Shown here: in pieces, positions 1-64,000 of the stretch
How positions within the stretch are numbered: position 1 is the stretch's first letter
Layout of the letters: the number at the start of each line of letters is the position of its first letter
DNA from: Gracilaria domingensis
Taxonomy: Eukaryota > Rhodophyta > Florideophyceae > Gracilariales > Gracilariaceae
NCBI GenBank assembly: GCA_022539475.1
Contig: VCMS01000028.1
Span: forward strand, 92,534 to 156,533
Reading direction: 5' to 3'
Length of the DNA stretch: 64,000 bases
Program-made: the position numbers and the translations under genes
The notes under the pieces: model-generated
Seen by the model: the letters and a program-made list of their open reading frames with translations, nothing else
Database searches by the model: none
Told to the model about the DNA's origin: nothing

Positions 1-257
1 CTAGGCTAATTTGACACCAGTTCGGTTCTACAGTCACCAATTGGTAAGTCTAGTAGTCCTCTAATAGTTTTGCTGACCTCGAGGGTTATACGTGCCTGCC
101 GCACACCAGTGCAGGCGTATTTACCACTTGGTCACCGTGCACTATAGGCAACGGTGGGTGCTGCCGACCTATTAGGTGTCACGTGTTTCACTCCTCCGCC
201 GGGTCGAGCCCACGCAGGGCTCCCCACTAGCAGCTCGCACCGATCGGCTATACCACA
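1..257 (+). repeat. 5' LTR, 3' portion
   Basis: Identical to 10496-10752 over all 257 bases. It ends in ...TACCACA, after which the two copies diverge. It contains two ACCANNTGGT palindromes (36-45 and 123-132). The left part of this LTR is outside the window. Confidence 0.95.
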
Positions 258-262
258 TATTT

Positions 263-278
263 TGGTCTCCCGACCTAG
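263..278 (+). promoter_or_regulatory. candidate tRNA primer-binding site
   Basis: TGGTCTCCCGACCTAG begins five bases after the 5' LTR end. It starts with TGG, the complement of a tRNA CCA end, at the place where LTR elements carry the minus-strand primer site. The matching tRNA is not in the window, so the priming species is unknown. Confidence 0.5.
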
Positions 279-390
279 AATTTGTGGATTACCAAGTGGT
301 TTTTGGAAAGGGGGGATTTGGAAGTCACGAGATACCTGAGTGGTTTGGTTGCCGTTGCCGAAGCAATTTGCTCCGACACCAGTTACCTAA

Positions 391-2658
391 ATGGAGAAAC
401 GGAGCGTCCGTCACCCAAATAGGGCGCCGAGCGCTCCACCAAGTGGTCACCCCATACGGGGTTCAGTGTCCTATCCGGTGTTGGATAACCCGGAGGACCT
501 GATTAGGAAGGAACGCCCACCGAGGGGGAAGAAGGTAGACCGAGAGGCTGGGGGCCCCTCGACCCTTCCCCGGGCTGACCAAGTGGACGGAGGAGCAGGC
601 TCCGCAAGGGCGGAGCCCGCTCCTGTAACAACCCCAGTGGTAGACCAAATGGAGGTGCCAGTCGGACCGCGACTGGACTTGGACGAGGTCACCCGAGTGG
701 TAGTTGATCGAGCCTCCCAGGAGGTCCTCGACAAGGTACCTGTGGTGGTGTTACAGTACCTCAAAAACGAGGTGCGAGGACACATCGACCGATTGGGTAT
801 GCTGGCTCTGCAGCAGCAGGGGGCTAAGCTTCAACCTGAGATGGTGGCCCAGGCCGCGCTCATGAAGCAAGCTCCCCCGCCTGCAGTAGACGCCACCAAA
901 CCACTTGGTATTCTCCACCCTAACCTTCCTACAAAACCGACTGGTGAAGGATTTATCGACCGCATGGGGAAAGGGGCCGAGCCTCCAGGGATGGAGGGCC
1001 CGAGGTACGTTTACCTCCCCCAACCTACTGGTGTAGCTCCGTCAGGACCAAGTGGTGGAGACCCTGATGGAGATTCGTCGAGCTCAGGAGACGAGCGTCG
1101 ACGTAAACCAAATGGTAAGAAGAAGAAAACCAAAAGGGGAAAGAGAAAGAGTCGCCGGTCGGACTCGGACTTTTCGTCCTCAGACACCGATTCGGATTCG
1201 TCAGGAGACGACGACCGTACAGGTTCACGACGCAAGAGGAAGGACTCTCGCAAGAAGAAAGGAAAGAATCCCCGCAAGGGTAAGACCAAAAGGTATAACG
1301 ATTCGGACTCAACTTCCGACGAGGAGACTGACCTAGAGGTGCTTACGCCGCTCAATGATTTATTCACCAAAGCGGTTGACTATCGTACCTATAGGTTAGA
1401 GAACAGACAGGCTGAGTATACCAAAGAGGTAGCTCAGAAGATAACGAAGCATCATAGGAAGCTTCGTTTCCAACTGGGTGAAACTCGCTTTAGCGGGGAT
1501 GACCCTATTGCGATCATTGATTTCCTTCAAAGGTTCAAGATCGCTTGTGATCAGAATGGGTTTTCAGAGGCAGCAGCCATGTGGCTGTTTCAATTTTACC
1601 TAACTGGTCAGGCTGGAGCGTTGCTCCACAGCCGCCTCCAAGGGAACACCATGGCGGTGGACGAAGACCAAACGGAAATGTTGACAACATACCCACAGGT
1701 GGTTAACTTCCTACTGGAAACCTACGCGACCGATGAGGTAATCCAGGAGGCGTACGCAGAGGTGCTTGCGTACCGCCAGCGCGCGGGACAAACCGAATTG
1801 GAATTCGCTCGCTCCTTATGGGCATTAGCCTCCCGCTGTGGAAGCGTCTTTACTACCAAAAGGTTGAAATCGATGTACGCCGACAACGTGGCGAAGTCTA
1901 TCCGATCACAGGTTCGTAACTACCTAGCTACCAACCGCACGGTCGACTACAACGCACTAGCCCGCCATGCACAGGGACTAGGCGACACCGTTCGGTCAGG
2001 GGCCAGGAAAGACTCCGCACCACTCGGCAAACCATCGAAGGAGAAAGGAAAGACCAGGCGGTCAGTGTTTGACGTAGAGGAAGAGGAGACCACTACGGGG
2101 GAGGCGTCCACACAATACGCCTCCCAGGGTCACCCAGTCCACTTGGTGCATGCACAACCGACAACTCGATCGCACGGTAATACCTCTTGGTCCAGCTCGC
2201 TATCCAGCGAGCCACCCTCGAGACAAACCTCAGCTCCACCATCACAGGTATCCGTACCGGTCAGCCCGGTCCTAGCGGTACCATTCAAGCAATATGGTGA
2301 ACAAGGACCATACCCGCAGCAACGGAGTGCAGTACCTACTGGAGGCCGTCCTCCATCGCGCGCGTCGTCGCTCGCAATGAAGGACCCCACAACCGGCAAT
2401 CTCCTCTGTTGGTTCTGTTTGTCGCCCCACCACTTGGCAACAGCGTGCCCAAGTGTGGCTCCGCAGAACAGGAACGCTCTCCTGACTGCTCGCCAGCAGA
2501 ACCACCAGGATATATTTGGGCCCCCGGCACGGAGCGCAGGCACGGGACACGCAAATGCGCGACCCAATGCAGCCACACCTCATCAGGTACACCTCGTCAC
2601 GGAGCAGGACCAAACGGATCCCGCCCCGCAGGCGGAAAACGCCGAACAGTTGGGATAG
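391..2658 (+). CDS. gag: Gag polyprotein of Ty3/Gypsy element
   Basis: 755 codons from ATG 391. Residues about 225-330 form a long charged tract of alternating Lys/Arg and Ser/Asp clusters. Residues about 365-520 resemble the retrotransposon gag domain (RFSGDDPIAIIDFLQRF, then an alpha-helical stretch). A CCHC zinc knuckle is at C673-x2-C676-x4-H681-x4-C686. The protein should form the particle and bind the element RNA. The last part overlaps the pol frame by at least 250 bases, and pol lies in the -1 frame. The ACCANNTGGT palindromes in gag are read in more than one codon phase, so they do not reflect a repeated peptide. Confidence 0.93.
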   Translation: MEKRSVRHPNRAPSAPPSGHPIRGSVSYPVLDNPEDLIRKERPPRGKKVDREAGGPSTLPRADQVDGGAGSARAEPAPVTTPVVDQMEVPVGPRLDLDEVTRVVVDRASQEVLDKVPVVVLQYLKNEVRGHIDRLGMLALQQQGAKLQPEMVAQAALMKQAPPPAVDATKPLGILHPNLPTKPTGEGFIDRMGKGAEPPGMEGPRYVYLPQPTGVAPSGPSGGDPDGDSSSSGDERRRKPNGKKKKTKRGKRKSRRSDSDFSSSDTDSDSSGDDDRTGSRRKRKDSRKKKGKNPRKGKTKRYNDSDSTSDEETDLEVLTPLNDLFTKAVDYRTYRLENRQAEYTKEVAQKITKHHRKLRFQLGETRFSGDDPIAIIDFLQRFKIACDQNGFSEAAAMWLFQFYLTGQAGALLHSRLQGNTMAVDEDQTEMLTTYPQVVNFLLETYATDEVIQEAYAEVLAYRQRAGQTELEFARSLWALASRCGSVFTTKRLKSMYADNVAKSIRSQVRNYLATNRTVDYNALARHAQGLGDTVRSGARKDSAPLGKPSKEKGKTRRSVFDVEEEETTTGEASTQYASQGHPVHLVHAQPTTRSHGNTSWSSSLSSEPPSRQTSAPPSQVSVPVSPVLAVPFKQYGEQGPYPQQRSAVPTGGRPPSRASSLAMKDPTTGNLLCWFCLSPHHLATACPSVAPQNRNALLTARQQNHQDIFGPPARSAGTGHANARPNAATPHQVHLVTEQDQTDPAPQAENAEQLG

Positions 2659-5600
2659 AGGCCTTCCCCAACTGTCCGAAGACGGAAGGCCTTCCAGAAC
2701 CAAGTGGTGCAAGTATGGACAATTACCCATTGGTTACAGGGGAGGAGAGCCTCATGGACGGCACCGAACCGATATGCTTTCTCAAGCATAGTAACTATAA
2801 GGTAAACGTCACCCTCGGGTTTACTTCTAACCACTTGGTACCATGCGTCACTGTCCTGGACACCGGGGCAGGACCCAATCTGGTGAATGCCAAACTATTA
2901 ACTAACAGACAACTTAATAAGCTTCAGCCATGTACATTAACTAACCCACTGGTTGACGCCAACAACAGACCACTAACCGTCATGGGAGCGCTTACCATAA
3001 TGGTATTGATTGACACCATGAGGGTCCGAGTTCGCTTCATAGTCGTTAACCAACTGGCAACAGACTGTATCCTCGGCACAACTTTTATAGACCAGTATGT
3101 CAGGGCAATTTTTCCACGTTCTAAGACAGTTCTGTTCCATAATGGCCCCCGGATCGCCATTATTGGTAACCACAAGGGTGCCTCTACGAAAGAGAACCGC
3201 ACTCAACACCAACCGGTCCCGGAAAACACACTCTCCAACAAGGTGCGATTGGCAAAGGCGGTAACAATAGCGCCTATGAACCACTTGGTAGTGAAGGTCA
3301 CATGCCAACAACCTGGCCTGTTATCCATTCAGAACCATTCACGGTTGGCCGAACGACACATGACCTTAATGGCGAATGGTATAGTCGACAACATACCGAC
3401 AAAACCGTTTCAGGTCTACCTCACTAACTTCAGCAACCGCCCGGTCAAGTTGCCAAAACACACCGTAATTGGTCTTGCCTTCCCGGCTCCCCGTACGATC
3501 TTTACGATTATACCACAATGGTCCCACGAGGTCGTGGATGCTAAGGAAGGGGGGGGCAGTGTCAATTCGTTCAATTCGTCGCGAACAGACCATATGGTGC
3601 AGCGACTAGCTGAGCGAGAAGACCAGAAACTGGAGCTCGACTCAGTGACCAATTGGAAGACGGAGGTGAATATAGGACTTGAAGGGGAAGAGCTCAGAGC
3701 TCGGATCCTTGGACTCCTGGAGCCATTCAGTACCATGTGGTCGGGTAAGCTGGGAGCCATTAAGGCCACCCAGCACAGGATTGACCTCAAACCGGACTCC
3801 CGTCCCATCCACCAACAGCCATACCGCGCGGGACATAAGGCCCGTGAGGTAGAGCTGGAGGAGGTAGAGCGGATGCTCCGCGAGGGGGTTATAGAACCGG
3901 CAAACTCGGAATGGGCTAGCCCTGTAGTGCTAGTCCAAAAACGAGGAGAGACCCGTATGAGGTTCTGTATTGACTACAGAAAACTTAATGCCGTAACGGT
4001 AAGGGACTCGTACCCCATCCCGAGGATGGATGAATGCATCGACTCCCTAGGAGATGCGAACATCTTTACCACACTGGACGCCAACTGCGGGTATTGGCAG
4101 ATCGAAATACCAGAGGGTGACCGTGATAAGACTGCGTTTACATGCCACGCAGGCCTGTATCGCTTCTTACGCATGCCGTTTGGTTTAAGAAACGCCCCCG
4201 CTACCTTCCAAAGGGCGTTAGACATCATACTGTCTAAAGTGAAGTGGACAACCGCATTGGTATACATAGATGACGTAGTCATCTACTCGAGGTCCATAGA
4301 GGAGCACTTCTCGCACGTCCAAGTGGTACTGCAGTTGCTACAAGAGGCAGGCGTGACCCTCAAACTACGAAAGTGTATGTTCTTCAACCAAGAGGTAGAG
4401 TACCTAGGGCATACAATAAGCCCCGGGAAACTCGAAGTGACCAAACGGAATATCCGAGCGGTACAGGAAGCGAAGCTCCCTACGTCGCAGACGGACATAC
4501 GATCCTTTATAGGTCTATGCAACGTCTACCGGCGGTTCATCAAGGGTTTTGCAAAGATAGCCGCACCCCTGAACGGGAGGTTGCAGAAGGGGCAGCCCAC
4601 ACACTTTGACCACCTGGAAGAGGACGAGGTAGAGGCGTTCTATACATTGAAAGCAGCGCTTCTCTCCCCACCGGTACTGGCATTGCCCAAAACGGGACTC
4701 CCGTATACACTGGACACGGATGCGTCGGACGCCCAAATAGGTTGCTGCCTAATGCAGGAACAGGAGGACGGCAAGCTCGCACCAATTGGGTATTGGAGTA
4801 GAGCTCTTAACCAAGCGGAGCAGAACTACACCGTAACGGAGAAGGAATGCCTAGCGGTTGTTTGGAGCATGCTCATGCTACGTCCTTACCTATATGGTGT
4901 GCGCTTCACGCTCCGAACGGATCACGACTCCTTGAGGTGGATATTAGGCTTGGCGGACGCATCGGGTCGTCTGGCCCGATGGCGTCTGAGACTCTCGGAG
5001 TTTGAGTACGATGTGCAGTACCGCCCCGGGGTCAAGCACCGAGTGGCGGATGCATTGTCCCGGTTGAATACCGAAGGATTGGACACTGACCCAGTGGACG
5101 ACGACATCCCATGCTTTACTATAGAACTAGCTAACCACGAGGTCAATGAAGTTCTGAAGGGATATTGGCATGATGACAGTACGTACCAAGTGGTAGTGGA
5201 GACCCTCCTTCCTGTGGAGGAAGGGGAACACGCTCCAATCACCCGTGAGGAATTCTTACGCGAACAATCGACCGATAGGTTGTGCAAAACGCTCGCTGAC
5301 GTACTTGGAAGGAAGGATTCTCATTTCGACGTCGACCACAATGGGTACCTCATCAGACGCTCACCTTTAGACGGAGCTCTCCAGAAGGTCGTACCTGAGT
5401 CATTAAGACAAAGGGTGTTATATCTGTCACACAATCCACGGCTTTCGGGGCACCCTGGAGCCACGCGGTTGTACTATACCCTTCGGAGGCAATTCTACTG
5501 GCCGCATATGGCTAACGATGTATATACCTATGTGGCGCAATGCAATTCGTGCATTAAGACCCGGGGTGGTGTGGCGAAGCACAGGAAGTACCTAAAGCTA

Positions 5601-7016
5601 TTCCCGGCGGCGGGGCCCCTGGAATTCGTAGCAATCGACATACTGGGGCCCCTGCCCAAGACCTCAGAGGGTTATCGCTTTGTAGTAGTCATAACCGACA
5701 GGTTCACAAAGCTCACCAGAGCCATACCTCTGAAGAACCAAACGGCAACGACACTAGCGACAGCCTTCCTGGAGAATTGGGTCTACCCGTACGGTGCTCC
5801 CATGTACCTACTGACCGATAACGGTTCGAACCTAGCTTCTAAGTTCTTCGAGGCGGTTTGTACAATGCTAGGAGTCAAGCACTACTTTACCACGGCCTAT
5901 CATCCGCAAACAAACGGCCAAGTGGAACGCTTCAACAAGACCCTAGTGGCACGCCTACGGCACTATGTCGAAGAGCACCAAACCACATGGTCGGAGTATG
6001 TCCAACCATTGACATATGCGTACAACCTCCAGGTCCAAAGGGTCACTCAAACAACCCCATTCGACCTGGTACTTTCGCGAACACCACATGGTATTATCGT
6101 CCAGCCCGGACCTGACCGCTCGGAAGCGGCCGGGACACTCACACCGGCGAAGGTCAAGAGAGACATACTCCAGAAGTTACGCGCCGCTTTGGCTGCTGCC
6201 AAAGTTAAGATGACAGCAGCCCAAGAACGGTATAAAGCGGACTATGACCGAACGGTGAGCAAAGTGACCAAAGTGGTAGCAGGAGACATGGTCTTCCTTG
6301 ACGTGCCACCAAAAGGTAAGCGACCAACCCCAGCGGAGATGGAAGAGGACATCCGCCTTGAGGAGGATATCAATTCTAAACTACTACCCAAGTCCACGGG
6401 ACCATACAAGGTGATTCGCTCCGACGAGCATACCGCTACGGTCATAATGGAAGGTTTGGAGAACACGGTCTCCATCGACAGGATTGTCAAGGCCGCACAA
6501 CCGACGACAGCGAATGCACAACCAATAGGTGAGCCAACGCAGCAGGAAGCGGAGAGGGAGCAAACGTCTCCCATACCCCCTCCTATGATGAGTCAGCCGA
6601 GCGGTCAACCTTCCACCAGAGCCGTAACGGCTGACCCCACGACCCAAGCGGCACAGGAGATCGAGCCTAGGCAAGACCAACGGGTCACACCACCCACGGG
6701 GAGCCACGCACCCCATGACCAAATGGAAGAGTCACACCCTCAAGTAGACACTCAGGAGTGCGCTATTGACACCATTGTAGGTCACGAACACACCACAAAG
6801 GGTATGCGCTACCGGGTAAGATGGTATGGATGGTCGCCCGAGCACGACTCTATGGAACCACCTGGTCATATCCCTAACAACTTCATCATCCGATACTGGC
6901 GCAAACAAGGGCGAACGCCCCCACCAACTGGTATTGCTTCGCGTGGTACGCGCGCTAAGGAAAGGGGGGGGGTTATCGAAGCCGTTGAACGCCACGCTAC
7001 ACGAAAAGCTAACTAA
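2409..7016 (+). CDS. pol: Pol polyprotein (PR-RT-RH-IN-chromodomain)
   Basis: Open for 1535 codons in the -1 frame relative to gag. The frame opens at a TTG, not an ATG, so expression by -1 frameshifting from gag is the natural reading; I see no textbook X_XXY_YYZ heptamer. Aspartic protease: LDTGAG near residue 149. Reverse transcriptase: FCIDYRKLN near 517 and the catalytic YIDD near 618. RNase H: DTDASD near 768. Integrase: HHCC zinc-binding region near 1007-1050 and DDE residues in AIDILG (1074), LTDNGS (1134) and GQVERF (1170). Chromodomain: about 1446-1497, with YRVRWYGWSPEHDS. Chromodomains of such elements guide integration to particular chromatin. No stop or gap interrupts the frame, so the enzyme looks intact. 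Confidence 0.96.
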   Translation: MVLFVAPPLGNSVPKCGSAEQERSPDCSPAEPPGYIWAPGTERRHGTRKCATQCSHTSSGTPRHGAGPNGSRPAGGKRRTVGIEAFPNCPKTEGLPEPSGASMDNYPLVTGEESLMDGTEPICFLKHSNYKVNVTLGFTSNHLVPCVTVLDTGAGPNLVNAKLLTNRQLNKLQPCTLTNPLVDANNRPLTVMGALTIMVLIDTMRVRVRFIVVNQLATDCILGTTFIDQYVRAIFPRSKTVLFHNGPRIAIIGNHKGASTKENRTQHQPVPENTLSNKVRLAKAVTIAPMNHLVVKVTCQQPGLLSIQNHSRLAERHMTLMANGIVDNIPTKPFQVYLTNFSNRPVKLPKHTVIGLAFPAPRTIFTIIPQWSHEVVDAKEGGGSVNSFNSSRTDHMVQRLAEREDQKLELDSVTNWKTEVNIGLEGEELRARILGLLEPFSTMWSGKLGAIKATQHRIDLKPDSRPIHQQPYRAGHKAREVELEEVERMLREGVIEPANSEWASPVVLVQKRGETRMRFCIDYRKLNAVTVRDSYPIPRMDECIDSLGDANIFTTLDANCGYWQIEIPEGDRDKTAFTCHAGLYRFLRMPFGLRNAPATFQRALDIILSKVKWTTALVYIDDVVIYSRSIEEHFSHVQVVLQLLQEAGVTLKLRKCMFFNQEVEYLGHTISPGKLEVTKRNIRAVQEAKLPTSQTDIRSFIGLCNVYRRFIKGFAKIAAPLNGRLQKGQPTHFDHLEEDEVEAFYTLKAALLSPPVLALPKTGLPYTLDTDASDAQIGCCLMQEQEDGKLAPIGYWSRALNQAEQNYTVTEKECLAVVWSMLMLRPYLYGVRFTLRTDHDSLRWILGLADASGRLARWRLRLSEFEYDVQYRPGVKHRVADALSRLNTEGLDTDPVDDDIPCFTIELANHEVNEVLKGYWHDDSTYQVVVETLLPVEEGEHAPITREEFLREQSTDRLCKTLADVLGRKDSHFDVDHNGYLIRRSPLDGALQKVVPESLRQRVLYLSHNPRLSGHPGATRLYYTLRRQFYWPHMANDVYTYVAQCNSCIKTRGGVAKHRKYLKLFPAAGPLEFVAIDILGPLPKTSEGYRFVVVITDRFTKLTRAIPLKNQTATTLATAFLENWVYPYGAPMYLLTDNGSNLASKFFEAVCTMLGVKHYFTTAYHPQTNGQVERFNKTLVARLRHYVEEHQTTWSEYVQPLTYAYNLQVQRVTQTTPFDLVLSRTPHGIIVQPGPDRSEAAGTLTPAKVKRDILQKLRAALAAAKVKMTAAQERYKADYDRTVSKVTKVVAGDMVFLDVPPKGKRPTPAEMEEDIRLEEDINSKLLPKSTGPYKVIRSDEHTATVIMEGLENTVSIDRIVKAAQPTTANAQPIGEPTQQEAEREQTSPIPPPMMSQPSGQPSTRAVTADPTTQAAQEIEPRQDQRVTPPTGSHAPHDQMEESHPQVDTQECAIDTIVGHEHTTKGMRYRVRWYGWSPEHDSMEPPGHIPNNFIIRYWRKQGRTPPPTGIASRGTRAKERGGVIEAVERHATRKAN

Positions 7017-7110
7017 CTAACCTAACAGGAAAACAAAAGAAGATCAGAGATCACAATGCAAGACACTTTATTAGTCGAGAAGAATCCACGAGAGGGAACC
7101 ACGAGGTGAC

Positions 7111-8502
7111 TTAGGAGGCCTTGGAGGACCCACGGCCACGTCCGCGTCCACGACTGGTTCCACGACCGCGAGCACGTCCACGGGAGGTCCCGCGAGATGA
7201 AGCGGAACCTCCACGACCAGAGGACACCGACATAGGTCCGGCGGAGCTTCCGCCCCCGCCGCTAGCCGCGCTCGGTGGCGCACCACCACTTGGTAAGGGA
7301 GCAGAAGTACCAGCAGGTCCCGCAGGGGTACCGCTGCTGACTACCGGCATGGTATTCGCAGGACCAGTGGGTGGATGGAAGGAAGGCGGTAAGCTAGACG
7401 GAGGGATGCCACCAGAGGTCGGAGGAGCAAGACCACTAGACGGCCCTGCACCGGGGGTCAGACCAGTAGGCGGCCTAGGAGCACCGGACGTCGGCGGAAG
7501 CGGAGCCGAACGGAAACCAGTTGAGAAACCACTTGGTGCTCCTGTCCCAGTACTTGCTGGAGGAAGAGGAACGTTGTGAGGACCAAGCGGAGTATGGAAA
7601 GGTGCCGAAGAATCACCACCAGGAGGTCCACCAGGGAGTTGATACGTACCAAGGCCACCAAAGCCTACCATTGGGGTCGCAGGTTGCTGTGACGCAGGAG
7701 CGTACGGGTTGAAACTTTCCACCGGGGGTCGATGTAACGGCGCGTGGCCTTCCACAAGGTTGCTCAACTGACCAACATAGGCTGTCACCTCACGGTAGAG
7801 ATTGCGCTGGAAGTAGTCGCGGAACTGTCGCAGCTCAGAAGTGCGCCGCTCGTGGTGAGCAACCACGGGGAGCAAGTTGGTAAGAGTATCCACAGCGGTG
7901 AGGATGTCATTGGGACCAGGACGGTTGAAGTGCACCATCGAGGCGTGGTTGAGACGAGCCAGAGCGCTCCGTATCGCGCCACTATCACCACCAGGGGGCA
8001 CCGGATTCACCGGAAGCGACTGGAAACCAACCCGAAGAGGCCCCTGGGCAGCCCGTCCGGGAGGGTGAGCAGCCGCCTGAGGGTTAGCCGGACCACTTGG
8101 AACAGGCGCAGCCACGCTGGTCGGAGGAGTAGCCTGTACAGGTGCCGACGGAGGCAATGCGGGGGACTCATAGTTCTCGGCAGCCACCATCACGGTATCG
8201 TCATTACCAAATGGGTCTTCGCCAGCCATGTGCTGCTGTTGGAGAGGCACGATGCTATGAACCTCCGGGTCGTAGACATCCCAACCCTGTTCAGGCCCCC
8301 AATTGTGGTTACCTACCGCAGTGAGGTAGCCATCCAACTGCTGCGCAGTATATTTGGTGCCCTCCACGATGTTGGAGAGCCCCATGGCACGAATGTCGCC
8401 GACCACATCGTTGGGAATATTGAAGATACGACCAACTGGTTGAGTTCCGCTGATCCCGACAGACTTGTCAGGGCAGCGCGTGTCCCAAGTCACACCTCCC
8501 AC
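7111..8502 (-). CDS. antisense ORF B of the retrotransposon, RG-rich tail, unknown function
   Basis: 463 codons read on the minus strand and ending 94 bases from the pol stop, so the two genes converge. The frame opens at a GTG inside the 3' end of ORF A and has no early ATG, which favours production as a continuation of ORF A by a +1 shift. The first 120 residues look globular (VGRIFNIPNDVVGDIRAMG, LDGYLTAVGNHNWGP). Residues about 190-260 are helical (ELRQFRDYFQRNLYREVTAY). The rest is a Pro/Gly/Ser-rich linker. The last 40 residues are an Arg/Gly/Ser tail (GRGRGRG) suited to nucleic-acid binding. No family recognised. The opposite strand also carries ORFs, but this strand gives the longer and more protein-like product. 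Confidence 0.6.
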   Translation of the reverse strand: MGGVTWDTRCPDKSVGISGTQPVGRIFNIPNDVVGDIRAMGLSNIVEGTKYTAQQLDGYLTAVGNHNWGPEQGWDVYDPEVHSIVPLQQQHMAGEDPFGNDDTVMVAAENYESPALPPSAPVQATPPTSVAAPVPSGPANPQAAAHPPGRAAQGPLRVGFQSLPVNPVPPGGDSGAIRSALARLNHASMVHFNRPGPNDILTAVDTLTNLLPVVAHHERRTSELRQFRDYFQRNLYREVTAYVGQLSNLVEGHAPLHRPPVESFNPYAPASQQPATPMVGFGGLGTYQLPGGPPGGDSSAPFHTPLGPHNVPLPPASTGTGAPSGFSTGFRSAPLPPTSGAPRPPTGLTPGAGPSSGLAPPTSGGIPPSSLPPSFHPPTGPANTMPVVSSGTPAGPAGTSAPLPSGGAPPSAASGGGGSSAGPMSVSSGRGGSASSRGTSRGRARGRGTSRGRGRGRGSSKAS

Positions 8503-9523
8503 GGTCGGTCCAATAGTTGGTATCTAAAGGGCGCTCGAACGCGACGTAATCCAGATCGACCTCGATATGGGTAGCAGGTTCGTCCAAGCGGTGAAGGATA
8601 TCGACCAAACGGCGAAAGTAGTGGACCTCCCCATCGCAGCGGATGAAGGGGAGATCCGACGGTATGGCCACGGGGATATAGTACAGGAACTTCGTGTGCC
8701 GCTGCCGCGCATGGAAACACTGTTGTCGACCGAACCGGCTCTGCTTCTCGCCCTTGCGTGGTGGAGGAGGCGCCATAGGCACCGCTTCCAAGCGGCGACA
8801 ATCCCAACGGGCAATCGTAGTATACTGCTGCAGACTCATGTGGCGAAACCGCAAGGGGCAGAAGGAGGAACTGATGTGGAAAGGCCAGTTCCCCAGAGCG
8901 ACCAACTCGGTAGAGACATCAGCAAATCGCGCACCATAGTGGGCATGCGGCTGCCCGTGCGTCCTGTTAAGGTCATGAGGATTCAGCTGTTGAGCTTCCA
9001 CCGTACCAGCGACCGCAAGAGGGTTGACGCTGCTTGGACCGGCGGCGCCCGCATAAGGATCATACCCACCGCGACCGTACGGATCTTGACGAGCGCGTGT
9101 ACTCGACCGCGTGTTGGGTTTGAAGATGCCACCGCCACGGCCGCGCGCCACCCCAGGGGTTTTGCCGGACATCCTCGACCGGGCGACAGCGGTTTCGCGA
9201 ACCGAGCGGGTGGCTTCCGATGAGGGGGAAACTTCAGAAGCGGAATATCCCTTTATAGGGTCGTAGTGCGGCTCATCCAGTACCAATTGGTTGGCCACCA
9301 CGGGGGCCTCAGCGCCCGATGGAATGGACACGGGTGTACCGGCCTGGCATGGCAGATAGAGCTGCGAAGGTTCAACCGTGTGGTAACTCGACTGAAGCGG
9401 CGCTGCTTCGTCCCCGTGATCTACCATATTGGAAGGAGAGGGAGCGGTAGTCTCTTCAGTTTCGTCTTCACGGCGTTCGAACGTCATTGACCACCCCGTT
9501 GGGGAGGCTGGTCGTTCACCCAT
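8468..9523 (-). CDS. antisense ORF A of the retrotransposon, unknown function
   Basis: 351 residues from ATG 9523 on the strand opposite gag-pol; the frame is open upstream to a TTG at 9574. I do not recognise the family. The N-terminal half is rich in Ser, Pro and acidic residues, with a Gly/Arg patch (VARGRGGGIF). The C-terminal half looks like a folded domain with many aromatic residues (FLYYIPVAIP, VHYFRRLVDILHRLDE, EVDLDYVAFERPLD). It runs directly into antisense ORF B, which overlaps it in the +1 frame, so the two probably make one protein through a frameshift or a tiny unseen intron. Extra antisense genes between pol and the 3' LTR are known in some plant LTR elements. Whether this one is expressed is inference. 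Confidence 0.65.
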   Translation of the reverse strand: MGERPASPTGWSMTFERREDETEETTAPSPSNMVDHGDEAAPLQSSYHTVEPSQLYLPCQAGTPVSIPSGAEAPVVANQLVLDEPHYDPIKGYSASEVSPSSEATRSVRETAVARSRMSGKTPGVARGRGGGIFKPNTRSSTRARQDPYGRGGYDPYAGAAGPSSVNPLAVAGTVEAQQLNPHDLNRTHGQPHAHYGARFADVSTELVALGNWPFHISSSFCPLRFRHMSLQQYTTIARWDCRRLEAVPMAPPPPRKGEKQSRFGRQQCFHARQRHTKFLYYIPVAIPSDLPFIRCDGEVHYFRRLVDILHRLDEPATHIEVDLDYVAFERPLDTNYWTDRGRCDLGHALP

Positions 9524-10355
9524 GGGGTATGAAAGGAGCGGAATGGAGCGAGAGCGCGCCACGGAGGATACCAATTGGAAAGGGGAACACCACCACTTGG
9601 ATGACAGATGAGACCTGAGGGGTCACGGAGAACTCGCACGCTCGAGTGAGCTGACACACCGTGAAAATGACCAGATTGGTGCGCAGGCTGCACGAGTTTC
9701 GGGAACACGAGAAGTCACAACCACCACGAGGGGGCCGTGTGCCGATCGGTCGACAACTACGAACCCCACCGACGGGAAGCTCGAAACCAACTGGTAAGCA
9801 GGGACTAACCCGCCCAGGGGGAGGACGGACAGGGGAAGATGGAGTGGCTGACTCCTCCGGGAGGGACCGAAGAGGCGAAGACAACCACGTGGTACCAGGC
9901 GCGCGACAAGATCAACCTGAATGGTCGCGGTTCGCGGTTTCGCGTTCCAATACCACGAGGGATGCAAGGTACGGTCGTACCTACCACAGGGGGTACGGCG
10001 GCGTGGGTAATGGCGCTGCAGGGCATGTGGCGAGCCGCGCCGTGCACCGCGCCGTCTCCGCGTCATCGCGAGACGTGTTGTGCGCCAGGCGACGCGCGCC
10101 AACGACCGTTTGGCGAAAAGGCGGCAACCGCCGTGGGAACTTCGCAGCCACGGGGCGTGCCTGTCGGTAGGAGGGGGGTCTGTAGTATAGCTCGGCCAGA
10201 TCAACGGGGGCTCTACAAGACCAAGTGGTGACGTCACGGGCTCCCGGGCACGTGTGCCTCCTGTACCACGTGGGACGCGCAAGCGCAGGCTTGGACAAGA
10301 CTAATTAGTTTATTCTCGTTAATTTAGAATTAATATTTACTAGGTAGTGTAGATA
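9524..10355. other. non-coding 3' region of the retrotransposon
   Basis: Between antisense ORF A and the presumed 3' LTR. Open frames here (for example 9623-10282 minus) are arginine-rich and look accidental. The stretch holds eight CCANNTGG palindromes, two with the CCACGTGG form. It is where a promoter for the antisense gene would be expected; I cannot point to one. Confidence 0.5.
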
Positions 10356-10752
10356 TGTGGCCGGGGTGATGCACCACAAATGCACCTCCCGGTGGCCCAC
10401 GTGGCACTAGGCCCGTGAGAGCCGGAGGGGCGCTCGGGTGTACTAAACCCCCGAGACGCCAACCTCCCACACCAAATGGTAAAGTCAAGCACCAACTAGG
10501 CTAATTTGACACCAGTTCGGTTCTACAGTCACCAATTGGTAAGTCTAGTAGTCCTCTAATAGTTTTGCTGACCTCGAGGGTTATACGTGCCTGCCGCACA
10601 CCAGTGCAGGCGTATTTACCACTTGGTCACCGTGCACTATAGGCAACGGTGGGTGCTGCCGACCTATTAGGTGTCACGTGTTTCACTCCTCCGCCGGGTC
10701 GAGCCCACGCAGGGCTCCCCACTAGCAGCTCGCACCGATCGGCTATACCACA
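10356..10752 (+). repeat. 3' LTR (left border tentative)
   Basis: 10496-10752 is identical to the 5' LTR at 1-257. The left border is not fixed by that match because the 5' copy is cut. TGTGG at 10356-10360 is the inverted complement of the terminal CCACA at 10748-10752 and would give a 397-bp LTR. No convincing polypurine tract stands before it, so the border is uncertain. The right border is marked by the return of Copia coding sequence at 10753. Confidence 0.75.
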
Positions 10753-12380
10753 CGAAGACGCTACAACAAGCACGCAAATACCCAGATGCAAACAAATGGC
10801 AGTCAGCTCCCGACAACGAACTCCGAAACATCGATGCACACAACAGCATCAAGTGGTTACCGCAATCTTTTACACCGCCTCAGCAGCAGATCATTCCGCT
10901 AATGATGCTATACCGATACAAGCGGTCAGCAGAAGGCCACATTACACAAAGGAAAGCAAGATGCAACCTCCGAGTTGACCTCATGAAACCAGGTCTACAA
11001 TTTGATCCAACACACACCACCACACACACCGCCGACCGCACCACACAACGCATGCTTCTTGCACTCCACGCCGCCCATGACCTCCCCCTCGAACACTTTG
11101 ATATCAAATCGGCATATCTTCACGAGAAATATGATCACGACAAACCAATCTATGTTCGACAGATGCCCAGTTTCGATGGCAGCTACCAGCATAATAGCAA
11201 GTATGGTCATTTGATTGGCAACTTATACGAATCACCACCCGTCGCATACTTCTACAACTTCGGCCTTCAACAATTCCTAACCTCCATAGGATTCACCAAA
11301 TCAGAACATGACCCCTGTCTGTACATGCTCACCAAAGGAAAAAATTACACACTGGTCAGCACAACAATCGACGACTTCCTAGTTCTTGCATCACCATCTT
11401 CCCTCATAGACGACCTCTACCAGCAGCTTCTAACCAAATACAAAGTGAAACGACTCGGCACCCCAACTCGGTTCCTCAACTGGACCATAACACGAACGCA
11501 GAAAGGAACCCATATATCCCAACCCGACACTATCTACGCATTATTGACGCAAACAGGAATGGCCGAATATAATCCCAACAGAACACCATATAACACTCAG
11601 AAGCCACTCGACCACCAAAAACAAACAAAAACATCAACAGCAGCAGAGGCTAAACGCTACCGCCAAACGCTCGGCAAAATACGCTACATTACCGACAACA
11701 CGCGCTCCGACATCACGTACGCCACCAACAGACTCGCACAGCACATGGCTGCACCTCAACAACACCCCAACCAAGCGCTCAAATCTCTTCTCAGGTATCT
11801 GAAAGGCACGCGCACGTATGGGCTCTACTATCAAAAGATAACACACAACCAAACAGCGCCTTCCCTTGCGGTCTACAGCGATGCAGACTATGCCAATGAG
11901 AAAGACCGCAAATAAATCAGCGGTACAGTTCACTTCATACACTCTACACCAGTTTCATGGACATCCCGACGCCAGAATGTTGTAGCCATGTCCACCACTG
12001 AGACGGAATACATCTCTGTGAACAAAGCAACACGACACACGACTTGGATAAACAAACTTCTTAAGGACGCCAACGATGTAGAAACCGAACCAACTTCGCA
12101 CTTTATCGACAACCGGTCAACAATACTCATAGCACAAAGTCAAGCTTTCAAAAAGCGCCGCAAATACATAGATATTAGACATCATTACCTGGAACACCAC
12201 GTCAACGATTGAAGAATCAAACTGCAGCGAATTCTTTCAGCTGACATGAAAGCCGAAATCTTCACAAAACCACTTCCTTTCGACCGCTATGAACTTCTCG
12301 GCGACCAGCTTCAAGTCACCTTCCGACGCGCAAAATGCGATGCATCAACGGGGGACTGTCAAACAGCCATCATGTCTTGA
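10753..12380 (+). pseudogene. Ty1/Copia RT-RNase H remnant, interrupted by the Gypsy element
   Basis: Translating from 10753 gives Copia reverse transcriptase (LEHFDIKSAYLHEKYD, TTIDDFLVLASP, LGTPTRFLNWTI) followed by connection and RNase H (PVSWTSRRQNVVAMSTTETE; DIRHHYLEHHV; EIFTKPL). Two stops break the single frame: TAA at 11913-11915 and TGA at 12210-12212. The upstream half of the gene (gag, protease, integrase, RT start) lies beyond the Gypsy element, outside the window. The RT palm motif is IDDF where YVDD is usual. It contains no ACCANNTGGT palindrome, unlike its invader. An old, inactive element that later served as the Gypsy target. Confidence 0.92.
12346..12380 (+). repeat. polypurine tract and start of Copia 3' LTR
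   Basis: A G-rich tract ending at about 12355 is followed by TGTCAAACAG from 12357, the usual kind of start for a Copia LTR, just before the end of the RNase H frame. I could not find a matching ...CA end, so the LTR length is unknown. Confidence 0.45.
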
Positions 12381-13215
12381 TGCCTCACATTTTTTAAGAG
12401 TCAAACAGCATTAAGGTGATCAGCTGTACTTGAGACACACGACGACGGTCAGAAAGTAAAGAAGAGCCAGTGCAATCCTTCCATAAATGTAACAGACCAA
12501 TGTTTTGTTCTGAAGGGTGTCACAAGGGGGTTGATGAGAAAATCTTTTTCAAGTTGAGCAACACTGGTTTCTGGGAAGAAGAGTGCGCTTTTTCAAATAA
12601 GCTTAGATAGTCTGGGAGCTACAATAGGAGCTACGATGCTTGGTCACACTGAACGGGGCCGTAGACCAATGGGGCTACGGGAAAGGGAAGCTCTTGGACT
12701 TGGCTTTACTTAATTGGTTGGGAACCTCCGCACGGCGTGACGAGCGTGAGGGGAGGTTCTGAGGGGATTTGTTACATAGAAGTAGAGGTTCTAGCCGTAT
12801 TTATTGACATACTTAACAGTGCGTCGATTGTCCGCACCCCATTGTCGACCATTAGCAGATTTGCAGGGAATGGGATTTCTCCGGCCGCGAATCGCGTCGC
12901 AGAAGATAAAATGGCAAGGCTGCTTAGGTCTGCTAGCACTCTTGTCTCACTGTCTCGCTTCAAGTCCTTAGGCGGTCGCGTATTGGGTCTGCCAACTCGA
13001 CTGACTCTTTGAGTAATCTGTAGGGCGCCCGCTGTTCTCGATCTCGAATTCTTCATGCACAGGTGTTTGTAACGGGTAAACGCACAATGTACCCGTCATG
13101 AGAAGCACATTTGAGGCACAGTCCTAAACTGCAGCGTTCTTTAGGGTGGTCACCGACACCCCGAGGAAGGTTTGTTGGCGACAAGAATCAGACCGCGGTG
13201 TGTGCTCCATCATCC
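12381..13215. other. Copia LTR remainder and intergenic DNA
   Basis: Presumably the rest of the Copia 3' LTR, then the 5' flank of the lipase gene. The short open frames (for example 12737-13012 plus) have no recognisable features. Confidence 0.4.
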
Positions 13216-14632
13216 ATGTCGTCTTCTGACGAAGCCGAACTGCACCCTCAGGATGGGGAGAGGGGCCCAACCGTATACGAGGAGGCTCATGATATGCTCA
13301 GTTACGCATCCATGATGTATCTTGTCTCTGAACTCAGAGCCATGGCACGAGAAGGCGAACTGCAGAATTGCGATACGATTTTGAGCCTTCCCTTGACGTT
13401 GGGCGAGGTCGAGAAGATTTATGAAGAGCATGGTGAACTCTTGAATGAGCTACATGGAGAAAATCGGCACAATCGTCACGGACGTGTGTTGAAAACCATG
13501 ATGAGCAAGAAATCAATCGACCCTGAGCAGCCCGATGGGACTAGGTTCGTCGTGTTTGCTGACCATGATGCAGACGAGCTTGTCTATTCTATTGCGGTCG
13601 ACTACAGCACAAGGAATGTCGTTGTTGCTTTCCGTGGAACGGTAACTTCTACAGATATTACCGCCGATATCAAAGCCTTACACAAGAAGGTTCCCAATCC
13701 TCTCCGTACGAGGATTCCGAACCCTCTCGATGCGGAGATTACAAATCCTCTCAGCACAAACATTTCGAACTCTGTTTCTGCCGAGAAGATCGACACAGCG
13801 CAGGCAAAGTGCATGAAGCTTCACAACGGATTTCATGGGTATCTTTTCCAACAGGATACTCCAGAGGAGAAGTCTAAGTTCGACGTCATTCTAGAACAAG
13901 CTATTAGCATTCTAAGGGAGCACATGGGCTTCGGACTATATGTGACGGGACACAGCCTTGGGGGAGCGCTTTGCACGTTGTTTTCCTTCTATGCGGCACT
14001 AGATCCCTTCTTTGTCGATCCTGTAATTTGCTACAGTTTCGCTTCTCCCAAGCTTGGTACCATATCCTTTCGCAAGGCGTTTCAGGTAAGTTGCGAAGGG
14101 CGGCATCGTAGTTCGAATCAGTACACGTGCTAACACGGAAGTCGTTTCACATAATCCGTTTTGGAAGGCATTGGAAGGCGAAGGCAGGCTGCGGCTCTTA
14201 AGAGTAGCCAACAAGGACGATCCAGTAACTGTTGTGCCCAGGGACGTTTTCACTATCTTGCCCTCCGACCTAGGTTGCGCAATGCAGTTTGTCTGCTGTA
14301 CTCAGGGAAATATCTACCGACATGTTGGGATGGGACTCCTTCTCCTCCGCGATGGAACTCACAATATTTTCCACGCGCGAAGAAATACGAATTTTTTTCG
14401 CACTCTGATTAGTGACTGGGCCAAGCTTTGGGCGAGGTTCTTCTACGTCCTTTTGACAATTCTGTGTTGTTTCCTATACCGTGGGAAGAGCTATCGCGCC
14501 TATCATGGTTATCTGGCGTACTTTAGCAGATTGGAGGATAATGAAAGTGAGCTACAGCGATTTAGCCTTGAGGAGCTCTACTCCTTCTTTGAATCCGGCG
14601 ACAAGGAAGTAGTGAAGACTAGGTATTGGTAG
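13216..14632 (+). CDS. class 3 lipase (PF01764-type), one intron
   Basis: Exons 13216-14085 and 14168-14632; the 82-bp intron is CAG|GTAAGT...AAG with a CTAAC branch-like site. Joining gives FRKAFQ|ALEGEG in frame, 444 residues. ATG 13216 is the first in-frame ATG; the frame is open further upstream. The alpha/beta-hydrolase core has the nucleophile elbow GHSLGG near residue 246, preceded by VVVAFRGT, as in class 3 lipases acting on triacylglycerols or galactolipids. A four-fold repeat of a nine-residue unit (PNPLRTRI, PNPLDAEI, TNPLSTNI, SNSVSAEK) is inserted between the oxyanion strand and the HNGFHGYL segment. A hydrophobic helix near the C-terminus (FFYVLLTILCCFLY) suggests membrane attachment. 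The substrate cannot be told from sequence. Confidence 0.85.
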
Positions 14633-15755
14633 GTTGAGCCTGAGTATCAAATGGAGACTGGCGAAGAAATAGGTCCTGGTAGTATGAAACAGAACACAAT
14701 GCGGACGTACCAAGTCTGGAATTAATCTTGTTTGACTGGGGCAACTCGAAACAGGAGCCATCATCAGCAGCGTCAGAGGCTCTACGTTCCGTGCTTCGAG
14801 CCGCGGCACGTGTACCGTCCATGTCCTGTAATGTACGTTTCATCCTGCCCGGCAACTATTGCCGTGCCACCTCTGCGGAACACCCTTGCAGACAATCGAA
14901 AAGCCCCCTTTTTAAACGCATGCACCGTTCTTGGCCATGAAGCAATCTTTCAGTACGCTGGTTCGCTAGTTGTGACGTTTCTGTGGCAGTAGGAGGCTAT
15001 CCTTAAGATACCCTACACTCGTCACTTGACCCCACTTCTGATCTTACGCTTCGGTCTTTTTCTATCGCCAGTCAGTCCATCGCATTCGAACGCGCAGAGC
15101 TTTCTATTCGATCACACAATGCGCTCTTCGTACCGTCGCGTCTACACTCAGGAAGATCAAAACTAGAGACTTTCGGCTGGTGCGGGCCACGAGATGGTGG
15201 CGACATGGGAGTTCAGCGGCGGACAGTGACACGGAAGCTTGGGCGGGGCTCTCATGGCGCGAAAGACTGGCAATAGATAGGGGTCTTTTTCGCGAACACC
15301 CATTGTTGTCCTGGTGAGAGTAGAAGGCTAGGAGGCAAACACTGGTGAGGCGAGTCGCCTCGCCTCAGAGGACTTGTAAGAAGCATCCAGTGGAGAATCT
15401 CCATTGGAAATTGACTGCAGTCTGACTGGCTGACTGCGTTTAGAGGAGATGGGGCCCTCATAAAATATCTGCCAGATATTTTCGTAACCAATAGTGGTCC
15501 AGATTGGGTGATATGCCTTGCGACTCGCAAGGCATATCACCCAATCGCAAGTTGCGAGTGGACTCTGAAGAGGTGCAACGGCATCTGAACACGACGACAG
15601 ATATGAGCTCTCTATTCAAACCCCAACATTGAGAAGTGTTGGCCTCGCCTCCTAGCTCTCCTCAGAATGCAGAACTCGTTTGCCGCACTTCGAACGAGTG
15701 TGGCACTTCGAACGAGTGTGGTCGAGCAGCACAACCAATCGAATCCGTTCAAAGA
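14633..15755. other. intergenic, cluster of short-loop palindromes
   Basis: No gene seen. Holds one inverted AAGGATAGCC site (14995-15004), the palindrome cluster 15344-15546 described separately, and a perfect 18-bp tandem duplication at 15685-15720 just before the SDR start codon. Confidence 0.6.
15344..15546. repeat. five palindromes, most with a single-base loop
   Basis: In 200 bp: GAGGCGA-g-TCGCCTC near 15344; a 10-bp arm pair with one mismatch around TGGAGA-a-TCTCCA (about 15389-15409); GACTGCAGTC at 15413-15422; AAAATATCTG-c-CAGATATTTT at 15462-15482; and perfect 22-bp arms at 15502-15523 and 15525-15546 around one C. The single-base centre recurs in four of five. Confidence 0.85.
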
Positions 15756-16724
15756 ATGGTAACTCGCTGCGCTGACAACTTATTTGTTCCAGCGCCGCTT
15801 CTCCGAAAGCCCAAGCTATGTAGGAGTCCGAAAGCATCGTTTCCCACATGTAACACTAGGCTCGAAGGAAGAACGGTCCTAGTCACTGGAGCAACCGGGC
15901 CCACCGGAAGACTTATATGTGCCGCTCTTCGCAAGCGAGGGGCTGTCGTACGTGCTCTTGTTCGACCTAAGACCTACATGCGAGCGCGCCATCGCGTAGA
16001 ATCATTGCTTGAGATATGCCCGTCTGTACAGTTGAAAATGGGTGACTTACGCGATATTACGACCATTCGGCAAGCTGTGAGTGGATGCGATGGCGTGATT
16101 TCCGCAAGCGGAACTCGAAATTTCGAGGCTGGTAGTGATAACGATCCGGAAGTCGTTGACTACAAAGGCTTAAGGACTCTGGCAAACTGCTTCTTTGAGT
16201 CCCTGCTAGAGCAGGATTTGATGATGATGTTCACTGACGATACAAATGGACTCGGACTTCGAGGGGAGCACGGTACTAGCCCTCTGAGACAGGCTTCTGT
16301 CGCAACATCAGAGGATAATCATTATGCTGATTTGTCGCGGTTTGTTCTTATTTCCTCGATTGGCGTGACAAGACCGGAGCGGTTCCCGCAACTACAACAA
16401 ATGGGTTCTATTCTTACATACAAACTCTGCGGAGAAGATGCTCTGAGAGAAAGCGGTTGTGCGTTCACGATCGTGCGACCAGGTGGATTCACAGATATGC
16501 CTGCGGGCCACCTGCCTGTAATTCTCGATCAGGGAGATCGTCTTGCTGGTTCCATCCCTCGAGCAGATGTTGCAGAGATATGTGCTGAGGCCATATTCCG
16601 AGAAAGCGCAACGAATGTGACTTTCGAATGCGTGTCTCGACATCCGAGCATGATAGACTCTTCACACAAAGAAGGCTTTTCCCCAGCCTTGTTCAATCAA
16701 CTTGAGCCAGATAAACTGCTCTAG
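15756..16724 (+). CDS. NAD(P)-binding atypical SDR (NmrA-like), probably plastid
   Basis: 322 residues from ATG 15756; the frame is open further upstream from a GTG at 15636 without another ATG. The first 50 residues are basic, Ser/Pro-rich and transit-peptide-like. A Rossmann motif TGATGPTGR follows (about residues 56-64), then ALVRPKT for cofactor phosphate contact and GDLRDITTIRQAVSGCDGVI, all typical of atypical short-chain dehydrogenases of the NmrA/At2g37660 kind. DLSRFVLISSIGVTRP and FTIVRPGGFTD also fit. These proteins act as reductases, isomerases or redox sensors; the exact role is not visible. The segment from about residue 150 to 195 is longer than usual. It lies on the same strand as the lipase with more than 1 kb between. 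Confidence 0.82.
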   Translation: MVTRCADNLFVPAPLLRKPKLCRSPKASFPTCNTRLEGRTVLVTGATGPTGRLICAALRKRGAVVRALVRPKTYMRARHRVESLLEICPSVQLKMGDLRDITTIRQAVSGCDGVISASGTRNFEAGSDNDPEVVDYKGLRTLANCFFESLLEQDLMMMFTDDTNGLGLRGEHGTSPLRQASVATSEDNHYADLSRFVLISSIGVTRPERFPQLQQMGSILTYKLCGEDALRESGCAFTIVRPGGFTDMPAGHLPVILDQGDRLAGSIPRADVAEICAEAIFRESATNVTFECVSRHPSMIDSSHKEGFSPALFNQLEPDKLL

Positions 16725-17401
16725 ACTGCTGCAACTGGTAAAACATCCTTTCAAGAGCAAGTGTTTTGTCTTGCTTTCCTGAGCCTATCGTGGCTCAACT
16801 TCACAACCTCTGCTGTACCGGGCACCATCATGTCTTTGAGGCCTTGCAAGAAGCAGTATGGACAAGGAGCAGGGAGGCTCATGAGAATCTACACTACTTC
16901 CAACGGCTCAAAAGGGTGTGTCAGCGGACTACCCCATGAAGAACGGCCATTACACTCATCACGCAAGAGACAGGTGATAGTGGTAGTCCTCACAACTGAC
17001 AGTCCCCTTGGTCGTCCATGTCCGAGTAAGGTCGGTGGTCACTTTGATGAAAGAATGTTCCGTTTTTCTGAACGACACATGCATGATGCTAGATGCACCG
17101 TGTGCAAACATCTACCAGTTATTTTCAATTGTAAAGTTTGTAAAAGCAGGGCGAACTCTATCCACTGCTGTGGTAAGTTACCGTTGGTACCAAAGGGTAC
17201 GACTGGAGAATACTGGGATCAGCTACAAATCAGAGTAGCTGGAGTACTTTGAAGTTGAAAGAATCCAAGCATCAACCTCTTTGAATTCGCAAAACTCTGG
17301 AGCACCGCACGCTCGCCTGCTCTTCGAGCACGTAAACCTGACGCACGCATTCCGGGTTTACGCTTCAAAACGTTTCCCTGTCACTCTTACTATACTTCTA
17401 A
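16725..17401. other. intergenic
   Basis: An open frame from a GTG at 16761 to 17252 has a CxxC...CxxC cluster but no family resemblance and no early ATG; I do not call it a gene. Nothing else seen. Confidence 0.4.
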
Positions 17402-19049
17402 ATGGAAAGACCACTACTTCTTAGGCCAAAGATCGTGAAGTACAACCAAAAACAACTGAGACAAACTTCTTCAAACTCAAAGTGGGTTTCAACGTTTTGT
17501 CGACAAAAGCAGTTCAGAATGCCTTCTGCACGCCAGAGGCGATCCAATGGGTCTCGCTCGACTCGTTGGATTAACCTTGTTATTGTATCAATATCTATAG
17601 TGCTGTTCGTTGCAACTCTGGTTACAAGAGGACGAGGATCAGGTGCTCTATCACAACTTCCGGAAATCACGTTGTCTTCATTTTCGGTACCATCGGTGGA
17701 GGCTCACCCTATAAGTGATGGAAACAATCGTAATGGCGAACATTCTTCTGGTGCTGTTTCGAGGGAGAAAGAGGGGGAAGACCTTTCTGACTCAACCTTA
17801 AACTCGAGGAGACTGGACAGACGTGGGGTCGATGAACATCTGACCACCACTCGACAGGATTGGGTCAGTGTGATTAATATGTTTCTCGAGGGAACATCCG
17901 TGTCAGATTTCTCGTCCAGGAAGATTCGAGAGCACTACCGGTCGAATGTTAACAATGTGCAGGACACCTGTGTACTCGTACGGATTCTCGATGGAAACGT
18001 TACGTTTACAGAAGACTATCATGGCAAGCGTCATAGTCGAGCTTCTTCAGTCAAATACATTATCAACAAGATTGTTCGTCAGAAGGGGAGGTCATTGCCT
18101 GGTGCTACGTTTATGGTTATGGTTACAGATGGGCATAAACCGAAGGTGGCTTCATTCGGTTCTGCGAGGCACTGGAAGAATTGGAACCTCATGATTCCCG
18201 CTCCGCTGGGAAATGATAGAGGTGTTCGTGAGGGATGGGGTACTCCGCTTGAGGGATGGGATGAATATATTGAAAGAACCGTTTTGACCACACACTCTAA
18301 CTATTCATGGGAATCTAAACGAGAGAAAGCATTATTCCGCGGCGCCCTTTCGATGCAGACTTATAAGCTGGGCACATGTAATTTCGAGAATGAAGCGAAA
18401 TGCGAAAGAGCTACTAATTGGAATGAAATTAATAGAGGTGTTCTTTATGAAAAGACGAAAAACAGAAAGGACCTAGTGGACATCGGGTTCACTTCTATGA
18501 AGCAAAAACAAAATGCTGATAAGAAGCAGTTCGAAGGTGCTCCAGATGTCGTGAAATCAGTGAAGTTCACGGATTATCAGAAATATAAATACGTGCTCAA
18601 CGTTGGAAGCAATCAAGGTAAGGATATCATGCATGGTTTGACCGAGGACAAGCGCATCATATTGGTAGATTTCTACCTTTGGTATACTTCGAATATATCC
18701 TTCTAACATTTTGTGTTTGTTTTTGATGTTGGCAGATTGGGCTGAAAGGTTTCGATCGTTACTCTTTCTGAACAGTGCAGTTATACATCACACTACGGAG
18801 TCAAAAGAATTTTTCACACCTTTGCTGAGGCCTTGGGTGCACTACATACCAACAAGCATGTACTTTGAGGATCTTATTGAGAACATCGAGTGGGCCAAGA
18901 AGAACGATGACTTTGTAAGGCAACTGGTGCGAAATCAAAATGCTTTTGCCCACCAATACATCTCAGAAAAAGCTATGCAACAGTATTGGGAGGTTGCCAT
19001 AGAAAAATTTGCGGCATTACAAGCTAAAGCCGCTGCTGAAGCTCAGTAG
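17402..19049 (+). CDS. GT90-family glycosyltransferase (CAP10/POGLUT-like), type II membrane protein
   Basis: Exons 17402-18617 and 18736-19049; the intron has a GGTAAGG donor and a TTGGCAG acceptor. The split codon restores NVGSNQ-D-WAERFRSLLFL, the conserved GT90 sugar-nucleotide region. 509 residues from ATG 17402. One hydrophobic span (INLVIVSISIVLFVATLV, about residues 57-75) after a basic N-terminus predicts a Golgi type II protein. Family landmarks: FMVMVTDGH, KREKALFRGA, YKYVLNVGSN, LNSAVIHHTTESKEFF and LRPWVHYIPTS. GT90 members transfer glucose or xylose to proteins or polysaccharides; a cell-wall polysaccharide role is possible in an alga but is inference. Confidence 0.88.
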
Positions 19050-19613
19050 TTCTTTGGGAATAGAATCAGTATAGGAATGTGTGGGTATGTGCTGATCTTT
19101 AAATCTGGAAGAATAGCTTTAGAGCTTCTGGTGAAGTTTTCGGACATCTACACAGGTAATAGGTGACAACATCTTTCGGGAAGGAATTAGTTCTACGAGC
19201 CGACAAGTTTGCAATAGGGCGGAGAGAGATGTGAATTGCCATCGCCTGGTAGACAGACTGTTACTAAACACAAGATAGTGGCCTGCCCACCTGTCCTCTC
19301 GAATCTCCTTTGTTCTATATGTACAGCGTAATGTTCTATTGTAGTTGTTCTTGCCCGAACCTGCGAGAATGAACGAACGAAAGAAAAATGGCATTCAAGC
19401 AGCGCAGCAAGCGAGTCGCTTCATGACCGGTAGTCAGGAAGACGCGCATGTCTTTCGTTGAGATGTGGTTTTTGTTGAAAATTGCGGAATACACGTACAA
19501 TACCCGAGGTAAGACGATAAACCCGAAACCCTCCAGAGCGAAACCTTGTGCCGCTGCTGAGGACTTCGATAGTAATGGCTTTCATTCCCCGGTTAGCGGA
19601 GTGAGAAGAGTTT
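19050..19613. other. intergenic
   Basis: 3' flank of the GT90 gene and 5' flank of the WD gene. No features recognised. Confidence 0.4.
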
Positions 19614-20702
19614 ATGACCCACAGCATCATGAATGGTACTAATCGGAAACAATCCGCTCTTTGGACTGTGGGCCGAGCCTCACGCGGCTTGCTGCGATGT
19701 TCAGACAGACACAGAGATATCATATTAGCTGGCACTGCGCTTACTAGCTCCGAGAATTCTATCCACATTCTCGCGGTGGATTGTGAAGCTATCTCTCTGC
19801 ATCCATTGAACATTCTTACTGCACCGTCTGAGGTATGGTCTCTGGAGGTAGTTGCCAAAGACTCTAACTTAAATATTATCGCTGCAACGCGGAAGGCATA
19901 TAGATCTGCAGTAGAGGTGTGGTCGTTGACGGGAGCCGATGACTTATCACCACGCATTTCGAGATCGCCATCTTGGGATGCCAGTGGTTACGATGCGCAT
20001 CCTATCCGCAATACATCTTTTATGGCAATTGATGGTGATATACTTAAGGTTGTGAAGAATCACGCGGCCACTTCATCCTACATGGCATTGACCAAGACTG
20101 ATGCCACATTTTTGAATGTGGGCGCATCTCTTCAGATAAGCCTTTCTTTGCAGCTTGGGCGCTCAAAGTTTCCGATGAAGTCTGAAAAAGATGCCTTCGT
20201 TGATGCTGGATGGATAGATGAGAATACCGCTTATATAGCGTCGACGAAGTGCTTCGCGGCATGTGATTCACGAACTGGTGAGTTTGAGCTTGTCACAGAC
20301 ACGGAAAAATCTATCAACACATTCGCTTCTATGCAAGAGGGTCTGCTGGTTGCCCCTTTTCCCACGCGAATATCAACAACTCTCTCGACACAAGGGACGC
20401 AACTGGTTGTGGGAGGAGAAGATGGATCTCTTAGATCTTACGATTTGAAGAAATCCGATGTTATATGGGAAGTGCCTCGCGCACATGCGCAATGGGTTTC
20501 CACGTTGTGTGAGACTCAAGCTGGAGAATTCCTTAGCGGTGGAATGGATGGCGTTGTTCGCTGTTGGACAAGAGAAGGACATCCTATAGCTACATTCCCG
20601 CAGCATGATGATATCGTGACAAATGCCACGAGCTTCGATTCTGCGTTTGTATCCGTTTCATACGACGGAAGACTGGCAATGAATGAACTACCGACTGCTT
20701 GA
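19614..20702 (+). CDS. WD40 protein, EIPR1/TSSC1-like
   Basis: 362 residues from ATG 19614, no intron. WD-type blades are most visible in the C-terminal half: LVVGGEDGSLRSYDLK, HAQWVSTLCETQAGEFLSGG, MDGVVRCWTREG, and a final HDDIVTNATS...SVSYDGRLAMNELP. The ending is close to that of EIPR1/TSSC1 (SLSYDGRLVINRVP in style), a subunit-like partner of the GARP and EARP tethering complexes in endosome-to-Golgi and recycling traffic. N-terminal blades are weak by eye. An alternative is another seven-blade adaptor such as a Pex7-like protein. Confidence 0.65.
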   Translation: MTHSIMNGTNRKQSALWTVGRASRGLLRCSDRHRDIILAGTALTSSENSIHILAVDCEAISLHPLNILTAPSEVWSLEVVAKDSNLNIIAATRKAYRSAVEVWSLTGADDLSPRISRSPSWDASGYDAHPIRNTSFMAIDGDILKVVKNHAATSSYMALTKTDATFLNVGASLQISLSLQLGRSKFPMKSEKDAFVDAGWIDENTAYIASTKCFAACDSRTGEFELVTDTEKSINTFASMQEGLLVAPFPTRISTTLSTQGTQLVVGGEDGSLRSYDLKKSDVIWEVPRAHAQWVSTLCETQAGEFLSGGMDGVVRCWTREGHPIATFPQHDDIVTNATSFDSAFVSVSYDGRLAMNELPTA

Positions 20703-20917
20703 AACTGCTTTTAGTGACTCACTCTGAACAGCGCCAACACAGAAACGTATCATCATCGTTCATGATGTTCGTGAAGAAGGCGCACAACAAGTAACAAAGG
20801 TTTTACTTAGCCTGCTCTTCATTGCCGAATGTGCAATCGTCAAAAATGATCATATGCAGGGCAAGCATCAACGCCTTTCCGGAATATTAAGACTTTACAA
20901 CAAGGGTTGAGGGTGTG

Positions 20918-22192
20918 CTATGATCTGGAGTTAGAGTTTGCTTGGTGTGATCTTGCTACGGCGGAAGGAGTTAGCGAGAGTTCTCCGTAATGCGGAACAT
21001 TTGAAGTATCTTTGCGAACTTCAGCTCGTGGGCTAGTTAAATCCAGGGCCATATTGACAAGATCCGGACCTGAAGCATTTTGTTTTCGGTTGGGAAGGGA
21101 CGTGGAGCGCGGGGTTTGGGCCGTTTTTCTGTACATCTTCGCTTCCTTTAGAGCCCTAGCCTTGCGTTCGTATATGAAGACGCCGGCGATGGATATGACG
21201 ATACCAACACCGTTTACGGGTGACAAGCGTTCGTTGAAGTAAAAAATGGCAATGACCGCGATGCAGACTCGCTTGAAGGTATTTGCAACCGAGTAACTCA
21301 GCGGGGAAATGAGATTGAGCGTGTTAAATGCCAATTGAGAGGCTGCAAAATTGACTAGCCCAGCGAGAGCTAACCCGGCTGCAACTGGCCATGACGGTGC
21401 TAGAAAGGTATGAGCGGGCAGGTCATGCGCAACAATGTGGTAAGATAGTTGCACAAGACTTCCTGGCGACATGATGGCGAGAGAAATGGCAGACAAGTAG
21501 ATCTGGAGTGACACGGGGTCGATACGTTCTTTGCCGAAAAGAACTTTGGAGTAAATGTTCTGGGTGTTGTTGATGGCAGTAGACAACACCGCCGCCACAA
21601 AACCGATGATGGCGACAAGGAACTCTGCACTCGAAACGGAAGCACTGTGAATCTCGTCAATGCTGGTTAGAGCGACTCCCAGGATGATGGGTAGGAGCGC
21701 CCACACGACAGAGGCTGGGGGACGATGACCGAAAAAGACAAGTTCCAGCAGCACATTGAAGAGGGGGCCTAGGGATCGAATGGTATTGACGAGATTGACG
21801 GACACGCGTGCAAGCGAGGCGTACTTGAGCACTTCCTTGACGAGGAAGGCGGCGCTTAGGGGGACGATTGCTCGCAGTTGCGCACGGGTCAGGACAGCGA
21901 GCGGACGTACCTTGAGTACTTTTGTGAACAAAAGACCAAAGAGCACAGAGGAAGCAAACTGCCACAGGGTGAAAACAGCCTCATTGATCTCGAAGACATG
22001 TAAAACATGCTTGGCTAAAAAGAGACTGGCGAGCGAAAACGAAAACCAGCCGGATATAAAAAGCGCAACCTTGACACCGGGAAGGAAGTTATTGATGCGG
22101 GTAACAGTGGAGGAAGACGAGAGCGAGGATGAGTCAAACAGGCGGCGTGCCGGCGTGGGCATGTCTCGGTGGGCGCTACCCCCCATACCCAT
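20918..22192 (-). CDS. TPT-family sugar-phosphate/nucleotide-sugar transporter
   Basis: 424 residues from ATG 22192, no intron. About ten hydrophobic segments from residue 38 to 345. The last segments (SVANTFKRVCIAVIAIFYFNE then SPVNGVGIVISIAGVFIYER) match the signature end of the triose-phosphate translocator / SLY41 group (PF03151); KYASLARVSVNLVNTIRSLGPLF fits the substrate-path helix. The N-terminus is short and Ser-rich, so it could be a plastid transit peptide or a plain cytosolic tail. The C-terminal 60 residues are hydrophilic. It should exchange phosphorylated sugars or nucleotide sugars across a plastid or Golgi/ER membrane; which one is not decidable here. Confidence 0.88.
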   Translation of the reverse strand: MGMGGSAHRDMPTPARRLFDSSSLSSSSTVTRINNFLPGVKVALFISGWFSFSLASLFLAKHVLHVFEINEAVFTLWQFASSVLFGLLFTKVLKVRPLAVLTRAQLRAIVPLSAAFLVKEVLKYASLARVSVNLVNTIRSLGPLFNVLLELVFFGHRPPASVVWALLPIILGVALTSIDEIHSASVSSAEFLVAIIGFVAAVLSTAINNTQNIYSKVLFGKERIDPVSLQIYLSAISLAIMSPGSLVQLSYHIVAHDLPAHTFLAPSWPVAAGLALAGLVNFAASQLAFNTLNLISPLSYSVANTFKRVCIAVIAIFYFNERLSPVNGVGIVISIAGVFIYERKARALKEAKMYRKTAQTPRSTSLPNRKQNASGPDLVNMALDLTSPRAEVRKDTSNVPHYGELSLTPSAVARSHQANSNSRS

Positions 22193-22931
22193 GAGGAAGG
22201 TTTGAGAGGGACAGGTCGAAAGTATATGAGCGAGAGAACGCGGAGTGGGAGGTCAGCGGCGGGACAGGGGCGTGGGGCGAGACATGCGCGGTTGGGGAAG
22301 GGCGGGGGAGGGGTCGACGGGGGGCAGGCGAGAGACGGCGGGCGTGTGAAGCGGGCAGAAGCGATAGCTGCGCAGCTTTTGGGGTCGGCAGCGTGCGGCA
22401 ACGCGATAGCAATTGCCCAGTCGGCGAGCACTACAGCGGTGACCGTCTCATTATTTTACACGGCGAGCGCGCTGCCTTGCCTGGTGGGAACGCCGCCTGA
22501 CAGCACGTCACCAGTCGCGCGCCTTTCTACAAGGTGCCTGCCTTACAGTCCACGAAAAGCAATTCCCGCGCAAGTTCCGAGCCAGAGGGTTGGAGGCTAG
22601 CCTCAGCCTTTCTAACGTACGCATTGTGCGCCCGCCTGGCAATGTGGGTCATCGAGCGCTGTGAGACACGGATCGCACACGGTGCCCCCGAAGCGGTCAA
22701 CCTCGTCAAGTACGTCGTGCAGTTGAAGAGCGGGTATCCTCAAGGATAGCCTCCCAGAGGCTATCCTTGGGTGCAAAGGTACGCGCCCTGAAGGTAAAAC
22801 AATCCTACCGGCTCGCACTGTTCCTTCGGAAACCGTGCAGCCAAACCGCTGACGTCACTGGCAGTGACCCGTGCTAATATTTTGCATCGGCTGCCACACC
22901 CGCATTGCCTGTTGCCACGCATGATGTAACC
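22193..22931. other. intergenic with a 13-bp hairpin carrying AAGGATAGCC
   Basis: Upstream of the transporter and downstream of the CGL160-like gene. Perfect 13-bp arms at 22741-22753 and 22757-22769 enclose a CCA loop; each arm contains AAGGATAGCC, a decamer seen elsewhere between genes. The remainder is GC-rich near the transporter start, with no gene seen. Confidence 0.6.
22741..22769. repeat. perfect inverted repeat, 13-bp arms, 3-nt loop
   Basis: Arms 22741-22753 and 22757-22769 around CCA. Could be a transcription terminator-like hairpin or a dimeric protein-binding site. The arm core AAGGATAGCC also occurs at 14995 (inverted), 24072 and 55454. Confidence 0.85.
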
Positions 22932-23696
22932 TCAATCAAAAGCCTCGCCGGTCAGCAGCGGAACCAGCACCGCCACCTTGTACGAGAAGAAGCCCGCCAG
23001 CACGGGGATTACCGACAGGTATTGCGAGTTCTTCGCCGACGCGATCACAAGCAGCACCAGAAGGGCGATACGTGCCGGTTGCAGGCTGTCCGCAGCGCCT
23101 TGTCCGCTTTGTCGAGCGCTTTCGCCGAGTCTGTCCACGCTTCGACTCAGTAGAGACACGTACGCAATAGACCCGCCCAGGCCCACTGCGAACGACTGCA
23201 CGTCCTTCATGCCACCAAAGGCCCAAATAGCACACAGCCCGAGCGCACCGACGAATAGCGTGTCGCCTAGCAGTTTGTTGCGAAGCGCTTTGTACTGCGT
23301 CAAGTCTGCTTCTGAATCGCCGCCCGCCCTGTCCACCTCAGCCTTCTTTGTCGCATCCGAGCGCTTGGAAGTTGACTGTCTATCGCTTCGAAGAATGCTG
23401 CCCTGAGCTTCCTTTGCAATGTCTTTCGAAATTCGTTGCGGGCCGTACTTTCGTTCCGCCCAGCTAAGCTCCGCCAGGTACTGCTGGTTCAAGTCTGGAA
23501 TGTTGTCATATTGTGATTTGGCACGCCGCTTTGAGTCCTCCAGTGAGTTTGCGCGCACGGTCTGGCGCGAACGTCCACGGTTTGTTTGAGAGCGCACGGT
23601 TCTCGGCACACCTCGCACATTTATCTTCAAGCCTCTCGCCCAGCTCGAAACTTTCTCGCTACTCACTGCAGTCACATGTACAAACGCGCAACTCAT
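22932..23696 (-). CDS. CGL160/AtpI-like plastid membrane protein (ATP synthase assembly)
   Basis: 254 residues from ATG 23696. The first 55 residues are basic and Ser/Arg/Thr-rich like a transit peptide. A hydrophilic domain follows (DLNQQYLAELSWAERKYG). The C-terminal part starts LTQYKALRNKLLGDTLFVGA and has four hydrophobic segments (about residues 145-165, 168-190, 205-222 and 226-248). This arrangement and the YK-x-LR-x-KLL-x-DTL entry match the AtpI/CGL160 family, which helps assemble the c-ring of chloroplast ATP synthase. If correct, it shows the host is photosynthetic. No introns seen. Confidence 0.75.
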   Translation of the reverse strand: MSCAFVHVTAVSSEKVSSWARGLKINVRGVPRTVRSQTNRGRSRQTVRANSLEDSKRRAKSQYDNIPDLNQQYLAELSWAERKYGPQRISKDIAKEAQGSILRSDRQSTSKRSDATKKAEVDRAGGDSEADLTQYKALRNKLLGDTLFVGALGLCAIWAFGGMKDVQSFAVGLGGSIAYVSLLSRSVDRLGESARQSGQGAADSLQPARIALLVLLVIASAKNSQYLSVIPVLAGFFSYKVAVLVPLLTGEAFD

Positions 23697-24614
23697 GATG
23701 CACGGCCTAGAGCAAGTCACACAAGCGATACCATGCTAACGAATAGTTCAGAACGGTTTGTGTAAGAGCAACTCCGATAATTGACCTCACTTCAACCGTC
23801 GAGATGATGTTGCGTCCGAGCATGCATGCAGAAAAATAGAATTTCTGAGATCTCTTTTGCAGTTCGTAGAATTATGGCACACAGTAGTTAGATATCTTCA
23901 CGCCCCCCGGTGCTTCGATGCTGGCGTACGAACTTTCGTACACATGTACAGACGAGCTGCTCGCTACGAACACCTACGAGATCATCTCTTAAAGAGTTAC
24001 TTGCTTCAAAAAGTTTGTATCATATATGCGAGATGGTACGAAATTCGTACTAGGAAGATATCGAAGGATACAAGGATAGCCCTTATCTCATCGGTACCAA
24101 AGGGAGATGAATGAGACACGAAGATGAGTGTAACGCCAGATCGTTACGGGCTTGGAACGCAGCTTGGGGAGTTTATTGGGGATGCCAAACGTTTTGACTC
24201 TTACCTCTATTCGTAGACGCCAGCCAACAAATAGCCGTGTCATGCCCACCAGACTATTACCTTCGCATGAAGCATAACGAAACTAGGTCCCTAATGGTAC
24301 TGCGAAGGCTGAAGCGCTTCGCTGCCGTTGATTATCATCTTTACCCTTGTACCTCTTCTTTTTCCGCTTAGTCCAGTCTCCACTCAGACCAAAGCAACGT
24401 AACCATTTCGTTCCGTTCATTCAAGTCCAGAGTAGGAGGCGAGGAGGGCGAAAAATTTGAACTCTTCTGGAGGTTTCTCGCTCACCGCACAGCATTTACG
24501 TATCATGGTGAAGTCAAATTAAGCTTTACCCGTAGCAGCCATTAGCTCTCCCTACGTAACCACCGGGGTGGGCCAAAGTCCATGTACGTTTTTGCGCACC
24601 ACACGTAGTGGGGA
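23697..24614. other. intergenic
   Basis: AT-richer spacer. One AAGGATAGCC decamer at 24072-24081. The 85-codon open frame at 23857 lacks features and is not called. Confidence 0.4.
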
Positions 24615-27272
24615 CTAGAATGTACTGCTTCCCGATGACTTAATAATATTCGGAGCAGTACGGTACACCGCTATTAGCTGTCCTGAAGACATTTCCATCG
24701 TGCTCTCGATTAGGTGATTAGCTTCCATCAAAGAAATTATCGTCTTCTTTAACATCGACCTCCCAAATGGTGTTTTTGCGTAAAGTTCATCGAAGCTCAG
24801 CCCGTGAATAAATTCACACAACTTCAATATAGCGCATACTCGATAGCCGTCGAGATTGAGGTCAGAATACGAGAACCCAACATACTTCTTCACGGCCTCA
24901 GCGTTCTCCAATACTCGGAGTCGAGCAACAGCCTCATCTCGCTCTTCTAATGTCGTCTTTCTTTTCCCGATGACAGTTGCTTGCGGTATTTTATTTTCAT
25001 CCAATTCCTGAATTGGCTCTTTGTCGCCGCCGTGAGCATTCTCTTCAGGAGCAACCGGTTCTGATCTGTCCTCTACCGGGGTACTACTCAAAGCTTCCAC
25101 ATTGTGTCCGATCTCTTCCACAGAATCTACGGGGACTTCTACCGTGGGTCGAAGGTCTTCTGGAATAATATCGCGCAACACTGTATTCTTTGCATTCTTC
25201 CAATTCTTGACGGCTTGCACAAGATTCTCGGCCAGTTTAGAAATGGCCGCTCTATGATTTGCCTGATATTCGAGTTTCGCATGCATCACTGCATCACGGA
25301 GCGCGGCATCGGCAATCGCTCTCCGATCATCCTCAGATACAGGAGCACTAAACTTCCCGTGTGGAAGGTTGGGGACTATATGGGCAGCCCTGTCAAACGC
25401 AAACGGTACTAGCTGATCACATATGCGGTGTTCGGTCTGGAGAAAGACCTCACCTTCGCGTTGCAATTGATCTACGACCGATGTCAATCGACTGAGCCCT
25501 TCTTGGTGCGAGAGGGACTGGCGCCTCGATACATTCTTATTCAACTTCTTGCCCAGCATAACATTAGTTTCGCGTGGAGACGGTGCGAAGGACAGACGTT
25601 TCGATTTCGTAGCTGGCTGGGGAGTACTTTCCTGAACGGCTCTTATCGGTGATTGACCAACGCTGTCCTGTGATCTTTCCGTAACGTGTGCTTCGCTTCC
25701 CGCTGCCTTAGATTGTTTCGGCTCCATATTCTTCGCACCAACCAGTGCTAGTCCTTCATGATCATCATCAGGCTTTTGGGCCTGCTCAGAAGCGATTTTT
25801 CTAGGTGCTCTTCGCTTTGAAACAGAGCTTGAAGTCCGCCGCGGAGCTGCTTTCACCTTGGAGACTGCAAAATCCCCCTCGTCCTCTTTGCTTGTTTTAT
25901 TCGCACTTTCCGACTCATCCGGGGTAACTTGTTTAGTTTTTCGCACCCTAGGCTTGGCTTGGCGTTGGGACTTCTTTTCTGGAACTGGCGCATCTTGAAC
26001 CGTATTTGCTGTTGAACGATTTTCTTCTTCCATCGTCGCTTTGGGCGTAGGTTGAGACTCTGGTGCGTCAACCTTCGGATATTTTCGCGGGCGACCGGGT
26101 CGCCGCTTCACCGGAACGGGTTTGGGGGTCTGTTCAGCTGTACCCGGAAGGGAGACTTCCTTCGACGGGATACCCGTCGCGGACTTATTGACCCTCTTAT
26201 GTCGCACCACAATCGGCTCATCGTCGTCTAATATGCGAACCTCTGCACGCGCACTCTTCTTCGAAGTCTTCTTCTTTTTTGACGGAGCCTCGTCATCATT
26301 CTGCTGGACCTCCATGGGGACTACGGTGACCGGAACAACAACGGTCGTAGCAGAAGGTGACGGCGGGATTACTACGTCTCTCTTTTTCCTCAACGACTTG
26401 GAAGTAGCCTTTGGCGATGCAGCTGATTTCGCATTTTCAACCCTAGCCTTCTTCCGCGCCCTTGGGGGAGCGGTTGAGATTACCTTAGATTGAAGCAGTA
26501 TCACATCAGATTCGCTCCCGGAGTCATTTCCTCGATCTTTTTCTTGAACCGGGTCTGCGGTTGACTTTCTCTTTCTTTGGTCTTTTCGAGCTCCAGAGCT
26601 TGTTTTCAACGTTTGAGAGCTATCCTTCGACGGAGCATTATGGCCATTTGGGACGGACTCGTGAGGACCTAGCGCAGTTGTATTATCAGGATCCCCATGA
26701 GACACGGCTGGCTTCGGGATGACGGTGGTCGTTTTCGCACCCCTCTTTGTGGGGTTTTCCCTGCGAGCAGCACCCTTTCTTACCCTGGCTGTTCCTTGAG
26801 CTTCCGATTTCTTTCCATCCGCACTTTGATGTCCTGAAACCAGAGACTGCGGTTCTTGCGTATTGGGCTCCACGACGGACTCAGAAGCTGCTTTTGAACT
26901 AGATCGCGGGGACTTTCTTAGTGTGGCCTTCTGGCGAGGGACTGATATAGAGGCTTCCTTGTCAGGCTCTCCTCCTTGCATTTTGTCGGTGCCATTTTGC
27001 GCCGAATTCTTTCCTGCGACGTCGGCTGATTGCTTCTTCGTGGTTTTGGTTTGGTTCTTTTTCAGCCGCGCCTCGCGCAAAGCATGTGTACGCTCACGCA
27101 TAGTGGTTCTTTTCGGGGTGGGCTGCGAAGAAGGCTGTGGAAGCGATATGCCGGCAATCGGTGCCGAGGCCTGCGGAAGCGGCTGGGACGTAGTGACAGG
27201 CGCAACCTGTTCGTCCGCTTCCATTTCAACGTCTGAAATGGAGACGGACTCCATATCTGAGTTGGACGACAT
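24615..27272 (-). CDS. large charged nuclear protein with AT-hook
   Basis: 885 residues from ATG 27272, no intron. Acidic N-terminus, then a very long low-complexity region rich in Lys, Ser, Pro, Thr and Glu with many basic clusters (KKKKTSKK, RKKARVENAK). One clear AT-hook, KRRPGRPRKYPK, lies near residue 388 and would bind the minor groove of AT-rich DNA. The segment RLSFAPSPRETNVMLGKKLN (about 555-575) and the C-terminal 150 residues look more ordered: a helical stretch SDLNLDGYRVCAILKLCEFI followed by KKTIISLMEANHLIES and LIAVYRTA, compatible with a winged-helix-like fold. I do not recognise the family; chromatin or kinetochore roles are possible. Confidence 0.75.
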   Translation of the reverse strand: MSSNSDMESVSISDVEMEADEQVAPVTTSQPLPQASAPIAGISLPQPSSQPTPKRTTMRERTHALREARLKKNQTKTTKKQSADVAGKNSAQNGTDKMQGGEPDKEASISVPRQKATLRKSPRSSSKAASESVVEPNTQEPQSLVSGHQSADGKKSEAQGTARVRKGAARRENPTKRGAKTTTVIPKPAVSHGDPDNTTALGPHESVPNGHNAPSKDSSQTLKTSSGARKDQRKRKSTADPVQEKDRGNDSGSESDVILLQSKVISTAPPRARKKARVENAKSAASPKATSKSLRKKRDVVIPPSPSATTVVVPVTVVPMEVQQNDDEAPSKKKKTSKKSARAEVRILDDDEPIVVRHKRVNKSATGIPSKEVSLPGTAEQTPKPVPVKRRPGRPRKYPKVDAPESQPTPKATMEEENRSTANTVQDAPVPEKKSQRQAKPRVRKTKQVTPDESESANKTSKEDEGDFAVSKVKAAPRRTSSSVSKRRAPRKIASEQAQKPDDDHEGLALVGAKNMEPKQSKAAGSEAHVTERSQDSVGQSPIRAVQESTPQPATKSKRLSFAPSPRETNVMLGKKLNKNVSRRQSLSHQEGLSRLTSVVDQLQREGEVFLQTEHRICDQLVPFAFDRAAHIVPNLPHGKFSAPVSEDDRRAIADAALRDAVMHAKLEYQANHRAAISKLAENLVQAVKNWKNAKNTVLRDIIPEDLRPTVEVPVDSVEEIGHNVEALSSTPVEDRSEPVAPEENAHGGDKEPIQELDENKIPQATVIGKRKTTLEERDEAVARLRVLENAEAVKKYVGFSYSDLNLDGYRVCAILKLCEFIHGLSFDELYAKTPFGRSMLKKTIISLMEANHLIESTMEMSSGQLIAVYRTAPNIIKSSGSSTF

Positions 27273-29893
27273 ATCTTAACCGCAATGAAGGAACAAAGAA
27301 TCTTCTGATAACTCTTGCGTTGATGGGGATGGGATGAGCGGTTGATTATCAGCGATAGAAGCTCAAGAAGCCTTTGTTGAGCAGGGCCTGATATCGTTCG
27401 ACTCGTAGGGGAGGGCACTAAGGATATGTTATCTTCATGTGCCGGATAGACCGTGTGCGAGGTGCGCACAGGGGTATGCCTAAACTCTTGATCCTGCCTT
27501 TTTGGGCTCTCCTGTGCGATTTTTCAAAAGCCGAGATGGCGCGCTTTTCGATTTTCGGTTTTCTGATTTCTGGAGCGCGAATTCTGACGAAACTGGAACT
27601 GGGAAGCGATTGCAATCGGCTCAAAAAATCGCTTGCGTGCAGTGCTCTGCTTGATTTCTGCATAATCTGACTTCCGGTTTCTGGTGAAACTGAAGCATGA
27701 GGCTGCGTTCAGCGAATTTTCGCTACATAATGCTGCGTAATTTCGCGCAACGCAATGATTGCATGCTGCACCAAAATTACGAAAGTCTCAACGTTGAGAC
27801 ATCATGTCGTTTCGCACCACATCGGAAAGTCGGAGAGAAACGTCGCTGTTTTCCATAGAGAGCAGGCCGAAATACCAAAACTTTCCCTTAAAGAGTAGAT
27901 ATGTGTGATGAATACGTAGAGATACAGGCCTTACCCAAAGCGTCTTACTCGTTATCATTGAAGCAGGGTGATGTCACGTATTGATCAACAGTTGCGAATC
28001 ACAATTTGCAGTACGCCGCTCTGTCGCTATCATATCTTTCAGATTAATTTTCTATGGATTGGATACTGCAGTGCATAGAAAAGTGCTGCTAGAAACCATG
28101 ATGCATTCCTGTTCCCGGTACGTTTAAAAGCTGATGTGCTGCAGATTCTTGCGTCACCTCAGCATCTCATGTCTAGGAAATGCCGGGTATGCGATAGAAG
28201 AAGATAGGCTAGACTCCAAGTGAAATATACTTTTCAATCGAATGCAGACTGACTCTCTCTTCATCTCCGTACTTAAGAGATACTCAGTTTGCAATTTACA
28301 TTGAATGTCGTCTACGAAGGAAATAATCACGCATATAGAAAACTAGCACCATTTACCACCCCACTGCGTCAGAAATCGTCTCAAAAGAAGAATCAATCCG
28401 TCAACGAGCGTATGTCTCTGAACAAAACTGCTCTTGAAAATCTACGAGTTGAATACATTCAGGTGATGACGACATTTCCCGACGCTTAGTTCTATATCAG
28501 CTTCCAATATTCTACTAAACAGACGTAGTTTAGATAAGATAAGCTAGACAAGTTCCCAAGCTGGTACAATCGTAGCCATGTAGGATGCCCCCTATACTTC
28601 AAGCGATGCGTCTCTCGCGTTCATAGAAGTGATCTTTTACGGGAAGCGCTTCGCTTAGGCTTGTGCTCCCATAAGTGGATAAAGAGGTTGTATTTTTGTG
28701 AAGTTGCAAGACTTCGTGCGCACAACCAACAGAACTTCTCTGCCTTTTTGTGCAGGGAGAAAGCCTCCTTTGAAGGTCTACTGCAGTTGGGTAATAAGAA
28801 ACTATTGTCCGAAAAAAAGAAAAAGAAGACTTTATGAGGTTCTTCAAATTTTGAAGGAGCTCCTTACAGCTCATGGAAGGATAACAACTACCCGCCACAT
28901 TTTTCAAAAGCAAAGTAACCGTAATAATGTCACCACCCTCGATGATCATCATGATGAAATTAGTACTGTGATTTTGAACTGTGTAACATGATAATTGTGA
29001 CATCACCATCATTATCGTAGTGGCCGAATACTAGGGCAACAAGGAGAGAAGCTTTATAGGAGAAAATGAGCACTATCCTGATCACAGCAAGCAATAATAT
29101 TCACTCCTCATAATTAGGAATAGAAAATGCTTGTTTCTGTGACAATCTAATACGACGTTGAGTTCATCACTGATATGAAGTTGCACCATGTTCACGATAC
29201 AGGTGACGTTTTGGAAGCCCAATTCCTCATAAAGGTCAACCACTATGTCAGAGTCTTAGCGTTCGACAAACAGGGCTTGGAGGCAATCTATCTTATTGTA
29301 AAACAATTTCAATATGCCACTACAATATCAAATCACGTATTGATTCGTCGAATACTACCCGTCAATAATTGCAAGAAGTCTGCTAATTGCGAAGCAAAAC
29401 AGCACAACCCGACAGCCACTTTAGCAGTTGATAAAGAGACTGCCGGATTTTTCTTTGGGTCTGTGGCTGAGGTTGAGAGGTTATGGTCAGTCGCAGGCAA
29501 CGTATTACTTCTTGTTCTTCTGGGTGAGTTAAAACCCTATACGGTTCGGACGCCACAATCCTTTTGCGTATCAACGCTCCTTTACTGGATTTGCAACTAG
29601 TACAACACGGGGTCGCATGAAAAAGACGTTTTGTACACATATGTATATTGCAGATTCGTGGGCAATATACCATGGTATTGTTCTTTGTGCTGACCACAGT
29701 AAAATCCGAAAAAAGCCCCCGGATAGGAAAGGTAATGAAACCTTTTGTTGAACTTCGGGTTCGGGCTGGGTCTCATTTACAAACCGGTGTTCACAGCGAT
29801 TTTCACATACAAGAATGTAAACACGTTTCTTACCTTTTGGCAAAATAAACACCACAAACTAGAGGAAACATCATTTGGGCCCCACAGCCTGGG
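27273..29893. other. 2.6-kb AT-rich intergenic region
   Basis: No gene I can support. Small ATG frames exist (28698-28991, 29175-29600 plus) but show no domain, and their neighbours in other frames are similar in length. No RNA gene or repeat recognised. Confidence 0.4.
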
Positions 29894-30280
29894 TCATCTT
29901 CGGAAACGAGGGGGCTTCCTGGGAGGTGGGCGACGCACGAATGTAGAAGCAATCAACGAAAACGTTTGAGAAAACGCACTCCGCATGGAAGGAACCTGAA
30001 GAACAAGAAGAGCTGCTGGGGCTGTCACCACCGCATTTGTAGCGATGGCGTTCATATACTTTGTTTGGAACGATTTCTTTCTAGTCTTGTGATGTGCAAG
30101 ATACATTGCAAGAATGCCACCTGCCCACCCACCGGCAACTGCCATATCACACAGCTTTTTCTCTGGCACGCGCCACCCTCTGTGCGCTGCTTGATATTTA
30201 TCATAGGCCACCAGACAAGCAGAAGCCGTGTTAACTCCGGCCAAATACACCAACGTTGCACGCGCAAGTAAGCGGGACAT
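29894..30280 (-). CDS. DUF1294 small membrane protein
   Basis: 128 residues from ATG 30280. The central block (VAYDKYQAAHRGWRVPEK, then LAMYLAHHKTRKKSFQTKYM) carries the DUF1294 landmarks: YDK-x2-A, WR-x-PE, GG-x-G and HKT-x-K-x-F. The family is common in bacteria, where it is a 90-130-residue inner-membrane protein of unknown function; scattered eukaryotic copies exist. Three hydrophobic segments lie at about residues 5-25, 47-65 and 83-100. The Arg/Pro-rich C-terminus (RRPPPRKPPRFRR) is an addition. It sits alone in AT-rich DNA, and a bacterial origin is plausible. Confidence 0.78.
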   Translation of the reverse strand: MSRLLARATLVYLAGVNTASACLVAYDKYQAAHRGWRVPEKKLCDMAVAGGWAGGILAMYLAHHKTRKKSFQTKYMNAIATNAVVTAPAALLVLQVPSMRSAFSQTFSLIASTFVRRPPPRKPPRFRR

Positions 30281-31248
30281 GAGGCGGTTCTGCAGAGCAC
30301 CAGAGGCGAGGATATATTCAGTTCAAAGAACAAGAGATGTAACGGAATCGAAAGCGGCTATCGCGGTATGGCCGTTCGTCAACGACCTCTCCCGATCAGT
30401 CAGTCAATGCCGTAGATAGTGGGAGCTGTGAAGTGAAGCACTCTCGTTAGTTTGAAAATGGTGAATAGATCTCGAGGTTTAAGACCGTCATGTCCAGCAG
30501 ATGGCGAATCGGCAGAGGTGTGTTGGTACTGAAAGCACCAGAGGTACACGGTTTGCTTGTTGTTGCTTGCTTGAAAGTTTTTGAGGCATGGAAGAGCGAG
30601 CACGTAAGATAACAATACCTTGGTTATATACCTGTATAACATTTACCTTCGGTATCTAGATACCAAGGGTACTGGATATCTTAGATAAAACAGCAGATAC
30701 CCCGCGCTGTCGTGCCGCACACTCGTGTCGTTGGCGCACCTCGATGGGTCATTTTTTGCGAAAATGAGCTAGATGTGGGACAAAGAACCGTACGGTAGCC
30801 TGGAAGGCTACGCTTGGTGTCCCACAGTGGGATACAGTACAAGGGTCACAATGGCAGGCCGTGAAGAGGATTTGTTTGATCCGAACGATGAACTTTGATG
30901 CACAAAAGCCTGTCTTGAACTCCGCTCTGCGCCCTACGTGATAAACCTTAAAAGATATCTGTTGCCCGAGACCAGCTCATCTCCACTGGTAAACCGTACA
31001 AGGGCACCCATTCTCTTTAGAAATTGTCTTGCCCTTGTACGAGTATCTCTTGCTCGTTGCTCTTCGAGTTTCTGATTAGAAACAAGATTGCTATTCCTCA
31101 GCTCCTGTTCCGGGTTTGGTTCATTCACCAAAAGAAGGCAAGCTTGGACGACAACACTGACAAACGGAAGTGTTCTTTTTCCCAAGAATAAGTTTGGTGA
31201 TCATCCTACCCTCGAAGCAAGAGGAAACATCCTCTAAATCTTGTACTA
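30281..31248. other. intergenic with a 14-bp palindrome
   Basis: Perfect palindrome GGTATCTAGATACC at 30651-30664, in a stretch with further copies of TACCTTGG / CCAAGG. It contains the 5' flank of the NELF-C/D gene. No gene seen. Confidence 0.5.
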
Positions 31249-33078
31249 ATGACCGACCCGGTGGGGGTTTTCAAACGTCCAGACGCCCTTTTCAACGATG
31301 ACTGTACCGAACAACTTCGCAATTTTGCCAAGGCAGGTGGCAACGTTCGGGATGCATGCGATGCCTTGTCTGAGAGTTACCTTGGCTTACCCGACATGAT
31401 CCGCGCGGTGGTTGACTGGATGAACGATTTCCATGATGGGGAACAAGTGCTGCTGGATGCTTTGCAATTGCATCTGCTTGCTAACATCAACACTGCGATT
31501 CCCACCATAGATTCGGAACTAGCTCGAGAAACAGATTCTCCGTCTTTTATATCCGAGATGTTAACCTCACCTAGGTGGAGGAATGTTCTTTTTGAGATCG
31601 CATCTCAACACAGGCAATCAATTCTTGCAGATCGGATTTATAGCGAAGCTCGATTACAACAAATCGGCTACTCTGGTAGTTCTATCAGTTCTGCCGATGA
31701 TGTTTTGGATATTGTTGCAGAGCAGCTTGGCATAGCAATGGGGGCTCAGTCATATGACGAGTTAGATGCCGCGATTCGCAAGATTTCAGTCATCGCAACG
31801 TCGAGTGAGATATATACATTCATGATCTTGCAGTTGTTAATCAAGCTGGAGTATCAAAGCCCAGATCTGAACACAAAGAGTGGTTATCGGTATGTTGCGC
31901 AGGCAGTGAGACGAGAAGCAATGAACTACATCGTGAATACTTCAGGTGAGAGTGAATCAACGGCAAAGCTATGGATTTATAGCATGCTGATTCTGTCCGA
32001 CTGCGCATATCATCGCTACGGCATCCCTGAAACTATTGTCGATGCCCTTTTGGGCATACTGCACGTTTCCGCAAGGCTTCGTTTAGAAAAAGATGTGAAG
32101 ATAGTTCTTCATGTGTATAGTACTATGCTTGGACAGCCTTACTTTGGAACAAGTCGTAAACACGCACCGGATCCAGAAATCCCAGAAGATCCAAAGCGGA
32201 AGATGCTGTTGATTCTTGCGCTTCGACATAACGAAATTGTGGATGCGCTTCTTAAACGATTGTTCAATCCCGAAAGCAGCAATTCTGGAGTTGAACAAGC
32301 CAATCTGAAGAAACGAAACTGTTTATGTTTGCTGTTGGCCTACTCCAGAACTTTCATCCCTCTTCAGCATGACGAAATACTGCGGAGGTTGAGCAATCGA
32401 GAAACTCTCGAGGAGCTCAACAACCTGGTGAGGAGGGCCAGAAGAGATCTGACTCAGGTTGTCAAGATCTGTGAAGAACTTAAACCTGGATCTCTCGTTT
32501 CGAAAGCAAATGGAAAACACATTCAGCATTTGCTCGCAGCTGTAAGGGATCCCACAATAGCAAGAGGTGTCCTTTTCTGGGCGGAAAAAAGGCTTCGTGG
32601 AGGGAAAGATGTTCGCTCTTTGACTATCACATTAACGAGATACCTCGGTTTCTTGGAAACTATTGCTCACACTCACTGCTTCCTGCAAAGGCGTGTTCTC
32701 GAAGTAATTGAAGAAGCATGTATTCGTGACTATCCAGACTTAGCAGAGGGCAAAGTTGAACAACTGAGAATCTCCATGATGAACTCAATTACTGGCATGG
32801 TCAGGTTCAACATGGGCCCAAAGATCATTAACTCAATCACCGTAAATTGGGTCAGGGATGATGCTGTGGAGGACGAGCATCTGACGCGCTTCATAATCTC
32901 GATGTTACGCACGGTATCACCACCGTATCATCCCGTATTATACTCACAAATGATCGAGTTTTTGCAGGAAGAAAAGGTGATAAGAGCAGCGATGGCTGAC
33001 GAGGTTGCTCTGGATTTGGCAAATGACTTTCAGAACTCCCCACCAGGTGACTTTAATACGTTTACCGAAGTCAACTGA
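31249..33078 (+). CDS. TH1 / negative elongation factor subunit C/D
   Basis: 609 residues from ATG 31249, no intron. The length and all-helical character fit the TH1 family (PF04858; about 580-600 residues). Segment order also fits: PSFISEMLTSPRWRNVLFEI with LADRIYSEARLQQIGYSG near residue 100-145 corresponds to the W-R-D-L-F block and the GYQG block of NELF-C/D. LLLAYSRTF (about 365), GVLFWAEKRL (about 440) and ISMLRTVSPPYHPVLYSQMIEFLQ (about 548-570) match the C-terminal V-x-PPY region. NELF-C/D holds promoter-proximal RNA polymerase II paused in animals. The gene converges on the PPIP5K gene. Confidence 0.82.
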   Translation: MTDPVGVFKRPDALFNDDCTEQLRNFAKAGGNVRDACDALSESYLGLPDMIRAVVDWMNDFHDGEQVLLDALQLHLLANINTAIPTIDSELARETDSPSFISEMLTSPRWRNVLFEIASQHRQSILADRIYSEARLQQIGYSGSSISSADDVLDIVAEQLGIAMGAQSYDELDAAIRKISVIATSSEIYTFMILQLLIKLEYQSPDLNTKSGYRYVAQAVRREAMNYIVNTSGESESTAKLWIYSMLILSDCAYHRYGIPETIVDALLGILHVSARLRLEKDVKIVLHVYSTMLGQPYFGTSRKHAPDPEIPEDPKRKMLLILALRHNEIVDALLKRLFNPESSNSGVEQANLKKRNCLCLLLAYSRTFIPLQHDEILRRLSNRETLEELNNLVRRARRDLTQVVKICEELKPGSLVSKANGKHIQHLLAAVRDPTIARGVLFWAEKRLRGGKDVRSLTITLTRYLGFLETIAHTHCFLQRRVLEVIEEACIRDYPDLAEGKVEQLRISMMNSITGMVRFNMGPKIINSITVNWVRDDAVEDEHLTRFIISMLRTVSPPYHPVLYSQMIEFLQEEKVIRAAMADEVALDLANDFQNSPPGDFNTFTEVN

Positions 33079-33612
33079 GAATTTCTATATTGGAGCGATT
33101 TGAAGAGAGGTCAAGTGAACGTCAATACATTCCCATGTTGCCCACTACCGAGAACTGTTCATCATGCTCTTGTTCTGCCAGATATGATCTCTGTAACTTG
33201 TTTCCCAACCATGAGATCGAAGAGTTACCTAGTGTGCTTTTCCGGTTCGAGAACGTCTTTCATACGAAAATGGACAACATCAAATATGCGGATACCATTG
33301 CGTTTCTGTACAAGCTAGTCTAGTCAAGGCTGCGTATCAGAGCCGGAAGCAATGATGATGTCTGAGGACGAGTGAGGTATACATGTTTGCCCAAACGGGG
33401 GGAAGAATTGTGTGATTTAAGAGTTATGCATTGGACGCTTGTGGGGAAAGAGAAACTGTGGGAGAGATGAAAGGATACGTAGCTCTAGACGAGAACAGAA
33501 ACATTTAATATCGGAAGATGGAAACGACTGCTATGCAAGTTACAAGCGGATACGTTTAGTGGTGAGTACACGTCTGCTAGCAAATATGGCGATAAGACAG
33601 AGAGGCACAGCG
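33079..33612. other. convergent intergenic region
   Basis: Between the 3' ends of the NELF-C/D and PPIP5K genes. No phosphatase-like sequence is present here, which matters for the length of the PPIP5K protein. Nothing else seen. Confidence 0.5.
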
Positions 33613-34849
33613 CTATGCAGGACATGGTGATCCTCTACCGTGACTTGGGTCGAACAAATCCGGACGTCTCGAGGCATCAAGAAGCAGGTTGGAAGAAGCG
33701 GGTGAGGCGTCTCCTGACGTGCGCTCATTCACTTTTTGAGCAATGTATGTGGCTAGAATTTGGCCTGCTCGAAGCGAGTAGTCATCGGAGTTTTTGACAA
33801 CACTCCAGCCGTTGACATCAATTATGAAATGCTGGGAGTCGACCGCACGTAGTAGGTCGAAGCCGACAACAAATTGGTCGAAAGCAGACGACACTCTTCT
33901 ACAGATGTGGAGCTCTTGTTCCGATAGGCGTTCTGGCGTTCTTCTCTCGCGGCCAGAAGAGTCGCGCTCAACGATGCCGTCAACGTGAGGGGCCTTCCGG
34001 GACTCGGCGTGATAGTAGTCTCCAACGGCATACACCTTGACATCTGCTCGGTGTTGCGGTTGGAAGAACTGCTCATAGATAAAGTCACCAGTGTGGCGAA
34101 TTTTATAAGCATTTGGGTCAAGAACTGAGCTTGCAGTTTTGGACTTGCGAAACATTCGTCGAACACCACCACCCTTGTAGTATATATGCACATCTAGATG
34201 GATGGAGTTTAAACGCGCACAGGAAGTGGGGATGGGGAATTGTCGAGGTTAGTAAAAGACAGAACACAGACTGCAATAAAACGAGAAAGTGACAAACATG
34301 TAAGAAAGAAACTAAAGCTTGCACAGGCTTGCGTTTAAGAGGGAACGACAGCAGCAACGTACTGTGGTCTGAAGCGGCAACAGGCTTCTCTACGAAAGGC
34401 TTGTGGATTGTGTACGACGTCGCGCGCGCCGGGCTGTGGATGACGAGCGTGTCTGGCGAGGAGTGCGACTGGTGCACAGAGTCGCCGGCAGAACGCTCCA
34501 GGTAAACAGCGGGCGGCACCGGCACACCGGCGCGAGCCAGCACCTGGCGCATGACTCTGCGGTCCATGAGGAAGCGCTGGCGGTGAAGGTTGTTGACCAG
34601 CACGGGGGAGCGCAAGGCCACATACTGCAGCACGGTGTCCAGCGGGAAGTCGGAGGAGTACATGGGGAGCAAGGCGTCCACAATTGGCCAGCTTGCCACC
34701 GGCGCCTGCATGGCGACGTCGTCCAGAATGACGATGCGGAAGCGCGGCTCGGAGCGCTGCAGCGAGGAGAGGATGGCGCGGATGGGCTTGCGGTCCAGCT
34801 TGCGGCGGACGCCGGCGACGCCGAGAACGATGCGGCGGCGGGGAGACAT
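33613..34849 (-). CDS. PPIP5K/VIP1-type inositol pyrophosphate kinase, kinase domain only, one intron
   Basis: Exons 34849-34363 and 34193-33613 (minus); the 169-bp intron has donor GTACGT and acceptor CTAG. Joining gives DHNVHIYYKGGG, matching the family's DHNVYIYY motif. 355 residues. N-terminal IVLGVAGVRRKL, then PVASWPIVDALLPMYSSDFPL, VLVNNLHRQRFLMDRR, KPFVEKPV, FIYEQFF, DVKVYAVGDYYHAESRKAPHVDG and DVNGWSVVKNS: every landmark of the ATP-grasp kinase that makes 1-IP7 or IP8 from inositol hexa/heptakisphosphate. Canonical VIP1 proteins continue into a large histidine-phosphatase domain. Here a stop follows the kinase, and only 534 bp separate it from the next gene. Exon 1 is GC-rich and exon 2 is not. 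Confidence 0.92.
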
Positions 34850-35109
34850 TGGGGGGGGGGGGTGGGTAACGTCAGCGGCGGACGTGGCTGGCGGAGCACG
34901 AGCGGAGGAGCAATCTGGCGGCGGTACCCGTTGGGACTTGCGCGCGACGTACGGCGCGGTGAGCGCATCTTTAAATTTAATTCGAGCACGTGCCGCCGCC
35001 GCGCCGCGCGCGCGCCCGCGGCGCGCTGCGATTCGGCCGCGCCCAAGATTCCGAGCCGAGCCGCCGCGCGCGCGCCAATTACGCGCACCGCCGTCAGTGC
35101 GCTGCTCTC

Positions 35110-35640
35110 ATGCTGCTCTTCGCGCTGCGCTTACCCTCCGCCGCCCTCGCGCGCATCCCCCCGCGCGCGTGCTCCGCGCCCCTGTGCTCCGCGCGCCGCG
35201 CCGACCGCGCCGACCGCGCCGACCGCGCCGACTACGTGGCGCGCATGAGGTCCACCGAGGCGGCGGCGCGCTCCGACGCCGCGCTCAACGTGCTGGGCGA
35301 GCAGCTGCAGCTGTGCTGCGCCGACCCGCGCACCGGCTTCTATCGCGACGGCTTCTGCCACACGGGGCCGCGCGACGTCGGCGTGCACACCGTGTGCGCC
35401 GTGGTCAGCGAGCCGTTCCTGCAGTTCTCGCGCGCGCGCGGCAACGACCTGGTCACGCCGGCGCCGCAGTTCGGCTTCCCGGGGCTCAAGGACGGCGACC
35501 GGTGGTGCGTGTGCGTGTCGCGCTGGAAGGAGGCTTGGGAGGCCGGCGTGGCGCCGCGCGTGGTGCTGGCGGCCACGCACGAGGCCGCGCTGCAGGCGGT
35601 GACCATCGAGCAGCTGCGCGCGCACGCGGCGGACGGCTGA
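35110..35640 (+). CDS. DUF2237 family protein
   Basis: 176 residues from ATG 35110. A hydrophobic/basic leader of about 40 residues, then the DUF2237 core: LGEQLQLCCADPRTGFYRDG, C-x-TGPRDVGVHTVCAVV, EPFLQFSRARGNDLVTPAP, FGFPGLKDGDRWCVCVSRWK, ATHEAALQAV. All the family's conserved cysteines and the GFPGLK-x-GDRWC block are present. The family is widespread in bacteria and algae and has no established function. Between leader and core is a perfect GCCGACCGC tandem repeat (35202-35233) coding for ADR units. It is divergent from the PPIP5K gene, with starts 260 bp apart. Confidence 0.88.
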   Translation: MLLFALRLPSAALARIPPRACSAPLCSARRADRADRADRADYVARMRSTEAAARSDAALNVLGEQLQLCCADPRTGFYRDGFCHTGPRDVGVHTVCAVVSEPFLQFSRARGNDLVTPAPQFGFPGLKDGDRWCVCVSRWKEAWEAGVAPRVVLAATHEAALQAVTIEQLRAHAADG

Positions 35641-36147
35641 CAAGTTAGGGCAACGTCATCGCGCGGAGCGCGCGCAAGGCGCCGCTCTGGCGGCGCTGTG
35701 AGAGGCCGCGCCGACCGCGGGCGAGCTCGATGAATAAACGCTACTGGAGGTGTGAGGATACTGAAACCGTCGTACATCTGACGCGCGTCTTGATTCACCG
35801 CGCGCCCGCGTTCTTCCACCGGCGCCGCGCCGATGAATCGTCAGCGCGCAGATATTTTGCGCCGCGCGCGCGGCCCAATCGGCGCGCGCAAAGCGGCATC
35901 CGCCCGGCGGCGCTTCGCCCGTTGCAACTGAATTGCACGCCGCTGCCGCCCAATCGGCGCGCGCGCTCGCCGCGAAGCGCTGTTCCACGTTTCCGACGCG
36001 TCCGCTTTCACGTCTGCGCCTCGTCCGCGCATCTTTCCTCGGCCGCCGCCCTCCCGCCGCCGCCTCCCGCCGCGCCTCCACTCCTCCCCCCACCGCGCCA
36101 CCGCCCGGCCCCACTCCGCTTGCCCTGCTCGCCGCCGCCTCCAAGCC
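35641..36147. other. GC-rich intergenic region
   Basis: Very rich in GCGC. Long frames on both strands here are a composition effect. Contains the 5' leader of the CBM48 gene. Confidence 0.45.
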
Positions 36148-36738
36148 ATGGTCAAGTCTGCCGCAAAGCCTGCCAAGGCTACCACCAAGGCTGCGAACAA
36201 TGCCACCGTCAGTGCAGCGCCGAAGCACAACGGCACCGCCACTCCGAAGAAGCGCGTCGACAAGGTCGTCACCGCCAAGCCCGTCCCCAACGACGCCAAG
36301 TCCAGTCCCAAGGTCGATCTCAAGCCTGCCAAAGCCGTCAAGGACACAATCAAGAACATCGATGACCAGATAGCAAAGGAAAACAGTGCCAATCAGATCA
36401 ACACCCCCTCCACTCAGCCACAGCAAGCAAAGCCCGCTGACAAGCCGCTTGAGTCTCAGCCCGCCCCGCAGCCTCTCGCTCAAGTCAGCCCCGAGAAAAA
36501 CGTCACACTGGAATGGACCCCGCACATGGGATCGTCTGTCTTCGTCACTGGTTCCTTCGCTGACTGGAAAGAACAGCGCCCAGTCGTTACAGACGATGGA
36601 TCCTATAAAGTCACTCTAGCTCTGCCCCCTGGCAAACATCTGTACAAATTCGTCGTCGACGGACAATGGTTTTATGATATTACTCAACCCACAGAAGCCG
36701 ACTCGGAGGGTAACGTCAACAACATCGTTACTGTTTAA
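36148..36738 (+). CDS. CBM48 / AMPK-beta-type glycogen-binding domain protein
   Basis: 196 residues from ATG 36148, no intron. Residues 1-115 are Lys/Ala/Pro-rich and disordered. Residues about 118-196 form a CBM48 (AMPK1_CBM) domain: VTLEWTPHMGSSVFVTGSFADW, KVTLALPPGKHLYKFVVDGQW and EGNVNNIVTV, with the two carbohydrate-facing tryptophans and the final NN-x-V. It lacks the C-terminal subunit-binding domain of a full AMPK beta, so it is a stand-alone starch/glycogen-binding protein or a regulatory adaptor. In red algae it could act on cytosolic floridean starch; that role is inference. Confidence 0.88.
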   Translation: MVKSAAKPAKATTKAANNATVSAAPKHNGTATPKKRVDKVVTAKPVPNDAKSSPKVDLKPAKAVKDTIKNIDDQIAKENSANQINTPSTQPQQAKPADKPLESQPAPQPLAQVSPEKNVTLEWTPHMGSSVFVTGSFADWKEQRPVVTDDGSYKVTLALPPGKHLYKFVVDGQWFYDITQPTEADSEGNVNNIVTV

Positions 36739-37087
36739 TCTCTGTCCTACCTGTCCGCGCATGTTTTACAATGCCCTCATGTATGCTACCCCCTTGCTTC
36801 TTTACTATCTGCACTTGTACTTGGTAGCGGTATGTCGCCCTTCGCCTTGCACGGTAAAATAGTAGCTTTCCTTGCCTCGTTGTAAGCGTTCTCCCGTTTC
36901 CCACGTTTGCTGTTTACTCTGATAAAATTTGAGGGGATGCATCCAACTGCGAAAGCATATATTCCGCCCCAGCACGGAATACATCCCTATCAACATCCAA
37001 ACAAACCGTACGTAAACAAACAATAATCCCAGTTAGCAAAGTCAGGCTTCAGATTTAAACGCCATTTGTAGTGTTCAAACAGATAAC
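36739..37087. other. convergent intergenic region
   Basis: 3' flanks of the CBM48 and hydrolase genes. Nothing recognised. Confidence 0.4.
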
Positions 37088-38133
37088 TTACGGAGGAGTG
37101 CCATGTCCCTGCTTTCCCACACTGCGCGCAAATAAAAACACCGTGGCGTTAGACTACTCTCCAGCAAATTTTTGGCCACACCACCATTACCCCAATCAAC
37201 ACGGTAAACGTACCTGCAGTACATAATGAACTCGTGGGGTGGAGACCGTACCCCGTTCTGCGCTGAACGCTCCGCCAAAAGGTGAACAAATTCGAACGCG
37301 TTCTTCGTACCCACCCGAGTGTCTGAATTTCCCATATAGAAACGCAAAGGAATAGAGATCAACCCTCTCACAACGCAGTCGTGAAGTAAGGACGCGCGAT
37401 AAATCTTCTGCTGAGCCCGTTCGGAGAATATGTCAAAGTCAGCGAATTCCTCCAAATAGTGCAGAACAGTTACGGGAGCGAATCCCAGACACGCCTGCAC
37501 GTTTTTGTTTGCCGCGGCAACATGGGCTGCTAAAAGGCCCCCGCGACTGAGTCCGGCAACATAAATTCGCTGGCTGCTTACGAAGCCGAAGTCGATGAAC
37601 TTATCGAGAGCGGCGTTAACCTTGCGCACAAATCCTGACACCAGATCACCACCAGCCTTGTATGTGTCGGCCCATTTCTCGAACGCAGCCTCGTTTTCCA
37701 TCATGTCGGAGGTGTGAAACGGCAAGGTCACTGAGAACACACGGAAGCTGGATTGCGCTGAGGGGCTGAGAAAATGTACAAATTGGTTGAAGGGATCCAA
37801 CTCTAGAGACTGCTCCGCGGTTAAGGATAAGTAAATGATGGCAGGAAGCGGCCCATACTCCAAAGGCGGTCCGGCGTATTTCCAATCATTGTGACCAGGG
37901 ACAGGGTTGCTGACGACAACTTGCGGGATAGAGACTTGGGTACCATTTTCAGCGCGCAAGCGAGTTTGAGAATCAGGCTTCGAAAGAGATTCGCGCACCG
38001 AGCCCGGCAGCGTCGGATTCTGTTGACAGGAAATACTTGTTCGCCAGGGACGTCTACACGTTCTGTTGCAACGGATGTGACTTTTTGTCAGATACACTGA
38101 CGGCGCACAGAAGGATGCAGGGACTGATTTCAT
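37088..38133 (-). CDS. alpha/beta hydrolase, probably plastid, one intron
   Basis: Exons 38133-37214 and 37121-37088 (minus); 317 residues. The intron (donor CAG|GTACGT, acceptor GCGCAG) is supported because the 34-nt last exon gives SVGKQGHGTPP, the QGHGT ending that carries the catalytic His in this hydrolase group. Reading through without splicing gives an unrelated tail. The nucleophile elbow is AGLSRGG (about residue 196-202), and the acid is probably in YMGNSDTRVG. The N-terminus is basic with Cys and Ser, possibly a transit peptide. Substrate unknown; an esterase or thioesterase is likely. Confidence 0.82.
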
Positions 38134-38845
38134 TGCTATGGATGACGTATCTGATCACTCAGGTTTTGTCATACAAATCTCCAAGGAGCCGTCACAATCT
38201 GTGCAGAGAATTAACGGTTTTGAACCGCGAGATGGGAGAGAGGGCGCAATGATACACCAATTGTGCAGTGCATGACCCAGTTTAGGGGCGCTTCTACGCA
38301 TGCATCGCGCAACGCATTCGTCAAGAGAACGCCGAAGTCAAGACGTGGTATTAGTCAGGTCGGATGTCAAGGGTGGACGTGATGTACCCTGCCTCTCCGG
38401 CGTCGAACAGGAATTGGAAAAGTCGGCCATCACGACAACGCCACAGAAGCATAGCGTAGATATTGCTCCTCCTCATGACGCGATGCCACGACGACGTGAG
38501 GTTGGGGTGCGGCAACACGCTCGCAGAGCCGAACACGTTACACAATTTTTTATTTTGTTGAACGTTAAAGTAAACGACATTTGCCAAGCGCAATCACGTG
38601 AAGGTGCTTTTCTTTCCGCAGGTTTGGCGCCAAATTGAGTTTCGAAGACTGCAATCCCGCCGAGCGAGGCAATGAAAGGTCACCTGCGGGGCAAACCCCG
38701 CCTCCTATCCGGCCGGGCCCATTTCATCACTCGCGCTCAGCGCGTTCTGTCGCCACAGCTCTCGCCCGCCGTCACCGCTGTAGACGGCCAGCACGCCCCC
38801 TATCTTTCCTCGACTTCATTGTCAGCTATTCTTGTGGGAGCCATC
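38134..38845. other. divergent intergenic region
   Basis: Upstream of both the hydrolase (minus) and the BRCT gene (plus). The BRCT frame is open from 38672 but the most likely start is ATG 38846. No other feature seen. Confidence 0.4.
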
Positions 38846-40960
38846 ATGAGCGCTGCGGTCCGCGCTGCCGTCACCTCCTTTCAAAGCACCCGGACGACAT
38901 CTATGCTCTCCCGCAAGCGCAAGCGCCCGCCGCCCTTGCAGGGCTGCAGCGTGTGTGTCAGTGATGTTGGAGACGATGACGCTGCCCAAATCGCGGCTCA
39001 GATTCGAAGAATGGGCGGTGAGTTTAGTGATGAGTTGCGTCCTAACACTACTCACTTGGTGTGTGAAAAAGCAGGCTCAGCGATGCATCGCGCAGTTTGT
39101 CAACGAAACAGTAGAACAGGTGTAACCCCTATTGTCATTGTTCGTCAATCCTGGCTGCAAAGTTGTGAGGCCGCATCCATGTTTATAAAGTGTTCGCCTC
39201 ACGTGCTGCTTCCATTGACGGGTATGATTCTATGCTCCACCGGCTTCGACCGCGATGAGAGAGATGAGATATCCAAAAAAGCAGTCAGCCTGGGAGCCTC
39301 CTATTCCAAGGGTCTTTCAATAGAGTGCACTCATCTCATCTGCAGGTCTCCTACTGGTGACAAGTACAATTTCGCGAAGGAGGTTCCACATATGTTTATC
39401 GTGCGATTGCAATGGCTGGAACAATGCGTCAAGCTCAACCTGCTTCTGGACGAAAGTCGATTCGCATTCGAAGCGGAAGAGGCAAGAGAGACGCGCCCCA
39501 GCTCGGGAACAGAAGTTCCCACAAGCATGGTAACCAGTAGTGCGACCAACTCAACGTCGCACTCCAAAGATCGCTCATCCTTCACCAAGTGGCAGGATGC
39601 GCCTCCAGGTGATATTTTGGACGCGATTACACTTTATCTCACTGAAAGCCCGCTTCGTGATAATGACAAGCACGCTCCGTTGCGAGCAAAAGCTCTCCAA
39701 CTTGCGAATCTAGGAGGTGCTTCGATTTCGACGGAGCTAACAGACATGGTGAACTATATTGTCGTTGTTCGCATGCCTATCGCGCCATCGAAGATACCCC
39801 ATATTCGCGAAGCACAGGAACGTGGTACAATGGCCGCCACGCTGGAGTGGCTTGAAGATTGTATTTTGCAACAAAAACTTTTGGATACTGCCAAGTACCA
39901 TGTGCCGCAGTTGGCAGAAGTGACGATGCCAGAACCGTCGCAACCGAGCAGTCAAGCGCAGATTGTAACTTCTTCTACTTTTCTTGGTCTGCGAGTGGCA
40001 GTGGGACCACTCGCCGTACGAGATGCGTCAACAGCCTATACTGTTTGTTCGCAGCTGTCTTCAGGTCGTGCAAAGATTCTGGCACACGACGCCGCGGGAT
40101 ACGTCACGAGCGGAAGCCCGACGCACGTTTTGTGTGGGCATAATATGACTTCAACGGAATTGGAGGTCATCAAAGATGCGCAGAGCAGAAACTCGAGAGT
40201 CCTTAAGGTGACTCAGTTTTGGGTTGATATGTGTGTGAAGGCAGAGGGACTACTGCCCGTTTCAGTATGTGCGTTGTTCTGCCCAGTGCCGTATGAAACT
40301 CCCTTGCAGGACTTTGTGGTGCAGAAAGTTTCATTGTCAATAAGTGGCTTTCAAAATTCGCGGGAACGAGACTGGAATCGACGGCGAGAGGTGCTCAAGA
40401 GAATGGCTGTGTTGTTGGGTGCCAAATGTAGTGAGCGTATGCACAGGCGACAAACGAGTTTTCTGATTGCAGATAGTCGGATTGGAGATAGCCAGAAAGT
40501 GCTCAAGGCGCGGGAATGGGGTATAAAAGTGGTGACCCATGAGTGGCTGCTGGCTTGTGCAAGGGCGGGCAAGGTGGTTGGCGCTGAAGGGTATGCGCTA
40601 GGAACGGAGGGGACTCCGACGCGTTCACCCGCTTCGAAGACTGGCGCTGCCGCGGAGCTAAGCCAGTCGAAGGGAAACAGCAGGGCTGAATTGCGGGATG
40701 CGGAAGCAATTAACTTGTTTCAAAAGCTAACCGAGAAGTTTGATAGGGAGGCGGCGGAGGCGGACGATGAGAGACCGGATGAGGGCATGGTGGATAACAT
40801 TCGATTCTCTCGTAGATCTCGATCAACGAGTAGAGAGCATATGGAGGAAGAACGGTCTTGGAGCATGGATGCGAGTCAGAGTCAGGTGATTGTACACAGG
40901 GACCTGACACCGCCGCCCTCGCCGACGCAGAGGGTGAAACGGGCGAGACAAACTATGTGA
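38846..40960 (+). CDS. multi-BRCT checkpoint protein, TopBP1/Dpb11-like
   Basis: 704 residues from ATG 38846 (an earlier in-frame ATG at 38672 adds a poorly conserved leader). Five BRCT repeats are visible: about 35-110 (RRMGGEFSDELRPNTTHLVC...WLQSC), 120-210 (MILCSTGFDRDERDEISKKA, LGASYSKGLSIECTHLI, WLEQC), 265-360, 380-470 and 490-590 (LLGAKCSERMHRRQTSFLIA, VTHEWLLAC). The second repeat is close to BRCT1/2 of TopBP1/Dpb11/Rad4. The C-terminal 110 residues are acidic/basic with SR clusters and TPPPSP, a candidate CDK site. Such proteins bind phosphorylated partners to start replication and activate ATR. No intron. Confidence 0.85.
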   Translation: MSAAVRAAVTSFQSTRTTSMLSRKRKRPPPLQGCSVCVSDVGDDDAAQIAAQIRRMGGEFSDELRPNTTHLVCEKAGSAMHRAVCQRNSRTGVTPIVIVRQSWLQSCEAASMFIKCSPHVLLPLTGMILCSTGFDRDERDEISKKAVSLGASYSKGLSIECTHLICRSPTGDKYNFAKEVPHMFIVRLQWLEQCVKLNLLLDESRFAFEAEEARETRPSSGTEVPTSMVTSSATNSTSHSKDRSSFTKWQDAPPGDILDAITLYLTESPLRDNDKHAPLRAKALQLANLGGASISTELTDMVNYIVVVRMPIAPSKIPHIREAQERGTMAATLEWLEDCILQQKLLDTAKYHVPQLAEVTMPEPSQPSSQAQIVTSSTFLGLRVAVGPLAVRDASTAYTVCSQLSSGRAKILAHDAAGYVTSGSPTHVLCGHNMTSTELEVIKDAQSRNSRVLKVTQFWVDMCVKAEGLLPVSVCALFCPVPYETPLQDFVVQKVSLSISGFQNSRERDWNRRREVLKRMAVLLGAKCSERMHRRQTSFLIADSRIGDSQKVLKAREWGIKVVTHEWLLACARAGKVVGAEGYALGTEGTPTRSPASKTGAAAELSQSKGNSRAELRDAEAINLFQKLTEKFDREAAEADDERPDEGMVDNIRFSRRSRSTSREHMEEERSWSMDASQSQVIVHRDLTPPPSPTQRVKRARQTM

Positions 40961-41381
40961 GTAGAGTTACAGAGGTGTGTAGTAAAGCAGAAGTTTTTGG
41001 CGCCGTGGGCGTTGTGGGTGCCGTGACGGGAGGGGCTTGCAGGGAGTGTGCGAAGGTGGAGGACGCAGCACGAGGACAATGCCCGAGCCGTGATGGCGCC
41101 GTGCACGTGTATGTTTTGTTTTAGATATCGTCGCGGCGCGTGATGCAAATTTGGAGCGCGAAATATCTCGAACATCTCCCAGCGTCGACAGTGCGAAGCG
41201 GGGGGCCGAGCGCAGAACCGCCACCGCGCCGGCGCGCCCGCCCCACCTGGCACTTCTTCCACCACAGCATCACCGCTTCTCGCAAAATCTGCCCCAACGT
41301 TTCACCATTGGCCTCCGTTCGTCGCAGTCAACTCTCAAGCGCCGCACTGTAACCCTCGCTGCCTGGAACACAACCACGACG
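40961..41381. other. intergenic
   Basis: 3' flank of the BRCT gene and 5' leader of the second hydrolase. The hydrolase frame stays open upstream to 41151 without ATG. Confidence 0.4.
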
Positions 41382-42500
41382 ATGCGATTGCTCTTCGTAC
41401 CCCCGTTGAGCCTTCTCTTCCCCCGTCCAAAACCCCTTCAACCCGCCATTCACCCCCTCTCATCGCCCCCCGTGCTCGCATCCCCGCCCAAGAACCGCCG
41501 TGTCACTATGACGCTCGGCACCGCAGAGAAAACATCGTCTAAGAAGAAGAACAGCCTCACCGAAGTCGATGGCTCCTTCGCCGATATTGATGGCCTTCAG
41601 GTCTACTACACCCGCACCGAACCGCCCAACAGCTCGCATGCTCTCCCGCTCCACTTGTGCATCCACGGCTTTGGTGCCTCCTCCTTCTCGTTTTCACCGC
41701 TTATCCAGTCCCTACACTCTCCGTACGATCCGCCCGTCATTGCATACGACGCGCCAGCCTTTGGATTCACGTCGCGTCCGGGCAAGCTTCACTTCTACAC
41801 GCCGGGCTTTTCGGCGCGCATCGCGTCATCACTAGCGATGGCGTTCTCGCCCGATCGGAAATATGTGGTCATGGCGCATAGCATGGGCGCCCTAGCCGCC
41901 TGCCGCCTCCTTTTGAAGGAGCCCTCCCGCGTTGCGGCTGTCGTGCTGATCGCGCCAGCGATCTTGCCTGGCAGTCATCTTCCATCGTGGTTGCAGCGTG
42001 GGCTTCGGATCCTTTCCTTTGTGCTCGTCAACTGTGCTGTCGCCTTGGCTAGTCTATTCGCCCCAATCCTGGCGGTCATTCTACGAGTCGGGCTTCGCCC
42101 GGAAGGCTTTTGGCGCTCTGCACTACGTCTTGCACGACATCCTTCGCGAAAGCTCCCGGACGAAATCGTTGAAGGTTATCGCCTGCCGCTCAAAGCTCCC
42201 AGTTGGGAGCGTGGTATTATTAATTTTTCGAGGGCGACTTTGAAAGAACGGGCGAAGGCTTTGGACACCGCCGAGGATTTTGTTGAGATGATCGGTCAGT
42301 TGACATACCCACCGCGAATTCTTATTGTACATGGTGAAAGTGATGCCGTGGTGCCACTCGCAAATTCTCGCAAACTTGCAGACGGATTCGGTGCCAAACT
42401 CAAAGTCATGGAGCGCTGTGGTCATGTACCGCACGAAGAAGCTCCCATCGAGTTTTGCGACATTGTGTACGACTTTTTGCACGACGCAGATGTCTTGTAA
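41382..42500 (+). CDS. alpha/beta hydrolase fold protein, probably plastid-targeted
   Basis: 372 residues from ATG 41382, no intron. A proline- and hydroxyl-rich N-terminus of about 55 residues is transit-like. Hydrolase features: LHLCIHGFGASSFSF (oxyanion HG, about 88-102), nucleophile elbow AHSMGA (about 165-170), acid in VHGESDAVVP (about 318-328) and catalytic His in ERCGHVPHEEAP (about 345-357). A hydrophobic stretch after the elbow (VLVNCAVALASLFAPILAVI) forms a lid or membrane helix. The closest style is plastid pheophytinase-like or epoxide-hydrolase-like AB hydrolases; substrate not known. Confidence 0.85.
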   Translation: MRLLFVPPLSLLFPRPKPLQPAIHPLSSPPVLASPPKNRRVTMTLGTAEKTSSKKKNSLTEVDGSFADIDGLQVYYTRTEPPNSSHALPLHLCIHGFGASSFSFSPLIQSLHSPYDPPVIAYDAPAFGFTSRPGKLHFYTPGFSARIASSLAMAFSPDRKYVVMAHSMGALAACRLLLKEPSRVAAVVLIAPAILPGSHLPSWLQRGLRILSFVLVNCAVALASLFAPILAVILRVGLRPEGFWRSALRLARHPSRKLPDEIVEGYRLPLKAPSWERGIINFSRATLKERAKALDTAEDFVEMIGQLTYPPRILIVHGESDAVVPLANSRKLADGFGAKLKVMERCGHVPHEEAPIEFCDIVYDFLHDADVL

Positions 42501-42587
42501 TGATAATATGGCGCCCCAGACTGTCGGGGAAGGACGTGCCGTCTAGATTTCCAACCTCGTCAAATATCATACCCGTGCCTATTCTGC

Positions 42588-44681
42588 TCAACTTGGAACC
42601 GTTATCTGCAAGCTTTTCAACAACGATAATCGGATTGGGGGAGAAGGAGCAACAGCACTTTTTGCATCGGTTGGTCTGTTCCAGATATTGAGGTACGCAG
42701 GTTGCTCGCTGCGAGGCGCCAGAAAGACTGTTTCTATCTGTTTCTTGTGTCTGCCGGTTGCACTTGCGTATTCTATGGCTTGCTCCTTGTCGATCTGCTG
42801 TACATGCTCGATCAGTTTGTTCATTAGCCTATCTCTTGTAATTTCACCGCTCTGTATCTTATCCGCCACATCTCTCGTAGATTGCTCGGGATCGCGTAGC
42901 TCTTTAAACACCCCGATTATTGCGTTGGCCACGTCTGGAGCATATTTGGTGATGGTTTTCTTTCTCTCCGCTGCGTCTTTCTGCGCTGCGCGTCGCACCA
43001 GTTTTGTCTTGAGTTGCAAGCAACACTGTGATATGGCGCGCTTTACACAGGCTTTGATGGCGTCGGAATCGTCGCCTATGTACTCCTTTCCAGTGCCCTT
43101 GAACGGGATCTTGGTAGACACGATGCTGCAAATCACACCAATGCGATCGGTCGTAGGAGAGATCTTGTAGTTGTTCCAGCGTATCGAGTCGCGCGCAGTC
43201 TTGGTGACAACGTCATTGCCAGCCTCGAATAAGAGCGGGATGCGGTTGGCAAAGCGGTAGATGTTGATGCCCGGCTTCATTCCAGATCCACCCAGCGCGA
43301 CGCCGGCCTCCACAATAAACGGGTGCCCCTCAAACACATCTGCTGGCTCTGCGTGCGTGGCAACCAGATTGGGCTTGAGCTCCTTGGTGATGCCCAGACG
43401 CAAGTTGTACTCACCGGCCGGCGAAAGACAAGAGCCGTTGGCCTTTTCGAAGCGCGCGGCGTGCAGCAAGGCGTCGATCTGTCGGATGTGGTTGAGGTTG
43501 AGGTCGTTGACGGTCATGTGGGTGGTGAAATCGGCGCCCAGCTCGTTGATGAGGCGCACGGCGAGCGTGCGCGGAATGGCTTCAAACTGCGAGGAAAGAA
43601 AGCGCACAAGGGTGGTGGACGGTTTGATCTGCTCGATCAACTGCTTGAGAATGAGCTGATTGACGGACGAGGGGTGATGCTTGACTTCGCGCGCCGGGGG
43701 CGGCATGTGATCGGTGCGGCGGGAGAAGATGGCCTCAAAGTCCTTGGCACTGGCGGCGTCAAGCTCGGAGAGAAACTTGAAGCGAAACTGCGCGTAGGGC
43801 GTGATGACGGCCATCTGGCGCATGTAGGCGAGGATCTTGGAGCGATAGGTGCTCCAGTTGCCCTCGATGGTGACGGACACGGTGGTGCCGCGCCATTTGC
43901 GCGCGTTGTTGGACTGGGTGTGCTTGATGACAGTGGGCACATTGTTGGTGATGTCAATGTCGAGCACGCATTCGGTGATGGGGCAGTGTTGCTGCGCTGT
44001 GGTGATGTGCACCGGCAGGCCGGTGCTCATCTTGGCCCAGATGAGCGCCATCTTGGAGCCGAGCCCAAATTTACCGCGCGCCTGCCGCACGCAGTACTTG
44101 GTGCCCGCCAGGACGCGCCCCATCATGTTGGGCACGTCGCCGTGCGCCATGCCGCAGCCGTTGTCCTGCACGGTGACGCGGAAGACGTCGCTGCCCAGCT
44201 GCCGCGGCGGCTTCTTCGGCGCGGCGGGCTGCTGCTGCTGCTGCGCGGCGTGCTGCGCGGCGCTGTGCGGCGCACTGTTTGCGGCGCGCTTCGCAAGGCG
44301 CTTCTCCTTGGCCTCGCGGAGCCTGCGCTCCTTGACGCTCTCCACGTCCTTGTACAGCGAGTGGTCGACGCGCGCGCGCGCGGCGTCCATGCCCAGCATG
44401 GCGCGGAAGGAGTGCGGCGGGATGCGCTGCACGGTGAGCGACACGTTGGGCAGCTGGTTGATGGCCTCTGCGGCGTCGAGGGCGTTTTCTACGAGCTCGC
44501 GGATGGTGGTGTACAGCGACTTGCCGGCGTTGTCGAAGCCGGCGATGTTCTTGTTCTCGGCGAAGAACTCGGCCGGCGACTTGAACTTGAGCTTGGCGTC
44601 GGACTTGGGCGCGGCGCGTGCGCGCTTGCGTGGCGCGGAGGGCGCTCGCGCGGGCGCCTGCTTGCGCTTCCGGGGCGGCAT
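42588..44681 (-). CDS. TOP6B: DNA topoisomerase VI subunit B
   Basis: 697 residues from ATG 44681; the open frame reaches 44975 but the upstream part is Arg/Pro junk from GC-rich DNA. Basic N-terminus (PPRKRKQAPARAP), then the GHKL ATPase: ELVENALDAAE (Mg/ATP-binding Asn), VQDNGCGMAHGDVPNMMG, TKYCVRQARGKFGLGSKMALIW and GTTVSVTI. A Gln/Ala insert splits the ATPase domain near residue 140-155. H2TH and transducer regions follow (INELGADFTTHMTVNDLN; FEAGNDVVTKTARDSIRWNNY). In plants TOP6B pairs with a Spo11-like TOP6A for decatenation during endoreduplication. No intron seen. Confidence 0.95.
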   Translation of the reverse strand: MPPRKRKQAPARAPSAPRKRARAAPKSDAKLKFKSPAEFFAENKNIAGFDNAGKSLYTTIRELVENALDAAEAINQLPNVSLTVQRIPPHSFRAMLGMDAARARVDHSLYKDVESVKERRLREAKEKRLAKRAANSAPHSAAQHAAQQQQQPAAPKKPPRQLGSDVFRVTVQDNGCGMAHGDVPNMMGRVLAGTKYCVRQARGKFGLGSKMALIWAKMSTGLPVHITTAQQHCPITECVLDIDITNNVPTVIKHTQSNNARKWRGTTVSVTIEGNWSTYRSKILAYMRQMAVITPYAQFRFKFLSELDAASAKDFEAIFSRRTDHMPPPAREVKHHPSSVNQLILKQLIEQIKPSTTLVRFLSSQFEAIPRTLAVRLINELGADFTTHMTVNDLNLNHIRQIDALLHAARFEKANGSCLSPAGEYNLRLGITKELKPNLVATHAEPADVFEGHPFIVEAGVALGGSGMKPGINIYRFANRIPLLFEAGNDVVTKTARDSIRWNNYKISPTTDRIGVICSIVSTKIPFKGTGKEYIGDDSDAIKACVKRAISQCCLQLKTKLVRRAAQKDAAERKKTITKYAPDVANAIIGVFKELRDPEQSTRDVADKIQSGEITRDRLMNKLIEHVQQIDKEQAIEYASATGRHKKQIETVFLAPRSEQPAYLNIWNRPTDAKSAVAPSPPIRLSLLKSLQITVPS

Positions 44682-45468
44682 GGTGAGGGGGGCGGGGGGG
44701 GAGGGGGAGGGAAGCGCTGTAACGTGGGGAGGGAGGAGCAAACAAGCAAGCAAGCAACGGGAGCAAGGGAGCAACGGGGGGGGGGGGCGGCAGAGGCGGC
44801 GGCGGCGGCGGCGGCGGCGCGAGACGCGAGACGCGAGACGCGCGCCAAAACGGGAGGGAAAAAAAGGGAAGGAAGCGCGCAAGAGGAATAGCGGCGCGCG
44901 CGGCGGCTCTGGCGCAAGGAAAGCTGCGCGCGCGTGACGGCGTGCCGCCGCGCGGCACTCGCGGCCGCGCCACATCGCGCCGCGTCAGGGCGGCTCTCGT
45001 CATGGCGCACTCGCGACAGCGGCGCGCGCGCGCCGCTCGACGCGCCGCGCGGCGGCGCGCGCGCGGCGGCGCCACGCAGCGGCGGCGCGGCGGCGGCGCG
45101 GCGCGGCCAAACATACAGCGCGCGCGCACGGCGCCCACGCGCCGCCGCCGCCGCCGCCGGCCGCGCGCGCCGCGTCACGCCGCCGCGTCACGTGCGGCAC
45201 GCCCCACGTCGCGCGGCGCCTGATTTGTTGTCCGCTGTAATGGGCGCCTTTCGTCTTTCTCAAACCAACCGCAAAAAAAAAACAAAAAAAAAAAAAAAAC
45301 AAAACAGCCGCGCGTACAGCGCCGCCACGTGGCGCGCGCCCGCGCGTCGCCGCGCGCGTGCGCGCGTGCGCGCGTGCGCGCGTGCGCGCGTGCGCGCGTG
45401 CGCGCGTGCGCGCGTGCGCGCGTGCGCGCACCCAAAATCGCGCGCTCGCTGCGCGTGGCGCGCGCGTT
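44682..45468. other. GC-rich intergenic region with homopolymer and Z-DNA-prone repeats
   Basis: Contains G-runs near 44776, an A-rich tract at 45273-45304, and an alternating purine-pyrimidine repeat at about 45350-45429 (unit TGCGCGCG). Long frames on both strands are arginine/alanine-rich artefacts of composition. Confidence 0.7.
45350..45429. repeat. TGCGCGCG microsatellite, about 80 bp
   Basis: About ten copies of an 8-bp unit with strict purine-pyrimidine alternation, a strong candidate for Z-DNA. It lies 40 bp downstream of the zinc-finger gene's stop codon (minus strand) and 45 bp from an A-tract. Confidence 0.9.
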
Positions 45469-47178
45469 TCAGCGCGTCGCGCGCGTGACGGCGTCGCGTC
45501 GCGCGCGCCGCGCCGCCGCGCGCCGCGCGTCGTCGTCGTCGCTGCCTCCGCCGCCGCCGCTGCTGCCGTCGCCGTCACCGCCGCCGCCGTGCGTCGTTGT
45601 CGTCGTTGTTGCCGCCGGCGCCCAACGCTCGCGTGTCCACGCGCGTCCACTCTCCTCGCCCCGCTCCGCCGCCCCCCCGTACGTCTCGTACGCCAGCATG
45701 CCGCCCAGCATCGCTGTCCCGCCCTCCAGCCCGTGCGCCGGCCCCGCCCGCCCCGCGCCCGCGCCCGCGCCCGCGCGCGCGCCCGCCGCCTGCACCCCCA
45801 CCATCGCCGCCACGCTCGACGGCCCGGCCTGCCCGCGCAGCGCCTCCGCCATCGGCGGCTCGTAGCCCGGCGCGTACGACGCCAGCCAGTGCGGGTGCTG
45901 CTGCTCGTAGTGCTCGTTGAGCTGCTGCTTTTTGGAGAACGGCAGCCCGCAGTGCTCGCAAAAGTACTTTGCCTGCTTCTTGCCGTGCACCGACCGCACG
46001 TGCGTGTCGCACAGCCCGCGCTGCGCAAAGCTCTCGTCGCAGTACGGGCAGCGGAACGTGCGCACGTCGTCGTGCACGCTGGTGCGGTGCTTGAGCATGT
46101 TGCTCTTCTCGCCAAACGTCTTGCTGCACACCGGGCACTGAAACGGCCGGCTCTTCTCGTGCACCACGCGCACGTGCCGGTTCTTGTCACTCTTCCGTCG
46201 GAACTTGGACGAGCACAGGTCGCACGAGAACCGGGCCGACTGGTCCGCGCCGCCGACGCCGCCGACGCCGCCGACGCCGCGCTCCGCCGCCGTCGCCGCT
46301 GCGTGCGCCGCCGCCGCCGCCGCCGCCGGCACGCTGGGCGTGCGGTGCAGCGAGGTCGCCGTCAAGTCAGACACATGGCGCGCGCGCGGTCGCTTCGACA
46401 CCAGGTGCGACACGCCGGAAAGTGACGGCGATCGTGAGTGCTGATCTGGTGGCAGCTCGCCGCGCGTGGCGCCACCGACAACGGGCGGCACGCGCGGCGA
46501 GCTCGTGCTCGACCGAAACGGCGACAGCCGCGCCAGCAGCGCACCAGTGCGCGCGCGCAGCGATTGAGGCGGGTGGTGCGGCGCGCCGTGCGCGGGCAAC
46601 GGCGCGTGCTCGCGCATAATTGGCTGCAGAGAGTGCGTGCGCGGAGGTGGCGGCGGCGGCGGCGGCGGCGGGTGCGGGTGCGGCGGCGCGAGCACGGGCA
46701 TGGTGGAGGTGCGATGCACGCGAGTGTGGTTGTCATCCAGCACGGTGCCCCAGAAGGCGGACGATGTGGCGGTGGCGGCGGCGGCGGCGACGGCGGCGGC
46801 GGCGTGCGGCGGCACGGGGTCGGAGCGGCGCGCAGGCTGCTGGGCCAGGCGCGAGCGCTTGGGCGACTGCGTGGGCGTGGAGTACGACGCGCGCTTGGAG
46901 CGACGGCTGGGCGGTGGCGGCGAGAGCGACTGCGAGTGGTGCGGCGGCGGCGGTGGCGGCTGCGCCACGCGCACGAGCGGCATGGCGGGCGGCAGCGGCG
47001 ACGTGGGCGGCGAGCGGCGCGGCGGCGCGGCGGGAGCGGCGAGCGGGTGGAGGTGGATGGTGTGCAGCGAGTAGCCGGCGGACGCGGCGGCGTGCGCGAG
47101 CGCGAGAAGCGCGGAGGTGAAGCGCGGGCCGTGCAGCGCGGAGGAGGGCGACGGCGACCGCGAGCGCGATGTGGACAT
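45469..47178 (-). CDS. C2H2 zinc-finger protein with four fingers
   Basis: 569 residues from ATG 47178, no intron. Residues 1-320 are low complexity (Pro, Ala, Ser, His runs, including a ten-proline run). Four C2H2 fingers follow at about residues 327-445: FSCDLCSSKFRRKSDKNRH-x4-H, FQCPVCSKTFGEKSNMLKH-x4-H, FRCPYCDESFAQRGLCDTH-x4-H and YFCEHCGLPFSKKQQLNEH-x4-H. Linkers are near-canonical between fingers 1 and 2. The C-terminus is Gly/Ala/Asp-rich. Probably a sequence-specific transcription factor. Divergent from RPA2, with 625 bp between start codons. Confidence 0.88.
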   Translation of the reverse strand: MSTSRSRSPSPSSALHGPRFTSALLALAHAAASAGYSLHTIHLHPLAAPAAPPRRSPPTSPLPPAMPLVRVAQPPPPPPHHSQSLSPPPPSRRSKRASYSTPTQSPKRSRLAQQPARRSDPVPPHAAAAVAAAAATATSSAFWGTVLDDNHTRVHRTSTMPVLAPPHPHPPPPPPPPPPRTHSLQPIMREHAPLPAHGAPHHPPQSLRARTGALLARLSPFRSSTSSPRVPPVVGGATRGELPPDQHSRSPSLSGVSHLVSKRPRARHVSDLTATSLHRTPSVPAAAAAAAHAAATAAERGVGGVGGVGGADQSARFSCDLCSSKFRRKSDKNRHVRVVHEKSRPFQCPVCSKTFGEKSNMLKHRTSVHDDVRTFRCPYCDESFAQRGLCDTHVRSVHGKKQAKYFCEHCGLPFSKKQQLNEHYEQQHPHWLASYAPGYEPPMAEALRGQAGPSSVAAMVGVQAAGARAGAGAGAGRAGPAHGLEGGTAMLGGMLAYETYGGAAERGEESGRAWTRERWAPAATTTTTTHGGGGDGDGSSGGGGGSDDDDARRAAARRARRDAVTRATR

Positions 47179-47803
47179 GGGGGGTAGGGGGGGGGGAGGG
47201 GGGGGGGCGCTCGGGGGAAGGGGGACGGGGAAGGAGGGGAGGGGGGGGGGGGGGGAGGAGGGAGGGGCGGGAGCGCGGCGCTTTAGAAGGGCGAGGTCGA
47301 CGCGCCGGCGCGCCGTGCGCGGGCGACGGCGAGCGCGCAGGCGGAGGAGGCTGCGCGGCGGTTGGCGGCGCGGCTGCGCTGCGCGGCGCGGGCGCGGCGG
47401 TGGGGGGACGGCGCGGGGGGCGAAGGGTTGACGTGACGCAACGTGGCGGGTGCCAGGCGCGCGCGGCGGTGCGTGTGCCGCTTGAATTTCGCGTCACGCG
47501 GGCGCGCCGCGAGCCGTTGCCGCGCGCCGCCGCGCGTGGTTGCCGCCGCCGCGCGTGTAGCGGCACGTCGCGTGACGCGTGCGCTCCACGTGGGCGGTGG
47601 AAAGCCGCGACGCGCTGTCAGCCCGCTGTAATGCGCCCGCGCTTCGCGCCAATTCTCGCGGCGCGCCGTCGCGCGCTTCGCGCGCTTTTTCGCGCCGCCG
47701 CCTTTTGTCGCCGCCCGCGCCGCGCCATGCGCTTCGCTCCCCGCCCCCCCCCGCCGCGCACCGCGCACGTCTGCCCGCCCACCTCCCCCACCCCCCCGCA
47801 GCC
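47179..47803. other. divergent promoter region, ZnF / RPA2
   Basis: Holds two G-rich runs just upstream of the zinc-finger start (47180-47260) and GCGC-rich DNA beyond. A shared control region is likely from the head-to-head arrangement; no specific site identified. Confidence 0.5.
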
Positions 47804-48837
47804 ATGTCTTACGCTCAGCCCTACGGTACGTCCTCGCCTTTCCCCCGCGCGCCTGCGCCCGCGCCGGACAGCGTCGCTCACCGCTTGACATGATCGCTCA
47901 CCGTCGCACACCGTCGCCCACCGCGCCGCGCTCTCTTTCTCGCGCAGCTAGCAACACCGCCGGCTTCGGCTTTGGCGGAGCCGCCACCGACGCCGCCCAG
48001 TACGGCGCGAATGGCTACAACTCGTACTCGCAGCCCGCAGGCGGCGGCTACATGCCCGCGTCGCAGCAGAACGACGACTCGCGCTACGGCGCCACGGAGA
48101 GCCTGCAGCCGCTCACCGTCAAGCAGCTGCTCGGCGCCGCCGTCGACCCGTCGGACGACAGCAAGTTCAACGTCAACGGCGCCAAGCTGGACCAGCTCAC
48201 GCTGGTGGCGCGCATCGTCGCCGCCGACGTGCAGGTGACCACCATCACGCTCACCATTGACGACTGCACCGGCGTCATCCAGGGCAGCTACATGGTGCCG
48301 CCCGAGGACGAGATCGCCGCTAGTGAGATGGCCATGCAGAAGCGCGCCTGGATCAGCGCCGGCGTATGGCTGCGCCTCGTGGGCGCGTTGCGCGTGCAGG
48401 GCCAGACGCGCTCGCTGTCGGTGTACCGCATCCGCAGGGTCACCGACTTCAACGAGATCAGCTTCCATCGCCTGGAGGTCGTCAACAGCTTCTTGGCGCA
48501 CACGCGCCCCAAGTCGCGCGCCGATGCGGCTGCGGTGCCGTACCCGTCTAGCACTGTCGCGGGCGCTTTTCAGCAGGACATGAATTCGTATGGCGGCACT
48601 GGCGCTGTGGACGACGGGCTGGCCATGAACCCGTTGCAGCGGGTGGTTTACGAGTACGTCAAGTCGAAGAAGGACGTGGCGCAGAGAGGCGTCACCGTGG
48701 ACGAGGTCACGCGGCAGGCAGCCGCCGCGCACGGCGCCACCGCCGCAACCGTCAAGGAGATTCTGGACGGCTTTGCGTCCGATGGACACATGTACACTAC
48801 CATCGACGAGCATCACTACGCCTTCTGTCGTCTGTAG
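47804..48837 (+). CDS. RPA2: replication protein A 32-kDa subunit, one intron
   Basis: Exons 47804-47825 and 47948-48837; donor CG|GTACGT, acceptor GCGCAG; the join reads MSYAQPY-A-SNTAGFGFGG, the short Gly/Ser/Tyr N-terminus expected of RPA2. 303 residues. OB-fold core: LTLVARIVAADVQVTTITLT, DDCTGVIQGSYMVP and AYGxLR-like WLRLVGALRVQ. The C-terminal winged helix (NPLQRVVYEYVKS, TVKEILDGFASDGHMYTTI, HYAFCRL) binds repair proteins. Part of the RPA trimer that coats single-stranded DNA in replication and repair, here next to TOP6B and a checkpoint BRCT protein by chance or by composition domain. Confidence 0.93.
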
Positions 48838-49376
48838 CATTAAACGAAAAAGAGGCGGCCGATGCGGCGCTACGAAGAGTAGTCTGGATTGAGTTGGGCC
48901 ATTGCTGGCGGCAATCGCCCCTCACGCATTGAACTGTTGTGGAAAGTGTCCGACCAACCCGTGTTCCAATCACTCCCGCGGCGCGGCGAAAACGCTGCAT
49001 CCGGCGCGACGCGTGGCCACGCCGTCTTCTGCAACCGTCGCCGGCGGGCGAGTACGGGGCGCACGTGAGTGACACCCCGCGTCATTTCGTGTAAGTCGGG
49101 TCTCGCTCTGACAAGACGCCCCTTTCGGGCCTGTCACGCGGACAGCCCCAGACCTTCTCCACGTGCTGAGTGGGGACCGGCTTGGACCGGTGCGCGTGTG
49201 TGCACGTACGCATGAGCTTCCGCCAACGCTGCACCTTCCGCCCCGCCGCGCGCGCCCGATTCTCGTGCTTTATATGTTGCCACTGTGTTTTATCTACTCC
49301 CAAATCTAGCTAGCAATCGTTCGGTGTTTGCGCACCCCCAGCGCTTGGCTTGCCTTTCGCCCCGGGTCTAGCCGCG
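48838..49376. other. intergenic
   Basis: 3' flank of RPA2 and upstream region of the tiny membrane-protein gene. No features recognised beyond several short GC hairpins. Confidence 0.35.
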
Positions 49377-49679
49377 ATGGTTTCCGCAAACGCAAAGATC
49401 GGCTCCGTTCTGGGCGTCTCTGCCGTCGGCATCTATTTCTTCACCATGCATCATCTCAAGCGTCAGGCGCCAGGAGATCTGGACACCATCGTACGTCACC
49501 CAACCTCATGCTCGAAAACTGTTTTTTTACACACGCTTGCGCTCGCTCACCGCTTTGACGTCGCACCTCGATGAAACCGACCACTGCCGCCGTCAGAAGA
49601 AGCCCTGAAAAAGGCCAAAGAAGCGTCGTCCTCTACAAGCGCAATCGCCACAGCACCTATACCAGCCCCAAACAAATGA
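49377..49679 (+). CDS. tiny single-pass membrane protein (splice join problematic)
   Basis: ATG 49377 opens 38 codons with one hydrophobic helix (IGSVLGVSAVGIYFF, residues 8-22), followed by a GTACGT donor at 49491. After a CAG acceptor at 49594-49596 comes a frame reading EALKKAKEASSSTSAIATA and ending at TGA 49677-49679, a sensible hydrophilic tail. The phases miss by one base: strict GT-AG splicing gives only three more residues (KKP). One extra G at the donor (ATCG|GTACGT, as in RPA2) would restore a 65-residue protein, so a base may be missing in the assembly, or the junction is non-canonical. A mitochondrial or ER membrane subunit is possible; family not recognised. Confidence 0.5.
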
Positions 49680-49756
49680 CGCAGTCTCGCCAATATATTC
49701 TACTTTGCTTCAGATCAAAACTGTGCAATGATGATCGCCGCGGCCCACCACTGCTC

Positions 49757-50719
49757 TCAGTTCATCGAATTGATCGCTTCTTCAATTTCCTTGTCGATTT
49801 GCGCAATCTGTTCCTTCATCCCTGACACCATTTCGCGACAGATATCCATATCCTGCCCGCAATAACCGTGATTCACGAACAAAGAAACTGTCAGACATGC
49901 TTATATTCCTTGGCTTAAAATAGTCTCTGCCTCACTTACCGCTGGCAAGCCGTGATACTTTTCTAGTTCCAGCTTAACGACCTCCAGTTTGTTCTCCACT
50001 TCTCGCAACCGCTCTCCGCGCTTGGCGATCTTGCTATGAGTGAGTTCAGGGCGCAGTCCCGTTCGTTCCACCTTGTCCTGCGCAGCCTGCATTTCTTGAT
50101 TCTGTTTGTTGATGTCCTGCTGCAAAACGCGCTCTCGTTCTGTCAGAGTCTCCTTTTCTCTAGCCTGCTCTTCTACGTCCTTTGTGACTCGATTCAGGAC
50201 TCCAACTGCGTTTTGTAGTTCTTCCACCGCGTCACGAACCGCCTGTTGCGCAATCCCTAGTGCATACTCTCGTTGCGTGTGTCTGTCATCAACTGCGAGA
50301 TATTCTTCCGCAAGTCTTGAAAGAGTCGTCATTTGCTCAACTCGCGACAGCGCTCGCTCTGGGTCCAGTTTGAGCGCGGTACAGATATCTGCCAGATTGT
50401 CCGTTTCGCTTAGGGCATCGGGGTCAAGTACGTCCCGCAAGACGTCGGCACCAGCCTCTTCCCACTTCTTTCGTAGAGAGTCATATCGGTCGGAAATTGT
50501 TTCCAGAGCTTTGTTCCTTTCCTGTTCTTGAACTTCTCGTTCTTCAACTACTTTTCGAATTGCTTCAATCGTCTGTACTGCCGTCGCAGTGGGTTGTAAG
50601 TTGGCGGTTTGGCGCGCAGCTTCTTCGGCTGAAACTTGTTTCGTTATCAAATTGCGGAGCCAGGTTACAGCCTCCACAGAGCGCTCGGCACTGATAACTG
50701 CCTGATCATCGATAATCAT
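49757..50719 (-). CDS. HAUS1: HAUS augmin-like complex subunit 1, one intron
   Basis: Exons 50719-49940 and 49852-49757 (minus); donor GCG|GTAAGT, acceptor GGGCAG; the join reads HGLPA|DMDICREMV and ends QIDKEIEEAINSMN. 291 residues from the internal ATG 50719; the frame is open 11 codons further to a GTG. Almost entirely coiled coil. An N-terminal W-L-R-x-L-I helix and the motif GLRPELTHSKIAKRGERL leading to LELEKYHGLP near the end follow the HAUS1/AUG1 pattern (short helix, long coiled coil, L-x-x-Y-x-x-LP). Augmin recruits gamma-tubulin to existing microtubules for branching nucleation in the spindle. Assignment rests on pattern, so another coiled-coil protein is possible. Confidence 0.7.
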
Positions 50720-51279
50720 GTTTCGAAACCCACCTGTTGCGCAATTGTTCACTTGAGTATTGAACGTCGTATGCTTCAGAAATCAGACCAACTGTTTCCA
50801 GCAGAAACGACGTGAGCCCTTCCAAGAATTCTCAACAACTTCATGGAGCTTTCGTCTCGAATAAGAAGAAACTGGTCTACTGAATAGACATGTTCGCAAT
50901 AAATGTAGTTTTCGAATTTTTGAGTTTTCGACGTTTCAAGTTTGAAGTCCTAAAGAGAAGTGAGCCCTTAAAAGAATTACGGATCCTGGATTTTTCTCAG
51001 GTGCAGCACGACGATCTTCTTGTTCCAGACGAAGCTCACGGCACTCGCACTCTCGCACTTGTTCGAATCAAGACAGTGCCGCGTTGACGCCGCCGATATC
51101 GTTGAAAGCTGAAATATGAGTCGTCATGTGAAAGTTTTGGTTCCGACTGGCTTATGTTTGTATGAAACGCTATTGGTGTAATCCTGCAATACTTTCTTTA
51201 CGACACTTGGCTTGTCCACCACATCGGCATAAAACCCGGAGCTCACACATTCCACGCGCTTGCGAAAGGTTCCAAAAGA
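50720..51279. other. divergent intergenic region
   Basis: Upstream of both HAUS1 (minus) and the tRNA-IPT gene (plus). A 65-codon frame at 50890 has no features. Nothing else seen. Confidence 0.4.
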
Positions 51280-52686
51280 ATGCGATGTGCCTTTGTTAGA
51301 CTGATAATGTCAGGCCGTACACGAAGTTTATGCGCAGACGCACAGAACATCACTTCTGCGGAGAAACTGATTTCACCACCGAGGCCGAAGGTGTTTGTCA
51401 TTGCGGGTCCAACTGCCGTGGGAAAGTCGGCAGCAGCCCTTAAACTCTGTCAAATGGTGCAGGGTGAGATCATTTCAGCAGATTCAGTTCAGCTATATAA
51501 ACGCTTAAATGTTGGAGCGAACAAAGCAACGGAAGAAGAGCGAGCTTTGGTCCCACATCACATGATTAATGTTGCTGACCCAGCATGCGATGATTTCACT
51601 GCCGGTGACTTCTTCAGAAGCGCTAGAAAGGCTGTGGACGATGTGATAAACCGAGGAAATGTCCCAGTCGTCGTTGGTGGTACTATGATGTACGTGCGGT
51701 GGTTCGTTTATGGTCGCCCAGCGACACCGGCTGTGGGTGAAAACGTCAAGCTAAAAGTTCGGGAAGCTCTGAGCAGCGTGCGTGATGATTGGGAAGCAGG
51801 ACTTGCTCTTCTGGCAGAACGTGATCCTAAGCGTGCGGCTGCTCTTTCAAGAAATGACTGGTATCGCTTGGGGCGAGCGCTGGAAATTATCGAGTCCACC
51901 GGTATCCCAATGACAGATATGCCGTTACAGGGAGGTGCCCCTCAAACACAACACTCTACTGATGTTCTGGACTATGATTTTCGATGTGTGTTCTTGTACG
52001 ATGATCGGATTCCCCTGAACAGGAGAATTGACGCGCGGTGTGAAGAGATGATACTTCCTCGAGGGGACTTAGCTGGGGAATGCGAAATGCTAATCGAGAA
52101 GAGTATCCTCACAGAAGTTTCTCAGCTTCTGCTTTCTCGCGGCTTGCGCGTAGCACCGGCATCACCAGCATTTGCTATCGGATACCGTCAGACCATAGCT
52201 TATCTCACTGAAAGAGCCCTTGCATGGTCAAAAACGCAAGCGGAGACGAGCATGCTCGATGATGTGGATGATCAAAAGCCTTCAGCTGAAGCTCTTCATG
52301 CCTTCCGTTCCTTTCTGGAAGGATTTCAGTCTGCGACCCGAGGATACGCGAAAGAACAACTGAAATGGTTTCGCAAGGAAGCGTTATTTCACTGGATTAA
52401 AGCTGGTTCCGAATCGGAAGAAGCACTGGGGAGCATTCTCTACATGGACGAGTTAGAGCACGAACAGTTCCGAAGTGAGCATGAATCAAACCAGCTGGAA
52501 AGAAGGGAAGATATTATGAGGCAAGGCAAAGAGATGAAACGCTATATAACTGAGAAGCAGTGGTTGGTTAACGGCAGCAAAGCCGAAGACATAGCTGTAC
52601 TTGCAGGCGAAAGACATGCCTCAGAGCTTGCAAGCTCTCTGAGCACAGTCGAACTTGAGGAAATACAGAGTACTATCAGTCACTGA
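51280..52686 (+). CDS. tRNA dimethylallyltransferase, IPT9-type
   Basis: 468 residues from ATG 51280, no intron. P-loop GPTAVGKSAAALKL (about 44-57), ISADSVQLYKRLNVGANKATEEE, VPHHMINVADP, VVVGGTMMYVRWFVYGRP, RNDWYRLGRALEIIESTG, YDFRCVFLYDDR, FAIGYRQTIAYL and GYAKEQLKWFRKEALFHW. The order and wording are those of plant tRNA-IPT9, which adds an isopentenyl group to A37 of UNN-reading tRNAs and yields cis-zeatin-type cytokinins. The usual GGTGLY is GGTMMY here. It lacks the C-terminal zinc finger of MOD5/IPT2 forms; the Glu-rich C-terminal 90 residues are unconserved. The N-terminus could be an organelle signal. Confidence 0.92.
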   Translation: MRCAFVRLIMSGRTRSLCADAQNITSAEKLISPPRPKVFVIAGPTAVGKSAAALKLCQMVQGEIISADSVQLYKRLNVGANKATEEERALVPHHMINVADPACDDFTAGDFFRSARKAVDDVINRGNVPVVVGGTMMYVRWFVYGRPATPAVGENVKLKVREALSSVRDDWEAGLALLAERDPKRAAALSRNDWYRLGRALEIIESTGIPMTDMPLQGGAPQTQHSTDVLDYDFRCVFLYDDRIPLNRRIDARCEEMILPRGDLAGECEMLIEKSILTEVSQLLLSRGLRVAPASPAFAIGYRQTIAYLTERALAWSKTQAETSMLDDVDDQKPSAEALHAFRSFLEGFQSATRGYAKEQLKWFRKEALFHWIKAGSESEEALGSILYMDELEHEQFRSEHESNQLERREDIMRQGKEMKRYITEKQWLVNGSKAEDIAVLAGERHASELASSLSTVELEEIQSTISH

Positions 52687-54049
52687 TTTGCCGGTTGTGG
52701 ATTCGTTCAAACGAGTGCCAACTATTCTCGCTAGTTTTGGAAAACGTTACAACTGGACGGTACCGGCTGTCGCTGCCTACACGAGCCTAATGCTCTCTGC
52801 CTCAGAATCTTCTAATTGCTGTTCTTCCTCGATTTCTACATCGCAAATTTCTGGAATACGATCTGTGAGGTAGGCAGATACCCTTGCAAGCTGTATTAGA
52901 CGAAGGTGGTACAATTAGTCAATGGCAACAAAGTACGACGACTCTGCAAGAATCGAATATGGACCGCACAAACGCATGACAAGGGTTTCGCGAAGAACAT
53001 ACCACATCCGCACGTTTGTGCCAGAAACGGCCTTGGAGACGAAGCACCACGACGGGACCGTCCAAACTTGCAAGCAAAACATCACCGGTTATTCCTACTT
53101 CTCGATTCTCTTGACTGTTTCCGAAGATGCTTCCAAGCTTGATTTTGACTTCATCCAAAGCCTTGTGCACATTTTCCTCAGTGAGAACGAGAGAGTCTAC
53201 AGCTTGTGGACTTTGACGAGTTACATTGTGATGCGGCGACACATGTGTTCTACGCAAGACATATTTCCTTTGTGCTCTCCGTGAAATCGCCTTGTGATGT
53301 ACCGATGATCTGCCGACTGGCACTGCTACGAGAAACGCTTGCATCGGCTGCTTCATATTTCACCAAACGTTTCGTGTCTTGATATCTTGGTTTGTAAACA
53401 ATATGCTTCGGTTCAAGTCGGCGATGTGGAGCAGATAGAAATTCGCTTTGGACGGATACGGATTTTGTCCTCTTTTCGTTAAGAATCCCGTGGCTGGCGG
53501 AGTCCGAAGCGCATCGAGATGAGTTCAGATTGCAAATGTTTGCGAGCTCCTGCGTTACCACGCCGGCACACCACCGTGACCGACTGGTGACCTCACGTGA
53601 CAGGGCCACGTTCCCGTGCCCCGACGGAGCATTTCGGAGTTGTGAGTTCCATTCCCAACGGGCTGCGTAACGAAAATCTTTCACCATTCTAGTACACGTA
53701 AACACAACCGACGGTACCAGCTGCACGGTAACGAGGGCTACCGATACCGCCCGCCGGCACCTACAATGGTACCGGTGTAGTTACATAGTACAGTATGTAA
53801 TACATACCCTGCACCCTCGTCCCGAGGGCTCTTCAGTGCTAGCCCTCTACCAGTAGGGCTAGCCGTCGGTGCACCTACATTTGATCTTGACTCAGCACTT
53901 TGCAGCAACACCTCCTCATCTTCCTCCATTCGTTTGTTGTTTCACCCTCTTGCTCGCGAGAAATGTAGCTCGAAGGGCTTCGGCTGTGTACCGTCAGTAT
54001 CGACAGAAGGCGTAGCCCTCTTACAGATATAGAGGCGAGAGGCAGCCTA
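52687..54049. other. 1.4-kb convergent intergenic region with inverted repeats
   Basis: Overlapping frames on both strands at 52919-53356 look accidental. 53730-53865 holds inverted repeats, listed separately. Confidence 0.45.
53730..53865. repeat. small cluster of inverted and direct repeats
   Basis: GCTAGCCCT at 53838-53846 pairs with AGGGCTAGC at 53855-53863. TTACATA and TATGTAA flank a 6-bp spacer near 53780. AGGGCTA...GCACCTACA occurs near both ends as a degraded direct repeat. It could be a decayed miniature element; no flanking target duplication identified. Confidence 0.5.
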
Positions 54050-55075
54050 TCAATGGCCAAATTTTTCTTCCCACGTTGGCAGAATATCATTTGGGTATGG
54101 TCTTGCAGCATGAATCGCCCTCGCAATAGCCCTTGACAAGCAATTGGCAGCGGCATGACCAAGCACGATTTCGTCAAAGGCTTTAAGCGGCTTTTGACAT
54201 GTGGATACCGCGAAGACGAGATCGCCATCCATCGGTGTGTGTGACGGGATTATCGCTCGAGCGATACCGTCATGCGCAGCAATCGCCAGTCGGGTAGCCT
54301 GAGATTTCGAAAGAGCTGCGTCCGTGGCGACAATTGCAATGGTCGTGTTTCGTGCTCCGGACAAGACAGCATCCTGTGTTCTTAACGTATCGGCAAAGCT
54401 CAGTTTTGCTGGTGAGCCATTTTGTCCACCCAGCTCTTCGCCAATCTCAAACGGTGCGGCATAGAATGTGCCATCCTCAGTTACAACTGAGCCAAGTGGA
54501 TTTGCCGCAACCAGAGCACCGACCGTTACTCCACTCTCAAGCACAAGTGAGGCTGAGCCGAGCCCGCCCTTCAAATTGGCCGTTAATGCACCTGTTCCCG
54601 CCCCAACAGAGCCTAGTGGGAACGTATCTGATGCGTTTTTAAAAGCTTGTACTCCCAACCTTCGATATGGGTTCTCTAACCATTCCTTGTTTCCTCCGTT
54701 GGTCAAATCAAACAATATGGCCGCGGGAACTATGGGCACTCGCGCTGGGCCAACTTTGAAGCCTCGTCCCGCCCCAACCAGTTCATCCATCACACCTGCG
54801 GCGGCGTCCAGTCCAAAAGCGGAACCCCCGGAAAGCATCAGCGCGTCCACATTCTGAACTGTTTTGTCCGCGGCCAAAAGATCTGTTTCCCTTGTACCAG
54901 GCGCACCCCCCATCACATGCACCCCCGCCACAAAGGGTTCTTTGCCCACTAAAATAGTCGTGCCTGTCTTAATGGCATGGTCTTCAGCGTTCCCTACCAT
55001 GAGACCCTCAACATCTGTGATAAGGTTACCGAGTCCTGATGCGAACGGGGTCTGCTGCATGATGATCTTCTGCAT
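54050..55075 (-). CDS. P1/S58-family N-terminal-nucleophile peptidase (DmpA/NylC-like)
   Basis: 341 residues from ATG 55075, no intron. GLGNLITDVEGLMVGNAED opens the family fold; HVMGGAPGTRETDLL, ALMLSGGSAFGLDAAAGVM, GSVGAGTGALTANLKGGLGS and ARNTTIAIVATDAALSKSQA are its conserved blocks. In this family autocleavage frees a Ser or Thr nucleophile; here N-T-T before IAIVATDA marks the site (residue about 255). It should hydrolyse small amides (beta-aminopeptidase, D-esterase or oligoamide activity). There is no evident targeting peptide. The family is chiefly bacterial, the gene is intronless and the sequence reads like a bacterial protein, so horizontal acquisition is likely. Confidence 0.9.
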   Translation of the reverse strand: MQKIIMQQTPFASGLGNLITDVEGLMVGNAEDHAIKTGTTILVGKEPFVAGVHVMGGAPGTRETDLLAADKTVQNVDALMLSGGSAFGLDAAAGVMDELVGAGRGFKVGPARVPIVPAAILFDLTNGGNKEWLENPYRRLGVQAFKNASDTFPLGSVGAGTGALTANLKGGLGSASLVLESGVTVGALVAANPLGSVVTEDGTFYAAPFEIGEELGGQNGSPAKLSFADTLRTQDAVLSGARNTTIAIVATDAALSKSQATRLAIAAHDGIARAIIPSHTPMDGDLVFAVSTCQKPLKAFDEIVLGHAAANCLSRAIARAIHAARPYPNDILPTWEEKFGH

Positions 55076-55605
55076 GATTCAAAGTGTGAAGGAATTGCAC
55101 AGGAGGGTTGGCGCTGGGATGACGGCACCTGGCCACCATTTAAACTGATCTCTCTCGCTCCAAATCAAGCAAGATGACAGGCAGTTCTACAGTTCCTATG
55201 GGTGTAGCAAGGGGGCCACTGAACGTTGTTCTTTGACACTTAAAAGTGGAACGAGGACAAATACCTTTCTATTGGCGCTCATGGAGACGCTACCTTCCCG
55301 CAATGAGAATTAGGTGAAGTAAGCAATTGAGCCAGGCAACTTTGGTAACATTCTGCTGTACAATTGTAATCGTTCTGTGATATGATTAGTACTCAATGAG
55401 TACTCAGGTTTTGCCAACTGTTGCGTCCGCGACGTTTACAAAGCGTAGTCCTCAAGGATAGCCCTCTCAATACATAACAACATCCTTTCTCCCTGGTTGC
55501 TTCGTCCTGCTCTCTTCGTCTCAAACGAATGTCTGTAGTCGAAAGAAGACCATACAGAATTGCAAACGAAGTTTAGGTGGCAAATAAAACCGATCAGCGC
55601 GATCC
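55076..55605. other. intergenic with one AAGGATAGCC site
   Basis: Upstream of the P1 peptidase and downstream of the Myb/SANT gene. The decamer is at 55454-55463. No gene seen. Confidence 0.45.
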
Positions 55606-57705
55606 CTACAGGTGCATGACCCGTGCGATTCTTTGCGCCGAAGTCACTTCTGCATTCTGCCTCTCCATCATATCATTGACCTGTTGCCTCCAGTTGTCAA
55701 TATTGTCACCCAGGCACCGTGAGCAACCAAGAGATTCCTTGGGGACATACGTGAAGATTTCCCGTTCTTCGATAGGCCGGGTAAGCCTCGCAGCATGAAA
55801 CAACGGACGTTCCTTCACTCCAGAGCGAACCAGAGCAACGTACTCGTTGTATCTCTGCAGCAACTTGCTTCGCTCGAAATGATGGCCCAGCGTCTTTCCC
55901 GTTTCGTCAACGGTTTCAGCAAATAGTCGTAGAAGAAGCCCTATTTCCTCCAACTTGTCTAATTCAGAACTTCGACCATTACGTAACGATCCGCTGAAAC
56001 GAGTCTCCTCTACTCGTGCCTCTTTTGTTTCTGGTCTGTGGTCATCATTATTGACAAGGAAAGAAATTGAAGCCCTTTCCGAACTCGTTGGCGCTACGAC
56101 TCTCTTCTTATTTCCTTGCCCTATTTTCCCTGCTTCATTTATCTCCAGGTTGGCTTGAATTTGATGCGAAGAGCATTCCAAATCGCCGGAAGGGGCCATA
56201 TCCATTACAAACTCAGGATCTTCAACGTCACCAGTGCTCGCGCCATGGCTGTCACAGAATTGAATCTGACCACCACGACTCTCAAAGTTATTCCTTGGGC
56301 TCGAAGGGCCAGCCTTTCGTCTACGTTTCTCAAGAGAGTCTGTATCGTTCACGAGAGAAGATGCTTCCCCTTCAAACAGGTTCCGGTCCACGCTTGGCAT
56401 TTCGACCCGGTTCCTCGCACCAAAGCGTTCAGATCTCATTTCGGAAACGATGGGCTCCCTTGAAACCGTAGATCTCATGAAGACATCCTTCACATCACTG
56501 GGAGTCGACAATTGAGAAAGCGTTAACGGCTTGTCTGGCATATTGGGTCCATCCTCGTTAGTACTGTCATTCGCCAAATGCTGGTTCTTTTCCAGCGTGG
56601 GTCTGCTCTGTTGCCCGTCCCGTGGTGCACTCTTCCCTCGCTTTGATTTTGCCTTGCTCGAATCCACACATATTCCTCCTTCGTTACGCGAAGGGCGCGG
56701 GCCCTTGCGTTTTCCAACTGTTGGCCTTGAAGTGCTGAGCATGGCATTCTTTCCCCCATCCCTACCGCACGATCCGAAGATGGGCCCAACCGTACTATTC
56801 ACATGCTTCTTCGTCTTGGTCTGGATATCATCCTTCTTGTTATTGATCAAGGAGTTAGTGATATCAGTGTGTTCTGATGACGAGCGAAGAGGAAGTCGAC
56901 ATGGAACCATCCTCTTTCTTTTCTGTTGCACGGGCTTCTCCTCCAAAAGATGACCTGTGACACTCTTTTTGTCTACTTTTCTTTTATCGTATTCCTCAAA
57001 CTGTGTCGGAATGTGAGTGAGAGCATCAAATCGCTCTTTTGAAAGAGGTACCGATTGAGACTTGAAAGGTTTTAAAAGTGAGTCATCAATAGGAGGAAGC
57101 TGAGATGGCAGAAATCTCCTCAGTGCACTTTTCCGGAAGAGAGGGTTTGAACTAGACAGCCGACCCTTCTTCTTTCCGTCATCATCGAAAGTACTGATCG
57201 AAGCACGACAAAAGAGGCGTTTCCTCATAGTGCCTTTGACCGTTATCAAACCCGCTCGACCAATTCGATGGTAATATCTACGGCAATCGGATCCAGTCCT
57301 ACCCGGCACAAGAAGGCTCACCACCGGCCAGTTCTTTTCGGTAGGCGGTATCCGTGAAATGGCGGATAAAAACAGGCAATGCTCTTGTAAACTCCAACGA
57401 CCGATTCTAGAATCAAACTTGGGGTGACAATAGTGATAGAAATAAGACCACGGATTTGAAAAGCGTCTATCCCAAGCACGACGACGAGCTGATGTCCAGC
57501 TGGCGTACTGCAAAGAGGGTGGCTCTGAATGCAATGCAGCCGTACCATCCATGATCTTGCTTGATGCGAACGGGCGTTTCTCTGCTTGTCTGCCGCTCAC
57601 AGATGGGTCAGCCACAGGGCCATGCTTTCTAAGCCTCGACGCGGTTTGCCTCGCACTGTGACGCGGACTGGGATGCACCAAATCGGCAGGTCCGGTTGGA
57701 GTCAT
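55606..57705 (-). CDS. Myb/SANT-domain nuclear protein
   Basis: 699 residues from ATG 57705, no intron. Residues about 95-150 form one Myb/SANT repeat: RIGRWSLQEHCLFLSAISRI, then NWPVVSLLVPGRTGSDCRRYYHRI, with the three spaced aromatic residues (W, W, Y) and the recognition helix R-T-x-x-D/Q-C-R-x-x-Y. The middle 350 residues are disordered and Lys/Ser/Arg-rich with nuclear-localisation-like clusters (KRKGPRPSR, KSKRGKSAPR). The C-terminal 110 residues (LEEIGLLLRLFAETVDETGK; PKESLGCSRCLGDNIDNW) look folded and contain CSRC. Probably a transcription or chromatin factor; family beyond SANT not recognised. Confidence 0.8.
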   Translation of the reverse strand: MTPTGPADLVHPSPRHSARQTASRLRKHGPVADPSVSGRQAEKRPFASSKIMDGTAALHSEPPSLQYASWTSARRRAWDRRFSNPWSYFYHYCHPKFDSRIGRWSLQEHCLFLSAISRIPPTEKNWPVVSLLVPGRTGSDCRRYYHRIGRAGLITVKGTMRKRLFCRASISTFDDDGKKKGRLSSSNPLFRKSALRRFLPSQLPPIDDSLLKPFKSQSVPLSKERFDALTHIPTQFEEYDKRKVDKKSVTGHLLEEKPVQQKRKRMVPCRLPLRSSSEHTDITNSLINNKKDDIQTKTKKHVNSTVGPIFGSCGRDGGKNAMLSTSRPTVGKRKGPRPSRNEGGICVDSSKAKSKRGKSAPRDGQQSRPTLEKNQHLANDSTNEDGPNMPDKPLTLSQLSTPSDVKDVFMRSTVSREPIVSEMRSERFGARNRVEMPSVDRNLFEGEASSLVNDTDSLEKRRRKAGPSSPRNNFESRGGQIQFCDSHGASTGDVEDPEFVMDMAPSGDLECSSHQIQANLEINEAGKIGQGNKKRVVAPTSSERASISFLVNNDDHRPETKEARVEETRFSGSLRNGRSSELDKLEEIGLLLRLFAETVDETGKTLGHHFERSKLLQRYNEYVALVRSGVKERPLFHAARLTRPIEEREIFTYVPKESLGCSRCLGDNIDNWRQQVNDMMERQNAEVTSAQRIARVMHL

Positions 57706-58616
57706 GGATATCGGGGTGAGAGAATGGAGGAACTGTTGAAGACTGCTCGGGCTGCTGCGGGAATGTTTCTAGTGCGAGTGAGGTGGCAGTGGCCGGGGTC
57801 TTCTGTGGCTGCATTTATGTTACCTTTGTATCTACTCGGATTTTGGCGCCATTCGTTGTATTTCAAAATGTGCTCATGGAGATGCAATCAGAACAATCAC
57901 GTGCGCGGCCCATTTGCCACGTCATAGACACAAATGATCCGAGTGCACGACCCAGCGAGAAAGCACTCGGAGCCACAGCACCGAGCTCTCTTCTGTGCCG
58001 TCTCTGACCTCTAGCAACTGGACAGACTGGTATCTCCGCGTTTTATTCCAGTATCCTGCCCCATGGAATGAGTCAGAATCCCCAGGAGACACATATGCTC
58101 TGTTTTGCCTGGCTCCCGCCGCACTTGTTTTAAAGCACCAAACGACACTTTCTTTGACCCTTCTAAATTACGAAACGGCACTACAAGGAAAGTGCACGGT
58201 TCATCGCTACGAGGCACAATATTAGCAGAAACATGAATCTACAAAAGGAGAGATAGTGCAGTGCAGAAGTGGCTTCTCTTTTTCAGGACTTAGTTTGGTA
58301 ACACAAAGCCTGGCAAATTACATACGATATAACGCGGCTTCCTGCTTCTCAAGAGTTGTGCCGATAATAAAACCAGATGCAAACATTCCCATCTCTTACC
58401 CCAAACTTTCTCCGAACGAACCTCATCGTAGCTTGCGTTCTAGGAACAAAGATAGCAACATGTATGACAAACGCGGCCGTAGCCATTACCTTTACTTAAT
58501 TCCTAACAAAAAGTTTCTAAGAACATCTAAGAACATCTACGACATCTATCTCCTCACTAACATTTCCAAAGGCTTCTGAAGCCGTAGATAAAATATTTGT
58601 GGCAGGTGAGGCATTG

Positions 58617-58834
58617 GGCTACCGGGGCCACCACCCCCCGGCTCCCTTCGGGCTGGGGGGATCAAATCCCCAGACCCGGGACTAGGGTCGCTACTCCCCA
58701 TCCCCTCGGCTTGCCTTTCCAATTAGGCTACCGGGACATCTTCCCCCCGGCTCCCTTCGGGCTGAGGTGGCCAACTCCCCATACCCGGGACTGGGGTCGC
58801 TACTCCCCATCCCCATGAGTTTCCAAAGCTTCCA
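58617..58834. repeat. tandem repeat, period 109 bp, two clear copies
   Basis: GGCTACCGGG recurs at 58617 and 58726, and GGGTCGCTACTCCCCATCCC at 58685 and 58794, both 109 bp apart. Weaker relatives (CTCCCCAGAAA and similar) continue to about 59080. GC-rich in an AT-rich surrounding. Confidence 0.85.
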
Positions 58835-59538
58835 GGGATCGGTTGAGGCCCTTCCCAATAGTCGCCCTGCCCGCCCCCAGGCCACGACTATGGGCCGAGC
58901 CCGCCCCGCCCGGGCACTGAGGGCTCTATACCCCAGAAACCCCTTCCGAGCCCGAGCCCAGGGTATCGGGAGGTATCGCCCGCCGGTGGGGGCGTCACTT
59001 CCCCATTCCGACGGGAAACGCCGCCACGATTGGGATGCTGAGGGTCCTCACTCCCCAGAAAATCCCCCCCAGGCCCTGACTCAGGTATACCAGAAAAAGA
59101 GCAGACGAGAGCGGGAGATAGAATCGCGCGCGCCTTTTATACCAAATCTGAAGACCCCAGAGTCAGTCAGTTTGCGCGGCAGGAGAGGCGAATGCAAGTT
59201 AGACACTCTGTTGTCAGCACGGAGCATTGGAATTTAAAGAATCTGATGATGTTATGGTGCGAAACCACGTCCCCGACTTGGCTCTCCTTGCGCACACGAT
59301 ATGTACACAAGGAGAATGGGCCAAAGGCTGAGGAAACGGTAGCAACTGGTCACAGGAAAAAGATAACTTGAAAGAACCAGAAAGCGAAAGACAAAGAATG
59401 GTCAGGACCTGTCTTAACAAGCGAGGAAGGGAACGAAAGCGAAGAAGAAGCGTGAAAGTGTGCCTACTCCCATCGAAGTGACGAATTTCCACATACGTAG
59501 GTCAATTCTGCATTTTTTTCTGCCTGATACCATTGGGA

Positions 59539-59563
59539 CTCTCTCTCTCTCTCTCTCTCTCTC
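59539..59563. repeat. CT dinucleotide microsatellite
   Basis: About twelve CT units without interruption. Confidence 0.95.
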
Positions 59564-62500
59564 GTTTATGGGCACCGTAATTTAACTAGAACTAGCTGCA
59601 GAGCGTTTAGCATTTGGACAACGGTGATAGCACCGAACTAGAACTGCGTGGCTACACATGAACCAAATCCTGTTATCATTTGGTGCTGCTATCTTTATAT
59701 TTTCTTCGTTGAGAAGTAAGTTGTGTTTGTCCTAACAACTTGAAATCTGTTCGAGCTGCTGTGGCACTTGCAGCTTTGAAACGCCGAGTACATACTATCA
59801 CATTACGTTCAGAGAGCGAAGGAAACATGTTAATCGAGCTACAGGTCACAGCTTGTGCCAGGGAGAACGCGCGAGACGCCGAGGTTGAAAGTCCTTCTTA
59901 CTTAGGCAAAGGAGCTACAAGAAAGCCAGTATCCTCTGATGTTATCAGCGTCCTCACCGCACAAACGGGCGTTCGTCAGACGTACCGAAACTAGTCATCT
60001 TCGTGTACTATACATAAGCCATGTTGGGTCACGCACAAAGAGCAATGAACATCTTGTCGATGTCATCGACTGTTCGGAGACTTACGCACACCTATATACG
60101 TAATAAACGAAGATTGTTCATGTATCAATGAAGCCTTGGGCTGCGCTACGTTGTTTAAAATGTTCTTCAGGGATTTATGTTTCGCAGTATTACTTGTCTA
60201 GTATGCTCCGTGAAATTCATGGCCCAGTTCGTCACGGGCTTCGCATCTACCCAAGGTAAAAGGATCCTTTTGAAGGTGGCACTCGATGCAAAAAAAAGGA
60301 GAAAAGGTTAGGTGCATGCCATACCGCACAAGGAGTGAGCCTAGAACCAGGAAGTGCCTCCTTGCTGACTGCATTCTGCCCAATCTTCACTAAGCAGAAA
60401 AGGGGTTCTCGTGGTATGTTCCGTAAGCGCTGCAGCAGATATCTGATGCAGTAGATACTCAGTTCCCGTTGCGAAAGAAGTTCACGCGGGGCGCGTTTGG
60501 CTTTTCTGAAGCCACACGTTTTCTACAACCGATACGTAGCTTTATATCTTTAATGCAACTGTATCATAAATTAAAACTGCGAAACATGTTGTTATGGAAT
60601 CGATGTTTGTCGCTGTGTGAAAGAAGAAAGAGGAGGCAAGGCTTCTATCCAAAAACAGCTTTTCAAGCGGGAACGAGTCATCGTTCCTTTTTTACCGTAC
60701 CGGAAGAGCGATGGATTGTATCCATGAATCTAGTACGGATTCGTACTGGTAGGAAACTACGTGGTGACATAAATAAGCATACGTGTTCCGCTTTCAATTG
60801 TGTTACTGCGTACGCGGGTATAGAGTCGAAATCATTTTTCGCCAAGAAACAATGACACAAGACATAGGGTTACTGGGGAGAGAAGAAGCGAAATGAGTAA
60901 CGCGGCATGCGAGAAGAGTTTCGAAGCGCGGTGGGGATGCCGTGTCAGCAATCTGATCTCGACCGATTTTAAGAAGAGTACGTGTTTGCCGAAGGATGAG
61001 CTATCGGCTGTAGCGTGGATGGTGCAGAGATACTAAGAGTAACGCAGGGCTGGCGCCGGGTAAGGATCTCGCACGATTGGCAACGCAAGCGTCAGAAGAC
61101 TGATAACTTATGCTTCTGAACACGTTCATTGACTCTTGAGTTGCTATCAGCATTGGTGTGATGACATCGTTCGTCTTGGCTTGACACATCGCCCTCTCGG
61201 CGTGGGCGATGCAAATCTTGCAGCTGCACGAAAGCCAAATGAAAATGTCTGAATTGGGAAGTTTCCCTCAAAAATTGACCTCTTGAAAAATAAATAAGAG
61301 TTCCACGTCCCACACGTTGCAGACTTTCAAGACGAATGCCGCCACATGAAGCTGCGCCGTCGCCGCCAGGATCGCTTCTTTCTTCTTCCCCAGAATGATT
61401 CTTCTGGGTTTTTAACAGCATGATGAATGGGAAATAGGCGATTCGTTGTGGGCCCCTGGTTCACACCGATGTGTCCTTCCACCACGCGTCCGCCTTCAGA
61501 AGCTTGTTAACGCAAGAATGGGGCGCATGAACTTTCTGATTGTTGAAAACTACGGAGTTGGTAGAGGTACTACTCATAACCCTTGGATCGGGTTCTGCTT
61601 GCGGCTCATACGTCTTCTGTGTCTCTCTGTGCGTAGAATCTGATCGGTTTGGGGAGACAAGCTGGACTCGGTTCCATGATATTGTCGCCGACTTTGCGTC
61701 GCCAAGAGAAAGCTCTTGCAGGAGGAACGCTATGGTTGGAGCATTTCAGACCCGTCGACCCTGGATATAATGCTGTTGGGGCGGTTGCTGTCACGAACTC
61801 ATAGCGCTATGTGCGCTACTTAAGATTCAACATGATGTTGTTTTGGTGTTGTTACCTGTGGAGATGCTATCACAGGGAGCAAGGCGTGGTCAGCCCTCTT
61901 TATTCCTTACGCATCCGTCTCAGTTCAAGTTAGCGACTATGCGGGAGCTTTCTTGTAGGCAGTGCTAGCAGTGTAATCAACATCTTTTTAGTAAACCAGT
62001 AGACACCGACAAGTGTTAAAGCCATTTCTCACCCCGCAATCTTATCGTGATGGAAATATACCAGGGTATACTGCGACCAAGAGCCTTTTCTGAGCTGGTG
62101 TACCTTTGTAATTACTTCCTGACTTCAGTTCTCCAAAAGTCGCCGGTATCTTAACGGGGCTCGTCAAAGCTTCGATAAGATCAATGACGGCCACGTTCGT
62201 TGACTTTTTTATATTTGTATGCCAAGCCCAGAGACAGTTGCGTTCCAGCTGAAACTTAATTTCACTACTCTTTATTAGAGACATCATGTCCAACATTACA
62301 GAAAACGTTGCAGGCACCGCCGCCTGGTTGGACCACTCACTGATGATATCCAGGAAACACGAACTCATCTATTCAACCGGTCACCTGGTCGAGCATAGGC
62401 AAGAAGTTCATGAGCTCAAGTATCGAGTGTCTAGTAGAGTTCGACCACCACAGTCATGACGTCATAGCCACACGCGTGCGCACCTGGAAACCACGTTTCT

Positions 62501-62862
62501 AACAAATTAAGTCAGAGGTCAGGGCGAGCGGGCCAAGAATCCGGAGTGGATTCAGCTTTCTAGGAAGAACAGAGCAAATAACAGATGCAATCCGCGTGTT
62601 CCATGCAGTCTGCCCTACAATACTAAACCCCCGCACCCTTCAGTCTCTTTGTATGAAGAGCGATATTCCTCACAACTCGCAAGCAGACTACATTGTTTAT
62701 CACATACCTGACTTTTGGAATACGGAACAGGCACCGCCATTTTGACACTGTGCCGTTCATCCGACAACGGACTTTTGTCGCCCCACAGCTTCAACTTCGG
62801 AATTGCACTCATTTATATCGGAAACCTTGTGCTGCAAACAGTACAGTCAATCTCCTGTACTT

Positions 62863-64000
62863 ATGGGAGCCAATTATGATATTCTCCCGAGCCCCAGTGC
62901 AGACGAACTCATTGATTTCACGTGCGCGTCACCATGGGAACGATTGGCGCTGGATATTGAATTAGAACTAAGATCATGGGGTCTCCATGATGGTCAACAT
63001 TCAACAGGTCAAGTCCATGACAGAATACTTACGCCACCAGCCAGAAAGAGCAGTGGGTCTACTCTGGAGCCGCCCCCAATTGCAGTGAGCCAAATTTCTT
63101 TCGGTGATCGTGAACTAGCCCTGCAACTCAGAGCATGGACCCCCACCAACACATTGGATGCGGTTCCGTTGGAACGGCTGCTAGGTGTCACGGAGTGCGT
63201 ATTACTCACAGCAAGCAATCCAGATGGGATTGCTGCGAACGACGGCTCGGATGCTTCTGTTCTATTGTCCGCGATGTCAGTGGCGGCATCTGCTTGTGGA
63301 TGCCCTGTTCCCATGATTGTGCCCGTCGGACGTCCGAGCTCATTGCGTTTCATCGGCCGGCAATTGTATCCTTCACACAAGCGTTTCTCTTGTGACTACA
63401 ATCATCACACTCCAGTAGATTTCTCTCACTTGGCTGGTCTTCTACATCTTTTTCAGAACAAGCGTTCGTCAGCGCGACGTTTGGGTCCACCGCGCAGTAG
63501 CGATGCGAATATCTGTGCAAAGTTCACGTATGACTGGAACGACTTTTCATTTAGACTGACTCCAACTCCTGGCTCGTTTGCTTCGGAACGAAGGTTATCT
63601 GCTGTGCAGGTAGGAGCACTGAACGAATCGGACCCTGTTGTACGAATTCAAGTAACAGCGATATGGGACGAGTTTCCCGCAACTGATTTGCAACACACTG
63701 AAGTATTGGCGGGAATGCCCGCTTCAACAGCATCACGACTTCGTTTGTATCCGCCGAAGGACCTGGTTAAAGAGATTGCGAGTGCATCAATTCCTTCGCT
63801 GCGGATTCCCATGACAACACCCTCGCGATCGAACCTGCGCTTGGCGCAGATTGCGGCGAACATGAGGGAGAACTACCTCCCAGCCGCGCCTCTTGCGGTC
63901 GTGGACGTAATGAAAATAGTGCACAGTCGCCACGATGGAAAACCGGAGATGTCACCTCGTCGTTCGCATTTGCATGGAGATGAGCGTTCTCACTCTCCAA
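62863..64000 (+). CDS. RAB3GAP1: Rab3 GTPase-activating protein catalytic subunit, 5' part (runs off window)
   Basis: Open from ATG 62863 to the window edge, about 379 residues with no stop. ELIDFTCASPWERLALDIEL near the start equals the family's E-x-TDFTTASEWERF entry. VLLSAMSVAASACGCPVPMI, HLAGLLHLFQNK, AKFTYDWNDF and VRIQVTAIWDEFPATDL follow in family order. The later SIPSLRIPMTTPSRSNLRLA and ENYLPAAPLAVVDVM lead toward the GAP region, which lies outside the window. Rab3GAP1 with Rab3GAP2 acts on Rab3 and as an exchange factor for Rab18 at the ER and in autophagy. The catalytic Arg cannot be judged here. Start ATG is the first plausible one; the frame is open further upstream. Confidence 0.85.
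   Translation, partial: MGANYDILPSPSADELIDFTCASPWERLALDIELELRSWGLHDGQHSTGQVHDRILTPPARKSSGSTLEPPPIAVSQISFGDRELALQLRAWTPTNTLDAVPLERLLGVTECVLLTASNPDGIAANDGSDASVLLSAMSVAASACGCPVPMIVPVGRPSSLRFIGRQLYPSHKRFSCDYNHHTPVDFSHLAGLLHLFQNKRSSARRLGPPRSSDANICAKFTYDWNDFSFRLTPTPGSFASERRLSAVQVGALNESDPVVRIQVTAIWDEFPATDLQHTEVLAGMPASTASRLRLYPPKDLVKEIASASIPSLRIPMTTPSRSNLRLAQIAANMRENYLPAAPLAVVDVMKIVHSRHDGKPEMSPRRSHLHGDERSHSP

Follow-up and report, generated by a model that had tools for sequence, protein, structure and literature searches.

A short palindromic word, ACCANNTGGT, recurs throughout a chromodomain-bearing Ty3/gypsy LTR retrotransposon (family A, identified by its LTR pair, the CGAAG duplication and the order of its Pfam domains) in the 64-kb stretch of DNA analysed here (the window), and represents the strongest version of a less strict dyad, CC-N4-GG. 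Dense dyads of this type are not limited to the window element, and sister families in the same genome have them with other spacers. The scattered palindrome described in the original prediction is confirmed and its interpretation partly supported; what lies beyond it is the presence of the same core with other spacers in related families, most of the sampled ones with a gene antisense to gag-pol. Taken together, the shared core and the differing spacing suggest that each family may mark itself for a DNA-binding protein of its own.

The dyad in the window element

As the 5' LTR (572 bp when complete) starts 315 bases upstream of the window's first base, the total element length amounts to 11,067 bp (Table 1); the element is longer than first described. 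Given that a complete LTR holds four exact ACCANNTGGT sites, two further sites lie upstream of the window. Along pol, Pfam matches run from RVT_1 through RNase H and integrase to Chromo (25.6 bits against a cut-off of 25.1), TGGTCTCCCGACC is probably the primer-binding site, and the antisense gene is split in this copy by a deletion of ~0.3 kb near 8493-8504.

Table 1. Features of the family A element and positions of its exact palindromes (window coordinates)
Feature	Position	Strand	Remark
3' part of 5' LTR	1..257	+	initial 315 bases precede position 1
Leader	258..390	+	candidate primer-binding site TGGTCTCCCGACC directly after the LTR
gag ORF, 755 aa, one CCHC zinc-knuckle pattern	391..2658	+	named from position and pattern
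pol ORF, overlapping gag	2409..7016	+	reverse transcriptase, RNase H, integrase, C-terminal chromodomain
Antisense gene, C-terminal piece, 463 aa, RG-rich end	7111..8502	-	
Antisense gene, N-terminal piece, 368 aa	8468..9574	-	
3' LTR, 572 bp, TG...CA	10181..10752	+	identical to 5' LTR; 4 exact ACCANNTGGT sites
CGAAG	10753..10757	+	right copy of 5-bp target duplication; adjoins copia-type reverse-transcriptase ORF
27 exact ACCANNTGGT sites	36..10627	.	best form of the CC-N4-GG dyad
ACCANNTGGT starts, first part	36, 123, 291, 438, 900, 1047, 1107, 2699, 2830, 3280, 3589, 3732, 5185, 5982		
ACCANNTGGT starts, second part	6083, 6857, 6923, 7285, 7528, 8431, 9282, 9786, 9884, 10220, 10471, 10531, 10618		

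Each of the window's 27 exact ACCANNTGGT sites starts between 36 and 10618, in agreement with the number predicted, and none falls in the neighbouring copia sequence, for which an absence of sites had been claimed and whose ORF shows no excess. The approximately 45 CCANNTGG sites first read were counted as 46 in 1-10752 (out of 59 in the 64-kb window, the other 13 being spread over 53,248 bases), and ACCAANCGG (both strands, 2-kb bins) was found 9 times in 1-10000 and not at all downstream of 10000. A scan of palindromes with 4-letter half-sites and spacers of 0-7 placed ACCA-N2-TGGT first (25 in 1-10495, 0 elsewhere in the window), the runner-up having a count of 5. Among the one-mismatch ACCANNTGGT sites in 1-10495, CC and GG were both kept in 35 of 36, and variation was confined to the A/T positions. 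The looser CC-N4-GG was observed 194 times in the same interval (72 expected from dinucleotide shuffles). It is present throughout the element, its density reaching 15.6-25 per kb across LTR, gag, pol, antisense gene and 3' part (counted as 9575-10495, and thus reaching into the 3' LTR from 10181 onward), while the leader (133 bp) has 7.5 per kb; it drops at the element's end, to 2.7 per kb in the remainder of the window. A dyad word is met roughly every 50 to 90 bases of the element, genes included.

Other genomic copies keep the sites, as 26 of the 30 near-identical family A pol loci fetched have 8 exact ACCANNTGGT sites. The spacing between sites is more even than random (CV 0.71 vs 0.87, p 0.006; sites picked with a matrix that was itself trained on this element), which we regard as weak support, because within the element GG-N4-CC and AA-N4-TT also lie ~0.10 below the random CV values.

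Codon choice and the spacers of sister families

The dyad excess is independent of the protein sequence. Codon-preserving shuffles fail to reproduce it for exact ACCANNTGGT (gag: 4 seen vs 0.2 expected; pol: 10 vs 2.1, z 7.5) as well as for CC-N4-GG (gag: 48 seen, 26.2 expected; pol: 68 and 32.9, z 9.5), and in pol the CC-N4-GG excess is restricted to those phases that synonymous change can reach (seen/expected: phase 0 12/12.0, phase 1 13/6.1, phase 2 43/14.4). The assertion that sites occupy all three codon phases holds for pol and fails for gag, where the 4 exact sites share one phase. Neither ACCA..TGGT nor CC-N3 to N6-GG is in excess in the copia ORF or in four further long ORFs that the window contains, in line with the comparison proposed at the outset. 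There is good support for selection acting on the DNA as such, because codon shuffles miss the excess and the excess is confined to synonymously open phases.

Better conservation of sites between diverged copies, which the original prediction had put forward as a check, was seen in the only compared pair that is unsaturated at synonymous sites (two copies of group C): four-fold C/G wobble bases were conserved in 83/93 and 81/88 cases within dyad cores, compared with 153/201 and 156/206 outside them (p 0.008 and 0.001), and control spacers of 7-9 displayed no difference. The more distant pairs A/A2, A/B and A/C showed no significant difference in wobble conservation at dyads.

We sampled seven Ty3/gypsy groups of one genome (A, A2, B, C, D, E and F), which a nuclear RNase P RNA marks as eukaryotic. 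CC-Nx-GG was in excess in five groups besides A, each with its own preferred spacers (classes that outside A are based on one or two copies apiece): N3 in the C copies (seen/expected 88/38 and 102/36, dinucleotide shuffles), N5 and N4 in A2 (91/30 and 75/29) and B (120/59 and 97/61), N4 in D (36/15) and N6 in E (22/8.3 in the 2 kb read). An open scan of 1632 dinucleotide dyads ranked CC-Nx-GG first in A2, both C copies, D and E and second in A and B, and placed it outside the top five in five host stretches and in F (whose 1.5 kb are insufficient for a spacer call). The letters flanking the core vary as well: the N4 geometry is common to A and B, whose letters are unlike (ACCA..TGGT vs CCG..CGG), and the inner base next to the CC/GG core is mostly G in B, E and F. 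The reversed control, GG-N-CC, showed no comparable excess, its deviations being z 2.8 in E (N5) and, under codon shuffles, z 2.6 in the pol of A (N4) and 2.5-3.3 in that of C (N5).

The antisense gene and candidate readers of the dyads

A gene antisense to gag-pol is conserved in 5 of the 7 sampled groups, its products being homologous (mutually so in A, B and C) at about 27-42% identity between groups; the antisense proteins of further families have 33-42% identity to that of C, several with stop-free frames of ~620-830 aa, and two of these matches adjoin the stretches read for E and F. The D copy has no antisense gene in the stretch read, which appears truncated after pol. Family A has one stop-free antisense frame of 905-942 aa in 21 of 30 fetched loci, and its gene occurs with two N-terminal types ~15% apart, both accompanied by the same dyads. 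When 10 family A copies were compared with copy L036, the eight comparisons with more than a few changes (non-independent, because of the single common reference) yielded dN/dS values of 0.08-0.14 for residues 362-560, 0.12-0.17 for residues 251-361 and 0.25-0.32 for residues 1-250 (moderate constraint). The C-terminal part, with 0.30-1.14, is weakly constrained. Judged by these ratios, the antisense protein is constrained in its middle part.

Pfam searches (up to E 5) gave no match for the whole A antisense protein or the B pieces, and sub-threshold ones only for the C proteins (DUF883, E 0.27; Prominin, E 0.0085); PDB gave no match for the antisense protein up to E 5, and four antisense sequences tested contained no Zn2Cys6, C2H2 or other known zinc-finger pattern, so no DNA-binding domain was recognised by these three approaches. 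In the protein collection, the window's N-terminal piece had no homologue outside the genome at E <= 0.001 (among proteins of 0.55-1.75 times the query length, a limit by which full-length relatives could not turn up), and a 3-sequence antisense alignment had no homologue at that threshold (7990 candidates scored), an absence that constitutes weak evidence because the collection may be poor in eukaryotic proteins.

We give an even chance to the explanation that the antisense product binds the dyads of its own family as a dimer, coats the element and counters silencing, with the dyads kept by selection at the DNA level. The dyads would be candidate binding sites for a protein dimer on double-stranded DNA, a possibility that agrees with the palindromic form, with the existence of a preferred spacer and with GG-N-CC showing no excess of similar size; selection would maintain them along the whole element, largely via synonymous codon choice. 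Their reader would most likely be the element's own antisense-gene product, which may vary between families in step with dyad spacer and flanks. By analogy with the VANC proteins of Arabidopsis VANDALs, this protein could coat the integrated element and keep its expression up, probably against host silencing, each family's protein shielding its own family alone. The C antisense gene has no dyad excess in copy L064 and a weak one in L065 (N3 z 2.5; codon-preserving shuffles for both), so that coating of the element would be incomplete. Also counting against this explanation are the A2 copy L063 and the D copy, which have dyads and no antisense gene that could be recognised in what was read, the pairing of two N-terminal types in A with the same dyads, the weak constraint on the C-terminal part, the lack of a recognised DNA-binding domain and the wobble comparisons of the more distant pairs. 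Somewhat short of an even chance, in our view, is the more specific address code, in which the antisense dimer of a family would measure its own CC-Nx-GG spacing, written more than 100 times synonymously, and would protect only that family.

Alternatively, though this we hold to be unlikely, integrase with its chromodomain, or Gag, could read the dyads on double-stranded cDNA and thereby condense, import or protect it, or block self-integration. Sites in the LTRs and in all internal parts are what the reading of cDNA requires; the zinc-knuckle pattern of A gag and the A2 copy L063, in which dyads are present and the antisense gene is not recognisable, point in the same direction. However, B has dyads though its gag is without a CCHC pattern, most of the length of pol is 48-54% identical among A, B and C, and a palindrome with a minimum spacer is, to our knowledge, not the usual target of Gag binding.

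It appears improbable that a host family of DNA-binding proteins reads the dyads, the elements gathering sites to recruit activators or insulators. Dimeric factors that combine a half-site with a spacer code do exist (Zn2Cys6 proteins such as Leu3, nuclear receptors, MADS proteins with their CArG box), and ACCA-N1, N2, N3 and N5-TGGT are genome-wide above their reversed controls (in counts that include the elements); yet the CC-N3 to N6-GG excess is absent in 2 of the 3 window host stretches (the third has CC-N5-GG at z 4.0), and multiple spacer classes per genome would need multiple host factors, one per element family. The likeness between such factors and the antisense proteins lies in a constant half-site with related proteins separated by spacer length; the antisense proteins differ in having no Zn2Cys6 or C2H2 pattern, and we know of no Zn2Cys6, nuclear receptor or MADS factor that tiles its own gene. 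The suggestion that host bHLH proteins read CANNTG does not match the conserved letters, as 0.99 of the A matrix sites keep the outer CC/GG and 0.58 the inner A/T; with the CANNTG core not invariant and the inner base being mostly G, as mentioned, in B, E and F, a bHLH/E-box target was rejected.

An RNA-level signal, with the genomic RNA forming small hairpins or carrying packaging signals, is more doubtful still. It would account for a pol RNA slightly stabler than its codon-preserving shuffles (mean z -0.77 sense and -0.76 antisense, 24 windows) and for complementarity above chance in the inner flanks (A N4 z 3.5, B N4 3.1, A2 2.3 and 2.7) and in the outer flanks of A N5 (z 3.5). On the other hand, the folding signal is the same on both strands, outer-flank covariation is missing in B and C, left-A and right-T enrichment are equal after base-composition correction, and the hairpin loops would comprise 2 bases in CCG..CGG and 1 base in CCA.TGG. 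Only 12 of 68 pol sites are self-paired in the local fold (GG-N4-CC: 3/33), the equally foldable GG-N-CC has no comparable excess, and RNA hairpins were judged unlikely. That the dyads are a functionless by-product of base composition, codon usage or mutation bias is highly improbable, for although the element is CC/GG-rich (hence the 72 CC-N4-GG expected from shuffling alone), neither dinucleotide nor codon-preserving shuffles yield the observed excess, families differ in preferred spacer, density drops at the element's end and the C pair shows stronger conservation at the wobble bases of the cores.

Known systems and implications

VANDALs, the elements closest to a self-read address of this kind in the comparisons made here, are Mutator-like DNA transposons, whereas the carrier here is an LTR retrotransposon. 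In the excerpts consulted (PMC5735166, PMC10398659), motif binding and loss of methylation are demonstrated for the VANC proteins of Arabidopsis VANDAL transposons, and the targets of VANC21 (motif YAGTATTAY, non-palindromic) are tandem repeats in non-coding parts. As far as these excerpts go, both systems have a short motif concentrated in one element family, unlike motifs in related families and an element gene diverging alongside the motif; here, spacer and flanks differ among A, B, C and E and the antisense proteins diverge, with few copies per family. They differ in that our sites are scattered densely through gag and pol by synonymous choice (instead of forming non-coding tandem repeats), that a palindrome here separates families by its spacer (the VANC21 motif not being palindromic), and that binding and demethylation were shown for VANC whereas here they are inferred.

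In Retand and other plant LTR retrotransposons, antisense ORFs occupy the stretch from pol to the 3' LTR, and DNA binding is predicted for the TRP28 domain of the Retand antisense product (PMC11963269, PMC7264820, in the portions available). Within that coverage, Retand shares with our elements the Ty3/gypsy type and an antisense gene conserved in this position; it differs in belonging to a non-chromovirus lineage of flowering plants, pol here having a chromodomain. The antisense protein here has no Pfam family match, and tandem repeats but no dispersed target motif are mentioned for Retand. The open-licence part of the literature yielded no LTR retrotransposon with dispersed, family-spaced dyads.

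What antisense genes do in LTR retrotransposons is termed unknown in the same portions of these papers (PMC11963269, PMC7264820); here such a gene is accompanied by a candidate target, testable with one protein and one probe set, which may yield related proteins of differing spacer preference. On the assumption that the antisense product is the reader, an element would be able to inscribe a dense address for protein binding in the sequence that encodes its own proteins, LTR retrotransposons (and not VANDALs alone) would have self-recognition, and related selfish families would be separable by spacer length. Furthermore, should the address code be true, spacer shifts would found new families without cross-reaction.

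Dispersed palindromes in a Ty3/gypsy element

The element at the left end of the window (family A; total length 11,067 bp) belongs to the Ty3/gypsy class, its gag being followed by a pol that comprises reverse transcriptase (RT), RNase H, integrase and a chromodomain (the latter scoring just over the cut-off). Its 572-bp LTRs (TG...CA), of which the 5' copy begins 315 bases upstream of the window start (the direct repeat found inside the window is part of the LTR only), are accompanied by CGAAG on both flanks; since they are identical, the element would thus be a recent insertion. The genome search, which lists scored candidates only and hence provides lower bounds, recovered at least 112 places matching the RT segment, together with at least 97 and at least 114 matching, respectively, the C-terminal and N-terminal pieces of the antisense gene, located between pol and the 3' LTR.

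All 27 exact sites of the palindrome ACCANNTGGT in the 64-kb window fall within 36-10627 (none in the remaining 53 kb), and CCANNTGG was counted 46 times in 1-10752 versus 13 times in the rest, in agreement with the original prediction of exact sites concentrated in the element and of some 45 looser ones. The adjacent copia sequence, claimed to be devoid of sites, likewise proved to have neither ACCANNTGGT nor a dyad excess in its ORF. When palindromes made of 4-letter half-sites 0-7 bases apart were ranked, the ACCANNTGGT form came top, with 25 occurrences in 1-10495 and 0 outside it, the runner-up reaching 5. As 35 of the 36 one-letter-off sites vary at A/T positions and retain CC and GG, the core of the palindrome is CC-N4-GG. 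In 1-10495 this dyad was seen 194 times where dinucleotide shuffles predict 72 (z 14.4), and its N4 peak tails off through N5 to N7, while the reversed control GG-Nx-CC stayed at z ≤ 1.8 for x 0-10. The sites span the whole element, and 26 of 30 fetched near-identical pol loci carry 8 exact ones (the other four 7, 7, 7 and 5). Their spacing is somewhat more even than random (CV 0.71 vs 0.87, p 0.006), which lends weak support, given that two control dyads in the same element also lie about 0.10 below random.

Further features of the window
Feature	Position	Strand	Remarks
Copia-type reverse-transcriptase ORF	10671-11915	+	RVT_2; at right edge of insertion
Local CC-N5-GG excess	22000-34000		z 4.0; host sequence, plain in other respects
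CC-n1-CC and CC-n4-CC periodicity	42800-53295		strong
High GC content	44000-48000		0.74-0.76
Nuclear RNase P RNA gene	48866-49227	-	Rfam RF00009, 80.4 bits; marks the host as a eukaryote

Constraint at the level of DNA

The claim that selection or origin of the sites lies at the DNA level was examined by permuting synonymous codons within each gene (protein and codon usage kept), which did not reproduce the dyads: exact sites amounted to 4 in gag (0.2 expected) and 10 in pol (2.1 expected), and CC-N4-GG to 48 (26.2 expected) and 68 (32.9 expected), with GG-N4-CC being slightly high (z 2.1 in gag, 2.6 in pol). Composition alone is excluded as a cause by the shuffles. Other ORFs did not share the property: neither ACCA..TGGT nor CC-N3 to N6-GG was in excess (z -2.0 to 1.1) in the copia ORF or in four other long ORFs of the window, three of them assigned by Pfam to host-type families (lipase, NAD-binding, WD40) and one without match. 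By codon phase, CC-N4-GG in pol showed no excess in phase 0 (12 seen/12.0 expected), where amino acids fix the dyad letters, and was in excess in phases 1 (13/6.1) and 2 (43/14.4).

At wobble bases, conservation of sites between diverged copies was found in one pair and not in others. Between the two copies of group C (pol dS 0.365), the C/G wobble bases of four-fold sites were kept in 83/93 and 81/88 cases within CC-N3-5-GG cores, versus 153/201 and 156/206 elsewhere (each copy in turn as reference, p 0.008 and 0.001); control spacers 7-9 gave no difference, and N3 and N4 singly gave p 0.03 to 0.25. The pairs A/A2, A/B and A/C, saturated at synonymous sites, showed no significant difference. 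By position, A sites were retained in A2 (17/53 vs 8.2 in codon shuffles), B (10/64 vs 6.8) and C (15/60 vs 6.3), and 52/64 (vs 19.5) between the two C copies, against a null that ignores general selection for sites and, for the latter pair, recent common descent.

Spacer preferences among related groups

In parts of seven copies from other Ty3/gypsy groups of the genome, the preferred spacers were N5 and N4 in A2 and B (with CCGTACGG among the N4 forms of B), N3 and then N4 in C, N4 in D (pol part only) and N6 in E (2 kb; 22 seen/8.3 expected, z 5.0; GG-N5-CC control z 2.8), F (1.5 kb) being weak at N5 (z 2.3) and N6 (z 2.4). When 1632 dinucleotide dyads were ranked in an open scan, CC-Nx-GG took first place in A2, D, E and both C copies and second place in A and B; for F and five host stretches it fell outside the top five. 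Among the inner dyad letters, A predominates in family A and G in families B, E and F. Genome-wide forward/reversed counts for ACCA-Nx-TGGT were 1854/1002 (N1), 4164/1620 (N2, the highest ratio), 3109/1727 (N3) and 2695/2001 (N5), and 1280/745 for CCGTACGG.

The palindromic form, the favoured spacer length and the freely varying central bases would most simply fit reading by a dimer on double-stranded DNA. RNA hairpins are an unlikely reason for the dyads: folding is slightly stronger than in shuffles (on both strands) and some flank pairs covary, but GG-N-CC shows no excess of comparable size, only 12/68 sites are self-paired in the local fold, and several dyad forms would leave loops of 1-2 bases. 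As to the identity of such a dimer, the families sampled differ in spacer, so that a single host factor is unlikely to suit all of them; the simplest candidate would be the product of a gene carried by the element itself and varying from family to family, such as the antisense one.

The antisense gene as candidate reader

Of the 30 A loci fetched, 21 have the antisense gene as a single frame of 900 aa or more without a stop; in the window copy, a deletion of some 0.3 kb divides it. Its protein shares 27% identity between A and C (129 columns invariant when three sequences, two of them from C, are aligned), 32% over 270 residues between A and B, 38-39% between C and B, and 33-42% between C and further families (several with frames that run for about 620-830 aa without a stop), two of whose matches adjoin the E and F stretches examined; no match was found within those of A2 and D. 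Searches of Pfam, PDB and a protein collection, and for zinc-finger patterns, detected no known domain; in both A and B, the tail of the protein is rich in RG. In A, dN/dS (eight comparisons with enough changes, one common reference) was 0.25-0.32 for residues 1-250, 0.12-0.17 for 251-361, 0.08-0.14 for 362-560 and 0.30-1.14 for the C-terminal part, so that constraint there is weak or cannot be measured.

The gene is a mosaic in A, where copies that resemble each other in the C-terminal part (pS about 0.02; 0.09 in L060) fall into two N-terminal types (pS about 0.30), the flank beyond being again 95-96% identical. Across the 30 A loci, the antisense 5' part (window about 8400-9730) comes in two forms that differ by about 15% in elements nearly identical elsewhere, a pattern as if of an exchanged cassette. 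In the C pair, antisense pS (0.753, saturated at synonymous sites) far exceeds that of pol (0.289), which suggests exchange of the gene between lineages.

Two observations argue against the antisense product as reader: the C antisense gene is itself not, or weakly, enriched in dyads, and the A2 copy bears dyads without a recognisable antisense gene. The latter may be a dependent element (using protein from other copies) or a damaged copy; its dyads are dense after pol (3600-6000 of that locus).

Antisense ORFs in this position, of unknown function, are described for plant LTR retrotransposons in PMC11963269 and PMC7264820, and in the open-licence literature we came across no account of LTR retrotransposons with dyads that are dispersed and spaced according to family. 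In PMC5735166, the element-encoded VANC protein of Arabidopsis recognises a family-specific motif and removes silencing. As the present element is of a different class (an LTR retrotransposon) and its sites are dispersed in coding sequence, whereas those of VANC are non-coding tandem repeats, it does not belong to the VANC systems. By analogy, it may nonetheless work like one, and we infer that the purpose of the antisense protein would be the removal of silencing.
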